From Apostichopus japonicus (Eukaryota; Echinodermata; Holothuroidea; Aspidochirotida; Stichopodidae), in NCBI RefSeq assembly GCF_037975245.1, contig NC_092565.1, forward strand, positions 20,496,999 through 20,560,998: 64,000 bases of DNA. Reading direction: 5' to 3'. The notes under the pieces were generated by a model, which saw nothing but the letters and a program-made list of their open reading frames with translations, did no database searches and had not been told where the DNA came from. The stretch's first letter is position 1. Each line of letters begins with the position of its first letter. The position numbers were made by a program, and so were the translations under genes. Of the stretch, positions 1 to 64,000 are shown one piece after another.

Positions 1-1863
1 GGTCTACCTAAGCTGTGTCCATTATTACCTGATGAAATATAATCGACACTTTATCGTGTCATCTACGTAACTCGATTGAACATCGGCAACTAGTTGAGTA
101 TTTTGTCAGTCTTCAATAATTATTTAAAACAAAAGGAGCAAAATAAGAAACAACAATGGTAATTTTTACGACAATAATACTATTTTACATAAAAGTTTTT
201 TTTTTTTTCTTCTCCACTCTCTGTATACTTTTTGTCGCAAAGTGAAACTTTAATTTTTATGATGATTTTTGTAAGAAAAATATAATTAACTGAGCCAAAT
301 GAACAATACTATTCGCTTTGTGTGACATAAGGAGATTGTGAGTTAAACGTTAGTAGGACGTAGGATGCAAAGGCATAATTTTTACTCCTCAAATGATCAT
401 TGAACAACAGAGGGGGGGAGGGGGGAGGGGGAAAGATGAAAAAAGATGGTCTCACGTTTAATCATAATCATACCTATTGGTATCATTATAAGGAGTTGTT
501 TGCATTTACAGTCATTTTTTTTTTTTTCAAGATGAAAATAATTCCAGTGGAATACATAGTCTGTTTCATTAGCATCCTGACTAAACGAATCAATCTCCTT
601 ATTAAGAAAGTTTTGTGTTACAAATCAAACAAACTTGTTGTCATCTAGGCCTAACACACTGTCATAGCAGATAATATCGGCCTAGTCTATACTGTATACA
701 GGGCCTCACATTTGTATTGTCAAAAACAAGTTGCACTGAATTATCAGTGAACTGTGGCAGTCAAATGTTTTGCATTCTTTTTATGCAACGTTTACAACTT
801 ACGCGCGAGTGGCTATGGTACGAAGTGGGGGGGGGGGGCATTGTTAAGTTTTATTACAAATTTCACCAGCTCCTTTGAAGACTATTTTTGTTATAAGAAG
901 AAGTTTCATTAGTAATGATTTGCTCCAAACTGGGAGACATTTGACTAGAAACAGTGCTGCATTATTGTTCTGTGTGTATCATATTTTCATTTTTTTTTCC
1001 ATGTTTGTTTTATTATTTACTTCCATATCAATTATGCATATTGCTTGTGCTTTCCTGTTTGGTATATACCATTGCGGTGTGGATTATGGAAAAGAAAATG
1101 TCTAGAAAAAAACATTCTTCACAAAAGTTTTGGCTTTCACTATCCTATATGTATATTTAAAATTGTAATGTAAATTGTCATTAAGCTACTGTATGAACTA
1201 ATGTAAATATACAGATAAATATTGTGATATGAAAAATATCATTTTTTTAGTAAATTTAAACAAAAACTCATTATGATAAAAAAATAAAATAAAAAAATCG
1301 GAGCTTCTTTTTTATATAGTAAAAATCATTCTTGTAAGCTTCACTGTGTGTTACATGCATGTGATTTGGTGTATAGAAAGTAAATGGTGGCGCTATCAAG
1401 AAATAATGAATGTGGTGTAGGGCAAACTAGTAGAAAATAGGGTGTCATTTTTGTGTGAGAGTCAATAGGGTGGAATCGATAACAAAGCAAAACAAACTAC
1501 TTTCGGGATATTTTTTCTTTGTCAATTTTCTTTCACCCTGGGAGCTCTGAAGTTTGAAACCCAAAACTAATTTCGCATTGTGTTTTTCTGTTGTTATTTT
1601 GGTAATCTAGAATTCAGGTTATTGTTGTATACTCTACCCAAAATTTCCAATGGTATTTCCTTTATTGATGAAATTTTTAAAATTACTCTCCTTGGTCGTA
1701 TTTTATAAGAAAATTTACTCGGTATATGAATATTGATGTAAGAATGAATATTTGACAATTTTTAAATATGAATAAATTAAATATGAAAAAAGTATCATGT
1801 ACGTCATATTTTTAAGTTCTTTTAAACCTAACAAAATGGGTATCTTATACTAATATTGTCTTC
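1..1863. other. AT-rich intergenic DNA, no gene seen
   Basis: The stretch has short AT-rich ORFs only, homopolymer runs of T and G (for example poly-G near 829-838), and no splice-flanked conserved ORF. I see no RNA gene and no repeat matching other parts of the window. Confidence 0.6.
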
Positions 1864-2520
1864 TCCCTGTGCAAGGGCGGCGGAACCGGGGGGCACAGGG
1901 GGCACGTGCCCCCCCCCCACATTTCCTCAGGTTAAAAATGTGCCCTTTTTCTACATAAAAACTGAGGTGTCTCAAGTTAGCAAGAGGCCAGGGAACCAGA
2001 ATGAACACTCGGGAAGGGCCGTTTCCGGCCATCTGAGGGGTTTGTAAAACCAAAAATTTTCTTGTACGCTCCGCGCCAACCGATGGTGGCGCTCCGCTCA
2101 GATAGTCGTGCCTTTACAACTTTGCAAATCCTGGCTACGCCCCTGACTTTTAATGAATTTCTGTGGGTCAAACTCAAAGCTATTTCGAATGGAAAAAAAT
2201 TGTTACGATATTAACAAGAAATAAACTCTAATTCGGAAGATTCCTACATTAGCAACTAGCATGATTTCACCTCATTCTGTCTTCAAAGAAAACTTGTTCC
2301 TTGTTTCCCAATTTGCACATTGGATATTGCAGTGCTAGTATGCATTTTTTCCATGAGGGTGGGGGGGGGGCGTTGATGGAGTGATGTGTATACGCAAATA
2401 AGATAATACAATAAGAGTTATAAAGGGTACTAAATATCAGTCCAATCGAATTTCTGCAAAGTGCCCTTTGATGTCGGTGCCCCCCAGATTAAAAGTGCTT
2501 CCGCCGCCCTTGTCCCTGTG
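1864..2520. mobile_element. hAT-like TIR element with 8-bp target duplication
   Basis: A 641-bp element (1872-2512) begins with CAAGGGCGGCGGAA and ends with its exact reverse complement (2499-2512). It is flanked on both sides by TCCCTGTG (1864-1871 and 2513-2520), an 8-bp target-site duplication as made by hAT transposases. It has no transposase ORF, so it is non-autonomous. The segment 2041-2145 is the reverse complement of the 5' half of the unrelated MITE at 11461 (shared TGGCTACGC end, CGCCAACC and GGTGGCGCTCCGCT blocks), so a fragment of a second family is nested or captured inside. Confidence 0.85.
2041..2145 (-). mobile_element. Partial copy of the 11461 MITE family, nested
   Basis: Reads as the reverse complement of about 11461-11575, ending in CTGGCTACGCCCCTG. 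Only one terminus is recognisable, so it is a truncated copy inside the 1872-2512 element. Confidence 0.6.
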
Positions 2521-3445
2521 TTGGAGACATAATTTTAAAGTACACATTTATAAAAACAATCCTTTAAATTAAATTCCACTCACTAGAGGAAACAGCTTGT
2601 GCGAGCAAGTTGACAACATTGGACGTATTTTCAATGTAGCCTAATACATATATGTGTGATATTAACATGAATATTCAATTAAGCTTATCTCAACATTTGA
2701 TATCTTCATATATCGTATCACTCTCGTCTACGCATTTATTTTTTATTGGATGAACATATTTTCCTTTTGATTTGTGCATGTAGCTATACAGTACAAAGGG
2801 GGCATACATAGTACTCTTGTGTTGTAAAAAACAAAGCAAGTAATTTTTACCCAATTTCATTTTTGCATTAAAAGGGACAATCATTATGAAAATCATTATA
2901 TCGGAAGAAGAAAAGCTACATGTTTTGTGTTTTTTTTTGTGTGTGTCATTTTTTCATAATTTGGTTATATCAAAGTCTTACAAACTTCAGCAGACATCAA
3001 GTTTATCTGTCTAACCGTGCAGGTATACACCTGAAGTTGGTACACTGATACACTTGAAGTCGTTTACAATTAAAAGACGGTTTAATGGCGTGCTCGTATA
3101 CGTGGGTTATTTGCTTACACATATCGTCAAAGTGGTAATAAATATTGCTAATTTTCAGATCATTTTGAATTTAAAACAATTTGAAAAAAAAAAATCTCTT
3201 ACAAATTAGTCCGTCAGCGAAGTATTTCTTGCAAATGAACAAAACGCCTTTATTACCATGTAGGATTTCCCTCCCGTCTAATTTTACAAGAAAAAAAAGA
3301 GAGTTTTATCTCAATTATTTGATACGGTTATACTAACTGAATACTATCAAAGAACGTAAGCAGTTTTGAACTGTTGTGGTACAAAATTATCAACCAATAT
3401 TGCAGAAATATTACTTCATCAAACTTTCTGTAACACCTAGCCAAA
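2521..3445. other. AT-rich intergenic DNA, nothing recognised
   Basis: Short ORFs only, with runs of T and A. No repeat or RNA gene identified. Confidence 0.55.
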
Positions 3446-3745
3446 AACGGTCTTGGAATGGGGTGACCGTGTACTCTTAAGATCACCATGGATATTCTGG
3501 GCAAAACCCTATCAAATGTCAAAGAGCTTTTTGGTAGTTATATTAGCACGGGGGATGGTGCGGTCTTCCGGCATATTCGCTCGGAACCGGTGCCCGCTGT
3601 GTCAGTGGTGCCGCGAGCTTGAGGTGCTGAACACCGCCAGCATTCTCTTAGTTGCGAAAGGGTTCTCGTCCAGTCCAAGGCACCAATCGTGTCGCTTACT
3701 TCAAGGCCCCATCGCCACCGGTTGGATTACTGGACCTGTATCCAT
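3446..3745 (+). other. GC-richer island with an unidentified open frame
   Basis: This 300-bp stretch is clearly richer in G+C than its surroundings. One frame is open for 114 codons (3453-3797) and another reads from ATG at 3488 for about 44 codons. The longer frame contains a Cys-rich motif (CPLCQWCRE) and runs out into the TTAA-element end at 3746. I recognise no family. It could be an old TE-derived coding fragment, an exon of a gene not otherwise visible, or chance. Confidence 0.2.
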
Positions 3746-3832
3746 TAAAGGGTGTGAAGACTCGCGCAAAAAGAAACGTCTAATGCCCGTAATTTGACCT
3801 ACTTTCGAATGAGGTGTAACAGAAGTGTCAAT
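3746..3832 (+). mobile_element. One terminus of a TTAA-flanked element
   Basis: Starting at TTAAAGGGTGTGAAGACTCG, this is about 90% identical by eye to the reverse complement of the right end of the complete element at 57429-57786. Similarity ends near 3832, and no matching second terminus is visible nearby. Confidence 0.6.
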
Positions 3833-4855
3833 ATAGGAAATTTGAAAAAAATATAGTATCGCCTTTGTTCTTTCGAAAGGAAGATTGCTGTTTACGAAAT
3901 GTGAATGTCTGCCCTCCTTAGCAATGTAGTCTACATCTTTAAATTTGTTGTACGACAAGATCAGACATTGTTTCCAAAATAGCGCCATCCTGTATCGTTC
4001 ACCTCGAATTGTCGACTATAGGCCAAAAAGGTAATTAACTACAGAGAAATGTAGTTAGGGCTGGGCGGGGGGTGGGGGTGGATGGGAAGGGTGGAAAGAA
4101 AGGGATCGTGAACAAATAACATCTAGTTATGGCACTTGAAAACCTATGACAAAACACTATATGGTTATTCTTTGCCCCCATTCAATAGCCATTAGTTAAC
4201 CTTGACAGCAACGGCTTTATAGTTATTTACATGTAAGTAACGGTAACCATGGAGAAATATCTGGGCGACGAAAATGTTGAGGACTGAATAGTATTTAGGA
4301 ATTACTAGCACAGTATCACGAATTTTATTAAATCAAAGTAGAGGAGGACGTCAGCCTAGTTTGATCAGTTACAATGTAAAGTACTGCGGACACTTAGTTA
4401 ATTTTGTCCCATATTCAGTACATTTGTAATGTGATAATCTCATTCAAAATCTGTTGAAATGGTTTGAAAAGCTTTCGTAAAGTTTCAAAGATATACACAT
4501 TTGAAGTTTTGATAAATCTGGGAAACTCATTAAATATGTTCAATCTATGATGTGGAATGTTGCGCTCATCAACATTTGACTTATTTTAGGCCTTAATAAG
4601 ATAACCAATAATTACAAGCCCACATATATAATTTGAATAATGTCATGTTCTTCTTTTCAAAGAAGACTAAAATAGTTCAAAAAATCGCATTAGGCCACAA
4701 ACACATGTTCAGTGACCTTGAAACAACGGTTTTAATAGCAAAGGAATAATATAGCAGAAAATTTGGCAGTCACTCCCTTTACATCACCAATGTGCAGGAA
4801 GAAAAACAGCAAAAGTTATACAAACACATATTATAATATCTAAACGCGACTATAA
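3833..4855. other. AT-rich intergenic DNA, nothing recognised
   Basis: No conserved ORF or repeat found. A G-rich patch occurs at 4060-4085. Confidence 0.55.
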
Positions 4856-5109
4856 TTAAAGGTATGCTGTATTGGTTCCAAATATGATAAATATTCAAAT
4901 ATGGTCACCTTTGGTCAAAATTCTTAAACTGTTTTTATTACAACCTTCGAGGAAATTTTCCTCACTGGGACATTAAGTCATCTTCTGTGTTCATTAAAAA
5001 TGTCTGAGAATAATTTGGAGAGTAAAGACCTCTAGAATAGTACTTTTTTGAAAACTTCTAGCAATTATAGCTTGCTTTAATTTGGGGCCTATATACTGAC
5101 TACCTTTAA
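4856..5109 (+). mobile_element. TTAA-flanked MITE, copy 1
   Basis: A 254-bp element bounded by TTAA with short inverted ends (AGGTATGCTGTATTGG at the left; CCTATATACTGACTACCT at the right). Two more copies lie at 22590-22825 (opposite strand) and 61110-61363, sharing blocks such as GGTCACCTTTGGTCAAA and GGAGAGTAAAGACCTC. TTAA at both ends is typical of piggyBac-type transposition. There is no ORF. Confidence 0.65.
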
Positions 5110-6870
5110 AGAACGATGTAATCTTTCAGATTTATTTCCACGGTTTTTTTTAAATTAATAAAAGTTTTTATATTTTTTATATTTGACTGGTTTCAATTCC
5201 GTTCCCGTGCGGGAAGTATATCCTACCCTTGCATGGGGGTACCATGTACCTATCACCCCGTATCTGCCTTTCATTTCTAGGTCACAATTCCTACGTCATC
5301 AAATTCGATCCTTCTTTTCCTGTTCGACTTGACCAGAACGGCATGGCAGGTGTATAAAAGGTCAAATGACGTAGGTTAATAGACTTGACTGGGCATGCAT
5401 GGAGTCTAAATACTATACCCTCTGTACTAGCGGACGTATTACCGGTTGTGCCGCTGCTCTCCGGTCCCTTTACATGATGGCACATGCACCAACCAAAGGT
5501 ATATCATACTTCAGCGCTGCCAAATTATTCGAAATTTAAGGGCGCGCAGTTTTCTTTGAGATATCACATATACAGGTATACCCTATGACATATCTCTGTT
5601 ACACTAATGTTCATTGCGGTCCTGAATAGATATTTTCTTTAACATTCTTTCTGTCATAATAATTAGTATTTATGACATATTCAGATGAATCGCCCTAATG
5701 ACATCATCCATCATTCTGCTGTTGCCAGAAGCGTTTACGAAATATCAGAAAAATTAAAGGAAAAAAAAATTGATACAATATGCTATGAGGATGTGGTTTC
5801 GCCGAAATATTTCAGAAATATTTGCAGGAAGTTTGCTATAAGCAAATAAAGTCAGCCACCCGAAAATCCTTTTAATTATTAACGTCAGTACTAAACAAAC
5901 GAGAAGGAAAAAAAAGCAAATCAGAAAACAACATAAACAAGAAAGAGTCGTAAATGAAGTCATTCTATCTGATATGATTTGTGAATGACGTATTTTGTTT
6001 ATCACGTTACTGGTGGGAAACAAGTACAAATTCCCGTTCAATTAGTGCTTGGCATAATGTAAGCGTAAAGAGTAGCATTTTAATGTATTTTTTTTTTTAC
6101 CACTTCACCTGTCTCATTGGTTTTACTGAGAAGCCATGCCTTGGGAGAATTTTTTAAAATGCTTGCTTGTACCAAAGTTCTGCCTTTGTGAGTTATTGTT
6201 GTCTGCTATAAGCATGGCTTCAAATGTGTCTCACAAAGGCTAATGATATTATGGACAGTTACGAACCTTTATCCAATCGGAACAGGATATGAGGATATGC
6301 AGTTTACATGGAACGCGGGGAAAGGTGTATAGTGGGCGCGATTGCTGAACCTGCCTGCCATCTATTCATAGACAACAATCAAATTATTTACAACTTTCAT
6401 TGATTATCGCGGAACAGTAGTCTTTCCTGGAAAGCAGCTGACACTGCACCGTATTTACTACTAAATACGTGTAATTGTGTACTTTACATTGCTAATAAGT
6501 ATTCTATATATAGTTACATACCGGTAACGTTGCAAATGTATCCTTTGGACTTTTATCTTAATATTTGCTTACGGCGATATGACCTTGATTGAATCTGCTA
6601 ACGTATACTATCCAGTTAAATGAGTTAACCCTTTACCATCCCATCTTACCCATTCACAACCCCACTCCCTACACTATTTACCCATTGAGTGGCGTAGCCA
6701 GGTAATAAAGTGACACCTGTCCTATCCTACAACCTGACAAATGGATTTGCCAACGAGGCCTAAAGACTTGGTAAAGTCTCATATCCAGTCAGGTTGTGAT
6801 AATATATCATACATTTTCAACGGATTTAAACTATAACCTTCGAAGGATAACTGACACGCTGTTGACCATT
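5110..6870. other. AT-rich intergenic DNA, nothing recognised
   Basis: Contains only short spurious ORFs. The hydrophobic 95-codon frame on the minus strand at 5754-6041 has no splice context or similarity elsewhere in the window. Confidence 0.5.
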
Positions 6871-7197
6871 CTTCTCCTTCCCCTTCTCCCCTTCTCCCCT
6901 TCTCCCCTTCTCCCCTTTTCCCCTTCTCCCCTTCTCCCCTTCTCCCCTTCTCCCCTTCTCCCCTTCTCCCCTTCTCCCCTTCTCCCCTTCTCCCCTTCTC
7001 CCCTTCTCTCATTCTCTCCTTCTCCCCGTCTCCCCTTCTCCCCTTCTCCCCTTTTCCCCTTCTCCCCTTCTCCCCTTCTCCCCTTCTCCCCTTCTCCCCT
7101 TCTCCCCGTCTCCCCTTCTCCCCGTCTCCCCTTCCCCCTTCTCCCCTTCTCCCCTTCTCCCCTTCTCTCATTCCCTCCGTCTCTCCTTCTCCTTCTC
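6871..7197. repeat. Polypyrimidine microsatellite (CCCCTTCT)n
   Basis: About 325 bp of an octamer array with minor variants (CCCCGTCT, CTCATTCT, CCCCTTTT). One strand is purely pyrimidine over most of its length, so the sequence could form triplex (H-DNA). The long ORFs on both strands here are translations of the repeat. Confidence 0.95.
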
Positions 7198-8965
7198 TGA
7201 TTGATGTTGTCATGCGGGTTTATTCAGCTGAAAATGTCTAAGCTAAGAGAACCAAGGAAAACATCCCAAAGGTTTCAAGGATAAGTCAATATAAGAAGAT
7301 TATAATAGCTTGTAAGTAAAGCTTTCTGAAAACATTTTGACGGCATGGCGTCACAGACTCCCCCCCCCCCCTACTCCCCCAATCCACATTCCTGTGGTAG
7401 TTGAATGTTGATTCAATCGAATTAGGTAACATTTAATCAACCATATCTCAGGTTAGCGACAAGATATTGAGATGGCCGGGGGTTTTCCTCTTTAATATTG
7501 TTTGTGCCCAGAGCATCCGCTAATTACTTGTAGTGACACTGCAAGTGATCTCTGGTTGGTATTAAAAGAACCTTTATCAGCCTGCATATACACCGGAAGT
7601 AGGGAGTAGGGAATTTCCCTGACTTCTGCTACTTATTACGCAAAAGCAGTAACCACTCCGGAAGTGTAACGCACTTTGAAGGCGATTGATATATTTAGAT
7701 CGATATCTCAAGATCAAACTGTTATTGTGGCTTGATAGTTAGATATGATCTCATTATTGAAGTATCTTGATATTAAGAAGTTTAGATCTTGAGTTCATAT
7801 TTTATATATGTGAATATTAAAATATTCAGATACCAAGGTACTAGATTCCAATATTTGAATATTAACATGTGAAATGATACTGAAATACTAGATCATAATT
7901 TTTAAATATCTATATATTTTTGAATATTCAGATTCAATATCTCAACATTTAGCATATATCTGAGCATTTAGACGTTAAACTATTTTAAAAAGTAGATCCG
8001 GTGAATATCTACATATCCATAAATTAAGATATTCAAATATTCGGATAAAATATAAAAGATTTGGTTTCTTGTTATCCGAATAGGGCTTATTGTTTCTTAA
8101 TAACTTTATTCGTGAATGTCAACATATTTCAATAATGAAGTTATTTCAAGTTCAATACATCAATATCTAGCCTCGGCGACATTCAGATATTCAGATATTT
8201 ATCTAACTATCATAATGGCCAGTGCATATTTTTGATCGAGCGGGTTTCTTCATTTTCTCCTCTTCTTATGAATCAATAGCTTAACGGATTAATCAAAACT
8301 GATCTCAAAGGTTCATCCTCTTGGCAGTGTTTTTGATTAGAAGTTTCAAGTAGTTGGAAGGTCATTTGAAGGTCAATTGAGGATGCTCTTGAAAATTCAC
8401 TAAAATGCATCTTCCTTATATTAAGTTGTCGATCAATGTATCCCAAAATTGCCTAGGGAAGTGATTGTTTAAGGTATAGTGTCTGACTGCATGATCTTTT
8501 ACCTCCTCCCCTCCCCCTCCCCTTCCCTCCCCTCCCATGAGACCACATTCCTTTGCCTCTCAGGTAGTACAACAAATTAATTGGGGGGGGGGGATGATAG
8601 GGAGAATTTGCTATCCCCACATAGCTTTTAGTTTGCGAACTTCCAGGAATTTTACACCTGGAAGGATGAGCAAAGGTCAATAAAATGAATGGGAATTTTA
8701 AATTGCACTAACCTATATTTAAACTTCCCCTTTTGAAATTCAGTCTCGGTGTCGGTGCTTGTAAATTAGTGTATACTGCAATTACTATATGGACGGAATA
8801 AACATATAAAACAAAACATTACAATTACCTTCTGAGTGATGACTCTTTCCCTTGGAAGTTTGTACACAAACAGGGAAGTTTTCAATCATGAAACACCTTA
8901 AGTAATATCAGAATTACCAAAGTGTTGCAAATAAATTAATCTGGGCATATAACTATATTGATTCT
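7198..8965. other. AT-rich DNA with ATATTCAGATAT-like words, no gene
   Basis: Between about 7680 and 8200 short words such as GATATT, ATATTC and AGATAT recur with no fixed period, suggesting a decayed simple repeat. The flanks contain poly-C at 7361-7371 and poly-G at 8583-8593. No gene seen. Confidence 0.5.
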
Positions 8966-9067
8966 TGTTAACCGCGTTCCAATGTTTACATTGTGTCGTA
9001 AATGTGTTTAAACGTGCTGATTTCAAAGTCCGATATACATACATATATACACACATATATATATATA

Positions 9068-9210
9068 AGATCATGTGTAGTATCTGTTCTCTTTCGAGGG
9101 GAATTGTGATACATTGTTACAGTTCCGATGCAAGGGGACTGCAGGGGGTTGAGAGCGGATCAGTCGTTCGGTAGTTTGGTTTTCGTGACCAGGTTCCTAA
9201 TTCCTGGGCG
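9068..9210 (+). repeat. U2-snRNA-derived SINE-like element, left copy
   Basis: Starts with AGATCATGTGTAGTATCTG, matching nucleotides in the conserved 5' part of U2 snRNA, then continues into an unrelated body ending near a CCTGGG motif. The first U2 bases present in the other copy (41048-41224) are replaced here by TA repeats. It is a retroposed or chimeric repeat, not a functional snRNA gene: the Sm site and 3' stem-loops are absent. Confidence 0.65.
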
Positions 9211-9212
9211 AC

Positions 9213-9216
9213 TATA

Positions 9217-9312
<96 letters not shown>
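9213..9312. repeat. (TA)n microsatellite
   Basis: About 100 bp of alternating TA with one TG interruption. The equivalent position in the right arm has a longer TA array (39939-40142). Confidence 0.97.
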
Positions 9313-9313
<1 letters not shown>

Positions 9314-11204
9314 TCTACTTGACCAAAAGAGAGAAATGGAAGAACAGAGAGCATTAAGAGTGTTTTACATCATGGAACAATTAGTTTGGTATTAAATCGA
9401 CCGGTATATGAAAAACACATCGATAGTCTATAAATGTGATTACTTAATGTGAATGTTTTTATTGTCTACTTTCTGTTTCCATGTTGGATGACTTGCAATT
9501 ATATTTTGCTGATTTTAGTTAATATATTTTGAAACCATATTCATGAGACAGGACAGGCAAAAGTGTGGAAAGTTTGTCATGAGGAACCACAAGGAAGTTA
9601 GGCTATGTCCACATTTATGACTTTTTCTATCAATATTTAAAAAAAAAAAATTAAAGCTAAAACGAAGACGATGATGATGTCACACGAAAAAAATCTTGCA
9701 AAGAGTAAAAATCCTATATAGACCCTGCAGGAAGTTCTCAGATAATTGTCTTCAAGGGCCAGAGAGAAAAAATATTGGAGTCCAATTGCCCTATATAAAG
9801 ATGGGGGGGGGGGGGGGGTCAGACCATCGCCTCTCAACCCGCACTTATTCTTAGTTCTTACCCGTTATGCTATAAAGGAAAAAAAAAACATATATTGACG
9901 TAGAATATGCAGGGAGTGTCCAATTTTATTTGAAAACTAACAATCAGATTATAATGCAAAGCAATGAACAGGCAAGTAAAGAAACAGAACAATAGTAAAC
10001 AGGACACTTTCTTGGTAATCTTTACAGTGTAAAACTATATAACACTTTTTCGCATACCAAACGATATCGCGTTTATAGCGTTACAATAGTCCCATTGCTA
10101 ACTTTACTTTTCGTAATGAAAAAGGATGTGAGAAGGGAGTAGGGTGAACATGTCAAACTTTGACCCTTATTATCGTTAAATATGAGGTATCGGCAGTTTT
10201 TATTGCTGAATCGGTAGTATATGTTGCTAAAAACGACAATGCCAGCCACTATTTTTATCCAAGTTCCAAGTACGTTGTTTCCTTAACTAGTTTTCATCGT
10301 TACTGTGTTTTTTTGTGTTCGATTGTTTGTTTGATATTTTATTTACTATATCTATATTTGAACTATACTGTCGGCTCTCAATCGAACTTCAAAAAAGGGA
10401 TAGCTGTGACGTGACGCAACATCCGGTATACAATATGGTTGCCTTCCGCTGAGAAGATAATAACGTCTTTAAACAGTGACTTGGAGACGAACAGGTGAAT
10501 GACTTTTAGTGACGCAAAAACACTGACAGAGTGAGGGGGAGAATCCCTCTCCTGACCTAAATATAGTAATTAGAAGAAGAGGGTCGCATTTAGGGAAATC
10601 TTGATATTCCATGAAGGGGTTTTGTATTGAGGGTTGTGGTGATGATCCGAGAGGAAAAGTGTGAGTTGAATGTATAAGATGTCCCCTAATTATAACATTA
10701 CTGTGTGTGAACTATATTTAAAGGGAACTTTCGATTTGAAGGAAAGCGTCGTTCCAGGTAATAATGATGTCGCGGCAACTTCCTCTGCCAGTCTGTCCGA
10801 GGTAAAAATAAATAAATAAAACACGCTCATTGTGTTAAGCATTGAGGTGCGGGGATGGGGTGGGGAGGGGGGGTCCTACTCACTACCAATTACTTCTAAG
10901 CTTCAAAGTGATTTTCGTTTGTCATACAAACCTTTGTCACAAACCTCTACCCGGGATTAACCATACAACGCCATGAAGTTTCATTTTCTCTGTCGTTTTA
11001 TGTTCATTTTGTCAATTTTGGATGAGGTGTTTTAGGTTCGGGTGGGATGGGGTTTTGGGAAGGGCGGGGAAGGGGGTTCTTTAGCGGAAGAGGGTAAACT
11101 TGATCGACGGCCTAAAGAGCAGATGATTGGTTTATATAGTCCATGTATACAACATTTCAGATGAATTCTAGACTAGTGTCAATGACATTGCATCGACCTC
11201 CGAT
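9313..11204. other. Palindrome arm DNA without a gene
   Basis: Non-coding sequence shared with the right arm. It includes the empty site (around 10556-10565) for the LINE that is inserted at the equivalent right-arm position (36011-36881). Confidence 0.6.
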
Positions 11205-11460
11205 TAACACACATTGTCAAGACAATATGTAAAGCTCTCAATTATAAGGGAATCGTGCCCAGGGGAAAAAATGATTTGCTTAACGTGACCTAAATTATCT
11301 ATGTTGTGTTGGTATAGACCCGCTATATAATGAAAAACTCACCTAAAGCATATATAAGAAGAATCCGATAAACACACATTGTCAAGACAATATGTAAAGC
11401 TCTAATTTTAGGGGGGAAATGATTTGCTTAACCTGACTTAAATTATCTAGGTTATGTAAT
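11205..11460. repeat. 129-bp direct repeat, left arm (two units)
   Basis: Two units of a 129-bp sequence carrying ACACATTGTCAAGACAATAT and CACCTAAAGCATATA. The second unit is split by the MITE at 11461. The right arm has three units (34801-35187). Confidence 0.75.
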
Positions 11461-11767
11461 CAGGCGCGTAGCCAGGAATTTGCCGAGGGAGGGGCGAAAC
11501 TGTAGAATCGGCATTGCAAACTATCTAAGCGGAGCGCCACCATGATTGGCGCGAAGCGTACAAGAAAATTTTGGCTGTAAATGCCTCCCAGATCGCTGGA
11601 AATGGCACTTCCCAGGCCTTGTAAGTTGCATTTTAGCATTTTCTCTTTGGAAAATACTAGCGATATCATAAAAACATTAAAACAAATATTAAAAATATGC
11701 TCAAGGGGGGGGGGGGGGGCGGCTGCCCCCTTCGCCCCCCCCCCTTGGCTACGCGCCTGTATGTAAT
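11453..11767. mobile_element. hAT-like MITE, left arm only
   Basis: The 299-bp element (11461-11759) has perfect 14-bp inverted ends, CAGGCGCGTAGCCA and TGGCTACGCGCCTG, and is flanked by the 8-bp duplication TATGTAAT (11453-11460 and 11760-11767). The matching place in the right arm has a single TATGTAAT (as ATTACATA near 34832) and no element. It has no transposase; a poly-G/poly-C stretch lies near its right end. Confidence 0.92.
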
Positions 11768-12941
11768 GAAAAACTCACCTAAAGCATATACAAGAAGAAT
11801 CTTGTTCAATTTGTGAGATATTTTCACACGATAAACAAAAAAGTTGAGAAAGTCTAAAAAACTGACATCATAAAGCAAATTGTGGTCACATGGTCCAGTT
11901 GTATTCAGTATTCAGTTTATTTCGTTTCCTACAGAGTTCAAGTTTCTGTAGCATTACATGGCATTTTTATTTCACGGCAAAATGGTCTCCGAAATATAAC
12001 AATATTAAAAGCACGATATCTCGCAGAGAGAGAGAGAGAGAGTATAAGATTTTACATTTTAAAATTTTCGCTTGCAAATTGAAAACAAAATTCCAATTTG
12101 CAACATGTATAGGCAAAGTAATGGGGTCGACCGGGGCGGGTATGGGACATTTGTTGTGCAAAACCTCAAAAAATCAACTTATCATAAATTAGAAGTGAGG
12201 CTACTCTTTCTGAATGATAAAACCCTCCTTACCATTTCTTTAAAAAAAATATCGTTTGGGTATGAAATTAGGAAACTGTCATCAGAATGTGCCCCATGAT
12301 TGTTGAATAATTAACAAAAATGTTAATAAAAGGGGGCTCATTCCGAAATACTGGAATTTATGGTACAGAATACACTAACGTTCCATTTTATCTAGATGTT
12401 TTGAGTTGATTTTGCGAGATACTTTCTCAAATCAAAGACATGTGTACCACATACAATTAAAAATTTGTAGCCCCTACCTCCCCCCCCTTCACTCCCCTTC
12501 ACCCAGTTTGAACCTTCTTCCGTCACCACTGTTAGTATAACATTTACAGTACCATGTTGCGATAAGACTGCAATTATGTCGAATAGACGAATTTCATAAG
12601 TTGCGGTGAGAGATTATATTGCTTTTACTCTAGCAGGTTCGAAACTAACCGGTACACTTAATTACGTCATAAGTAATATAATTTGTTAACGCAAACTCAA
12701 TATTACATTGATTTGGTTAATGCAGGAAAGAGAGCCTTAAATACCCTCTCCCCAAGAAAACCCGCCCGCCCACTTTTTTTTGAGATAAAAGACACACAGT
12801 TACATTCCATGAATGAATATATATCTTTTTACTTTTTTCACTCTAACCTCTCTCTACACATACCCTCCCCATATAACGTTTAGGGTAGGCGTGACCTTGA
12901 CTATCAAACCAATCAGACAAATCACATGTAACCATGTGTTT

Positions 12942-12949
12942 TGACGTCA
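12942..12949. promoter_or_regulatory. Palindromic CRE (TGACGTCA) upstream of copy A
   Basis: A perfect CREB/ATF octamer about 170 bp before the predicted transcription start. The adjacent block ACGCAATTATTGCAT is conserved in copy B, but the CRE itself is changed there (TGAAGCTAATAA at the equivalent place). A CCAAT pentamer is at 12910. Confidence 0.4.
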
Positions 12950-13043
12950 TAGTACGCAATTATTGCATAGGGTAAATTTCTACGAAAAAAAGCACCTGCT
13001 ACATCCTGACCTTTTGGTAGCGTGCGTATAAACGTCACAGAAA

Positions 13044-13054
13044 GGGAACTTCCC
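13044..13054. promoter_or_regulatory. NF-kB-like site of copy A
   Basis: GGGAACTTCCC fits the Rel/NF-kB pattern GGGRNNYYCC. It lies 40 bp upstream of the TATA-like box, next to a CRE-like CACGTCAT, and is identical in copy B (33481-33491). Vertebrate IL6 promoters also combine NF-kB and CRE sites; function here is inferred. Confidence 0.5.
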
Positions 13055-13082
13055 AGTCACGTCATGCTACCGGCTTGAACAA

Positions 13083-13091
13083 GATAAAAGG
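13083..13091 (+). promoter_or_regulatory. TATA-like box of copy A
   Basis: GATAAAAGG is followed about 30 bp later by an initiator-like TCAGTAC (13113-13119), giving a 5' UTR near 100 nt. The block CGGCTTGAACAAGATAAAAG is conserved in copy B. Confidence 0.55.
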
Positions 13092-13216
13092 CATGCGTTT
13101 GATGTGTTGAATTCAGTACCACGCACTAGAGCTCAGACAAGCAGTCAAATCTTTTAGCATTCACCAACGATTATCTCGTTCAACTTTCATCGTATCATAT
13201 TTAGGACTTGTTTTTT

Positions 13217-13262
13217 ATGTCCACTGCAATAGGAATGGCGTCCACACAAATATATTCAATTG
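13217..13262 (+). CDS. Copy A exon 1 (start of signal peptide)
   Basis: Codes residues 1-15 plus one base of codon 16; donor GTAAGTTT gives a phase-1 intron of 2827 bp. A very short first coding exon ending in phase 1 is a feature of IL-6 and G-CSF genes. Confidence 0.8.
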
Positions 13263-16200
13263 GTAAGTTTTTTTGAGTTTTATACATATTCGTTCCTTGT
13301 CGTATACTGTTTTATATATCTATATTTATATATATATAGGCTTACCTATCTATTGATTGATAAGTTGTGTGCCATATGTTAGCTATAAGGCTTCACCTGT
13401 ATAATGAGATGGTGAACAAAAGAGCAGTGCAAAATTTCCAACAAATAAATTTCTGTATAACTCTAATTTTCGGGCACTTTAAGATATTATTGACGACAAA
13501 AATAGTCAAGCTGGTCCAATTTTTTATTTTTTTTTTATAAAATGCTCAACAATGTATACGGTTTTCAAACTTAAAAAACATTTCAACGTTTCGTACGCTT
13601 AAGGAAATGTAGAAGGAAATAGCCATATAAACAGCTACCCGTACACTTATTTCTATACCAGCAAAATGAATACTTGGTTTGGGCATAATGCACGCTTGGC
13701 TGATTCCCATTACCGAAAACAAAGACCAGAACTGAAATCTTAAAGTAGTGTGTTATCTCCAGTATCAATAGCATATCAACCAAAACATTCATACTTAAAA
13801 ACATTCATGACAAGGCTTCAACATTGGTTCACTTTATCATTTAACTTGAGCTATTTTTTAAAGAAATATTCAGTTTTAACTTGAAAGGCAAGGAAGACTT
13901 GCACGTAGTCCATGCTGACAATATTGATTCCATCATTGAACGCTATACATTAAATCTATAACATTGAGTAGAAAATAAAACTAACCAGATTTATCCAATG
14001 TAAAACGTCAATGTTAAACCAGTAATGTAATACTGTAGTGTATATAGATTCAATAATGATGATACAGTTAGATCTCACATTGTATAGCGAGGTATATAGA
14101 AATAGCGTATAACAGCTGTACACAAGTGTAGCCCGGTATACAATTTAACAAGACTTATTAACATGGAGTACAGGCCACAGCGTAATCATGTACTGGTATA
14201 CTTATTACCAACTCACAATCTATTCAACTTAAACAATACCGTTAATGAAACTGTAGCAGCTAGATATAACAATATCGGAATATCATTGTGGGCTGTTTCA
14301 CCCAGTTTAGCGAGACTTATCGTGAGGAGCGTGGGTCTTGAGTTATTATACTGAGAGAATGTAATAGTTGGGGTATAGGAAACTAAAACATAACACAGGT
14401 AGCTCCGTTCAATATGAACCCTAGCTTGCACCGCCGAGGACACCATCGCGGTATGAAAGGTTAGACACACGTTACGAGTGATTTACGTTGTTTGACTTCT
14501 ATCCTTCCGTCGGACATATCAAAATACACAAAGAAGAATTACCTCCTAGCGAAGAAGGGTTTGTTGGGAATTCGTATCATCATATCAAACACTAAATGGT
14601 GTTCAATTACTGCGAAGAGATATATTGCTTTATAGGGATATATTTATTATACACCAAACTCTGCATGGATGGAATGACTTTTTTTTTTCTTCTTCTTCTT
14701 CTTCTTCTTCTTTTTATCTCTCGGCTTTATGGACATAACTTTGTATCATCTTAGACGAAAAATAAACAGATACTCATTGCCAAATATGGGCATAGTCAAA
14801 AAACGTTGCTCCATCATCTAAGGCGCTTTCCTATATTTAGTGGAAAACCTTGGGTCTCTATTCAAAAGAAAGTTGAACTGTTTTCATATGAACCTCAAAG
14901 AAAAAAATGAGAGGAAAAAAAAAAATGTTTCTTGGGCATATTTTGTCTAAGTTTTTGACACCGTCTACCTTCGTGACCTTTGTCGATCTTTACGATCCCA
15001 GTAGAATCAATTATTTAGGAAATTCAACCCGGAGATGTCTCTACGGAAGGGCCTTTTTTTCTGTTCTGTTCTTTTTGTTTCCCTCTGTTGTTGCCATACG
15101 TCACGGTGAGGTGTCACGTGTTGTATTCGTAATGTATACGGATATATCTCTATTGAAGCTTCGGTATTCGACCAAATGTAAACAGATTTAAGAACCATAT
15201 CGAAGGAAGATCACATGTGTAACCTTACATTACACCGACCGTAGCTTCCGTTATCTATTCCTGTTATGTTTACTCTTCTTTTGTGTACTCATTTAAGAGA
15301 CCTTGAAACAGAGCTGTTTTGTGTTTCATCGACAAACAGTGTCTTCCGCTCTTCACAGGATATCCGCTTGCATAGCATTTGGCAATGGGGTTGAAAAAAA
15401 AATTCCATATCGTTTATCATCAAAAGTTTTCTACTATATATAGCAAAAAACGTCTGTGCACACATCTTTGTTGTGAAATACGTAGTAAAATCGCTATATT
15501 TCTGGTGATTGCTTTACCACATCCTCGCGTTTCGGCCACAATGACAGGAATGTACGCTAAAGATTTCGTCATAATATCTTCCTTGATAGTAGGCCTGCCT
15601 AGCTTGAAGTATACACAAAACATTCCAAAAGAAACTATGCACTTTCCATGTTTGGCTCATTGGCCCGTGGCGTGTATAAACAAAACTTTGTCCAGCCGGC
15701 GTTTACTGACTATTCGAAACGTGCCCTATACGTGACTTAGTATCTATATGACCCAGGAATATAATACTCCTTGTTCAAATAAAACATTCATTCAAGTCGT
15801 GTTTGAATGTAGTCGATGAGGTAATAACCCTATCAGTGTCAGATCGAAGGGAACAGACACAATGCATATCGGTGGCTTATATATTTAAAACACCACCGTT
15901 TCTAAAACAATCTCTGTCATATTATATGAGAGCAAGCTAAAAGGTGGTAAAGATAAAAAACACGTCTTTGTATTTTAGCGTCTCGAAATTCCTGTATTAA
16001 AATTCACATTCATCGACTTATTTTTTAATAATCGTCTTTTTTATTTAAAACTTATTATTAATATTATTGCTCCTTTTTTTTATTTTCAGCTTTCGTAGCA
16101 GTACTTTCAATGATATCACAGAATGTTGTCTCTAATCCCGTCCTTTCTGCACAAGAAACGTACGATTCATATGCACGGTTGGTTTGTACAACGGATAAAC

Positions 16201-18967
16201 TTTGGAGAGACGAATATCAACTGCATAGAGACTTCGTAAGTTTCTTGTTGTTTTCCTGTTTTATCACTTTTTGCTTTTCCTCTTTGCCATTTTTCCTTCG
16301 ACCCCGTAGTGATGTTGTAACGATCATTGGCATCAGGCTACACGTATAGTTGTATAAGGCTAGTTTTGTACCATAGCAACGAGCGACGAAAAAATATATT
16401 TTTATAAGCCGTGACCATATGGATATGTGCTGACATTGCCATAGTTTTACACGTTACATATCATTCATGCATGCTCGCATGTATCAACAACCATGATTTG
16501 TGATTGGGGGGGGGGTAGGGAAAAGAGAGGCGGGGTTGGGTAAAATGGTAGCACATATTAACTATTTTAATTCACTGTTTGTGCGGTCAGTTTCCAGATG
16601 AACGATGGTTTGAATTGTAAATTCTAGATAAAAGTATCGATGACTAATTGGGCCAATTTGGCCATTTTGCGGGTCCTGTGTCACGATTGAAAATTACTCT
16701 ATGATTTATGGGCTCCCAAAGTACCATTATCGTCATGAATTATTTTTCCTGCAGTACTGTTACTCAATGTAGAGATATATTATCCAATCCTGAACAGTAC
16801 TACGGAAAAAAAAATCATATATAACGGGACTGTTGTTTTGATGGACCATTTAAAATAGAGTTGATTCGTTTTTGGTATAGGAACAACCAAGAAGACCACT
16901 GTTAGATCTTGACGTCGTGATTTGAATATTCATAAATTTGAATGATGGCGATTATTTCATATTCTTCGCTTTTTATTGGCACATTATAAGTTACAATAAT
17001 TCCAGACTATAGGTTGCTTAAAACTTCTGACGTTAACATATTCAGAATTATTTTGACGATTTTCTTTCTGCTTCTCTGACAGAAGGAAGACCGAATGCCA
17101 GGAACGACAGCTACACCTGCCGTGGATGTTCCAAATCTTCTCCTGACCAGTGACATGAAAGTCTCTGAGCGTTTTCAATCAACGGTAAGCTTTTAATCTC
17201 TGGTAACCATAGAAACACTTATGTATTCTGTTTACAGCTTGAGTGAATAATAACGTCAATAGTCAATATCTTCCTTCATCATTTATTCTCTCAAACCCCT
17301 CCCCACACCCCCTCCCCACCCCCATATTTTTTATTCTCCTCCGTCTAGTGTCCTTTCTTGATTATGTCTGGCGACCCCCTAAGAAGCGGATCCATTACTT
17401 TATAAAGGAAGGGTTGGCGCTGGACTCTTTGAAGCCGACTCACCGTGTCGGCAAGAAGGGAAGGGGGGGGGGGTCTGTGAACATTATCTCCTGGTCTAAA
17501 CTCAGCTAAGGTTGCGTCAAAACAAGATTTGTGATAAATGAGGTTAAAAATGTGGTGTACACTCCACTTCCCCACCCCACCCCTATCACCATCCCATATT
17601 TACCCCTGGCCACATAGTCAGAAATATAAAACAACGACAAATTGAAACTGAATACGCAGTATGGTACAATAAAGTTATTAATATTATTACAAATTTAAAT
17701 GTGTTCTTACTTTATGTTTTCCGTTTTTGCTTCTAAAGGAGGTCGACCTGTTGGCCAATCACAGAGATTACCTGTACAACTATAAATATATTCTTCATCA
17801 CGTGATCGAAGACGAGCGGAACTCAACCAGCCCAAATAGCTTCAATTCCGATATGAACAACATCCTCTTTCTCCTAAGTAGTGCAATAGCCGACCTGGAG
17901 TATACGGTACGTATTTAATAACATCATCCGCTATATTTTCTGGTTTTTCTTTTTTTGTCTTGGTTTATCGATATTTTGACAAAATACGATACGATTATGA
18001 ATAGTATATTATTAAGTTAAGTTCGAAAAACCTTTTATTGGACAACTTCGGGTTCATCAAAAGTGACATCGAATTATTTGAAACTCTTCATTATGTGACC
18101 TATATTATGAAGTAGATATGATTTATGTGGTCGCAGTGGGGGGGGGGGTCGAAGAGAGGGAGGGGTTGATGGTATGGCATGAGGTGAGAGAGTTCGGGAT
18201 ACGGAAGGTGCGAAGATCTATGATCGGTGAATGGGTGGAGATAAAACAGGTCTGTTTTATCATTCATCTAATCATCTCTGGGCTCGCAGTGGGGGGGGGG
18301 GGGTTAATCGGACGGGGAAGCTTGAGGTGGGAGGGTACGGATAACTGTAATGGGTGGAGATATGACAGAATTATTTTCTATTCATGTAATCATCGTGCGA
18401 AGATCTATGATCGGTGAATGGGTGGAGATAAAACAGGTCTGTTTTATCATTCATCTAATCATCTCTGGGCTCGCAGCGGGGGGGGGGGGGTAATCGGACG
18501 GGGTAGCTTGAGGTGGGAGGGTGCGGATAACTGTAATGAGTGGAGATATGACAGAATTATTTTCTATTCATGTAATCATCGTCTGGATTAAATTAGATTT
18601 CCTCGAGATAATTGTTAAAACTACCCACCCATATTCCAGCCCATCCCTCCTCCCCTTCTCCCCTCCACCCTTATTCCACCCGCCCTGTCAAAAGTACTGT
18701 TCTAAAACTTTCACGAACGTGTCTTCATTGTTTTAATTACAGATGATTCATCTCGGCCACCATTCAAAAACAACTTCCTCCGTACCGGAAACTGACCGTC
18801 CATCATTTGATCCTCAATGGGAGAAGAATGCTTTCAACCGTTATCAAAGAGATCTGTATGTCCTGAGTGAAATGGAGGTGCATCTTCAAAAAGCAGTTCA
18901 GGATTTTAGTTCTTGGAGGGATAGATACATCGAAATAAGCACAGTACCATACAGCTGCGAACAATAA
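13217..18967 (+). CDS. Cytokine-like gene copy A: secreted four-helix protein, IL-6/G-CSF-type architecture
   Basis: Five coding exons (13217-13262, 16090-16235, 17083-17184, 17739-17906, 18743-18967) with canonical GT-AG introns in phases 1, 0, 0, 0 give a 228-residue protein. An in-frame TAG at 13202 precedes Met1; Met7 has a better start context and may be used instead. Residues 7-30 form a signal peptide (hydrophobic core IAFVAVLSMI). Predicted amphipathic helices: A 36-64, B 100-124, C 133-153, D 183-218. Residues 65-98 form a long AB loop and 155-182 a CD loop. Cys48 (helix A) and Cys226 (C-terminus) could pair; N126-S-T is a glycosylation sequon. Length, helix placement per exon and intron phases match IL-6 and G-CSF genes. 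The expected role is a secreted ligand for a gp130/domeless-type receptor signalling through JAK-STAT. A non-cytokine helical secreted protein remains possible. No family match could be tested here. Confidence 0.8.
13510..15440. other. Left-arm-only block inside copy A intron 1
   Basis: About 1.9 kb with no counterpart in the right arm, where the flanking sequences meet near 32630-32641. It is either inserted in A or deleted in B. It contains a (CTT)n tract at 14690-14712 and short ORFs, but no recognised transposon ends. Confidence 0.6.
16090..16235 (+). CDS. Copy A exon 2 (signal peptide and helix A)
   Basis: Acceptor TTTTCAG, donor GTAAGTTT. Residues 16-64 include the rest of the signal peptide and an amphipathic helix with hydrophobic positions Y43, L46/V47, L53/W54, Y58, F64. 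Cys48 lies in this helix. Confidence 0.85.
17083..17184 (+). CDS. Copy A exon 3 (AB loop)
   Basis: A 34-codon exon (residues 65-98), phase 0 on both sides, rich in Pro, Thr and Ser and not helical in its first half. It is the most divergent exon between the two copies (7 amino acid changes, 2 silent changes). Confidence 0.82.
17739..17906 (+). CDS. Copy A exon 4 (helices B and C)
   Basis: 56 codons, phase 0 on both sides. Helix B has hydrophobics at L103, L110, Y113, L117, V120/I121. Helix C has a heptad-like series F133, M137, I140/L141, L144, I148, L151. They are joined by a short loop with sequon N126-S-T. Two helices on one exon matches IL-6 exon 4. Confidence 0.85.
18208..18582. repeat. 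187-bp tandem duplication in copy A intron 4
   Basis: Two adjacent copies of a 187-bp segment containing GATCTATGATCGGTGAATGG and a poly-G run. Copy B has a single, more diverged version (about 28150-28320), so the duplication arose in A after the arms separated. Confidence 0.85.
18743..18967 (+). CDS. Copy A exon 5 (CD loop, helix D, stop)
   Basis: Acceptor TTAATTACAG. 74 codons (residues 155-228) then TAA. Helix D runs from about residue 183 with hydrophobics F185, L192, L195, M198, L202, V206, F209, W212. A final helix beginning F-x-R with Leu at about seven-residue spacing resembles G-CSF/CNTF helix D in pattern. The C-terminus ends in YSCEQ. Confidence 0.88.
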   Translation: MIHLGHHSKTTSSVPETDRPSFDPQWEKNAFNRYQRDLYVLSEMEVHLQKAVQDFSSWRDRYIEISTVPYSCEQ

Positions 18968-19002
18968 GGATCACCGATTTGATATGATGACGGTACAAGT
19001 TG

Positions 19003-19130
19003 ATTATTTATTTATTTATCTATTTATTAAAGGAATAATTGTCTTTCAAAGTGTATTTTGTTACTGACAAAACTACAAGTGACTATATATTATAACTTAT
19101 TTATTTATTTGTTTATTTATTTAATACTTT
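19003..19130 (+). promoter_or_regulatory. AU-rich element in copy A 3' UTR
   Basis: Overlapping ATTTA pentamers at 19006-19018 and 19022-19026, with a second cluster at 19096-19125. Overlapping AUUUA motifs destabilise many vertebrate cytokine mRNAs (GM-CSF, IL-6). The first cluster is conserved in copy B. It begins 36 nt after the stop codon. Confidence 0.6.
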
Positions 19131-21454
19131 CATCCTTTCATTTTGAAAGTTTACGTATACAAAGTTTACGAATTTTTTTTCAAGGTATACAGATTTGGTA
19201 TGAAAAATGTGTGTGAAGGTGAGACCTATAAGTGAGGTGTAAAATCAAGTCCAAGACAATTTTTGCATCTTCTTATGTGGACACTGGGGAAGGGGATTCT
19301 TTAAATCAAATATATATATATATTTATTTTGGTAATATGCTTACCAAGTCTACTACAACAATATTTTTATACATTTTACTCAGAAATATACACAGCCCGA
19401 TTCTAACAGAAAGTTGGACATAGATATTAAGTTAACCAATATGCTCTTAGCCAACTCAGAGAACCTTTTTGATTGTGTTCGTGTCGTCTTTTACTGGATA
19501 AGTATAGCTTAGAGTTATGGGAGTTACTAGCTATAAGAAAATATGCACAAACTATGGCCATGTTATTCTTTTCTTGCCATGCACAAGTGCTCTTAATTTG
19601 TACCATTTTCCAGAAAACGCAAACCACAAAAAACCCACAAAAAAACAAAACAAAAGGCTGCTTCTTAATTCAAATTCAAACTTTATCAAATTGAAGTGTA
19701 ATAACCAACGAGTTTTGGCCCATTCTTTGTATTTTGGATGAAATTTATACAAGCATATGTATTCACGAATGTCTTCCAGTGTACTAAGTGGATATATTTG
19801 TCCATCTGTTACATTATATGATATTTTTATTGTTTTTTTTTTTGGGGGGGGGGGGGCAAAAGATAATACATTACTTTATCTATAGATGTTTAATGACATT
19901 TTAAACCATTTTTCCATGATGTTTATAATTATTTATCTATTTATTTATTCGTTTATTTATTCATTGCTTAATTATTAATAATTTATTTTGGACAGTGTGT
20001 GTACGATAGGCCTATGTTTCTTTACGTATGTATTTCATTATTTAATGAAAAGCTTCTAAAAAGTGTCTTATTTAGACGACACGTTTCTAACTTATATTAC
20101 TTATGATCCTTTTCTTTATATATTTTTGTACTGATTTTTTACTTCATTATATATTCATTTCATATTTGCTTTTGTAAATATTCCTTCCATCCGCGGTAAA
20201 GGTATCTCATGTTACTTTTCATATGCGGGTGTAGATGTTAAACTCTATGGAGCCATGCGTTGCATCAACGTATTGAACCGTATGAATTTGTATGTCGTTT
20301 ATACGGACAATAAGTTATATTTTCAACGTTATAGCCAAAACGGCGTAATATCATATATCACAAGTTAGTTAAACAGTAAATAAAATACAAGCAATAACGA
20401 ATGAAGAGTTTGATATTTTAACTTCACAATAACAGCTACTGCATAATATCATTCATATTTCACGAGATTTTATTTAAATTGCCTTAGTGTTGGGAGATAC
20501 ACGATTTGTTTATTTATTATTATTATTGGTATAAAGGCCTATAAAAGCTATTGAAAGTACACAGTTGTTTAGAAAAGAAGAAGATATGATCAAATTAATA
20601 GATATTTCAGAGCGTCGCTATTTAAATCTTTAGAAATCTGCTTTTTATAATTGAAAAAAAAACGAATAGGAAAAAAATATAATAAAAAATATAATAAATA
20701 AAAAATATGGTACTTTATATCTGGAGAGCTTGTACAATCAAAGGTTGTTATTTTATGTAAACTATATAAAAGATTCCCACTTTAAATTGATCGATTATTA
20801 AATAATGCCATCAGCTTGACACGTGATATTGAACAAATGTCTCATCCATTTCAAACGCGAAGCCGATCGTTAATTGAAAAAAGCAATACATAATTTAACC
20901 TTTATATATTTATATATATTTAAACCGAGAGTTTTTATTGTAATAGCGATTTCGCATTACTAACTTGATTTTGTGAATACAATAAAAATGAGCAGGCAAT
21001 ACACTTTCTCTTTTCGTTTCTTCTTAAGTTAGTTTATTTCCAAATACTTCTAAAGTTAACTGGTATCAGGGACTCCATGATGCGGATTCATACAGCAATG
21101 AGTCGCAGTGGCCCCAACTCGAAGACGTAATAAAAAGGCCTTATACAATCTTAATAATAGTTGGAAAATTTGTGATTTTGGTTACAAAAAACATGACGTT
21201 AGCACTCCCGTGTTCATATCGGGAGGTAACTTCCAACTATGTATGTATTCCCTCCCCTCCCCCTCCCCCGCCCTCTCCCCTCTGCCAATTAATATTTTAA
21301 ATTGCGGCCCGATTGCCGTGATGTTGACCATGGTACTGAGACTGGGCGAGAGAGCATAGCAAAGCGGTGAGATACGTGTGTAGTGCTCGGCTCATTATAA
21401 ACAAAAGGAGACCAGAATGAAACGGGAAATATAGCCCTAAACTAAAATTGCATT
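19131..21454. other. 3' flank of copy A, no further gene
   Basis: AT-rich DNA conserved with the right arm (25278-27690). The 3' end of the transcript is not certain; AATAAA occurs near 20377, so a long 3' UTR of about 1.4 kb is possible. More ATTTA motifs occur at 19925-19960. Confidence 0.5.
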
Positions 21455-21565
21455 TGCCTGCACATACTCAGTATCACGTAGTGCTTGCAGTATTAAGAAG
21501 AACTATGCAAATACGCCGTATTCTAATGAGCGCGGAGTGCTTGCAGTATAAGGAAGAACGTTTAG
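21455..21565 (-). repeat. Single satellite unit in the left arm
   Basis: About one unit of the 112-113-bp sequence that is expanded to 15 units in the right arm (23640-25277), in the opposite orientation (CGTAGTGCTTGCAGTATTA, GAGTGCTTGCAGTATAAGGA). It represents the unamplified state. Confidence 0.75.
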
Positions 21566-22589
21566 GTTGTTCATGGTGTTATTGTTTGGGCGAGCAACAC
21601 ACCAGGCCTCAGGGAATATAGTCATGTAGGTACCTACAAAGTGATGGCGCTTGTGAGCGCCGTGATTTGTTCAGAATAAGTTGGCTACGCAGCTAGCCTC
21701 TGAAACTGCAAATGTCCATATGAAACTTTTAAGTTTCAACGTCCAGTCATGTAGGTATCGTTCACTTACCAGTAATGCCAATATTGTAGAGCGCACGCGC
21801 ACTACAATAATTACCGTATAGCTTGACGAAATCATCAACCAACTGTATAGGAATAACAAACCCACAGATTACGGTCAACAAACGCTGTCCTTTTCGATAA
21901 ATATCGGTGTTATTATCTTAGAAAGCTGTACTTTCTATAACCAACTAAAATGCACCTTTTTATATCATCTATACAATCATCCAATACTAGCTTTATAAGT
22001 TATGATAGGGGAAGTCTATATATATAATCAACATAGATTTCTGTCATAGAGTACTAATTACGAATGGGCTGACGATATAAGTTGCTTGAGTGGGAAGGTC
22101 TTACTGCAATCCAAGGAAACCCAAGCCGGGCTCCAACCAGTTATTACCTTCAATTTCAAATACCGCGCATACATACAGCGCTTTTACCTTTACCAAAACT
22201 AACTGTAATATGCTGGTGGTATGAGTTCCCTTTTATAGCCGAACAATGGATTTAGATTACCGTTTTATTGATGAACCTTATACAACCTTCGCGAGGAATC
22301 GGGAAAAGATGGGTTATCTCATATTACAAGAGATAGATAGATAGAGAGAGATGGGGAAGGAGGGGGGGGGGGCAGTTTACTAATATTTATAGTAGTTCAT
22401 AATAGAATAGCCATGCACCATAGAGTTAGTTACACTATTGAGATATTCAGTGTGTTTTCTCTCTGACATTTAACATTGTGATCAAACCCGTGAGAAATGT
22501 CGGGTTAAAAGTCATGGAAGGGGAAACTTTTTTCTCTTTTAGGTAGCTTAGCCTCATTCATATAAGCCCCAAGCTAAAACCATGGAGCT

Positions 22590-22825
22590 TTAAAGGTAGT
22601 CTGTATAGGCCCAAAATATAGCAAGAAGTTTTCAGAATGTATTTTCCTGGAGGTCTTCACTCTCCAAATTGTTCTCAGACATTTTTAAGGAACACACAAG
22701 ATGACTGAATGTCCCAGTGAGGAAAATTTCCTCGAAGGTTGTAATAAAACAATTTAATAATTTTGACCAAAGGTGACCATATTTGAATATCTAGCATATT
22801 TGGGGCCAATACAGGATACCTTTAA
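22590..22825 (-). mobile_element. TTAA-flanked MITE, copy 2
   Basis: The reverse-orientation copy of the 4856-5109 family, 236 bp, with TTAA at both ends and inverted termini AGGTAGTCTGTATAGGCCC and GGGGCCAATACAGGATACCT. Confidence 0.65.
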
Positions 22826-23164
22826 TTGGAACAACCACGTCCAAACGCACTGTAATACACTATACATGCATATACCTAACAGTATACCGACTGTTCACTT
22901 TAGTATTGTGTTGTGTGCCGTATTAATAGATGCATGGGTAGTAGAAGTTATTCAAGCGTATAACAACATTATGTTCCCCACCCTCACCCCCACCCACACC
23001 ACTACCCCCATCCACACCACTACCCCCATCCACACCACTACCCTATTTGCCCGACCACCAACAAATAGTAGAGGACGCGAATATTGTGCTCTTTCTTAAT
23101 TTGTAATCGTTTTTTTCTGGGGGGGGGGGGGCAGAGAGTTAATCCATTGGTAACAGAGTTATAA

Positions 23165-23303
23165 ATCCAGTACGACAACATGAGCACCAGTACACGTACA
23201 ATCACCCTTGGTATGAGTACGAATACGACAACATGAGTACAAGTATAATTACCCTTGGTATGAGTACGAATACGACAAAATGAGTACAAGTATAATTACC
23301 CTT
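23165..23303. repeat. Short direct repeat of 47-53 bp
   Basis: Roughly 2.5 units built on ACGACAACATGAGTACAAGT and ACCCTTGGTATGAGTACGAA. Confidence 0.75.
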
Positions 23304-23639
23304 GGCTGGTTGATGATTTCATCAAGCTATACGGTAATTATTGTAGTACGTGTGCGCTCTACAATATTGGCATTACTGGTAAGTGAATGATACCTACATG
23401 ACTGGATGCTGAAACTTAAAGTTTCATATGGTCTCTGTACATTTGCAGTTTCAGAGGCTAGCTGCGTAGCCAACTTATTCTGAACAAATCACGGCGCTCA
23501 CAAGCGCCATCACTTTGTAGGTACCTACATGACTATATTCCCTGAGGCCTGGTGTGTTGTCCGCCCAGACAATAATATCATGAACAACCTAAACGTTCTT
23601 CCTTATACTGCAAGCACTCCATGCTCATTAGAATACGGC

Positions 23640-25277
23640 GTATTTGCACAGTTCTTCCTAATACTGCAAGCACTTCACGCGCACTACAATACTGCAGTAT
23701 GTGCATAGCTCTTCCTAATGCTGCTAGCACTCCACGCTAACTAGAATACTGCGTATTTGCATAGTCCTCCTAATACTGCAAGCACTTCACGCGCACTACA
23801 ATACTGCAGTATGTGCATAGCTCTTCCTAATGCTGCTAGCACTCCACGCTAACTAGAATACTGCGTATTTGCATAGTTCTTCCTAATACTGCAAGCACTT
23901 CACGCGCACTACAATACTGCAGTATGTGCATAGCTCTTCCTAATGCTGCTAGCACTCCACGCTAACTAGAATACTGCGTATTTGCATAGTCCTCCTAATA
24001 CTGCAAGCACTTCACGCGCACTACAATACTGCAGTATGTGCATAGCTCTTCCTAATGCTGTTAGCACTCCACGCTAACTAGAATACTGCGTATTTGCATA
24101 GTTCTTCCTAATACTGCAAGCACTTCACGCGCACTACAATACTGCAGTATGTGCATAGCTCTTCCTAATGCTGCTAGCACTCCACGCTAACTAGAATACT
24201 GCGTATTTGCATAGTCCTCCTAATACTGCAAGCACTTCACGCGCACTACAATACTGCAGTATGTGCATAGCTCTTCCTAATGCTGCTAGCACTCCACGCT
24301 AACTAGAATACTGCGTATTTGCATAGTTCTTCCTAATACTGCAAGCACTTCACGCGCACTACAATACTGCAGTATGTGCATAGCTCTTCCTAATGCTGCT
24401 AGCACTCCACGCTAACTAGAATACTGCGTATTTGCATAGTCCTCCTAATACTGCAAGCACTTCACGCGCACTACAATACTGCAGTATGTGCATAGCTCTT
24501 CCTAATGCTGCTAGCACTCCACGCTAACTAGAATACTGCGTATTTGCATAGTTCTTCCTAATACTGCAAGCACTTCACGCGCACTACAATACTGCAGTAT
24601 GTGCATAGCTCTTCCTAATGCTGCTAGCACTCCACGCTAACTAGAATACTGCGTATTTGCACAGTTCTTCCTAATACTGCAAGCACTTCACGCGCACTAC
24701 AATACTGCAGTATGTGCATAGCTCTTCCTAATGCTGCTAGCACTCCACGCTAACTAGAATACTGCGTATTTGCATAGTTCTTCCTAATACTGCAAGCACT
24801 TCACGCGCACTACAATACTGCAGTATGTGCATAGCTCTTCCTAATGCTGCTAGCACTCCACGCTAACTAGAATACTGCGTATTTGCATAGTTCTTCCTAA
24901 TACTGCAAGCACTTCACGCGCACTACAATACTGCAGTATGTGCATAGCTCTTCCTAATGCTGCTAGCACTCCACGCTAACTAGAATACTGCGTATTTGCA
25001 TAGTTCTTCCTAATACTGCAAGCACTTCACGCGCACTACAATACTGCAGTATGTGCATAGCTCTTCCTAATGCTGCTAGCACTCCACGCTAACTAGAATA
25101 CTGCGTATTTGCATAGTTCTTCCTAATACTGCAAGCACTTCACGCGCACTACAATACTGCAGTATGTGCATAGCTCTTCCTAATGCTGCTAGCACTCCAC
25201 GCTAACTAGAATACTGCGTATTTGCATAGTTCTTCCTAATACTGCAAGCACTTCACGCGCACTACAATACTGCGTAT
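23640..25277. repeat. Satellite array, 112-113-bp monomers, with higher-order structure
   Basis: Fifteen monomers in direct orientation. Each monomer is a dimer of diverged halves of about 56 bp (CCTAATACTGCAAGCACTTC and CCTAATGCTGCTAGCACTCC). In the first part (about 23650-24660) monomers alternate between TAGTTCTTCC and TAGTCCTCC junctions, a 225-bp higher-order repeat. From about 24660 onward all junctions are TTCTTCC. Each monomer contains the palindrome TACTGCAGTA. The left arm has only about one unit. Confidence 0.95.
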
Positions 25278-27680
25278 GTGCAGGCAAATGCATTTTTAGT
25301 TTAGGGCTATATTTTCCCGTTTCATTCTGGTCTCCTTTTGTTTATAATGAGCGGAGCACTACACACGCGTATCTCACCGCTTTGCTATGCTCTCTCGCCC
25401 TGTCTCAGTACCATGGTCAACATCACGGCAATCGGGCCGCAATTTAAAATATTGATTTGGAGAGGGGAGGGGGGTTGGGGAGGGGGTGGGAGGTGGAGGG
25501 AATACATAGATAGTTGGTAGTTACCTCCCGATATGAACACGGAAGTGCTAACGACATGTTTGTTTTGTAACCAAAATCACAAATTTTCCAACTATTATTA
25601 AGATTTAATAAGGCCTTTCTATTACGACTTCGAGTTTGGGCCCCTGCAACTCATTGATATGAATCCGCATCATGGAGTCCCTGATACCAGTAAACTTTAG
25701 AAGTATTTGGAAATCCACTAACTAAACAAGAAGAAACGAAAAGAGAAAGTGTATTGCCTGCTCATTTTTATTGTATTCACAAAATCAAGTTAGTAATGCG
25801 AAATCGCTATTACAATAAAAACTCTCGGTTTAAATATATAAATATGTAAAAGGTTAAATTATATATTGGTTGTTTCAATAAACGATCGGTTTCGCGTTTG
25901 AAATGGATGAGACATTTGTTCAATATCACGTGTCAAGCTGATGGCGTTATTTAATAATAGATCAATTTAAAGTGGGAATCCTTTATATAGTTTACATAAA
26001 ATAACAACCTTTGATTGTACAAGCTTTCCAGATATACAGTACCATATTTTCATTTATTATATTTTTATTATCATTTTTTCCTATTCGTTTGTTTTGTTTC
26101 AATTATAAAAAGCAGATTTCTAAAGTTTTAAATAGCGACGCTCTGAATTATCTATTAATTTGATCATATCTTCTTCTTTTCTAAACCCCTGTTCATTTTC
26201 AATAGCTTTTATAGGCCTTTATACCAATAATAATAATAATAATATAAATAAAGAAATCGTGTATCTCACAACACTAAGGCAATTTAAATAAAATCTCGTG
26301 AAATATGAATGATATTATGCAATAGCTGTTATTGTGAAGTTAAAATATCAAACTCTTCATTCGTTATTGCTTGTAATTTATTTACTGTTTAACTAACTTG
26401 TTATATATAATATTAAGCCGTTTTGGCTATAACGTTGAAAAATAACTTATTGCCCGTATAAACGACATACAAATTCATACGGTTCAATACTTTGATGCAA
26501 CGCATGGCTCCATAGAGTTTAACATCTACACCCGCATATGAAACGTAACATGAGATACCTTTACCGCGGATGGAAGGAATATTTACAAAAGCAAAATATG
26601 AAATGAATATAATGAAGTAAAAAACAGTAAAAAAATATATAAAGAAAAGGATCATAAGTAATATAAGTTAAAAACGTGGCGTCTAAATAAGACACTTTTA
26701 GAAGCTTTTCATTTATGAAATAAATACGTAAAGAAACATAGGCCTATCGTACACACAGCGTCTTAAATGAATTATTAAATAAAGAGTTAAGCAATGAATA
26801 AATAATCGAATAAATAAAAAGATAAATTAATATATTCATCATGGAAATGGTTTAAAATGTAATTAAACATCTATAGATGAAGAAAAGTATTATCTTATGC
26901 CCCCCACCCCCCAAAAAAATTAATATAATATAATAGACGGACAAATATATCCACTTAGTACACTGGAAGACATTCGTGAATACATTTGCTTGTATAAATT
27001 TCATCCAAAATACAAAGAATGGGCTAAAACTCATTGGTTATTACACTTTTATTTGATAAAGTTTTAATTTGACTTAAGAAGCAGCCTCCGGTTTTTTTTT
27101 TGTGGTTTGCATTTTCTGGAAAATAGTACAAATTAAGAGTACTAGCGCGTGGCAAGAAAGATTAATATTGCCATAGTTTGTGCATATTTTTTTCTTATAG
27201 CTAGTAACTCCCATAACTCTAAGCTATACGTATCCAGTAAAAGACGACACGAACACAATCAAAAAGGTTCTCTGAGTTGGCTAAGAGCATATTGGTTAAC
27301 TTAATATCTATGTCCAACTTTCTGTTAGAATCGGGCTGTGTATATTTCTGAGTAAAATATATATAAATATTGTTGTAGTAGACTTGGTAAGCATATTACC
27401 AAAAAAATATATATATATTTGTTTTAAAGTATCCCCCTTCCCCAGTGTCCACATAAGAAGATGCAAAAATTGTCTTGGACTTGATTTTACACCTCACTTA
27501 GGTCTCACCTTTCACACACATTTTTACATACCAAATCTGTATGACTAGAAAAATATCGTAAACTTTGTATACGTAAACTGTCACAATGTAAAGGATGAAA
27601 ATATTAAATAAATAAGTTATAATAAATAGTTACTTATAGTTTTGTCAGTAATAAAATACACTTTGAAAGACAATTATTCT
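25278..27680. other. 3' flank of copy B, no further gene
   Basis: Mirror of 19131-21454. A hydrophobic 80-codon frame at 26413-26655 (minus) is not kept open in the left arm, so I do not call it. Confidence 0.5.
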
Positions 27681-27681
27681 T

Positions 27682-27708
27682 TAAATAGATAGATAAATAA
27701 ATAAATAA
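27682..27708 (-). promoter_or_regulatory. AU-rich element in copy B 3' UTR
   Basis: On the minus strand, overlapping ATTTA pentamers about 37 nt after the stop (TAAAT on the plus strand at 27694, 27698, 27702 and 27682). It matches the first cluster of copy A. Confidence 0.6.
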
Positions 27709-27744
27709 TCAACTTGTACCGTCATCATATCAAATTGGTGATCC

Positions 27745-27969
27745 TTATTGTTCGCAGCTGTATGGTACCGTGCTTATTTCGATGTATCTATCCCTCCAAG
27801 AACTAAAATCCTGAACTGCTTTTTGAAGATGCACCTCCATTTCACTCAGGACATACAGATCTCTTTGATAACGGTTGAAAGAATTCTGCTCCCATTGAGG
27901 ATCAAATGATGGACGGTCAGTTTCCGGTACGGAGGACGTTGTTTTTGAATGGTGGCCGAGATGAATCAT
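27745..27969 (-). CDS. Copy B exon 5 (CD loop, helix D, stop)
   Basis: 74 codons and TAA. Four base differences from copy A exon 5 (two silent; K182Q and A184S). Confidence 0.87.
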   Translation of the reverse strand: MIHLGHHSKTTSSVPETDRPSFDPQWEQNSFNRYQRDLYVLSEMEVHLQKAVQDFSSWRDRYIEISTVPYSCEQ

Positions 27970-30900
27970 CTGTAATTAAAACAATGAAGACACGTTCGTG
28001 AAAGTTTTAGAACAGTATTTTTGACAGGTAGGAATGGGCTGGTGGGATGAGGGTGGAGGGGAGGAGGGGATGGGTTGACTGGAATGCGGGTGGGTAGTTT
28101 TTACAATCATCTCGAGGAAATCTAGTTAAATCCAGACGATGGTAAGATGAATAGAAAATAGTCTAGTCATATCTCTACCCATCACAGATCTCCGCACCCT
28201 CCAACCTCAAGACGGCCCGTCCGATTCACCCCCCCCCCCACTGCGAGCCCAGCGATGATTAGTTAAATGATAATAAAGACCTGTTTTATCTCCACCCATT
28301 GACCGATCATAGACCTTCGCACCTTCCGTATCCCTAACTCTCTCACCTCATGCCATACCAACAACCCCTCCCTCTCTTCGACCCCCTCCCCCCACTGCGA
28401 CCACATAAATCATATCTACTTCATAATATAGGTCACATAATGAAGAGTTTCAAATAATTCGATGTCACTTTTGAGGTACCCGAAGTTGTCCAATAAAAGG
28501 TTTTTTGAACTTAACTTAATAATATACTATTCATAATCGTATCGTAATTTGTCAAAATATCGATAAACCAAGACAAAAAAGAAAAACCAGAAAAAATAGC
28601 GATGATGTTATTAAATACGTACCGTATACTCCAGGTCGGCTATTGCACTATTTAGGAGAAATAAGATGTTGTTCATATCGGAATTGAAGCTATTTGGGCT
28701 GGTTGAGTTCAGCTCGTCTTCGATCACGTGATGAAGAATATGTTTATAGTTGTACAGGTAATCTCTGTGATTGGCCAACAGGTCGACCTCCTTTAGAAGC
28801 AAAACGGAAAACATAAAGTAAGAACACATTTATTTTTTTAATAATATTGATAACTATATTGTACCATACTGCGTATTCAGTTTCAATTTGTCGTTGTTTT
28901 ATATTTCTGACTATGTGGCCAGGGGTAAATATGGGGATGGTGAAGAGGGGGAGGGGGTGGTGGGGAAGTGGAGTGTACACCACATTTTCAACCTCATTTA
29001 TCACATATCTTGTTTTGCCGCAACCTTAGCTGAGTTTAGACCAGGAGATAATGTTCACAGACCCCCCCCCCTTCCCCTTCTTGCCGACACGGTGAGTCGG
29101 CTTCAAAGAGTCTAGGGCCAACCCTTCCTTTATAAAGTAATGGATCCGCTTCTTGTGGCGTCGCCAGACACAATCAAGAGAGGACACTAGGCGGAGGAGA
29201 AAAAAACTTGCGGGGTGGGGGAGGGGATGGTGGTGAGGGGGAGGGGGTGTGGGGAGGGGTTTGAGAGAATAAATGATGAAGAAAGATATTGACTATTGAC
29301 GTTATTATCCACTCAAGCTGTAGACAGAATAAATAATGGTTTCTATGGTTACCAGACATTAAATGCTTACCGTAGATTGAAAACGATCAGAAGCTGTCAT
29401 TTCATTGGTCAGGAGAAGATTTGGAACATCCACGGCAGGTATAGCTGTCGTTCCTGGGATTCGGTCTTCCTTCTGTCAGAAAAGCAGAAAGAAAAAAGTC
29501 GTCAAAACAGTTGGAATATATTAACATCAGAAGTTTAAATCAACCTATATTCTGGAATTATTGTAACTTAATGTGCCAATAAAAAGCGAAGGATATGACA
29601 TAATCGCCATCATCCAAATTTATGAATATTCAAATCACGACGTCAAGATCTAACAGTGGTCTTCTTGGTTGTTCCTATACCCAAAAGGAATTAACTCTAT
29701 TTTAAATGGTCCATCAAAACAACAGTCCCGTTATATTTGATTTTTTTTTCTGTATAGTACTGTTCAGGATTGGATAATATATATCCTAATTGAGTATACC
29801 AGTACTGCAGGAAAAATAATTCATGACGATAATGGTACTTTGGGAACCCATAAATCTCAGAGTAATTTTCAATCGTGACACAGGACCCGCAAAATGGCCA
29901 AACTGGCCCAATTAGCCATCTATACATCTTCTAGAATTTACAATTCAAACCATCGTTCATCTCGAAACTGACCGCACAAACAGTGGACTAAACTAAAATG
30001 TACGGTTTATGGTTAATATGTGCTACCATTATACCCAACCCCCGCCTCTCTTTTCCCTACCCCCTCCTTACATCTCCTCCTTCCCCCTCATCTTTGCATT
30101 GTGCCTTTTGTGTCCATGGGAACACATGGGCATTGGTGACATTTCTTTTTGCAACGATGTGCAGAAACTGTAGAATTACCATTAATCCAGGCACTTGATA
30201 CTTAAATGCACGCACGTTGAAGGAACGAATGAAAGACGAGACTAGCCGCTCGACTTGCTAATAATCTTAAAGCAACATACATGGAAGTTTGTGTACAAAT
30301 CTCGAAGCATAACTCTAAGCCATCACCAAGTACAACATTGAAAGTACATCATATGAAAAAAATAATAATATTACGTGCATAAAAATCATAGTATAAACAA
30401 TATTGAAATCCAAGGTAAAATTAAATATACTATAACCTACAGAAGAGTTACTTTTTTTCTTTCTTTTTTACAAATATTTCATAAATTTCAAGGTGGCAGA
30501 CAATAATCTTGAAGTTGAGTCTATTTACTCAATAATCTTTCTTTCTTTTTTGTTGAAAAAAAAGAGGGAAAACTTCCTGAAGTTTGATGAAAACGCAGCA
30601 ACCATTTTCATCAGTTTAGATATCATAAACGTGTTTACGAACGTCAAGAAACAAAACATTTATTCCTTTTTTTGTGTGTGTGGAAGTATATTGGGAATTG
30701 TGAATACAGGAAATTCAGTTGTAAATGAATATGATAGTCGAAAGCTTCGTACCAGCATAAATCATTGAAGCTTGACACGAAGTGAAACTGCTCGTATACC
30801 AATAGACTAACCAAGTATAGGCTATGTAGCTATGCATGCTAAGATTTTATGCATTCTTATCGAATAATACACGTGTCATATATAGTGTTCATATACTTGT

Positions 30901-33317
30901 TGCAACTTGAGAGATTTAAAGACTTAAATATTCATGCTGCTGATTTCAAAATGACTGAACTATAGCTCTAAAAAAAGAACTAATAAAAAAATCGAGAAAA
31001 CGAGTTGAAACTAGCTGTGATAAAGTTTTCGGATTTCCGATAACGGGAAAGCGCTTTGTCAAAAGGAGTGTCTATGAGGATAATTAAAACCCATAACTTC
31101 ATCCTCTACCTGCATGAGGGTTCTAATTAATGATCTATTAAGCTGATATTTCGAAGGAGAAACAGGACCTTGCGAAACATCGGAAGTGCAACTTCATTTG
31201 AACCTAAATCCTTTCATTATTGGTGGTAACTATATGATATAACCCAAAACTATGTGCTCAGGTGTGTGTGTGTATTGCTTACTGTGCAGCGTTACATGCA
31301 TACTGCAGTATAACTAATTTAAAAACATATCAATTTGAATGCTACGGCTTCGTCCTTCCCATCTTACTCACACTTCCCTTCCCTACCCTTTATAGGACCC
31401 TCCCTCCAACGTCTCTTTTACAACTCCGCCCACCCCCCCCCCCCCCGCCGATCTTATAGACTTTGCAGACTGTTTAAATAGACTGTCATATATAGTTCAT
31501 CGTTATTGTTAATTATTATTATTATTTATATTAAAATGTATGGGGTAGATATATGCTAGATCTAGCTAATTTAGCAAAAATCATGATCATTGTTGATACA
31601 TGCATGCATGCATGAATGTATATGTAACGTGTAAAAGTATGGCAATTTCAGTACATATTCATATGGTCACGACTTAAATCTTCGTCGCTCGTTCCTATAG
31701 TATAAAAGTAGCCTTATGCAACTATACGTGTAGCCTGATGCCAATGATCTTTACAACATCACTACGGGGTCGAAGGAAAAATGGCAAAAAGGAAAAGTAA
31801 AAAGTGATAAAACAGGGAAACAACAATAAACTTACGAAGTCTCTATATAGTTGATCATCGTCTCTCCAAAGTTTATCCGTTGTACAAACCAACCGTGCAT
31901 ATGAATCGTACGTCTCTTGTGCAGAAAGGACGGGATTGGAGCCAACATTCTGTGATAACATTGAAAGTACTGCTACGAACGCTGAAAATAAAAAAGGAGC
32001 AATAATAATGAGTTTTAAATAAAAAAGACGATTATTAAAAATAAGTCGATCAATGTGAAATTTAATACAGGAATTTCGAGACGCTAAAATACTAAGACGT
32101 TTTATTTATCTTTACCACCTTTTAGCTTGCTCTCATATAACATGACAGAGATTGTTTTAGAAACGGTAGTGTATTAAATATATAAGCCACCGACATGCAT
32201 TGTGTCTGTTCCCTTCGATCTGACACTGATATAGGGTTATTACCTCATCGACTACATTCAAACAGGACTTGAATGAATGTTTTATTTGAACATTGGATTA
32301 TTATATTCCTGGGTCATATAGATACTAAGTCGCGTACAGGACACACATCGAATAGTCAGTAAACGCAGGATGGACAAAGTTGTGTTTATACACGCCACGG
32401 GCCAATGAGCCAACGTGGAAGCTGCATAGTTTCTTTTGGAATGTTTTGTGTATACTTCAAGCTAGGCAGGCCTACTATCAAGTGAGATATTATGACGAAA
32501 TCTTTAGCGCACATTCCTGTCATTGTGGCCGAAACGCGAGGATGTGATTTATAAGCCAATCACCAGAAATATTACGATTTTACCACGTATTTCACAACAA
32601 AGATGTGTGCACAGACGTTTTGCTAAAATCATTCCTTTGATTGACTATTTTTGTCGTCAATAATATTTTCAAGTGCCCGAAAATTAGAGTTATAAAGAAA
32701 TTTATTTGTTTGAAATTTTGCGCTGCTCTTTTTGTTAACCGTTGTCTCAGTGTTTAGGTATATTGTTCATTCACTAAATATTCATGCAAAATCATTTCTA
32801 GTGGAACACGTGAGAATACATTACGTCTTTAAGATAGTGCTTATCCGGTGTACATAATTTGTTGGCTACCAATACATGAGAACAAATTGTATCCTCGCAA
32901 CTCTCCCATACCCCAAAGAACACCATACCAACCCTACCACCTCCACCCCCCCCCCACAAAAGGCCATACGAGATAACTTTCATAAAACAGTTTACATTCC
33001 TTCTACTTTGTCTCAAACTTCTTAATTACGAGAAAACAGGGGGGGGGGGGTCATATATTTTTTAAGTCGATACGAAGTTAAAAAGTTTTTTTTTTTTCAC
33101 AATTAAGGAGACGAAAGTCACCATCTAATTATACAGGTGAAGCCTTATAGCTAACATATGGCACTAAACTTATCAATCAATAGATAGGTAAGCCTATATA
33201 TATATAAATATAGATATATAAAACAGTATACGACAAGGAACGAATGTGTATGAAACTAAAAAAAAACTTACCAATTGAATATATTTGTGTGGACGCCATT
33301 TCTATTGCAGTGGACAT
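27745..33317 (-). CDS. Cytokine-like gene copy B: secreted four-helix protein
   Basis: Minus-strand exons 33272-33317, 31836-31981, 29371-29472, 28623-28790 and 27745-27969, with the same lengths (46, 146, 102, 168, 225) and intron phases (1, 0, 0, 0) as copy A. All splice sites are GT-AG and there is no frameshift or internal stop, so both copies look functional. The protein differs from copy A at 18 of 228 positions: G6E, I24L, V29G, E57D, Y58D, H61Y, M69I, T75I, S87N, D88E, K90T, V91A, E93D, Y115H, R125L, S145N, K182Q, A184S. Cys48, Cys226 and sequon N126-S-T are kept. Ten changes fall in residues 57-98. Introns are 1290, 2363, 580 and 653 bp. Inferred role is as for copy A, with possibly altered receptor contact. 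Confidence 0.8.
28623..28790 (-). CDS. Copy B exon 4 (helices B and C)
   Basis: Phase 0 on both sides, acceptor TTCTAAAG, donor GTACGTATT. Changes Y115H, R125L and S145N plus two silent base changes in one Leu codon. Confidence 0.85.
29371..29472 (-). CDS. Copy B exon 3 (AB loop)
   Basis: 102 bp, acceptor TTCTGACAG, donor GTAAGCATT. Nine base differences from copy A, seven of them changing an amino acid. Confidence 0.82.
30065..31575. other. Right-arm-only block in copy B intron 2
   Basis: About 1.5 kb absent from the left arm, where the flanks meet near 16520. No transposon termini or coding similarity recognised; a poly-C tract lies at 31434-31446. Confidence 0.6.
31836..31981 (-). CDS. 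Copy B exon 2 (signal peptide and helix A)
   Basis: 146 bp, acceptor TTTTCAG, donor GTAAGTTTA. Changes I24L and V29G in the signal peptide, and E57D, Y58D, H61Y near the end of helix A, plus four silent changes. Confidence 0.85.
33272..33317 (-). CDS. Copy B exon 1 (start of signal peptide)
   Basis: 46 coding bases, donor GTAAGTTT, phase 1. G6E is the only change. Met1 and Met7 are both conserved. Confidence 0.8.
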
Positions 33318-33331
33318 AAAAAACAAGTCAT
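33302..33331 (-). other. Overlapping upstream ORF in copy B leader
   Basis: A single-base difference (TTTATGAC in B, TTTAGGAC in A) creates an ATG 14 nt upstream of Met1. Its nine-codon frame overlaps Met1 and stops two bases before Met7. It could lower translation from Met1. Confidence 0.45.
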
Positions 33332-33444
33332 AAATATGATACGATGAAAGTTGAACGAGATAATCGTTGGTGAATGCTGAAAGATTTGACTGTTTGTCTG
33401 GCTCAAGTGCGTCGTGATAGTGAATTCAAAACATAAAACCATGC

Positions 33445-33453
33445 CTTTTATCT
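33445..33453 (-). promoter_or_regulatory. TATA-like box of copy B
   Basis: GATAAAAGG on the minus strand, conserved with copy A, followed about 30 bp later by TTCACTAT as a possible initiator. Confidence 0.5.
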
Positions 33454-33480
33454 TGTTCAAGCCGGTAGAATGACGTGATT

Positions 33481-33491
33481 GGGAAGTTCCC
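33481..33491. promoter_or_regulatory. NF-kB-like site of copy B
   Basis: GGGAAGTTCCC on the plus strand, the same site and spacing to the TATA-like box as in copy A; CRE-like CACGTCAT lies beside it. Confidence 0.5.
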
Positions 33492-33699
33492 TTCTTTGTG
33501 ACGTTTACAGTATAAGAAAAGGACGTTTACAGTATAAGAAAAGGTCAAAACGGTCAGGATATGTGCTTTTTTTCGAGGAAATTACCCTATGCAATAATTG
33601 CGTATTATTAGCTTCATGGCATTTAATTTCCATGGTTACCTGTCAATTGGTGGATTTTTTTTTTTAACGGACACATTGATTGTCATGTAAAGCGTTTTA

Positions 33700-34800
33700 A
33701 AGGTCACACCCATCTTACACGTTGAATTCGATGGGGACGGTTGAGGGCGGAAAAATTCGAAAATAATAAAAAGATATATATTCATTCATGGAATGTAACT
33801 GTGTGTCTTTTAGCTCAAAAAGTGCGCCGGCGGGGTTTTTTTTAGGGTAAATTTCCACGGAAGGGGATTTAAGGCTCTCTTTCCTGCATTTACCAAATCA
33901 ATGTAATATTGAGTTTGCGTTAACAAATTATATTACTTATGACGTAATTAAGTGTACCGGCTAGTTTCGAACCTACTAGAGTAAAAGCAATATAATCTCT
34001 CACCGCAACTTATGAAAGTCGTCTATTCGACATAATTGCAGTCTTAACGCAACATGGTACTGTTAATGTTATACTAACAGTGGTGGCGGAAGAAGGTTCA
34101 AACTGGGTGAAGGGGAGGGAGGGGGTAGGGGCTACAAATTTTTAATTGTATGTGAAACACATTTCTTTGATTTGAGAAAGTATCTCGCGAAATCAACTTA
34201 AAACATTTCGATAAAATGGAACGTTTGTGCATTATGTACCATAAATTCCAGTCTTTCGGAATGGGCCTCCTTTTATTAACTTTTTTTTTTATAAATTATT
34301 CAACAATCAGGGAACACATCTGATGACAGTTTCCTAATTTCCCACCAAAGGTTTTTTTGATTTTTTTAAAGAAATGGTAAAGAGGGTTTTATCATTCAGA
34401 AAGAGAAGCCTCACTTCTAATTTATGATAAGGGGGTTCTTTGAGGTTTTGCACAACACATGCCCCATACCCGCTCCGGTCGACCCCCGTACTTTGCCTAT
34501 AGATGTTGCAAATTGGAATTTCGTTTTCAATTTGCAACCGAAAATTTTATAATGAAAATTCTTATACTCTCTTTGCGAGATATCGTGCTATTAATGTTGC
34601 TTATTTCAGAGACCATTTGGCCATGAATTAAAAATGCCATGTAATGCTACAGAAACTTGACTTCTGTTGGAAACGAAATAAACTGGATACTGAATACAAC
34701 TGGACCATGTGACCACAATTTGCTTTATGATGTCAGCTTTTTAGACTTACTCAACTTTTTTGTGTATCACGTGAAAATATCTCACAAATTGAACAAGATT
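33700..34800. other. Palindrome arm DNA upstream of copy B
   Basis: Non-coding, aligned with about 11780-12880. The MITE target TATGTAAT is present once here as an empty site near 34832. Confidence 0.55.
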
Positions 34801-35187
34801 CTTCTTATATATGCTTTAGGTGAGTTTTTCATTACATAACCTAGATAATTTAAGTCAGGTTAAGCAAATCATTTTCCCCCTAAAATTAGAGCTTTACATA
34901 TTGTCTTGACAATGTGTGTTTATCGGATTCTTCTTATATATGCTTTAGGTGAGTTTTTCATTACATAACCTAGATAATTTAAGTCAGGTTAAGCAAATCA
35001 TTTCCCCCCTAAAATTAGAGCTTTACATATTGTCTTGACAATGTGTGTTTATCGGATTCTTCTTATATATGCTTTAGGTGAGTTTTTCATTACATAACCT
35101 AGATAATTTAAGTCAGGTTAAGCAAATCATTTTCCCCCTAAAATTAGAGCTTTACATATTGTCTTGACAATGTGTGTTTATCGGAGG
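34801..35187. repeat. 129-bp direct repeat, three units
   Basis: Three near-identical 129-bp units starting at 34801, 34930 and 35059 (CTTCTTATATATGCTTTAGG). The left arm has two units, so copy number changed after the arms separated. Confidence 0.93.
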
Positions 35188-36010
35188 CCGATGCAATGTC
35201 ATTGACACTAAAAAAAAAATATATATATATAGATTATACCTAGTTGCGGTTTGAGATGATAACGATCTTTATTAATTTGTATACAGCCTACTAATTACAT
35301 ATATCAGGTAGGCTGTAGTTGAAGCAACGGTCGCTCAGAAAGGGAATTCCCCTACTCTATAAGACCAGACGGGAAATAAACAACCGCCTAGAATTCATCT
35401 GAAATGTTGTATATATACATGGACTATATAAACCAATCATCTACTCTTAAGGCCATCGATCAAGTTTACCCCTCTTCCACTAACGAACCCTCTTCCCCGC
35501 CCTTCCCAAAACCCCATCCCACCCGAACCTAAAACACCTCATCCAAAATTGACAAAATGAACATAAAACGACGGAGAGAAAAGGAAACTTCATGGCGTCA
35601 TATGGTTAATCCCGGGAAGAGGTTTGTGACAGAACAGAATCTTGTATGACAAACGGAAATCATTTTGAAGCTTAGAAGTAATTGGTATAGAGTAGGACAC
35701 CTCCTCCCCACCCCCATACCCGCACCTCAATGCTAAACACCATGACCGTGTTTTATTTATTTATTTTTACCTCGGACAGACTGGCAGAGGAGGTTGCCTT
35801 GACATCATTATTACCTGGAACGACGCTCTTCTTCAAATCGAAAGTTCCCTTTATATATAATTCACATACAGTTATGTTAGAATTAGGGGACATCTTATAC
35901 ATTCAACTCACACTTTTCCTCTCGGATCATCACCAAAACCCTCAGTACAAAAACCCTTCATGGAATATCAAGTTTTCCCTAAATGCGACCCTCTTCTTTT
36001 AATTAATATT

Positions 36011-36881
36011 GACTAGAGATAGAGATAGATAGAGATAGAGATTTATTTCGTCCATAAGATATGGAAATTTGTCGCCCTGCAGCAAAAGACATAAAAAAAT
36101 CAAAGTTTTAAAGTTACATACAGAATACAGTTAAATATTAGTATAAACAAAACACAGAGAAGTTGAATGAAAAGGTAAAAATATCAACAGCAACAATATC
36201 CATACATGTGAGAAAAATATACACATATATACATGTATATACATATAACAAAACAAACAAACAACATTATAAAACAAAAGAAACCTATCTAACAACCCTC
36301 AGGTTGAAAAGAGAAACAGACTTGAGTAAAAAAGAAAACCTGAATCTGTTATGCTTAGACCGTGGCATGCGAAGTCTGCTGCCTGAACGGCAGAATATAT
36401 AGTTCTGGAAAAGAGGATGTGTATGGTCTTTTTATATACCATTGGTTTTCTGGTGCACCATATCAATGTAGAGTTCATAAACAGTTTTCAAACAAATATC
36501 CCTACCAATAGTACGGCTGGCAGCCCTTACAACCTTCTCTAATTTAAACGAAGAATCCTTTGAGAGCAGCCCCCAAAAACAAATAACACTAAAAGTCAGC
36601 ACGCTTTGTATCACTGACTGGTAAAAAAGTAAAAGAATAGTGTTGTCGACATTAAAATATTTCAGTTTACGTAAAAAGTACAATCGTTGGCAAGTTTTTC
36701 TAATTGCATCAACCTGGTCTTTGAAGTTAAGTTTACAGTCAATGATAGTACCTAGATATTTATAGTGGTGCACCTTTTCGACAATCTCATCATTAACCCT
36801 GATTTGAGCATGATCACATGGCTGTTTTCTGAAGTCAAATACTATCTCCTTAGTTTTTTTGCCATTCAATTTTAGGTAGAA
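36011..36881 (-). mobile_element. 5'-truncated non-LTR retrotransposon, right arm only
   Basis: The minus strand encodes a reverse transcriptase C-terminal region. From 36869 it reads LNGKKTKE, DFR, KYLGTIID, QRLYFLRKL, FYQSVIQSVLTF and FWG, the usual thumb and post-RT motifs of LINE ORF2. A TAA at 36432-36434 interrupts the frame, which continues with DHTHPLFQNY, SGSRLRMPR and NRFRFSFL to about 36294, so it is a pseudogene. The 3' end is a TCTCTA-rich simple tail at 36012-36040. The left arm lacks the element (empty site near 10560). Confidence 0.88.
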
Positions 36882-38027
36882 GGTCAGGAGAGGGATTCTC
36901 CCCCCTCACTCTGTCAGTGTTTTTGCGTCACTAAAAGTCATTCACCTGTTCGTCTCCAAGTCACTGTTTAAAGACGTTAGGTCTTCTCAGCGGAATGCAA
37001 CCATATTGTATATACCGGATGTTGCGTGACGTCACAGCTATCCGCCCTTTTTTGAAGTTCGATTGAGAGCCGACAGTATAGTTCAAATATAGATATAGTA
37101 AAAAACAAAATATCAAACAAAAAATCGAACACAAAAAAAACAACACAGTAACGATGAAAACTAGTTAAGGAAACAACGTACTTGGAACTTGGACAAAAAT
37201 AGCGGCTTGTATCGTCGTTTTAGCAACATATACCACCGATTTAGCAATAAAAACTGCCGATACCTCATATTTAATGATAATTAGTGTCAAAGTTTGACAT
37301 GTTCACTCCCTTCTCACACCCTTTTCATTAAGAATAGTAAACAGTTAGCAATGGGACTATTGTAACGCTATATACGCGATATGCATGGTTAGGTATGCGA
37401 AATAGTGCAATGGCTTTGCAATATATAGTTTACACTGTAAATATTACCAAGAAAGTGTCCTATTTACTATTGTTCTGTTTCTTTACTTGCCTGTTATTCA
37501 ATTGTTGCAAGAAGGGAAGGGGAACTGCTGTACAGTATTTGCAAGTTTTTTGTTATTATTATAAAAAATATCAGTTTATGCAGTGTTACGGAGTAGACAT
37601 AGAAAGAATAATTATTCCGGCAGAAAGAATTTCTGAGAGATTCGACGCATAAGAAAGAAAATGAATATTACAATATTACTCTACTCGACAAACATGCGAA
37701 ACAATGAATATAAAACGAAACCGTTTCTTAAATTTTCAAGGATACATTACAGAGGATAAAGGCGCCAATTAAATAGATGAAATAAATTATACCTGTGCAC
37801 TTGGTTGCAACCTGATCAACATCGACATCATAGCGTCTTCTTGTTAGGAATAAGTCGCGGAGCGGTATTGTATGTATGTATGTATATTAGATCCTCCTGC
37901 AAGCAGGAACTCGCGAAGAAGCCTCGTTGGCTTATCAAATCCGCAAGCTGACCGAAGTCAGTCTCTTACATTCATATTTAACGTCCATGATTACGAATTG
38001 TCAATTGTCAACAACTCTGTAACTGGA

Positions 38028-38112
38028 CGAAATACATTAATCTTGGGGTGACTCGAACCGGGGACCTTATGATTTGGAAGGCACCGGCATTAACCACTGA
38101 GTTAACACTCCA
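38028..38112 (-). repeat. tRNA-like SINE head
   Basis: On the minus strand, A-box-like TTAACTCAGTGG and B-box GGTTCGAGTCA are spaced as in tRNA genes, but the anticodon and acceptor arms do not pair well. Read as a tRNA-derived SINE or pseudo-tRNA. Confidence 0.55.
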
Positions 38113-38493
38113 CTAAATGAAATGTTCACCAAGTCACATGTTGATGGAACCAGCATACCCCACTTTGTTATTTGACGTTTCTAGTGGGTAAAGATAGAAC
38201 ATCCTCTTTGAAGGAATAGATATGCACTTCGGACTTATCCAGGTATAAAAAAAGAAAGAAGAAAGAATGTCCAAAGTACTGACAAGTCTACCAAAGTATT
38301 AATAATAAGATTCCTCACGATTATGATGGGTAAGAAAGTTGATGGGGGGGGGCGGGAATTAAGACGTCACTTAATGATTTGATGAATATTCAATAGGTAA
38401 AGCAGTAACCCCGTAACAGTAAATACAGAGAAGGAAAGAGTAAAGCGCATAAGTTTACACATGCATGGCAATGTGCAAACACTGACGCACAAA

Positions 38494-38498
38494 CACAA

Positions 38499-38540
<42 letters not shown>
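38494..38540. repeat. (CA)n(TA)n microsatellite
   Basis: A run of alternating CA followed by alternating TA. Confidence 0.95.
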
Positions 38541-38541
<1 letters not shown>

Positions 38542-38812
38542 ACTTCTGCTCAATTCAGCAGAAATCAGTAAGTCGCTTTGCCTTTACAACCATGCCGACA
38601 TCTTCTCTATAAAATAGTTTCAATTCCTGCTACTCCTTGTCACTTTCGGTGATCATGCACTGAAGAAGAGCTAGTTTTGCTCGAAAGCTCTGCAAAAACC
38701 AAACATTGGCTGTTTTACTTTCAATCACTTACCTATTTCAATTATTTTATCTCACTCGAGATCCAGCCTTTCTCTAAATGCAGCATAGTTGTTTAACAGT
38801 TTTTCCGTTATT

Positions 38813-38818
38813 CATATA

Positions 38819-38856
<38 letters not shown>

Positions 38857-38885
38857 CATATATATATACATATATGTATATATAC

Positions 38886-38930
<45 letters not shown>

Positions 38931-38931
38931 T
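38813..38931. repeat. (TA)n microsatellite with TACA interruptions
   Basis: About 119 bp of TA repeats with periodic ACATA and TGTA breaks. Confidence 0.95.
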
Positions 38932-39938
38932 CTATGTGTGAAACTCTGAGTAACAACTTATAGTGCTTCCACTAGTCTCAACTAATTTCACCTATACATT
39001 AGTAACATTTCCACGAAATGAGAGTTCACTCTTTTATTTGGGGTTTTTCAGATGGCGGCGGGCGGGACATTGATATCCGGTCCGCGCAAAATACCAGTCC
39101 AGCCCCGCAAGAAAAGAAGAAGAAGAAGAAACGGACACTATCTTGCATTAAACGGATATGCGGGACCCTATATACCGGCGGTTCACGAATAAACTTCCCA
39201 TGGCTTAACAAAATGTAACCAATCAAGGGAAAGTAAATGTTGCACGTGACATAAGCGAGCACCGGTCGTTGTGTTGTAGTCGTTGTTTTGTAGTCGTTGT
39301 GTGTGTGTTTATCAGTGCTCAGGGAGTTAGCTGTAAGAATATATATATAGGTGTCGAGTTGAGTCGATAGTGATCAGTCGGGCAGTGTACGGTGGGCTTT
39401 ACAAGGCCATACCGAACTACCGTATTCATATTGCTCGATGATCTATATATCTCTATATTGGGCCCTATGACTCCAATAATTTTTTTCTCTCTGGCCCTTG
39501 AAGACAATGATCTGAGAACTTCCTGCAGAGTCTATATAGGATATTTACTCTTCGCGAGAACTTTTTCGTATGACATCATCATCGTTTGAGCTAAAAAAAA
39601 TCACTAAACAAAAATACTGATAGAAAAAGTCATAATTGTGGACATTCTCAGAGATGGAGTTCTCATTTTTCTTAACAGATTTGGAGAGAGTGACGGCTAA
39701 TGTTCCTTTATAGGGTTTAATACAACACTGTACATAAATTAGGAATAGCCTTACTTCCTTGTGGTTCCTCATGACAAATTTTCCCTATTGCTTGTCCTGT
39801 CTCAGGACTGCGGTTTCCATTTCAAAATATTTTAAATAAATCAGCAAAATATAATGGCAAGTCATCCAAACATGAAAACAGAAAGTAGACAATAAAACAA
39901 TCACATTTATAGAATATAGATGTGTTTTTCATATATCG

Positions 39939-41047
<1,109 letters not shown>

Positions 41048-41224
41048 GAAAAAGTCACCCAGGAGAGAACCTGGGCACGAAAACCAAACTACCAAACGAC
41101 TGATCCGCTCTCAGCCCCAGTCCCCTTGCATCGGGACTGTGACTGTGTGATCATCGTCAGGTGTGTATCACCATTCCCGAAGGGAACAGATACTACACAT
41201 GATCTTAGCCAAAAGGCCAAGAAA
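41048..41224 (-). repeat. U2-snRNA-derived SINE-like element, right copy
   Basis: On the minus strand it begins TCTTGGCCTTTTGGCTAAGA and continues through GATCATGTGTAGTATCTG, matching about 40 nt of the U2 snRNA 5' end with few changes. It then passes into an unrelated body of about 130 bp that ends with a CCCAGG/CCTGGG hairpin and TTTTT. The U2 branch-point-binding sequence is included but Sm site and 3' hairpins are absent. This copy defines the family better than the one at 9068. Confidence 0.75.
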
Positions 41225-42163
41225 ATATACATATGTACTGTAAATGTAAACATCCTAAGGAACACGCGAATGTTTGACCTTTTAATTAGTATCGAGACAT
41301 CCCTCCCAGATCGAAAGATAAGAAAATAAGGAAATGACATGCTATAATACACGCGGTTATTTAAATACCTCGTGTAAATTCAGTAACTGGTACCGTATAT
41401 ACTTGCAGCAGGTTATATGAAAAGGTTAGTAATTGTATTTATATATGTTTACAGAAACTTTTTCCTTTTCGCCCCTTCTTTTGAACTATACGTCATTACA
41501 TCAGGGACAAACAATTTTATTTGCCATGATACAAAAAAAAAAAAAAAAAAAGGGCCAATAGATGTGTCGGTATATATGTCACGGTTTGTCTAACAACAGC
41601 ACATAGGTTAACACTTTGACCTCATATAGTATATAATTATGGGATAGGTGAAAAATGAACTTTTATCATATGACTAATTCGAACTAATTTGCATATCATG
41701 CAGTTTAAAGTATATGTACTGTAAACTGCATGATATGCAAACTAGTTCGATAGACCGTCCTGAATTTCGTCTGAAAAGGAAACTATTTTCTATATAATAG
41801 CCCAGGATCCGATGAATTCCCTAGATTTCCGACCGCCGACCTCGCAAAGGTTGCGTAGTCGAGGGTAGGGGGGGGGGGGGTTGCTATAACGGTCAATAAG
41901 GGCGTATTACGCAAGTGTTACGATTGTACATAGAGCAGCTCTGGTGCTTTCGAATCTGACAATGTACCCAGAATGACCACTTTTGCAGAACAGCCAAGCC
42001 GTATTTATGAGATGAGTGTGTATAGCAATGGGTATGCCAGATATATATACAATGAATTATTTAAGATCAACAGACCAGAAAAAAAAATCCACTTCACAAC
42101 CGGTTGCCGTCCTTAGGGACTCAACGGGCAAAGGTAGGAATCGAAATAAAAAACCAACAAAGG
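41225..42163. other. Intergenic DNA beyond the palindrome
   Basis: Contains poly-A at 41530-41550, the hairpin at 41679-41750 and poly-G at 41868-41880. No gene seen. Confidence 0.5.
41679..41750. repeat. Near-perfect hairpin, 29-bp stem and 14-nt loop
   Basis: Arms 41679-41707 and 41722-41750 are complementary except for one A/G difference that still allows a G-U pair in RNA. Each arm contains the octamer-like ATTTGCAT or its variant. It could be a foldback remnant or a small hairpin RNA source; no supporting flanking structure is evident. Confidence 0.7.
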
Positions 42164-42202
42164 AACCAATTACGTATCATCGGGAGAATTCGTCCATCCC
42201 TT

Positions 42203-43213
42203 AACGAGTATGGTAGGCCATACGGGAAATAATTGCTGATTTAATGTCCGTACGAATTAAAATTATTACCGGTATTAATTCTATTTAATACCGGCATTAA
42301 TTCTCAGCCAATCACCATGCAGCTTCATATGCCGGTATTAAATATAATTAATACGGGTATTAAATAGAATTTATACGGGCATTAAATAGAATTAATACGG
42401 GTATTAAATAGACCAATCACATCAGCGAATTTTTCTACCACGTAAATAGAATTAATACGGGCATTAAATAGAATTAATACGCGCATTAAATAGAATTAAT
42501 ACGGGTATTAAATAGACCAATCACATCAGCGAATTTTGTTACCATGCTCAGTCTGAGCTAGTGTTAATCCCCCAGCGTGAGAGCAGTGTAGTTGTAGCTA
42601 GCAATCAAGGTACAACATACAACGCATGGCACGCATGACAGACAAAGAACAATATTTGCATGATTTTCGTCGAGAAGCGAACGATACTTGTAGGCAATTG
42701 ACAAATGTTGACCCTCAATCCCAGTCCGATGTTTTATCAGTTCGCAATGCTTTGAACCGTCTTGTTATTCTTCGAAGAATGTTATAAGTTGTAGGTTGGC
42801 GCGGCGATCAGATCAGATGACCAAGTGAGAATCCTGCTGATGTGATTGGTCTATTTACTGCCCGTATTAATTCTATTTAATGCGCGTATTAATTCTATTT
42901 AATACCCGTATTAATTCTATTTAATACCCGTATTAATTCTATTTAATGCGCGTTTTAATTATATTTAATACCCGTATTAATTCTATTTAATGTCCGTATT
43001 AATTATATTTAATACCCGTATTAATTCTATTTAATGTCCGTATTAATTATATTTAATGCCCGTATTAATTATATTTAATACCGGCATATGAAGCTGCATG
43101 GTGATTGGCTGAGAATTAATGCCGATATTAAATAGAATTAATACCGGTAATAATTTTATTTCGTACGGACATTAAATCAGCAATTATTTCCCGTATGGCC
43201 TACCATAAACGAG
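42203..43213. mobile_element. Foldback element with subrepeat TIRs inside the LINE
   Basis: The 999-bp element (42209-43207) starts TATGGTAGGCCATACGGG and ends with the reverse complement. AACGAG is duplicated at 42203-42208 and 43208-43213. The inverted arms (about 42209-42540 and 42835-43207) are built largely from 22-bp units of the type AATACGGGTATTAAATAGAA, and the inner edges are GACCAATCACATCAGC and its complement. A unique core of about 290 bp lies between. The layout resembles Drosophila FB elements. Insertion into a recognisable LINE frame confirms the boundaries. Confidence 0.9.
42626..42787 (+). CDS. Small ORF in the core of the foldback element
   Basis: ATG to TAA, 53 codons, lying entirely in the unique core between the inverted arms. 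The product is hydrophilic and mostly helix-prone (begins MARMTDKEQYLHDFRREAN, ends NALNRLVILRRML) with a central DPQSQSD linker, so it could be a helical hairpin. It is the only sizeable ORF in the element. I recognise no family. It may be an element-encoded small protein, a captured host exon, or chance. Confidence 0.4.
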   Translation: MARMTDKEQYLHDFRREANDTCRQLTNVDPQSQSDVLSVRNALNRLVILRRML

Positions 43214-43966
43214 GAGGTAACCAAGTCTCTCGTCCATTCGCTGGTTACATCTCGTCTCGATTACTGTAATGCTCTCCTGAATGGAACGTCATGCTCCTCA
43301 ATCAAAAAACTACAGAGGGTCCAGAATACGGCTGCCAGAATCATCACCAGAACCCGTCGTTACGAACACATAACTCCGGTACTCCGTGACCTGCATTGGT
43401 TACCAATTCATCGCCGGATAAACTACAAACTCATTCTGCACGTTTTTCGTATTCTTAATGATCAATCTCCGAGTTATATGTCTGATTTAGTTAAACGCTA
43501 CACGCCAGCTAGGGCATTACGGTCCCAAAGTCATCTTTCTCTAATCATTCCTCATACTAACAAAGTCACATATGGAGATTGTTCTTTTAGTGCTGCAGGT
43601 CCTAAACTCTGGAATTCTCTTCCCCATCACTTAAGAAATATCACACATATTGACACTTTTTAGAAGCACTTGAAAACTTATCTTTTTAGGCTCGAGTATG
43701 GGCATTAATCTTATTCACATTTCTTTGTTTTATTCACTTTACTGTGCCCATATTTATGTATATTTATATTTTTTATTTTCTTTATTGTGGTTTTTTACCC
43801 TGTCTTATATCAGGTTTTACTTTTACTGTTGTTGTTATTACTTTTAGGTTTTCTTATGTTTGGTAATTTTATATTCCAGGATTTGGTTCTTTTGTACAGT
43901 GCTCTTGAGCATGTTTTATTTCATGATAACAGCACTTTAATATAGAGTATTTATTTATTATTATTA

Positions 43967-44800
43967 TAATGACTCATGGCCATTGTTTTGTAGGTAAGAC
44001 CGACCAGTCCATATTTGTCCATACTCTGATCATAGAAAGCAATTAGTTTATAAATAAGGCAATACTGATTTTTCGTTTTATGAATTTTAAGCGATGCGTC
44101 ATAGTTACTGTATAAGGGAACTTAGTTCCATTGTTCTTGCATATAAGTATTGTTTTGTAGCCCCCCCCCCCCCGTATCAATGCTATAGTCACTCATAACA
44201 ATACATAGTTACTCATAGGTTAAGCTCAATATGTTAAACTAATTAAGCAACTATCTCATCGAGTCCTAGTTGAATTAATTTTATTGGGGCTATACCGAAC
44301 TCTTTCCGGAATACCATTCAAGCATTCCGGTATTTTGCAATCATTTTGGCAGATTTTGAGTTGCAGATATTTCTTGTACAAAAGGAAATCGCGGTTTTAC
44401 ACAGAAAGACAGAATGTCTGACATCCGCTTTGATATATTTTTACACGGAGATTCAGTTATTTAGCAAAGCGAATTAGCTGTTTTTTTCTTCAAGTAGGCT
44501 ACCCAAACGTCTTTGAGATGTTACATTTTCAACCTAACTTCCAGTTGTTGGAATTAGAATCGAAGCAAATCCCACCTCTGCTGCCGTAGCCGACATTTTC
44601 ATATCTGAAGTATTAACGTTTATTCATTTTTATATGGATTACCAATTGATTATGTAATACATGGAATACATATATGAATGTCTATGTTCGATTGCTTAGG
44701 TATATGTATGTATGTATTTATGTTTGTATGAAACTGTAATGCGTTCAGAACAGTGACAAAATTTCCAGCCTCCACCGGGATTCGAACCCCGGGATTCGAA
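43967..44800. other. Intergenic DNA, nothing recognised
   Basis: Poly-C at 44160-44173. No gene or RNA seen. Confidence 0.5.
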
Positions 44801-44802
44801 CA

Positions 44803-44995
44803 TAAGGCAAAATTTGTCACCAAAACAGAACTAGTTTTGTTCGATACAGGTGACAAACGCCTATAGAGTGGAATTACGACCTTCCTTACCGGTTTCGAAC
44901 CACTGGACATACAATCAGCGTCCATAGCCCATAGTGGTTAGGGTGTCCGCGTACAGAGTGGGAAGCCCGGGTTCGAATCCCGGTGGAGGCTGGAA
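44803..44995 (+). repeat. tRNA-like SINE unit, copy 1
   Basis: Ends in a tRNA-like segment (44929-44990) with A-box-like TAGTGGTTAGGGTG and B-box GGTTCGAATCC inside a perfect CCGGG/CCCGG T-arm. The anticodon arm is not well formed, so I call a tRNA-derived SINE rather than a tRNA gene. An inverted fragment of the B-box end lies just upstream (44764-44795). Confidence 0.65.
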
Positions 44996-45172
44996 GTTTC
45001 TTCACTGTTCTTGATTTTCCAACTCATTACGCTTTTCATTTATATATATTCATTTGCCTTTGTCGTTTACCTCCATTTCATTGACATAAAGTCTGTTCAA
45101 AGTATCTCTTTCAAGATCCGGCTTTAGGAATCACAAATGATTTCGAGTTGGTTAGCATCATGTTTGATCTCT

Positions 45173-45365
45173 AGAGTAAGGCAAATATGTCACCAAAACA
45201 GAACTAGTATTGTTCGATACCGGTGCCAAACGCCTACAGTGTAATTACGACCTTCCTTACCGGTTTCGAACCTCTGGACATACAATCAGCGTCCATAGCC
45301 AATAGTGGTTAGGGTGTCCGCATATAAAGTGGGAGGCCCGGGTTCGAATCCCGGTAGAGGCTGGA
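45173..45365 (+). repeat. tRNA-like SINE unit, copy 2
   Basis: About 90% identical to 44803-44995 in the same orientation, 370 bp downstream, with the same A-box and B-box. Shared blocks include CACCAAAACAGAACTAGT and ACGACCTTCCTTACCGG. Confidence 0.65.
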
Positions 45366-47090
45366 AGCAATATATTCGTCGCCACTCTGAGGTCCGTGGA
45401 AAGTTTCACTCGTTATGCGACACAAAGCATAACTGAAACACACAACGCACCGTGACAGAAGCTTAATTAAAGCTATAGCAGTATTTTAAATTAGGATGTG
45501 ACGTTAACAATTTGACAACAAGCCACATTAAAACTTTAAGACTTCGATATGTTAGCAACCGTTATGGCCGCTCAGGCCTAATTATATAGCGAGTGATTAT
45601 ACAAATTTAATTTAAAAACATTAAATATTGTCTCTGAATGATTTAATGTTGTTTTAAATGCTTAATACCCAATCCTTTGCCATCTGTATTCAATAGCATG
45701 ATGTCATCAAGTCTTAGGGGCGTAAAGAATAATACATTAGCGTGGGGAAAGTGGATCAGTCGGGGGATTTTGTTCATTCAGCCGAGCAGGAAGAATTGGA
45801 GCTTTTCTACTGGCAAATCATCCTCCGCATACCCTACCCTTTTCTCAACATCAAATGAACAGTTATTAGCAAAAACTTGCGTTTACGGCTAATTATATTG
45901 ATCTGATAAATAGTCTCAATGTGCCTCAGAATGCACCATTTGACGTCTGAATTAATATTTAAACAAATTCGGGGAGGACCCACAAAAACGGGCAGCAACC
46001 CGCTATTGTAAAATCCTTATTCGCCTCTGACCCTACCGCAGAAGTTCAGACTCCTACCTAATTCAGTCGAGGAAAATTTTGAATTTGCACCCCCCCCCCC
46101 ATCCATCTCACCTTTGAAATCCTGCGCATGCGCCACTGGAATAAAACATTAATCTTAAGGGTCTTATCTTTTCTTGGAGGGACAAGATTTATCAGGCCCA
46201 CCACCATAACAAGCTCGTAGCCACTGTATGGATGGATGGAAGCAACAGTTATGTACGGTGATATGTTCAAATATGTTCACATGGCGGTGGCGCAAGTGGG
46301 AACAGATTAGTGTATATGGTGAGGGGGGGGGGAGCCCCACCCTTGTACCAGCCTGGTTACGGTCCTACATTAGAATGTGGCTAAATCAACGCATATCTAA
46401 GGTTTTCATAATATCAATAAACCAAGGATAAAGTCTTTCCAGATACGAAAGAGAGACATTTTTAAAAGACAAATAGGTTCTAGTTCAAAGAAAATATTTG
46501 TGTCATGATACGCACCAATGAACCTCGAGAGAACCTGCTATGTAACATTCAAGATAGAAAGAATTTGTTGCGTGCCTAGGTTTGTCAATGATAAAGACCA
46601 CTTTCACCGCAGGCACAAATTGCACCTTTTGATTGCATCTCCGTTATAAATACTTGCCTTTTTTTTAACGAATTTCCATGTGATATTATACTACTATTGT
46701 TATCTTTTTAAGTGCTGTATTATATGCCAAGTACTATTTCGCAGAGGACATTTTGTTGTTGATCGATTTGGTGTGATTGTGGTACGTTGGTATAAAAGAT
46801 CCTGCCAGACTAAAATAAGTTCTCTGCCTCCTTCTGAGAATACAGTAGCGTGATACACTACGGGGAAGGGGTGTTACATTTTCCTGGGACCGGGCAAACA
46901 TCTTTAGTTCTATAGTTACATGAGTCATCCTTTTTGTTAGCTCTCTTAAGAAAAGCTTGAATAATATGTTTTCTACTTGTAAACCATGCTCCGCAGTATA
47001 CTTAGAGCACTCTGCTAGCAATACCATTAACCTCCCCCGAAACAGCGACCTGCGGAAAAATACCATTAACCTCCATGTGGACTGTTTTAG
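45366..47090. other. Intergenic DNA, nothing firmly recognised
   Basis: Poly-C at 46089-46100 and poly-G at 46324-46331. Short ORFs lack splice context. Confidence 0.5.
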
Positions 47091-47567
<477 letters not shown>

Positions 47568-47599
47568 TTATTTTTACGACGCTTTAGCCACAATTGTTG

Positions 47600-47655
47600 G
47601 AGGAATCCGCAAGGGCTTATGGATTACAACTTACACGTTGGGTGGCTTCCAATTC
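47600..47655 (+). repeat. Short interspersed repeat, copy 1
   Basis: AATCCGCAAGGGCTTATGGA followed by TACAACTTACACG and GGGTGGCTTCCAATT recurs in reverse complement at about 53055-53125 with few differences. Both encode NPQG-MDYNLHVGWLP in one frame, so an ancient coding origin is possible. Confidence 0.6.
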
Positions 47656-47780
47656 AACATTTTATCTCAAATTTGGAATCTTTTCAATTTAGAAAGTCAT
47701 TTCAGATGGGCGAAACGGTAGATTGCTCTTGGATGAAAAACCCACCTGACTATGACCGGCCGGAACCTCCCGATTGCTAA

Positions 47781-48335
47781 CTGCCACCGCCTTTATTCAC
47801 TCGGCCACAGTACAGGATACATATTGATTGATTTTTCAAATTGAAGGATTAATTACCTTACCTCTCATCTGCTTTCATTCAGAACCTTTAACTTAAGATT
47901 TCCTGAAATCCATGCACTGAGTATAAAGTTCATTCAAAGGTTTGCTCTAGATGGCGACTCGAAAGTCGTCCAGTTTCGAAACCACGCAACATGAGATATT
48001 GTTTCCTTCTCATAATGTTCCCCTTTTGTTTGATTGACCGATCACACGTCGATATTGCATGGACTCATTAAAACTGATTCCGTAATCAACTTCCCTGTCG
48101 AGCAATCAAACCGGTTTTCGTTTGTTATAATCCCCATCATACAAGGTAGCGGCATTTGTGATTCCACCTTCATTCGAAAGAAGACTGAATTACACTATTC
48201 TTTATCTTGTGGCCATTAACATTGCAAAAATTTACAATACCTATCGACTATTATTCAAAATGAGATTACTATTGGTCAAAGTGAGGCACCCTTCAAGCGT
48301 TTTAGTCATAAGAACGAGTAATTAGGATGATTGCA
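47781..48335. other. Intergenic DNA, nothing recognised
   Basis: Only short ORFs; no repeat match in the window. Confidence 0.5.
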
Positions 48336-48950
48336 CATGCTTTTTGTCATCCCGTGGTAGGATGAGCATGTTGGTATTTTTCATCCCGTGGTAGGATGAG
48401 CATGTTGCTATTTGTCATCCCGTGGTAGGATGAGCATGTTGGTATTTTTCATCCCGTGGTAGGATGAGCATGTTGCTATTTGTCATCCCGTGGTAGGATG
48501 AGCATGTTGGTATTTGGCATCCCGTGGTAGGATGAGCATGTTGCTATCTTTCATCCCGTGGTAGGATGAGCATGTTGCTATTTGTCATCCCGTGGTAGGA
48601 TGAGCATGTTGCTTTTTGTCATCCCGTGGTAGATGAGCATGTTGCTTTTTGTCATCCCGTGGTAGATGAGCATGTTGCTATTTGGCATTCCGTGGTAGGA
48701 TGAGCATGTTGCTATCTTTCATCCCGTGGTAGGATGAGCATGTTGCTATTTGTCATCCCGTGGTAGGATGAGCATGTTGGTATTTTTCATCCCGTGGTAG
48801 GATGAGCATGTTGCTATTTGTCATCCCGTGGTAGGATGAGCATGTTGCTTTTTGTCATCCCGTGGTAGGATGAGCATGTTGCTATTTGTCATCCCGTGGT
48901 AGGATGAGCATGTTGCTTTTTGTTATACCGTGGTATAGGATGAGCATGTT
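48336..48950. repeat. Minisatellite, about 18 units of 34 bp
   Basis: The unit reads CATCCCGTGGTAGGATGAGC then ATGTTGCTATTTGT. Variants alternate GGTATTTTT and GCTATTTGT, and some units are 33 bp with one G lost. The units are contiguous with no unique spacers, so this is not CRISPR-like. Confidence 0.96.
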
Positions 48951-51896
48951 CCTCCAATTCGTAATATAATCTTATGTTACTCTCCCCTATAACTTGATGA
49001 GACACCCACATTGCTTTGATTCTTCTTGATAAGGATGCTCATGTTGCGATAAGGAGAACAATATGTTCTAATACTCGGATATGATTATCTCTTGATAGGA
49101 TGCCCATGTCCCCTTTGCTAAGTAATTGGGTACTTATGTTCTTATATCTCGATTCTATGTTACCTTGGTTTTAAGTTGATTGCCCAATTCGTTGTCCCTT
49201 TCATGGGAAACAATTAAAGGACATTTACGTTGACATTAATGTGGTTCTGCTCCTGTGAATTACCACAGATGTTCAACATAACGAAGCTATCATTCCTGTC
49301 CCCCCCTCCTTCATCATCTTACATATATACTTCTTTTATTAGTTCCCGTTACCCCCCCCCCCCCCATATTCCCCCGATGCTTCTCATTTTCATGTTAAAC
49401 TTAGTTTGATATACGTCATTCCATATTTCTAACTTTTATTTGTAGATTTAATCGAGTTAAAATTCTCTGAAACGTTCAGGAAGCTTGATAACTTTCATAT
49501 TTTTAATGATGTACCGTTTACGACGTTTTAATATGAGAAAGAACTTTCATTTTCGTGCGGTTAATGCAAATGACGTCAGCTATCCACTTGGGGGACCGTT
49601 ACCAGTCAATTTTAAGAGAAATTTTCCAAGTCACCACGAAATTTTCTCCTGTTTTCCGGGAGTTACGTTCAAGTTACGTTCTGCGGAAACCATTGTTCCC
49701 GGTGCTCTACTACCAGGGTTCTTCCAACCACACTTCCTCACCGGCCTTTGATTTACCAGGGATATATGTACTCGCTCGTAGAAATGGGGGGGGGGGGGGA
49801 GCGGGTGTTTCCGATTTATTAAAGACAATCGACATTAACGAAATACGAATCAACTGCGAAAGGTCCAGTTCATGGTGCCACCAGAAAGCTGTAGCTGAGA
49901 ACAGGGGAGGACCATGGATTTGATAAATACGGGTTTGTAGCCCCGGAGTCGTTACAACCGACTCCTATGTAAGGGGGGGGGGAGGGGCTGGGCCGCCTCT
50001 GCCCGAAAATACAGCCCCTCCCCCCGAAAAAGTATCAAAATTCCAAATGGTGCATTTTGAGACAAATTTAGGATGTAATTTAGGTCTGTAACTATAGAAA
50101 CGCAAGGTTTTACTAATAAATAATTTTGAATTTTGTGTTAGGTTGAAAAGGGGAGTTGGTATATACACCACTTCACCCCGTCCCTTGGATTCTCGCCTAT
50201 ACTGGAATGTAAAGGGTAGGGTTGAGGTAGAGGCGGAGCGGCTAGATGGTACGCGGAGAGTTAGGGGGGGGGGCAATGAGTGAGTAATGTTCCTGCCAAC
50301 GCATTCATGATACGGCGACCTTCTTCTGAATTCGTGCGACGCTTGCAGACATAATCCAAGTCGATGATTGCATTAATTGAAAAAGTTATTTTTTTCCTGA
50401 TAAGTATAGATGTTCTAATACATATTTTGCCCCTTCAAGTATGTCAATCGTTCATATTTATACATATTTTTGTAGCAATTTTCATGCTCTCTTTAACTTA
50501 CGAACAATGATTAGTTGAAATGGATTTTTACTTAGTAATGGTTAAGGAGACATAAAACTAGCAATCATCATTAAATTTAACTTTAACGTAATCCCATCCC
50601 CTCCAGTTCCTACCACCCATAACAACCCCCAGCAAACACCCCTTCCCCCTTCCCCCGCCACCCCCTCCTCCGCAAAAAGAAAGTGTTTTTTTTTTTTGTA
50701 CATGTCAGCGAAAAACTGAAAAAACTCTTTTTTTCTAACTGATATCACGTGTGACAGGTCAAATGATGTCACATTGTCATGAAAATGTGATATATTTTTT
50801 TGGTTACAAATAATAAAAATAAGTTTGCCATATCCATTGCTTCATTTATTAGTAATATTGTATTTCATCACAGCTATGTATCGTAAACACAAGTCCTTCA
50901 CTCAGTAATACAAATATTTTAACGTTAAAGCAAATTTTTGAAGATTCTTTGAACCGAAGATTCACGAATCATGAGGACGAATTGTGTGGCTTTCCACCAT
51001 GGACGTCGGCAGAAAAAACAATTTCAAGGAGGTCGCGGGGGGGGGGGGGGTGGCGCGACGCAAAGGTTAGATTTAATTAACCGGTCATCGGTCCAAAGAT
51101 TAACCTATAAACCGATTTCCAATAAAAGAAAAATATGATAGTTGCGATCAGATGATCAGTGATTCTACTCAGTTTTGCTCGTTTTTGAGTTCACTTGTTT
51201 ATCAGCCTTACATTTCATGAAACTATGTTACTCGTAACATAAACTGCTTAAGGAAACATATTAAAAAAATGATCTCACGGTGCTTATATGATATTGTTGT
51301 GTATTGCGCAAAGTTCGGCTGGAGGACGGCACCTAAAATACCTAAATTACATGAAACCTGTACTTAAACTGTGTTTTGTAACATTCAGAGGAAGCTATGT
51401 AGGCTGACATTCAAACCGGGTACAAAATAATCCCCATGTGCGCCCACGACTTCCGAATGGTGGGATGATGTTGTTGTAAATAATTTATTCCTGGGGACAT
51501 ATGTATAGTTCACAAAACAACTAAAGAACAAGTCAAATCAAAGTACATCTTGAAATGACAAACTATTCTGTCAATTTCAGCTAGATTCATTTGACTTATA
51601 TATATATATTTTCATTCGTTAATGAAACGAAATTTAGTAAGGGGTGGTATTTCCAAATGTTGTTGTCGATAGAATATTTCTAACATTACCTAATTCTACC
51701 GTGGATGTAAGTAACAAAACTGCTTACTTTCACAATAAAAAACAAAATATTATTGATGACGGGAAAAGGAAGCTTCCAAGGGGTTTCACCTCTTAATGGC
51801 AATATATATGACATCACACATAAACAAAATACCTTCCCTATATAGGCGGGACTATTAATCGTTCACGTGGTGTCTGCAAAAGCTGACAGTTGCACA
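48951..51896. other. Intergenic DNA with G/C-tract clusters, no gene
   Basis: Poly-C at 49352-49364, poly-G at 49787-49799, 49974-49982 and 51037-51049. Several 60-120 codon frames exist but overlap low-complexity tracts and show no family features. Confidence 0.45.
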
Positions 51897-52470
51897 TTTC
51901 GTTACGTTATAAGACATATATAGTTAGGTCGTATCCGAAGTCAACTTCTGATTGGTCAATTTTTTCCGCCTTCTGGCAACTCACCTTTGCGCGCCAACCC
52001 CTTGTTTTCTGAATTCAGCCAACGGTATATCGTACAGGGTGGTACCGAATTCCCGTAAACGATTATTTCGTACATCCAGGCCCGACGGGAGTGGGGAAGG
52101 GAGAGGGGGGCAGGGGACTACATCAGTATGACCCGGGTTAATTAAGGGAGCTGGATGATGTGAAGGAGCCAGAAGAAAACATTTCATTACGCTATAATAC
52201 AAAGTAAGTTCATGTCCTAAGTCAACTTCTGATTGGTCAATTTTCCCGCCTTTCTCGTAACCCAACTTTGCGCCAACCGTTCGTTTCCATCGTCTCTTCT
52301 GAATGCCGTCAACGGTATCGTACATGGTAGTACCGAACTCGAGTAAGAGATGATTTCGCACATCCAGGCCTGATGAGAGAGTGAGCGGGGGGGGGGGGGT
52401 AGCAAGGGACTACAGCCCGGGTGTATTAATGGGGCCGGAAGACATGAAGGATACGGGAAAATATGACGTA
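51897..52470. repeat. Tandem duplication, two units of about 290 bp
   Basis: Units at about 51897-52184 and 52185-52470 share GTCAACTTCTGATTGGTCAA, TTTGCGC-CCAACC and CATCCAGGCC blocks in the same order, with roughly 75-80% identity by eye. Confidence 0.8.
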
Positions 52471-53054
52471 AAGAATAGTGTATTCGCACTATGAGAGTTG
52501 AGTAGGATAAAGGGTAGTCCAGAAAGGCTTACTTGCCACCGGGGCCTCATCTGGTACTTGAAGCCCCCTGCGTGGATCAACTCTAAGATCCACGTTCTGC
52601 TACATATAAAATAGTTCAAGCAGCTTTTGGAGTTATACCATAGGAGAAATGTGGAAGAAAAGGTCTAAATCTTCATCATTTTTTAGATTTTTGCAATTTT
52701 TATGCCAAACTACTCTAAGATAGTGTATCTGGTGAATGGTAGGATAGGAGATCAGATCAAACCCCACATTTAATGTCGGATGATTCAAAGGAGAATTAAA
52801 CGGGCGCAAGAGTTTAATAGCCAGAACATGTGTATCACTCACATACACGCGCACACATACCCCGCGCATGCGTATGATAGCAAGAACATGCGACTTCTTC
52901 ATGTGAGGTATTCTCGCGTATATACTGAATACACGGACAAGAAAATGCGGCAAGCACCGCCTCCTGTCGGTTTTCTGATACCAGTGCATATTTTGTTTTC
53001 AAGAGCCTGAACATAGGTTTCCGTCTTTCTATTCCCATTTCCGTTTAAAATGTT

Positions 53055-53125
53055 GTTAAAATGTTGAAATTGGAAGCCACCCGACGTGTAAGTTGTAATC
53101 CATGAAGCCCTGCGGGTTTCTCCCA
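53055..53125 (-). repeat. Short interspersed repeat, copy 2
   Basis: Reverse-complement relative of 47600-47655. Confidence 0.6.
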
Positions 53126-53519
53126 CATTCGTGGTCGCTTAAGCGTCGTAATAATAGACCCTGATTATTATTATTCTCATTTTCATACTAAAGGTAAATT
53201 AAGACTCAAAATATGGACACGGGCCCCCATGTTCCCACCGGTTTCCGATGCCCCGACCGTACAACCTAGCACGTCCCCTTAGTTATGCAACAATGCATAT
53301 GAATTGAAACAGCGATTGTGATTGTTTCACTAGACTGCCGGTACATCTGCTCATCAAAGATATTAAAATTGATACTGTTCCATTTGGGCGTCGCTACACC
53401 CACCCCCTAGTCTGCAAATGCTCAAAGTCTTAACGGAGGGGAGGGAAATACCAGCAGGGGTAGTGTTGGGGTGGGGAAATATAGTGTGTTATTGCTCATT
53501 TGGCACATGATATGTCCAT

Positions 53520-54180
53520 AACGGGTTCAAATAACTTGGCGTACACAATTTACCAATGCTATTTAAGAATAGTATATCCCTGTTCACGTCCAATAAATGG
53601 CGTTTCAATCGCGATTAAAAGAAAGTGTTTTTTTGTCAGGTGTTTTATCTAATAACGTCAAAATGTTGAGTTATGTCGAACCCTCCCACCCTTCCCCATA
53701 CTCTATCTCTTCTTCGCCTCCTCCCGTCATCATCTCCCCTTATCCTTGCTTCCCGAGCAGGAGAAGGAGGCAGTCACAATATAAATGAAAATACTCCAAA
53801 TGTTGCGCCGTGTTTGCTTGACGTTTTGCTATATGTAACTAGACTGTTTCTTAGTAACATACGTCACCTTTACGTCATCGTGTGTACCTGTTAGCCAGAA
53901 ATCTACTATTTTTTGGGGGACAATAGTAGAGTGGCAGTCACCCTGACAGGCCAAAAGAAAAAGAATCGCTATTGACAGAAGCGTGTTTGGTTGACTTAAA
54001 ACGATATCAAAGTTAACTCAGACTATAACGGGATTCTGGGAAACCTTTTAAATGCGGGAACAATAGCAGACACCTGCTCTTTAAAGGGTTTGATCTTCTT
54101 AATTCAAAAAAAGATCCTTTGAACTTCAAGCAACAATGTGAAGAAAGAAGTTAAAACCACCGTATGAAAAGTGTTTCCCC
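53520..54180 (+). repeat. Dispersed duplication with paired CRE-like motif, copy 1
   Basis: Aligned in order with 59440-59950: CCAATAAATGGCGTTT, AATACTCCAAATGTTGC, ACATACGTCACCTTTACGTCA, GACAGAAGCGT, GGATTCTGGGAA, TTTGATCTTCT and TTGAACTTCAAGC blocks. The conserved segment at 53851-53890 carries two TACGTCA motifs. No coding exon found. Confidence 0.7.
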
Positions 54181-54784
54181 ATAGGAAATAAAGTGCGGGT
54201 ATCGCAATAGACCCCGGATGCGTGACTTGATTCATTTTCACCGCGTAAGATTTGTCACAGGGGTTCTATACTCGTAATGCGTGTAAGGTTGGGCATGTAA
54301 TAGATATTTTTGAGTAGTCGTATGAGAACTTGATTTCAGAATATATACATAAAAAAAAAATACGTGTGTTCCTTATACGTCTTCTGTCGTGCAAGCAGTT
54401 ATTTTCGTTATAGATATAAAATTCCTTTCTGTTGTTACTTAAAGCCTACTTACGTGACCCCTATCATATTTATACTGGTACTAACCAAACAAACTAACAA
54501 TTCATGTATCAAAAAACACAACATATTTTAACATTTAAAAAACAGTTTAACTATATTAGATTATCATTATTTACTACTTTAATACACTACAATAAGTACA
54601 ATTTTAATGTGCTTTTGATAATTTCATTCTAACTGTTGAATATTATTTCTAACATTGTCAAACAGTGTACTGACCCTACGACTTTCAGTAATAGCAAAGG
54701 TCAGGTTTAGATAACTGGTTGTCGGTTGAAAGAATATGATCAATGATGGAGTCATTTTTCCCCATTTTGAATGTAAATCACATA

Positions 54785-55768
54785 GGCTATGTTAGCATGT
54801 ACAAATTCTCATATATGTAAGCCTGTACCAAATCACATATGTTAGAATGTACAAACTCCCATATATGTTAGCCTGTACCAAATCACATATGTTAGAATGT
54901 ACAAACTCCCATATATGTTAGCCTGTACCAAATCACATATGTTAGAATGTACAAACTCCCATATATGTTAGCCTGTACCAAATCACATATGTTAGAATGT
55001 ACAAACTCCCATATATGTTAGCCTGTACCAAATCACATATATGAGCATGTACAAACTCCCATATATGTTAGCCTGTACTGAATCACATATGTTAGCATGT
55101 ACAAACTCCCATATATGTTAGCCTGTACCAAATCACATATGTTAGCATGTACAAACTCCCATATATGTTAGCCTGTACCAAATCACATATGTGAGCATGT
55201 ACAAACTCCCATATATGTTAGCCTGTACCAAATCACATATGTTAGCATGTACAAACTCCCATATATGTTAGCCTGTACTGAATCACATATGTTAGCATGT
55301 ACAAACTCCCATATATGTTAGCCTGTACCAAATCACATATGTTAGAATGTACAAACTCCCATATATGTTAGCCTGTACCAAATCACATATGTGAGCATGT
55401 ACAAACTCCCATATATGTTAGCCTGTACTAAGTCACATATATGTTAGCATGTACAAACTCCCATATATGTTAGCCTGTACCAAATCACATATGTGAACAT
55501 GTACAAACTCCCATATATGTTAGCCTGTACTAAATCACATATATGTTAGCATGTACAAACTCCCATATATGTTAGCCTGTACCAAATCACATATGTGAGC
55601 ATGTACAAACTCCCATATATGTTAGCCTGTACTAAGTCACATATATGTTAGCATGCACAAACTCCCATATATGTTAGCCTGTACCAAATCACATATGTGA
55701 GCATGTACAAACTCCCATATATGTTAGCCTGTACTAAGTCACATATATGTTAGCATGCACAAACTTTA
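54785..55768. repeat. Minisatellite, about 19 units of 50 bp
   Basis: The unit is built from two diverged halves, ATATATGTTAGCCTGTACCA and ACATATGTTAGAATGTACAA. Toward the right end (about 55380-55768) units alternate between ATGTGAGCATG and ATATATGTTAGCATG types, a roughly 102-bp higher-order repeat. Confidence 0.96.
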
Positions 55769-56400
55769 ATATGTAAGCAGGGACAAACAGGATGCGAGAA
55801 CATGGTAACATGAGTCAATACATTAAAAAGAAAAATTAAGCTGATATCATGATAATGGTAAGATAGCCTCAGGCAATTCTACACATGTTGCCACTCAGTG
55901 ACAGGTACTTTCTTACAAGCATTACTTATTGAGGGAGCAACACATTGAAAAAAGACACATATCTTACACTAATTTCACTAGATTGTTAAGAAAAGAACAT
56001 TAATGATATGATACATTAACTATAGCATGATTTAAATCTACATCGAGGGGTACCACTTCCTTACAATATTCAGCTGGAAGGTATTTCTACCTAAATAGTC
56101 AACTACAAATTGACTTATACATGATAGAGATCTTCCTCATGAACAACTCCGCCAAATACATCAGAAAAATCTTGCTCAATTTGGGCGATATCCTAGTTTA
56201 AAAGTCGTTTCTGGTAGCTCTCACTTTATATTCCTTGCCGAAGGCAGAAGGAACTTCTTTGCGATGGTGATGGCGTATGTGAGTGTATGTATGTATGTGA
56301 CACTTAATCGTAAAACGCTCTAACTTCAGAGTATAACTGAGGTACATTTCCTAATTGGTATGTAGGTTCCCCTTTGGTAGAACTGGTTGGGATTATTTTG
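55769..56400. other. Intergenic DNA, nothing recognised
   Basis: The end of this stretch (about 56230-56400) starts a repeat-like block (TTGCCGAAGGCAGAAGGAAC) that leads into the DR4-bearing repeats. Confidence 0.45.
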
Positions 56401-57425
56401 GGGATTGGTCAAAGGTCATTTGAGGTCAGCACGGATCAAAGTCCGAAAACATTGTTCACACAATATCTCAAGAAGTAAAAGTTGCAGGAAGTTCAAACTT
56501 GGTGTGTAGCCTGCCGTTAGTGAGTAGACGATCTGTGGTGTTTGTCATGAATGTCAAAGGTCATTTGAGATCAACAGAGGGAAAACGTGTGAAAATCTTG
56601 TAAACATGATATCTCTAGGAAGGTCCCCTGTGCAGTTCTTATATCCAGCATGTGGATTTGCTGTAATAAGTTCAGTGAACTATATTGTTTGTGGTCAAAG
56701 GTCATTTGGGGTCAGCAGAAGGCAAAATGTGACTATATCAACAACAACAACAACAACATTTCCCCTCCATATTTATTCACGATCACTCAACATGGTACAC
56801 ATTATAATGATACATTGCAAAAACAAAAATTGTATGGTCTGTTACATATTCAAGCATCTGCAGTTAATATCAGTTGATGTAAGTAGACAGCAAAATAAAC
56901 CAATTGCACTACACACAGCTAAATAAGAAATATCTACGTAAACAGGTTTGGACAAAACAAAAAAGCATTTCTAAGCTCCGGAACTTGAAATTCATTTTAT
57001 TTTGCTGGGGCTGCTTTCGCTTAAAATAAACTTTCAAGGCTCAAAGCAAATTTAAATTTATTAAGAAATCATCGATATTTGGCTCGGTGTTACTTGTCTT
57101 GCATACGAAAATATAATACTTTCAGGTGGATAATTAAAAAGTTGTAAGGGTGACAGTAAACGTAAGCTGGTATGTATGGCTATGGCTTCTCTATAATGAG
57201 TACACTGAAGAACACTATTGCTGTTGGTGGAGGGTACAGGTCATTTGGGTTCAGCAGAGGTTACATTCTGAAACTTTTAAGCATGACATCATAAGATCAT
57301 AGCATGCAGCTTCATCAGATGTCATATTGGCATACTGTATGACTTTCCTATAGTGAGCAAGAGCTCGGTTATTAATTGTGAAGGTCAAAGGTCATTTGAG
57401 TAAAGCAAGTGGGGAAAGTATAAAA
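56401..57425 (+). repeat. Degenerate repeats carrying GGTCAAAGGTCATTTGAGGTCA-like cores
   Basis: Cores occur at about 56411, 56552, 56697, 57237 and 57388, roughly 140-150 bp apart in the first three. The best core contains AGGTCA-TTTG-AGGTCA, a DR4 nuclear-receptor type site; others keep one perfect AGGTCA and a degraded second half. Each is followed by a CAGC or CAAC-GAGG stretch. Confidence 0.65.
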
Positions 57426-57428
57426 ACC

Positions 57429-57786
57429 TTAAAGGCATTGAAGACTCGCCCCAAACCGTGTGCGGCCATCTAAAAAAGTTAACTTTCTGTTGCTTGCAAG
57501 TGACGTTTTGTCCGTGTCGCTACAAAATGCAGACAGTAATAAAACGTGATATCTTGTTATCTTTAGCTCAGTGGACCTGAGATGTCCATCGCTGTATCGT
57601 TTGTATACTGTGCTGTGGGCATTGACTGCAGCTGTATGTACTGACTGTTCACCGACGGTAGCAATCTGTGTGTGTAATTTCTGGGATCGATGGTGGTGTT
57701 TAACACTTCTGTTACACCTCATTCGAAACTAGGTCAAATTACCGCTATTAGACGTTTCTTTTTGGGCGAGTCTTCACACCCTTTAA
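57429..57786. mobile_element. TTAA-flanked TIR element, 358 bp
   Basis: TTAAAGGCATTGAAGACTCG at the left and the inverse CGAGTCTTCACACCCTTTAA at the right form imperfect terminal inverted repeats with TTAA at both outer ends (57429-57432, 57783-57786). A related single end lies at 3746-3832. Non-autonomous. Confidence 0.75.
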
Positions 57787-58432
57787 AAGCACTATAGCTG
57801 GATAATGTTGTCTTCAAGAGAGACTTCTAATTTGCTTCAAGTCAATGGATGTTTAAGGATAGTAAAATTCAATCCTCGATATGATAAGCCTTTGGTTTCA
57901 GCATGATATTAAATTATGCAAGGACATGGTGTACAGAAAAAAAGGACATAATTGATCAGATCTTAACTGATATTGTTGTTATGGAATTAAGAACGATCTG
58001 CATTATCATGAACCTAATTAGTAATTTTTGAAAGTTTTACACCATGTCAGGATAATATTTCATTCTTGCTCTCACCATGTATACTTCATGGTACATGAAT
58101 CTAAAGTTACTGCAAGTTACTAATTAATTATCTTAAGCAGTTCTGAATTGTCAATATTAATGGCCTCATGGTTTCATTTTGACACAGAACCCGCCTTGCA
58201 GCTCTTGACCAAGTCATTTCAAAGTTCATTCAGTAACAGATACTGTCATAATATTTGCCCAAATATTACTCTGATATAACTCACAGCTCAACGAGTCCAA
58301 AAGGTTGTCTCAAGTGGTCTCTCAAAATTAACAATTTCTGAAAATTAAGATGACGTTTGCGTTGGAGTCAGTGTATCAACAATTCCATGAAGAGCTCTCA
58401 TTCAATTGTTACAGGGATGGTTACATGGTGAC

Positions 58433-58904
58433 CAGGGGGTAGGAAGCTTAAAAAAGTGGGGGGGGGGGCACAACATCAGAGGGGCACTTTCTCATTCCAC
58501 AACCACCACTCGTAATGCTATAAACCGATACACACCGGCCAAATCACTTAAATATATATGATGTGTTAGTATGCTATCAATAATATTATGGTCCACGTGA
58601 CTCTATAAACCTACATATGTACTTATATCCATCCATAATTTAGAACTTTCAACAACAAAAATCCTCCTGTGTTCAATCCTTGAACAAAAGTCTTTAGCAA
58701 CCTCGGTTAAATCCTTAGCATGTACAGACTAAAAATAAATAATTAAAATAAAATATTCAACTAAACAAAGGCTTAAGATATCCAAAAGACAGTTCTTCAT
58801 CAAAGGGGCACATTTTATTTGCCAGTAGGGAACATTTGCTATTTTGGGAAAAAAAGTGGGGGCACGTTCCCCCAGTGCCCCTCCCCCTCGCTCCTACCCC
58901 CCTG
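58433..58904. mobile_element. Possible TIR element with CAGGGGGTAGGA ends
   Basis: CAGGGGGTAGGAAGC at the left and GCTCCTACCCCCCTG at the right are imperfect inverted repeats 472 bp apart, resembling hAT-type ends. I do not see a clear 8-bp duplication, so the boundaries are tentative. Confidence 0.5.
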
Positions 58905-59439
58905 ATTTTAATCAAACATCTATTTGTCTATATATCATGTAGGAAGACTGTCCTTTTCTGGATATTCAAACATTTAGGAATACAATTTCACAATGTCTCC
59001 TTCAGTTTTCGGAGGGGGGGGGGGTCATACTTTTTATAATCAGGCTAATGTTCATGCATAACTCTATCCCTACACTGATGTGGTGTTCATTAGTTATGAA
59101 CACATGAAATCGTGCAACAGACTAAACATCAGTGTTAACCATGACAAGGAATCACAATACCGCTTGGCATTCTAGGTGAATATGTGTGATGTCATACAGT
59201 TTTTTTTTTCCTTCATCTTTTGTTGATCACTTACCATCCAGGTAAGTTTATACCTAATATAATTTGAAATAGAACTTATAAATATTTACCAAGCGAAATT
59301 GTCTTAAAAATAAAGGGAGAAAATTATCGGTGTCTTAACGCTACATTTTCAGTTTACGATAGGTGAATCACAAAGAATCTCGCCGCATGCAGAGAAAGCC
59401 TCTCTAAAGTCTAAGTAATTATGCCCCCCCCCCTTTTTT

Positions 59440-59950
59440 GATGTCATACAGTACCACTACAAGGACGTGGAGTTTAACAGTTTACGTCCAATGAATGGCG
59501 TTTAAATGGACATTAAAAGCCTACTCCCACCATCCCCATTTCCGTATCCTTGTAGCCGAGAAGGAAAAGGTGGCAGTATAAGACAAATTAAAATACTCCA
59601 AATATTGCACTATGTACGTGTTTGCTAGAAGTTTTGCTATGTTAATATACTGTTCTTAGTAACATACGTCACCTTTACGTCAGCGTGTGTAACTGTAGAG
59701 TGACAGGACAATTCGCATTGACAGAAGCGTATAGTGGTTTAGTTTTTAGTGGTTAACCAGGGAGTTAACAACTCCCTGGGTTAACGATGAACACGTTTTA
59801 GCCGACTACGGATTCTGGGAACCCCTTTATGTGCGGGCAACGATAACAGAACCCAGTTCTAAAAGGCTTTTGATCTTCTGAACCCATGTATGTTGTGACT
59901 CATTCGCGAGGAGGGAAAAAAAATCATTGAACTTCAAGCGACATTGTGAA
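59440..59950 (+). repeat. Dispersed duplication with paired CRE-like motif, copy 2
   Basis: Related to 53520-54180 through the same ordered blocks; the CRE pair is at 59656-59695. A short inverted pair (GGGAGTTAACAACTCCC) lies at 59760-59776. Confidence 0.7.
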
Positions 59951-60880
59951 GATTGTAAAAAAAAAACAAACAAACAAACAAACACGGTACCTTGTGATAT
60001 TAAAGCGATATGGGGTATATAAAATCGTGCATTTGATGGAATCGTAAGAAAAATGAGCACGATCTTCGTTAACGTTTACATATATTATGATTGTCTGCTT
60101 TTATAGTATACTATCATAACTTGTAGGCATTTACAATTGATAACGCTTTGTGGAACGCCAAAAGGGCCACAATGTACGTTTTCGTCGTGCATAGCATTGT
60201 TTACATTTACCTTATCAGGTAGCATACGCCCATTTAAAGCCCCATTGACTAACATACTAAATCACAAAAGTAATGTGGTTTTTAAGTCTAGATAGAGGTT
60301 TTCACTAGCTAAACGCTACCCATCACCGGATAACTGACAAGTTGGCCTTGCATGGCACCATCAATTTTCCGTACCATGACCGCGCAGATTTTTTGCTATC
60401 CAAGCCGGAAGTTTTCGTCACTTGTAAACAAACCTCTTCACTCAGTAGTAAACAATTTTCCTACGCTGCTCCTGGGAGGCCTAACTAAAGGGGTCTAAAA
60501 TTAGGAGTATGCCACCATCATTGTGTACTTATTATGATGATCGTAAGTAGCGATCCTTTTGACTCTCCGGCAATAATATGTACGTGTCAGTAAATATGAG
60601 TGAGTGTGGTGATGGCGGGGGGGGAGGGGGGCGAGGGGAAGCTGTGGCTGGTTTGAAATGTTACTACTTTTATATTAATGTCGCGATGAGAAAAGTATAT
60701 TGTATGCGTTTCAAAAATTTTCATTTTAGCGCCGTTCAACAGTTCAGTTCCACGATTAGAATCCCCCCACCCACCCAACATGCCACCCCGCAAGGGAGGA
60801 CGATCTGATTGTATGTAACCTATATCAATTGCGGTTTTTATGATACTCATTTTTGCTGATTTCATCTTCAGTAAAGAAAA
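59951..60880. other. Intergenic DNA, nothing recognised
   Basis: Poly-G near 60617-60626; no gene seen. Confidence 0.45.
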
Positions 60881-61109
60881 ATGAGACCGGAAACATATGT
60901 CGGTTTTCCCGTGCTCTCATTGGGTAACCAGTGTCACATAAACCCCACATTCTAAACAGTTGAAAATAAGAATAGCTATATACAGTAGAATAGCTATATA
61001 CAGTATTCTCAAAACGTTCTTTTCAGCTAGATTTGCTTACAGCATAAACGCCGGCAAAATTAGAAATCATGACCGTGGAAGAAACCAGCAAAATAGACTA
61101 GCAGTATAT

Positions 61110-61363
61110 TTAAAGGTATGCTATATTGGCCCGAAATCTGCTAGATATTCAAATATGGTCACCTTTAGTCAAACTTCTTGAACTGTTTTTATCACAACCT
61201 TCAAGGCGGAAATTTTCCTCATTTAGACATTTAGTCATCTTGTGTGTTCCTTAAAAATGTCTGAAAACAATTTGGAGAGTAAAGACCTCCAAGAAAGTAC
61301 TTTTTGAAAACGTCAAGAACTGATAGCGTGCTATTATTTGGGGCCTATACTCACTAACTTTAA
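61110..61363 (+). mobile_element. TTAA-flanked MITE, copy 3
   Basis: Same family and orientation as 4856-5109, 254 bp, TTAA at both ends; the right terminus is slightly diverged (CTAACTTTAA). Confidence 0.65.
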
Positions 61364-61494
61364 TTGTAAGTATCTTTGCAAGCCTAGGATGACCTATCCG
61401 GGCTGCCATGCTTTTGTCATTACCATTGCTAACAAAGTATTACAGTTAGGCTTGTATATTCTAGAAAACAACATGTGATAATGGTCGTCCAATG

Positions 61495-61625
61495 AGAAAA
61501 CGAGAAACCGACATATGTCAAATATTTCGACATATGTCGATTTGTTCTACATATGTCGATTTCATCCAATCAGAGCACGAACAACATATATGTCAATTTA
61601 TTCGACATTATGTCAACTTTAGGTC
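61495..61625. repeat. Cluster of ACATATGT palindromes
   Basis: GACATATGTC-type palindromes recur at about 61509, 61531, 61548 and 61588. A related inverted block (ACATATGTCGGTTTTCCCG) is at 60894-60913, with AATGAG and CGGG flanks in mirror order. It may be the ends of an undefined element. Confidence 0.5.
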
Positions 61626-62195
61626 TTATGGTACACTAGGCGCACAATAGTTTTGCACACGTATATCGAAACAGCAAGTAGATTTTTTTACTGATTTTCA
61701 CGGTGAGATTTTTTTGGGGGATGGGAGGGGGAGGGGCGAATCTTTGTGTCTTGCAGAAGACGCTCATATACTGACAGTTTTTGTTGTTGTCCAAACTGTT
61801 AATGATTGTATTCAAAAATTAACGAAATCCACCAGGTATATATAAACAACTCTTCCATTTTGCTGTATTCAAGCATTAAAGACAATGCCAGTAACTGCAA
61901 ACATGCATGGAAAGGAAGTCACTGTAATTTAAGGTATCTTTCGGGACTTTTCCCAACGAATTCCTTCCGGGCATATATACTTTGATATTGGTATCGTATC
62001 AATAATTTCATGGCGATCTATCTGTTTACATCATGTTTTCGAAGCTTTTTAAAACGCGGTCTTCAAAAATTCTCTTTACTACCATATGACCCACGGTTTA
62101 CAAGAAGGTTTTGGTCTTGTTGAATGAGAAGGAGAAGGAGAAGGAGAACTTGGGGAACTTGGAGAACTTGGAGAAGGCTATGTAACTATGCTGTT

Positions 62196-62236
62196 CTTAG
62201 TTACATACGTCACCCTTACGTCATCGTGTTTAACTG
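62196..62236 (+). promoter_or_regulatory. Third copy of the paired CRE-like motif
   Basis: TTACATACGTCACCCTTACGTCATCG matches the segments at 53851-53890 and 59656-59695 except for single bases, while the flanks are mostly different. A GGAGAA/GGAGAACTT simple repeat lies just upstream (62127-62176). Confidence 0.45.
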
Positions 62237-64000
62237 CAATTCTCAGACAGAGGATCCATTTTTTGTGGTTGCCACCTCGACCTAAAGTAACATGTACCAT
62301 TACCCCCCCCCCCCCCACCCGCCCCACCCCTCATCCATATTGCCTGCCCTACTATTTTTTTAACAGTTGTTTATCCGCATTAGCAGTTATATACTAAATG
62401 ATATATATATATATATTTATTTATATTATATATATATTTATATTATATATATTTAATCATTCTATCTGTTACACTGTCATGACATAATTCCTAAACTAAC
62501 CCAATCTCTGGTTCTCGGTCTCCTTGCATCAGTCACATGGTCATGTGATACAATGGAGGTGTTGCACAATACGCCGAAAACTTTTGCAATACCAACAAGA
62601 TCAAAATGCCAAAGATCTCCAAAAAGGTCAAAAAAGAAAACAATATTCTATAGGGATGTCTCTCTGACACGCCGCTGATATTCATTTAGAGAAGTGTGGC
62701 AGTACTTGTGTAACCACACGTGGTCGTGGATTATCCTTTCAAACCGACTAAGGCATTCTTCTTGTCTTTCAGTAATTCAATCCGGGCAAGAATTTAACCC
62801 CCCCCCCCCCCCATCTTTATATATATATATATCCCTGTTCATTATAAGTGGATGAAAAGTTAAAAAGATCCCGCATGAAAGAGGTCTTTGAGATGAAAAG
62901 AATGAAATCGATCTGCTTTCCGTTGCATATTGATTAATCGATTTCTAGACAGACCTTGGATACTATCTATCGTGGTAGGGTAGATTATTGTAGATTTCCA
63001 ATACTAAGGTTAGAGGTATAGGCTAATACTTCATCCCGGTAGCTCACTTGCATTGCACTACCTGTGGAACAAAAAGGGGTACAAAATAAAAAGCCCACCG
63101 TCAGTTATTAAGGATATAACAATATTTATCTGATACATTTAGCAAATAAAGGTTTCAACTGCATGGGAAAGTAAAAAAAACCAAGCCTGACAGGGGATTG
63201 GTAAGTTTGTTTTCCTGTATCTTATCTATCTTAATAATATGAAAGCATTTAATACATTGGAATAGATCTCTTAGAGAAGTAACTTCGGCGGCAATCAAGA
63301 CAGGTAACTCTGTACACTGGTAGTCATGGTTTTATAACGTGTAGTACCTTTCCTTCGTTTAAAACTAGGAATGTTTCATAATTTCGCTTTTTATGTCTTG
63401 ATTGATCTTTCAAATGTGTTCATGAACGTCCATTGGAAAGGGGAAGGTGAAGGGTGAGGGGAAGGGAAAATATGTACCGAAACATATATGCGGGCAACAT
63501 AACATTGAACCCACTCACCTAACCCCCCCCCCGCCCCCTCCTCTCCACCATGCAGATACATATAAAGTGGATTCATTTTGCTCAATAGGAGAGCTTTCAG
63601 AAAAATAATGAAAAGTGCTGAAATAATTGTTCCGGACGCGTGTGGTATGTCGTCTTTTTTTCTAACGTTATATTATTCACACGGAATTAGTTTATTTTAG
63701 GGTAGTATTTCAACAACTTGAGATTTGTAAACATTTAATGTAATGCTCTTTTAAACACACACTGTTGTCACGTAATTAAGCTAACAACTATGCACGGCAG
63801 AGGAAGAAGGGAGGGGGGGGGGCGTATTTAAGAAAGATTGGTCGAATAAGTCTTGTCACCATACTTGTTAACTCAGCTGAAAGCTTTCAAACACTTTCGA
63901 TACTAGTATTATAGCGATATACATAAGCAGGCAAAAGATAACGTTCGACTTTTTGTCTTTTTTTTCGGCAACGAAACTTGAATGATCATGCCAATGAATT
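62237..64000. other. Right end of window, no gene seen
   Basis: TA-rich runs at 62400-62452 and 62816-62832, poly-C at 62304-62316, 62799-62812 and 63524-63532, poly-G at 63812-63822. No RNA gene or conserved ORF recognised. Confidence 0.5.

What the first reader, a model, noticed from the sequence alone, without database searches (positions are those of the whole stretch)
13217..18967. Candidate IL-6/G-CSF-type helical cytokine gene in an invertebrate
Seen: five exons of 46/146/102/168/225 coding bases, intron phases 1-0-0-0, signal peptide, four amphipathic helices placed A / loop / B+C / loop+D over exons 2-5, one sequon, two Cys. Known: vertebrate IL6 and CSF3 share exactly this phase pattern and helix-to-exon mapping. 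Inferred: common descent or the same fold. Sequence similarity is too low to prove it by eye. If right, it would place a class I long-chain cytokine ligand outside vertebrates, where gp130/domeless-type receptors are known but ligands are poorly defined.
Basis: partly seen in the sequence, partly recalled or inferred. Interest (0 to 1): 0.95.

Follow-up and report, generated by a model that had tools for sequence, protein, structure and literature searches.

The report
IL-6-like cytokine gene in sea cucumber
A sea cucumber genome appears to carry a real, duplicated gene for a secreted signalling protein whose last helix matches the interleukin-6 family of immune hormones, a family reported so far only from vertebrates, which would make the early history of inflammation signalling testable.

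Summary
The five-exon gene is real. All introns are GT-AG, the phases are 1-0-0-0, and it encodes 228 aa. A second, inverted copy 8.8 kb away keeps every exon, splice site and the frame. It has 0 indels in 687 coding bases where 9.1 are expected, and 28 substitutions where 47.4 are expected. A kappa-B-like site, a TATA-like box and an ATTTA-rich 3' UTR are kept in both copies. The genome is 671.58 Mb, very probably Apostichopus japonicus.

The protein has no significant Pfam, PDB or hhalign match. However, residues 183-209 score 14.5 (second copy 13.1) on a helix-D profile of eight human IL-6/G-CSF-family cytokines. Seven of those eight, left out in turn, score 10.7-15.7 (IL11 -3.3); EPO, GH and leptin score below 0; 0 of 44,203 E. 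coli windows reach it. CLCF1 is the best single relative. The genome also holds a gp130-type receptor gene: Ig, cytokine-binding domain, WSNWS.

Not shown: the fold (two models, pLDDT 47.7 and 51.8), transcription, binding. Helix A gave no signal. Verdict: probably an invertebrate IL-6-family cytokine, about 0.75.

The parts
13217..13262 (+). gene A exon 1 (start codon, N-terminal part of the signal peptide)
   Evidence: 45 of 46 bases kept in gene B
16090..16235 (+). gene A exon 2 (rest of the signal peptide, helix A)
17083..17184 (+). gene A exon 3 (AB loop)
17739..17906 (+). gene A exon 4 (helices B and C, sequon N126)
18743..18967 (+). gene A exon 5 (end of helix C, CD loop, helix D, stop codon)
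   Evidence: helix D family signature
18827..18907 (+). helix D signature, residues 183-209 of gene A
33272..33317 (-). gene B exon 1
31836..31981 (-). gene B exon 2
29371..29472 (-). gene B exon 3
28623..28790 (-). gene B exon 4
27745..27969 (-). gene B exon 5
13044..13054 (+). kappa-B-like inverted repeat GGGAACTTCCC of gene A promoter; same letters on gene B's strand at 33491-33481
   Evidence: the only two places of this 11-mer in the window
13083..13091 (+). TATA-like box GATAAAAGG of gene A, kept in gene B
   Evidence: alignment
12953..12973 (+). promoter block kept letter for letter in gene B inside a diverged stretch; possible factor site
   Evidence: alignment
19004..19121 (+). AU-rich element cluster in the 3' UTR of gene A; 14 ATTTA in 1000 nt after the stop codon in both copies
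   Evidence: 0.3% of 1000-nt windows (both strands, step 100) reach that count
9066..21841 (+). left arm of a large inverted duplication carrying gene A
23307..41207 (-). right arm of the inverted duplication carrying gene B

Best explanation
The locus holds two copies of a gene for a secreted, long-chain class I helical cytokine of the IL-6/G-CSF (gp130) family in an echinoderm, very probably Apostichopus japonicus. Proposed mechanism: NF-kappa-B (Rel) switches the gene on after infection or wounding through the kappa-B-like site and TATA-like box; AU-rich elements in the 3' UTR make the mRNA short-lived; the protein loses its signal peptide and folds into four helices with a long AB loop (31 residues in the model), a short BC loop (7) and a long CD loop (26); helix D with Phe185 and the A/C face bridge gp130-type receptor chains on target cells, which signal through JAK and STAT. 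Shown here: gene structure, selective constraint on the duplicate, kept regulatory motifs, the helix D signature, and a gp130-type receptor gene in the same genome. Inferred: transcription, secretion, fold topology, receptor binding, JAK-STAT signalling, and the regulators' action.
For: Gene and constraint. Regulatory anatomy kept between copies. Helix D: an eight-member human profile gives 14.5 for copy A and 13.1 for copy B, with the best window in the predicted last helix. Left-out members CLCF1, CNTF, CTF1, LIF, OSM, CSF3 and IL6 give 10.7-15.7, IL11 gives -3.3; EPO -4.9, GH -5.8, leptin -0.8; 0 of 44,203 E. coli ORF windows reach it, the highest being 4.0, and of 55,505 own-genome six-frame windows only the two copies do, the third being 3.1; 0 of 50,000 shuffles that keep the hydrophobic pattern. 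CLCF1 is the best pairwise match of 11 cytokines tried (z 4.1, 4 of 1000 shuffles reach it). Low-confidence mature model: helices 6-36, 68-95, 103-127, 154-190, with the loop-length pattern of long-chain cytokines; 6 of the 50 Foldseek rows listed for it are IL-11, IL-27, CLCF1 and G-CSF entries. Receptor.
Against: No significant whole-protein match to any cytokine by Pfam, phmmer, profile or hhalign, while human CLCF1 itself is caught by Pfam PRF and CNTF. In one search at least one of 100 shuffled profiles beat the real score, both against CLCF1 (23.2 over 16.6) and against the three-member family profile (17.7 over 16.9). The reversed protein scores 49 against IL6, close to the 50 for CLCF1. 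The helix A profile gives no signal. Helix D was picked after I saw the resemblance, so that test is post hoc. The lysine of the FXXK site III motif is absent (Phe kept, Tyr in place of Lys). No transcript or orthologue could be seen.
Confidence: 0.75

Rival explanations
1. A secreted long-chain class I helical cytokine, but of another branch (growth hormone/EPO-like) or a lineage of its own, with the helix D resemblance arising by convergence on the same packing.
For: The 1-0-0-0 phases fit GH and EPO as well (recalled); helix A gives no IL-6-family signal; the FXXK lysine is missing; the cytokine-binding segment of the receptor hits prolactin receptor as well as IL-11RA.
Against: EPO, GH and leptin score -4.9, -5.8 and -0.8 on the helix D profile against 14.5 for this protein; pairwise alignments to EPO, GH and leptin are at or below shuffle level; the receptor found has an Ig domain upstream of the cytokine-binding exon, the gp130-type layout.
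Confidence: 0.12
2. A secreted helical-bundle protein unrelated to cytokines (lineage-specific immune or coelomic-fluid protein), perhaps of simple up-down-up-down topology.
For: VIA-align's listed matches of the low-confidence models are other helical proteins and bundles, none a cytokine; no significant cytokine match by any whole-protein search.
Against: The helix D signature; long AB and CD loops with a short BC loop; cytokine-like promoter and 3' UTR kept in both copies.
Confidence: 0.1
3. Not a functional gene: a chance chain of open exons or a pair of decaying pseudogenes.
For: dN/dS of 0.57 is only mildly below 1 and the replacement count alone is not unusual (P 0.15); no transcript data.
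Against: No indel in 687 coding bases where 9.1 are expected, fewer substitutions than noncoding DNA, splice sites and both frames intact in two copies.
Confidence: 0.03

Closest known systems
CLCF1 (cardiotrophin-like cytokine factor 1) with CNTF and CTF1
   Same: Best pairwise match of 11 human cytokines tried. Helix D aligns without gaps over 29 residues with score 37 (next offset 3), keeping Phe at its start and Asp-Phe 23-24 residues later; the SxQxTYD start of helix A is shared by eye.
   Different: No significant whole-chain match; with CTF1 alone helix D scores only 1 in register; Tyr in place of the FXXK lysine; five exons, whereas CLCF1 has three coding exons (recalled).
IL6 and CSF3 (G-CSF)
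   Same: Five exons in IL6 (PMC7284502, passages, which also places helix A in exon 2); helix D signature.
   Different: No pairwise similarity above shuffles; two mature Cys only, fewer than IL6 or CSF3 (recalled).
Arthropod Unpaired (Upd) ligands of Domeless
   Same: Non-vertebrate secreted ligands for a class I receptor feeding JAK-STAT (recalled).
   Different: Not compared here: no Upd sequence was at hand. PMC9195186 (start of the abstract in a listing) says arthropod JAK-STAT activators are largely unknown.
EPO, growth hormone, leptin
   Same: Long-chain class I helical cytokines; GH and EPO have the same intron phases (recalled).
   Different: Helix D profile scores below 0.

Membership tests
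IL-6/G-CSF (gp130-type) family | helix D signature of the family | tested here: met
   14.5 and 13.1 for the two copies; 7 of 8 left-out human members 10.7-15.7, IL11 -3.3; 0 of 44,203 E. coli windows. Post hoc choice of helix.
IL-6/G-CSF (gp130-type) family | helix A similarity to CLCF1/CNTF/CTF1 | tested here: inconclusive
   -4 at the helix A position, best window elsewhere. LIF, OSM, IL11 and GH do ring in helix A; IL6, CSF3 and EPO have their best window outside it, so true members can miss too (helix limits recalled).
IL-6/G-CSF (gp130-type) family | up-up-down-down four-helix bundle | tested here: inconclusive
   Four helices with long AB and CD loops, but pLDDT 51.8 and pTM 0.56; the 50 Foldseek rows include six IL-6-family entries, none significant; no cytokine among the 50 VIA-align rows.
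IL-6/G-CSF (gp130-type) family | detectable by a family sequence model (a usual mark, not a necessary one) | tested here: inconclusive
   No cytokine model of Pfam matches A or B, though human CLCF1 matches PRF and CNTF. hhalign also fails to relate CLCF1 to LIF, OSM, IL6 or CSF3, so a miss does not exclude membership.
LIF/OSM/CNTF/CLCF1 subgroup | FXXK motif at the start of helix D (site III; described for OSM in PMC8355150, passages) | tested here: not met
   Phe185 is kept, Tyr188 stands for Lys. CSF3 has Arg, IL6 Asp and IL11 Ile there, so this speaks against the LIFR-binding subgroup, not the family.
IL-6/G-CSF (gp130-type) family | five exons, phases 1-0-0-0 | tested here: met
   not specific, as GH and EPO share it (recalled).
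IL-6/G-CSF (gp130-type) family | secreted, with signal peptide | tested here: inconclusive
   Hydrophobic N-terminus split over exons 1-2; no signal-peptide predictor run.
IL-6/G-CSF (gp130-type) family | signals through a gp130-type receptor | not testable with these tools
   A receptor gene with Ig, cytokine-binding and WSNWS parts exists in the same genome; binding needs an experiment.

The most novel reading that the evidence does not exclude
This is a true descendant of the common ancestor of the vertebrate IL-6/CLCF1/G-CSF cytokines, the first such ligand outside vertebrates. The cytokine, its gp130-type receptor, and its NF-kappa-B and AU-rich control would then have worked together before echinoderms and chordates split, more than 500 million years ago.
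Probability: 0.6. Interest if true: 0.95.

Novelty: new member of a known kind. Interest (0 to 1): 0.88.

Why it matters
A 2026 survey of 18 metazoan phyla or subphyla (PMC13203501; abstract, passages and section 3.1 seen) found IL6 only in vertebrates, while IL6R-like receptors reach down to molluscs and include sea urchin. In that survey the invertebrate receptors have no partner of this kind. An echinoderm ligand would supply one, date the family before chordates, and make the ancestral function (inflammation, blood-cell growth, regeneration) testable in an animal known for gut regeneration (recalled). It would also show why BLAST-type surveys could miss it: only helix D kept a readable signature in the tests made here.

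Tried and rejected
Chance exons or pseudogenes: rejected because of the constrained second copy. Whole-protein searches: Pfam gave only a sub-threshold glycosyl hydrolase hit, and that plus a DUF hit for copy B; PDB phmmer gave a PNGase F entry at E 0.13, the helix D fragment nothing, the A+B profile again PNGase F at E 0.5. Pairwise and hhalign comparison: CLCF1 stands out but not decisively; IL11 also stood out under one of four settings (z 3.75, BLOSUM45 global) and the reversed protein against IL6 scored almost as well as the real one against CLCF1; at least one of 100 shuffled profiles beat the real hhalign score. Helix A profile: no signal. Hydrophobic moments: only helix A above shuffles. 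Fold searches: (first model, VIA-align; second model, VIA-align; first model, Foldseek) list no cytokine in their 50 rows; only one search does. IL6 family (PF00489) in the own genome: nothing, but nothing in the 14 controls either, so uninformative. Further paralogues: of 10 candidates scored in the own genome, 8 matches are the two copies; the ninth, on C9 (E 1.6, L012), is broken by stops and taken as noise. Receptor hit 2 on C9 (L014, one stop inside) was taken as noise. JAK: PF17887 found nothing in this genome nor in the 14 controls, so it is uninformative. STAT (PF02864), Lep_receptor_Ig (PF06328) and PRF (PF06875) genome searches did not complete. My first MAFFT alignment of the two copies was wrong across intron 1; the noncoding rates come. 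Neighbouring ORFs: of 10 given to Pfam out of 49 listed, one, transposon-like by eye, had a hit. Paper searches that listed no echinoderm IL-6-family ligand: 0 papers; 25 of 293 listed; 20 of 1,927; 20 of 4,241; 8 of 8; 6 of 7; 8 of 11,055; 5 of 5. Most long lists were thus seen only in part, and the library lacks most subscription journals and bioRxiv.
Full report
What is there. The window carries a five-exon gene on the plus strand at the stated coordinates: exons 13217-13262, 16090-16235, 17083-17184, 17739-17906 and 18743-18967, all introns GT-AG, phases 1-0-0-0, 228 residues. The window is part of a 671,581,487-base, 35-contig genome (contig C5). Size and contig number fit the published Apostichopus japonicus assembly (671.6 Mb, 34 scaffolds; PMC10344927, passages), so the source is very probably that sea cucumber; this is inference, as no name is given.

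A second copy. A complete copy lies on the minus strand (exons 33317-33272, 31981-31836, 29472-29371, 28790-28623, 27969-27745), inside a large inverted duplication (9066-21841 against 41207-23307). The copies differ at 28 of 687 coding bases and 18 of 228 residues. In aligned noncoding DNA there are 431 substitutions and 83 indel events in 6,248 sites, so 47.4 substitutions and 9.1 indels would be expected in the coding part; 28 and 0 are seen (P 1.6e-3 and 1.1e-4). Splice sites, starts and stops are kept. dN is 0.036 and dS 0.064, a mild constraint; exons 4 and 5 (helices B to D) changed at 9 of 393 bases, exons 2 and 3 (end of signal peptide, helix A and AB loop) at 18 of 248. A search of the whole genome with the protein scored 10 candidates; apart from the two copies it gave only a stop-broken stretch at E 1.6.

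Regulatory anatomy. Both copies keep GGGAACTTCCC on the gene's strand (13044-13054; 33491-33481), the only two places with that 11-mer in the window, a TATA-like GATAAAAGG, and a further block at 12953-12973, in an otherwise diverged promoter. Each has 14 ATTTA motifs in the 1000 nt after the stop codon, a count reached by 0.3% of 1000-nt windows; in gene A TTATTTATT nonamers occur at 19004, 19008, 19097, 19101 and 19113, and again at 19941 and 19953. From established knowledge, an NF-kappa-B site plus AU-rich 3' UTR is typical of early-response cytokine genes. The motifs are consensus matches; their action is not shown.

What the protein resembles. No whole-protein search gives a significant relative (helix D fragment alone). 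This is weak evidence against membership, because the same hhalign run gives CLCF1 against LIF, OSM, IL6 and CSF3 probabilities of only 0.13-0.62 on a scale of 100, where this protein against CLCF1 gets 0.65. In pairwise local alignment against 11 human cytokines, CLCF1 is best (score 50, shuffles 29.8 +/- 4.9, 4 of 1000 reach it) and CNTF second (52 of 1000); the other nine are at or below shuffle level. Warnings: under one of four other settings IL11 also stands out (z 3.75), and the reversed protein scores 49 against IL6.

Helix D. An ungapped profile of the 27-residue helix D of eight human members (CLCF1, CNTF, CTF1, LIF, OSM, CSF3, IL6, IL11) has its best window in this protein at residue 183, in the predicted last helix, with 14.5 (copy B 13.1). 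Each human member scored with itself left out gives 11.3, 15.7, 11.7, 14.7, 15.1, 14.6, 10.7 and -3.3 (IL11 fails). EPO, GH and leptin give -4.9, -5.8 and -0.8. None of 44,203 windows of 197 E. coli ORFs (100 aa or more in any frame of 150 kb, so not all real proteins) reaches 13.1; their maximum is 4.0, and in 126,643 bases of this genome read in six frames (55,505 windows) the two copies rank first and second and the third is 3.1. Of 50,000 shuffles that keep the hydrophobic pattern none reaches 14.5 (maximum 14.25). An earlier three-member version (CLCF1, CNTF, CTF1) ranked the D helices of CSF3 (42), IL6 (30) and OSM (25) first among 2,921 windows of other cytokines and reversed controls, and this protein above them (56); 1 of 20,000 pattern-keeping shuffles reached 56. 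In that version LIF did not ring, the best of 43,809 E. coli windows was 31, and a noise window of the genomic window scored 42 against 56 and 55. The matching test on helix A failed.

Structure. AlphaFold2 had one and two sequences to work with. The mature-chain model (pLDDT 51.8, pTM 0.56) has helices 6-36 (broken at 25), 68-95, 103-127 and 154-190, with loops of 31, 7 and 26 residues. Long AB and CD loops with a short BC loop are what an up-up-down-down bundle needs (established knowledge). Foldseek's 50 listed rows include IL-11 (rank 2), IL-27 (5, 22, 28; by inference its helical subunit), CLCF1 (14) and G-CSF (33), but none is significant (E 0.31 to 2.1) and the superpositions are poor. 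The fold is therefore open.

Receptor. A search of the same genome with IL6Ra-bind gave a weak hit on C2 (E 0.776), but the place holds up: its 39-residue exon matches 56 PDB sequences at E up to 10, of which I count 51 as class I cytokine receptors (prolactin receptor 2.3e-4, IL-11RA 2.5e-4, CRLF1 0.0042, gp130 0.0084), and Pfam LIFR_D4 over its cut-off (28.5 against 25), with IL6Ra-bind and EpoR_lig-bind below theirs. An exon about 2.5 kb upstream is an Ig domain (Ig_3 4.9e-8; Lep_receptor_Ig 2.2e-4, below its cut-off). Downstream lies an exon with WSNWS (C2:4464753) and four fibronectin-III-like pieces by eye; of the WSNWS exon and three of these pieces given to Pfam, one has a sub-threshold fn3 match. 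A possible membrane segment near 4468700 is by eye only. This is the layout of gp130-type receptors; the exons were not joined and no transcript was seen. Echinoderm IL6R-like receptors were already reported (PMC13203501, passages).

Judgement. The gene is real. It is most likely a secreted class I cytokine, and helix D makes the IL-6/G-CSF branch more likely than GH/EPO. It works like an inducible gp130 cytokine by anatomy; that it is a member rests on one helix plus gene layout and is put at about 0.75. It does not belong to the LIFR-binding subgroup in the strict sense, because the FXXK lysine is absent (motif from PMC8355150, passages). The claim that no such ligand is in print rests on PMC13203501 and the searches listed in Tried and rejected only.

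Noticed in passing
G000 contig C2:4454552-4468824 (L015, L016, L019): A gp130-type class I cytokine receptor gene: Ig exon, cytokine-binding exon, WSNWS exon, fibronectin-III-like exons and a possible membrane segment.
   Followed up: partly
window 9066-21841 and 23307-41207: Large inverted duplication (palindrome-like, about 1.5 kb spacer), pieces 75-99% identical. Copy A's intron 1 has about 1.9 kb (13510-15446) absent from copy B, and copy B's intron 2 has about 1.5 kb absent from copy A.
   Followed up: partly
window 23597-25282: Tandem array of a roughly 113-base unit near the centre of the inverted duplication.
   Followed up: no
window 44918-44991 and 45289-45362; 41145-41228: Two tRNA matches 371 bases apart within a 190-base direct repeat, and a short match to U2 snRNA (84 bases for a 192-position model), perhaps SINE-like or degenerate copies.
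   Followed up: no
window 36432-36905 and 43154-43663: Fragments that look like LINE reverse-transcriptase proteins by eye; the first matches Pfam ALKBH8_N, a model often hit by retrotransposons (recalled).
   Followed up: no
window 18208-18396 and 18395-18582: A 189-base direct repeat in intron 4 of gene A, 97% identical, single in gene B.
   Followed up: no
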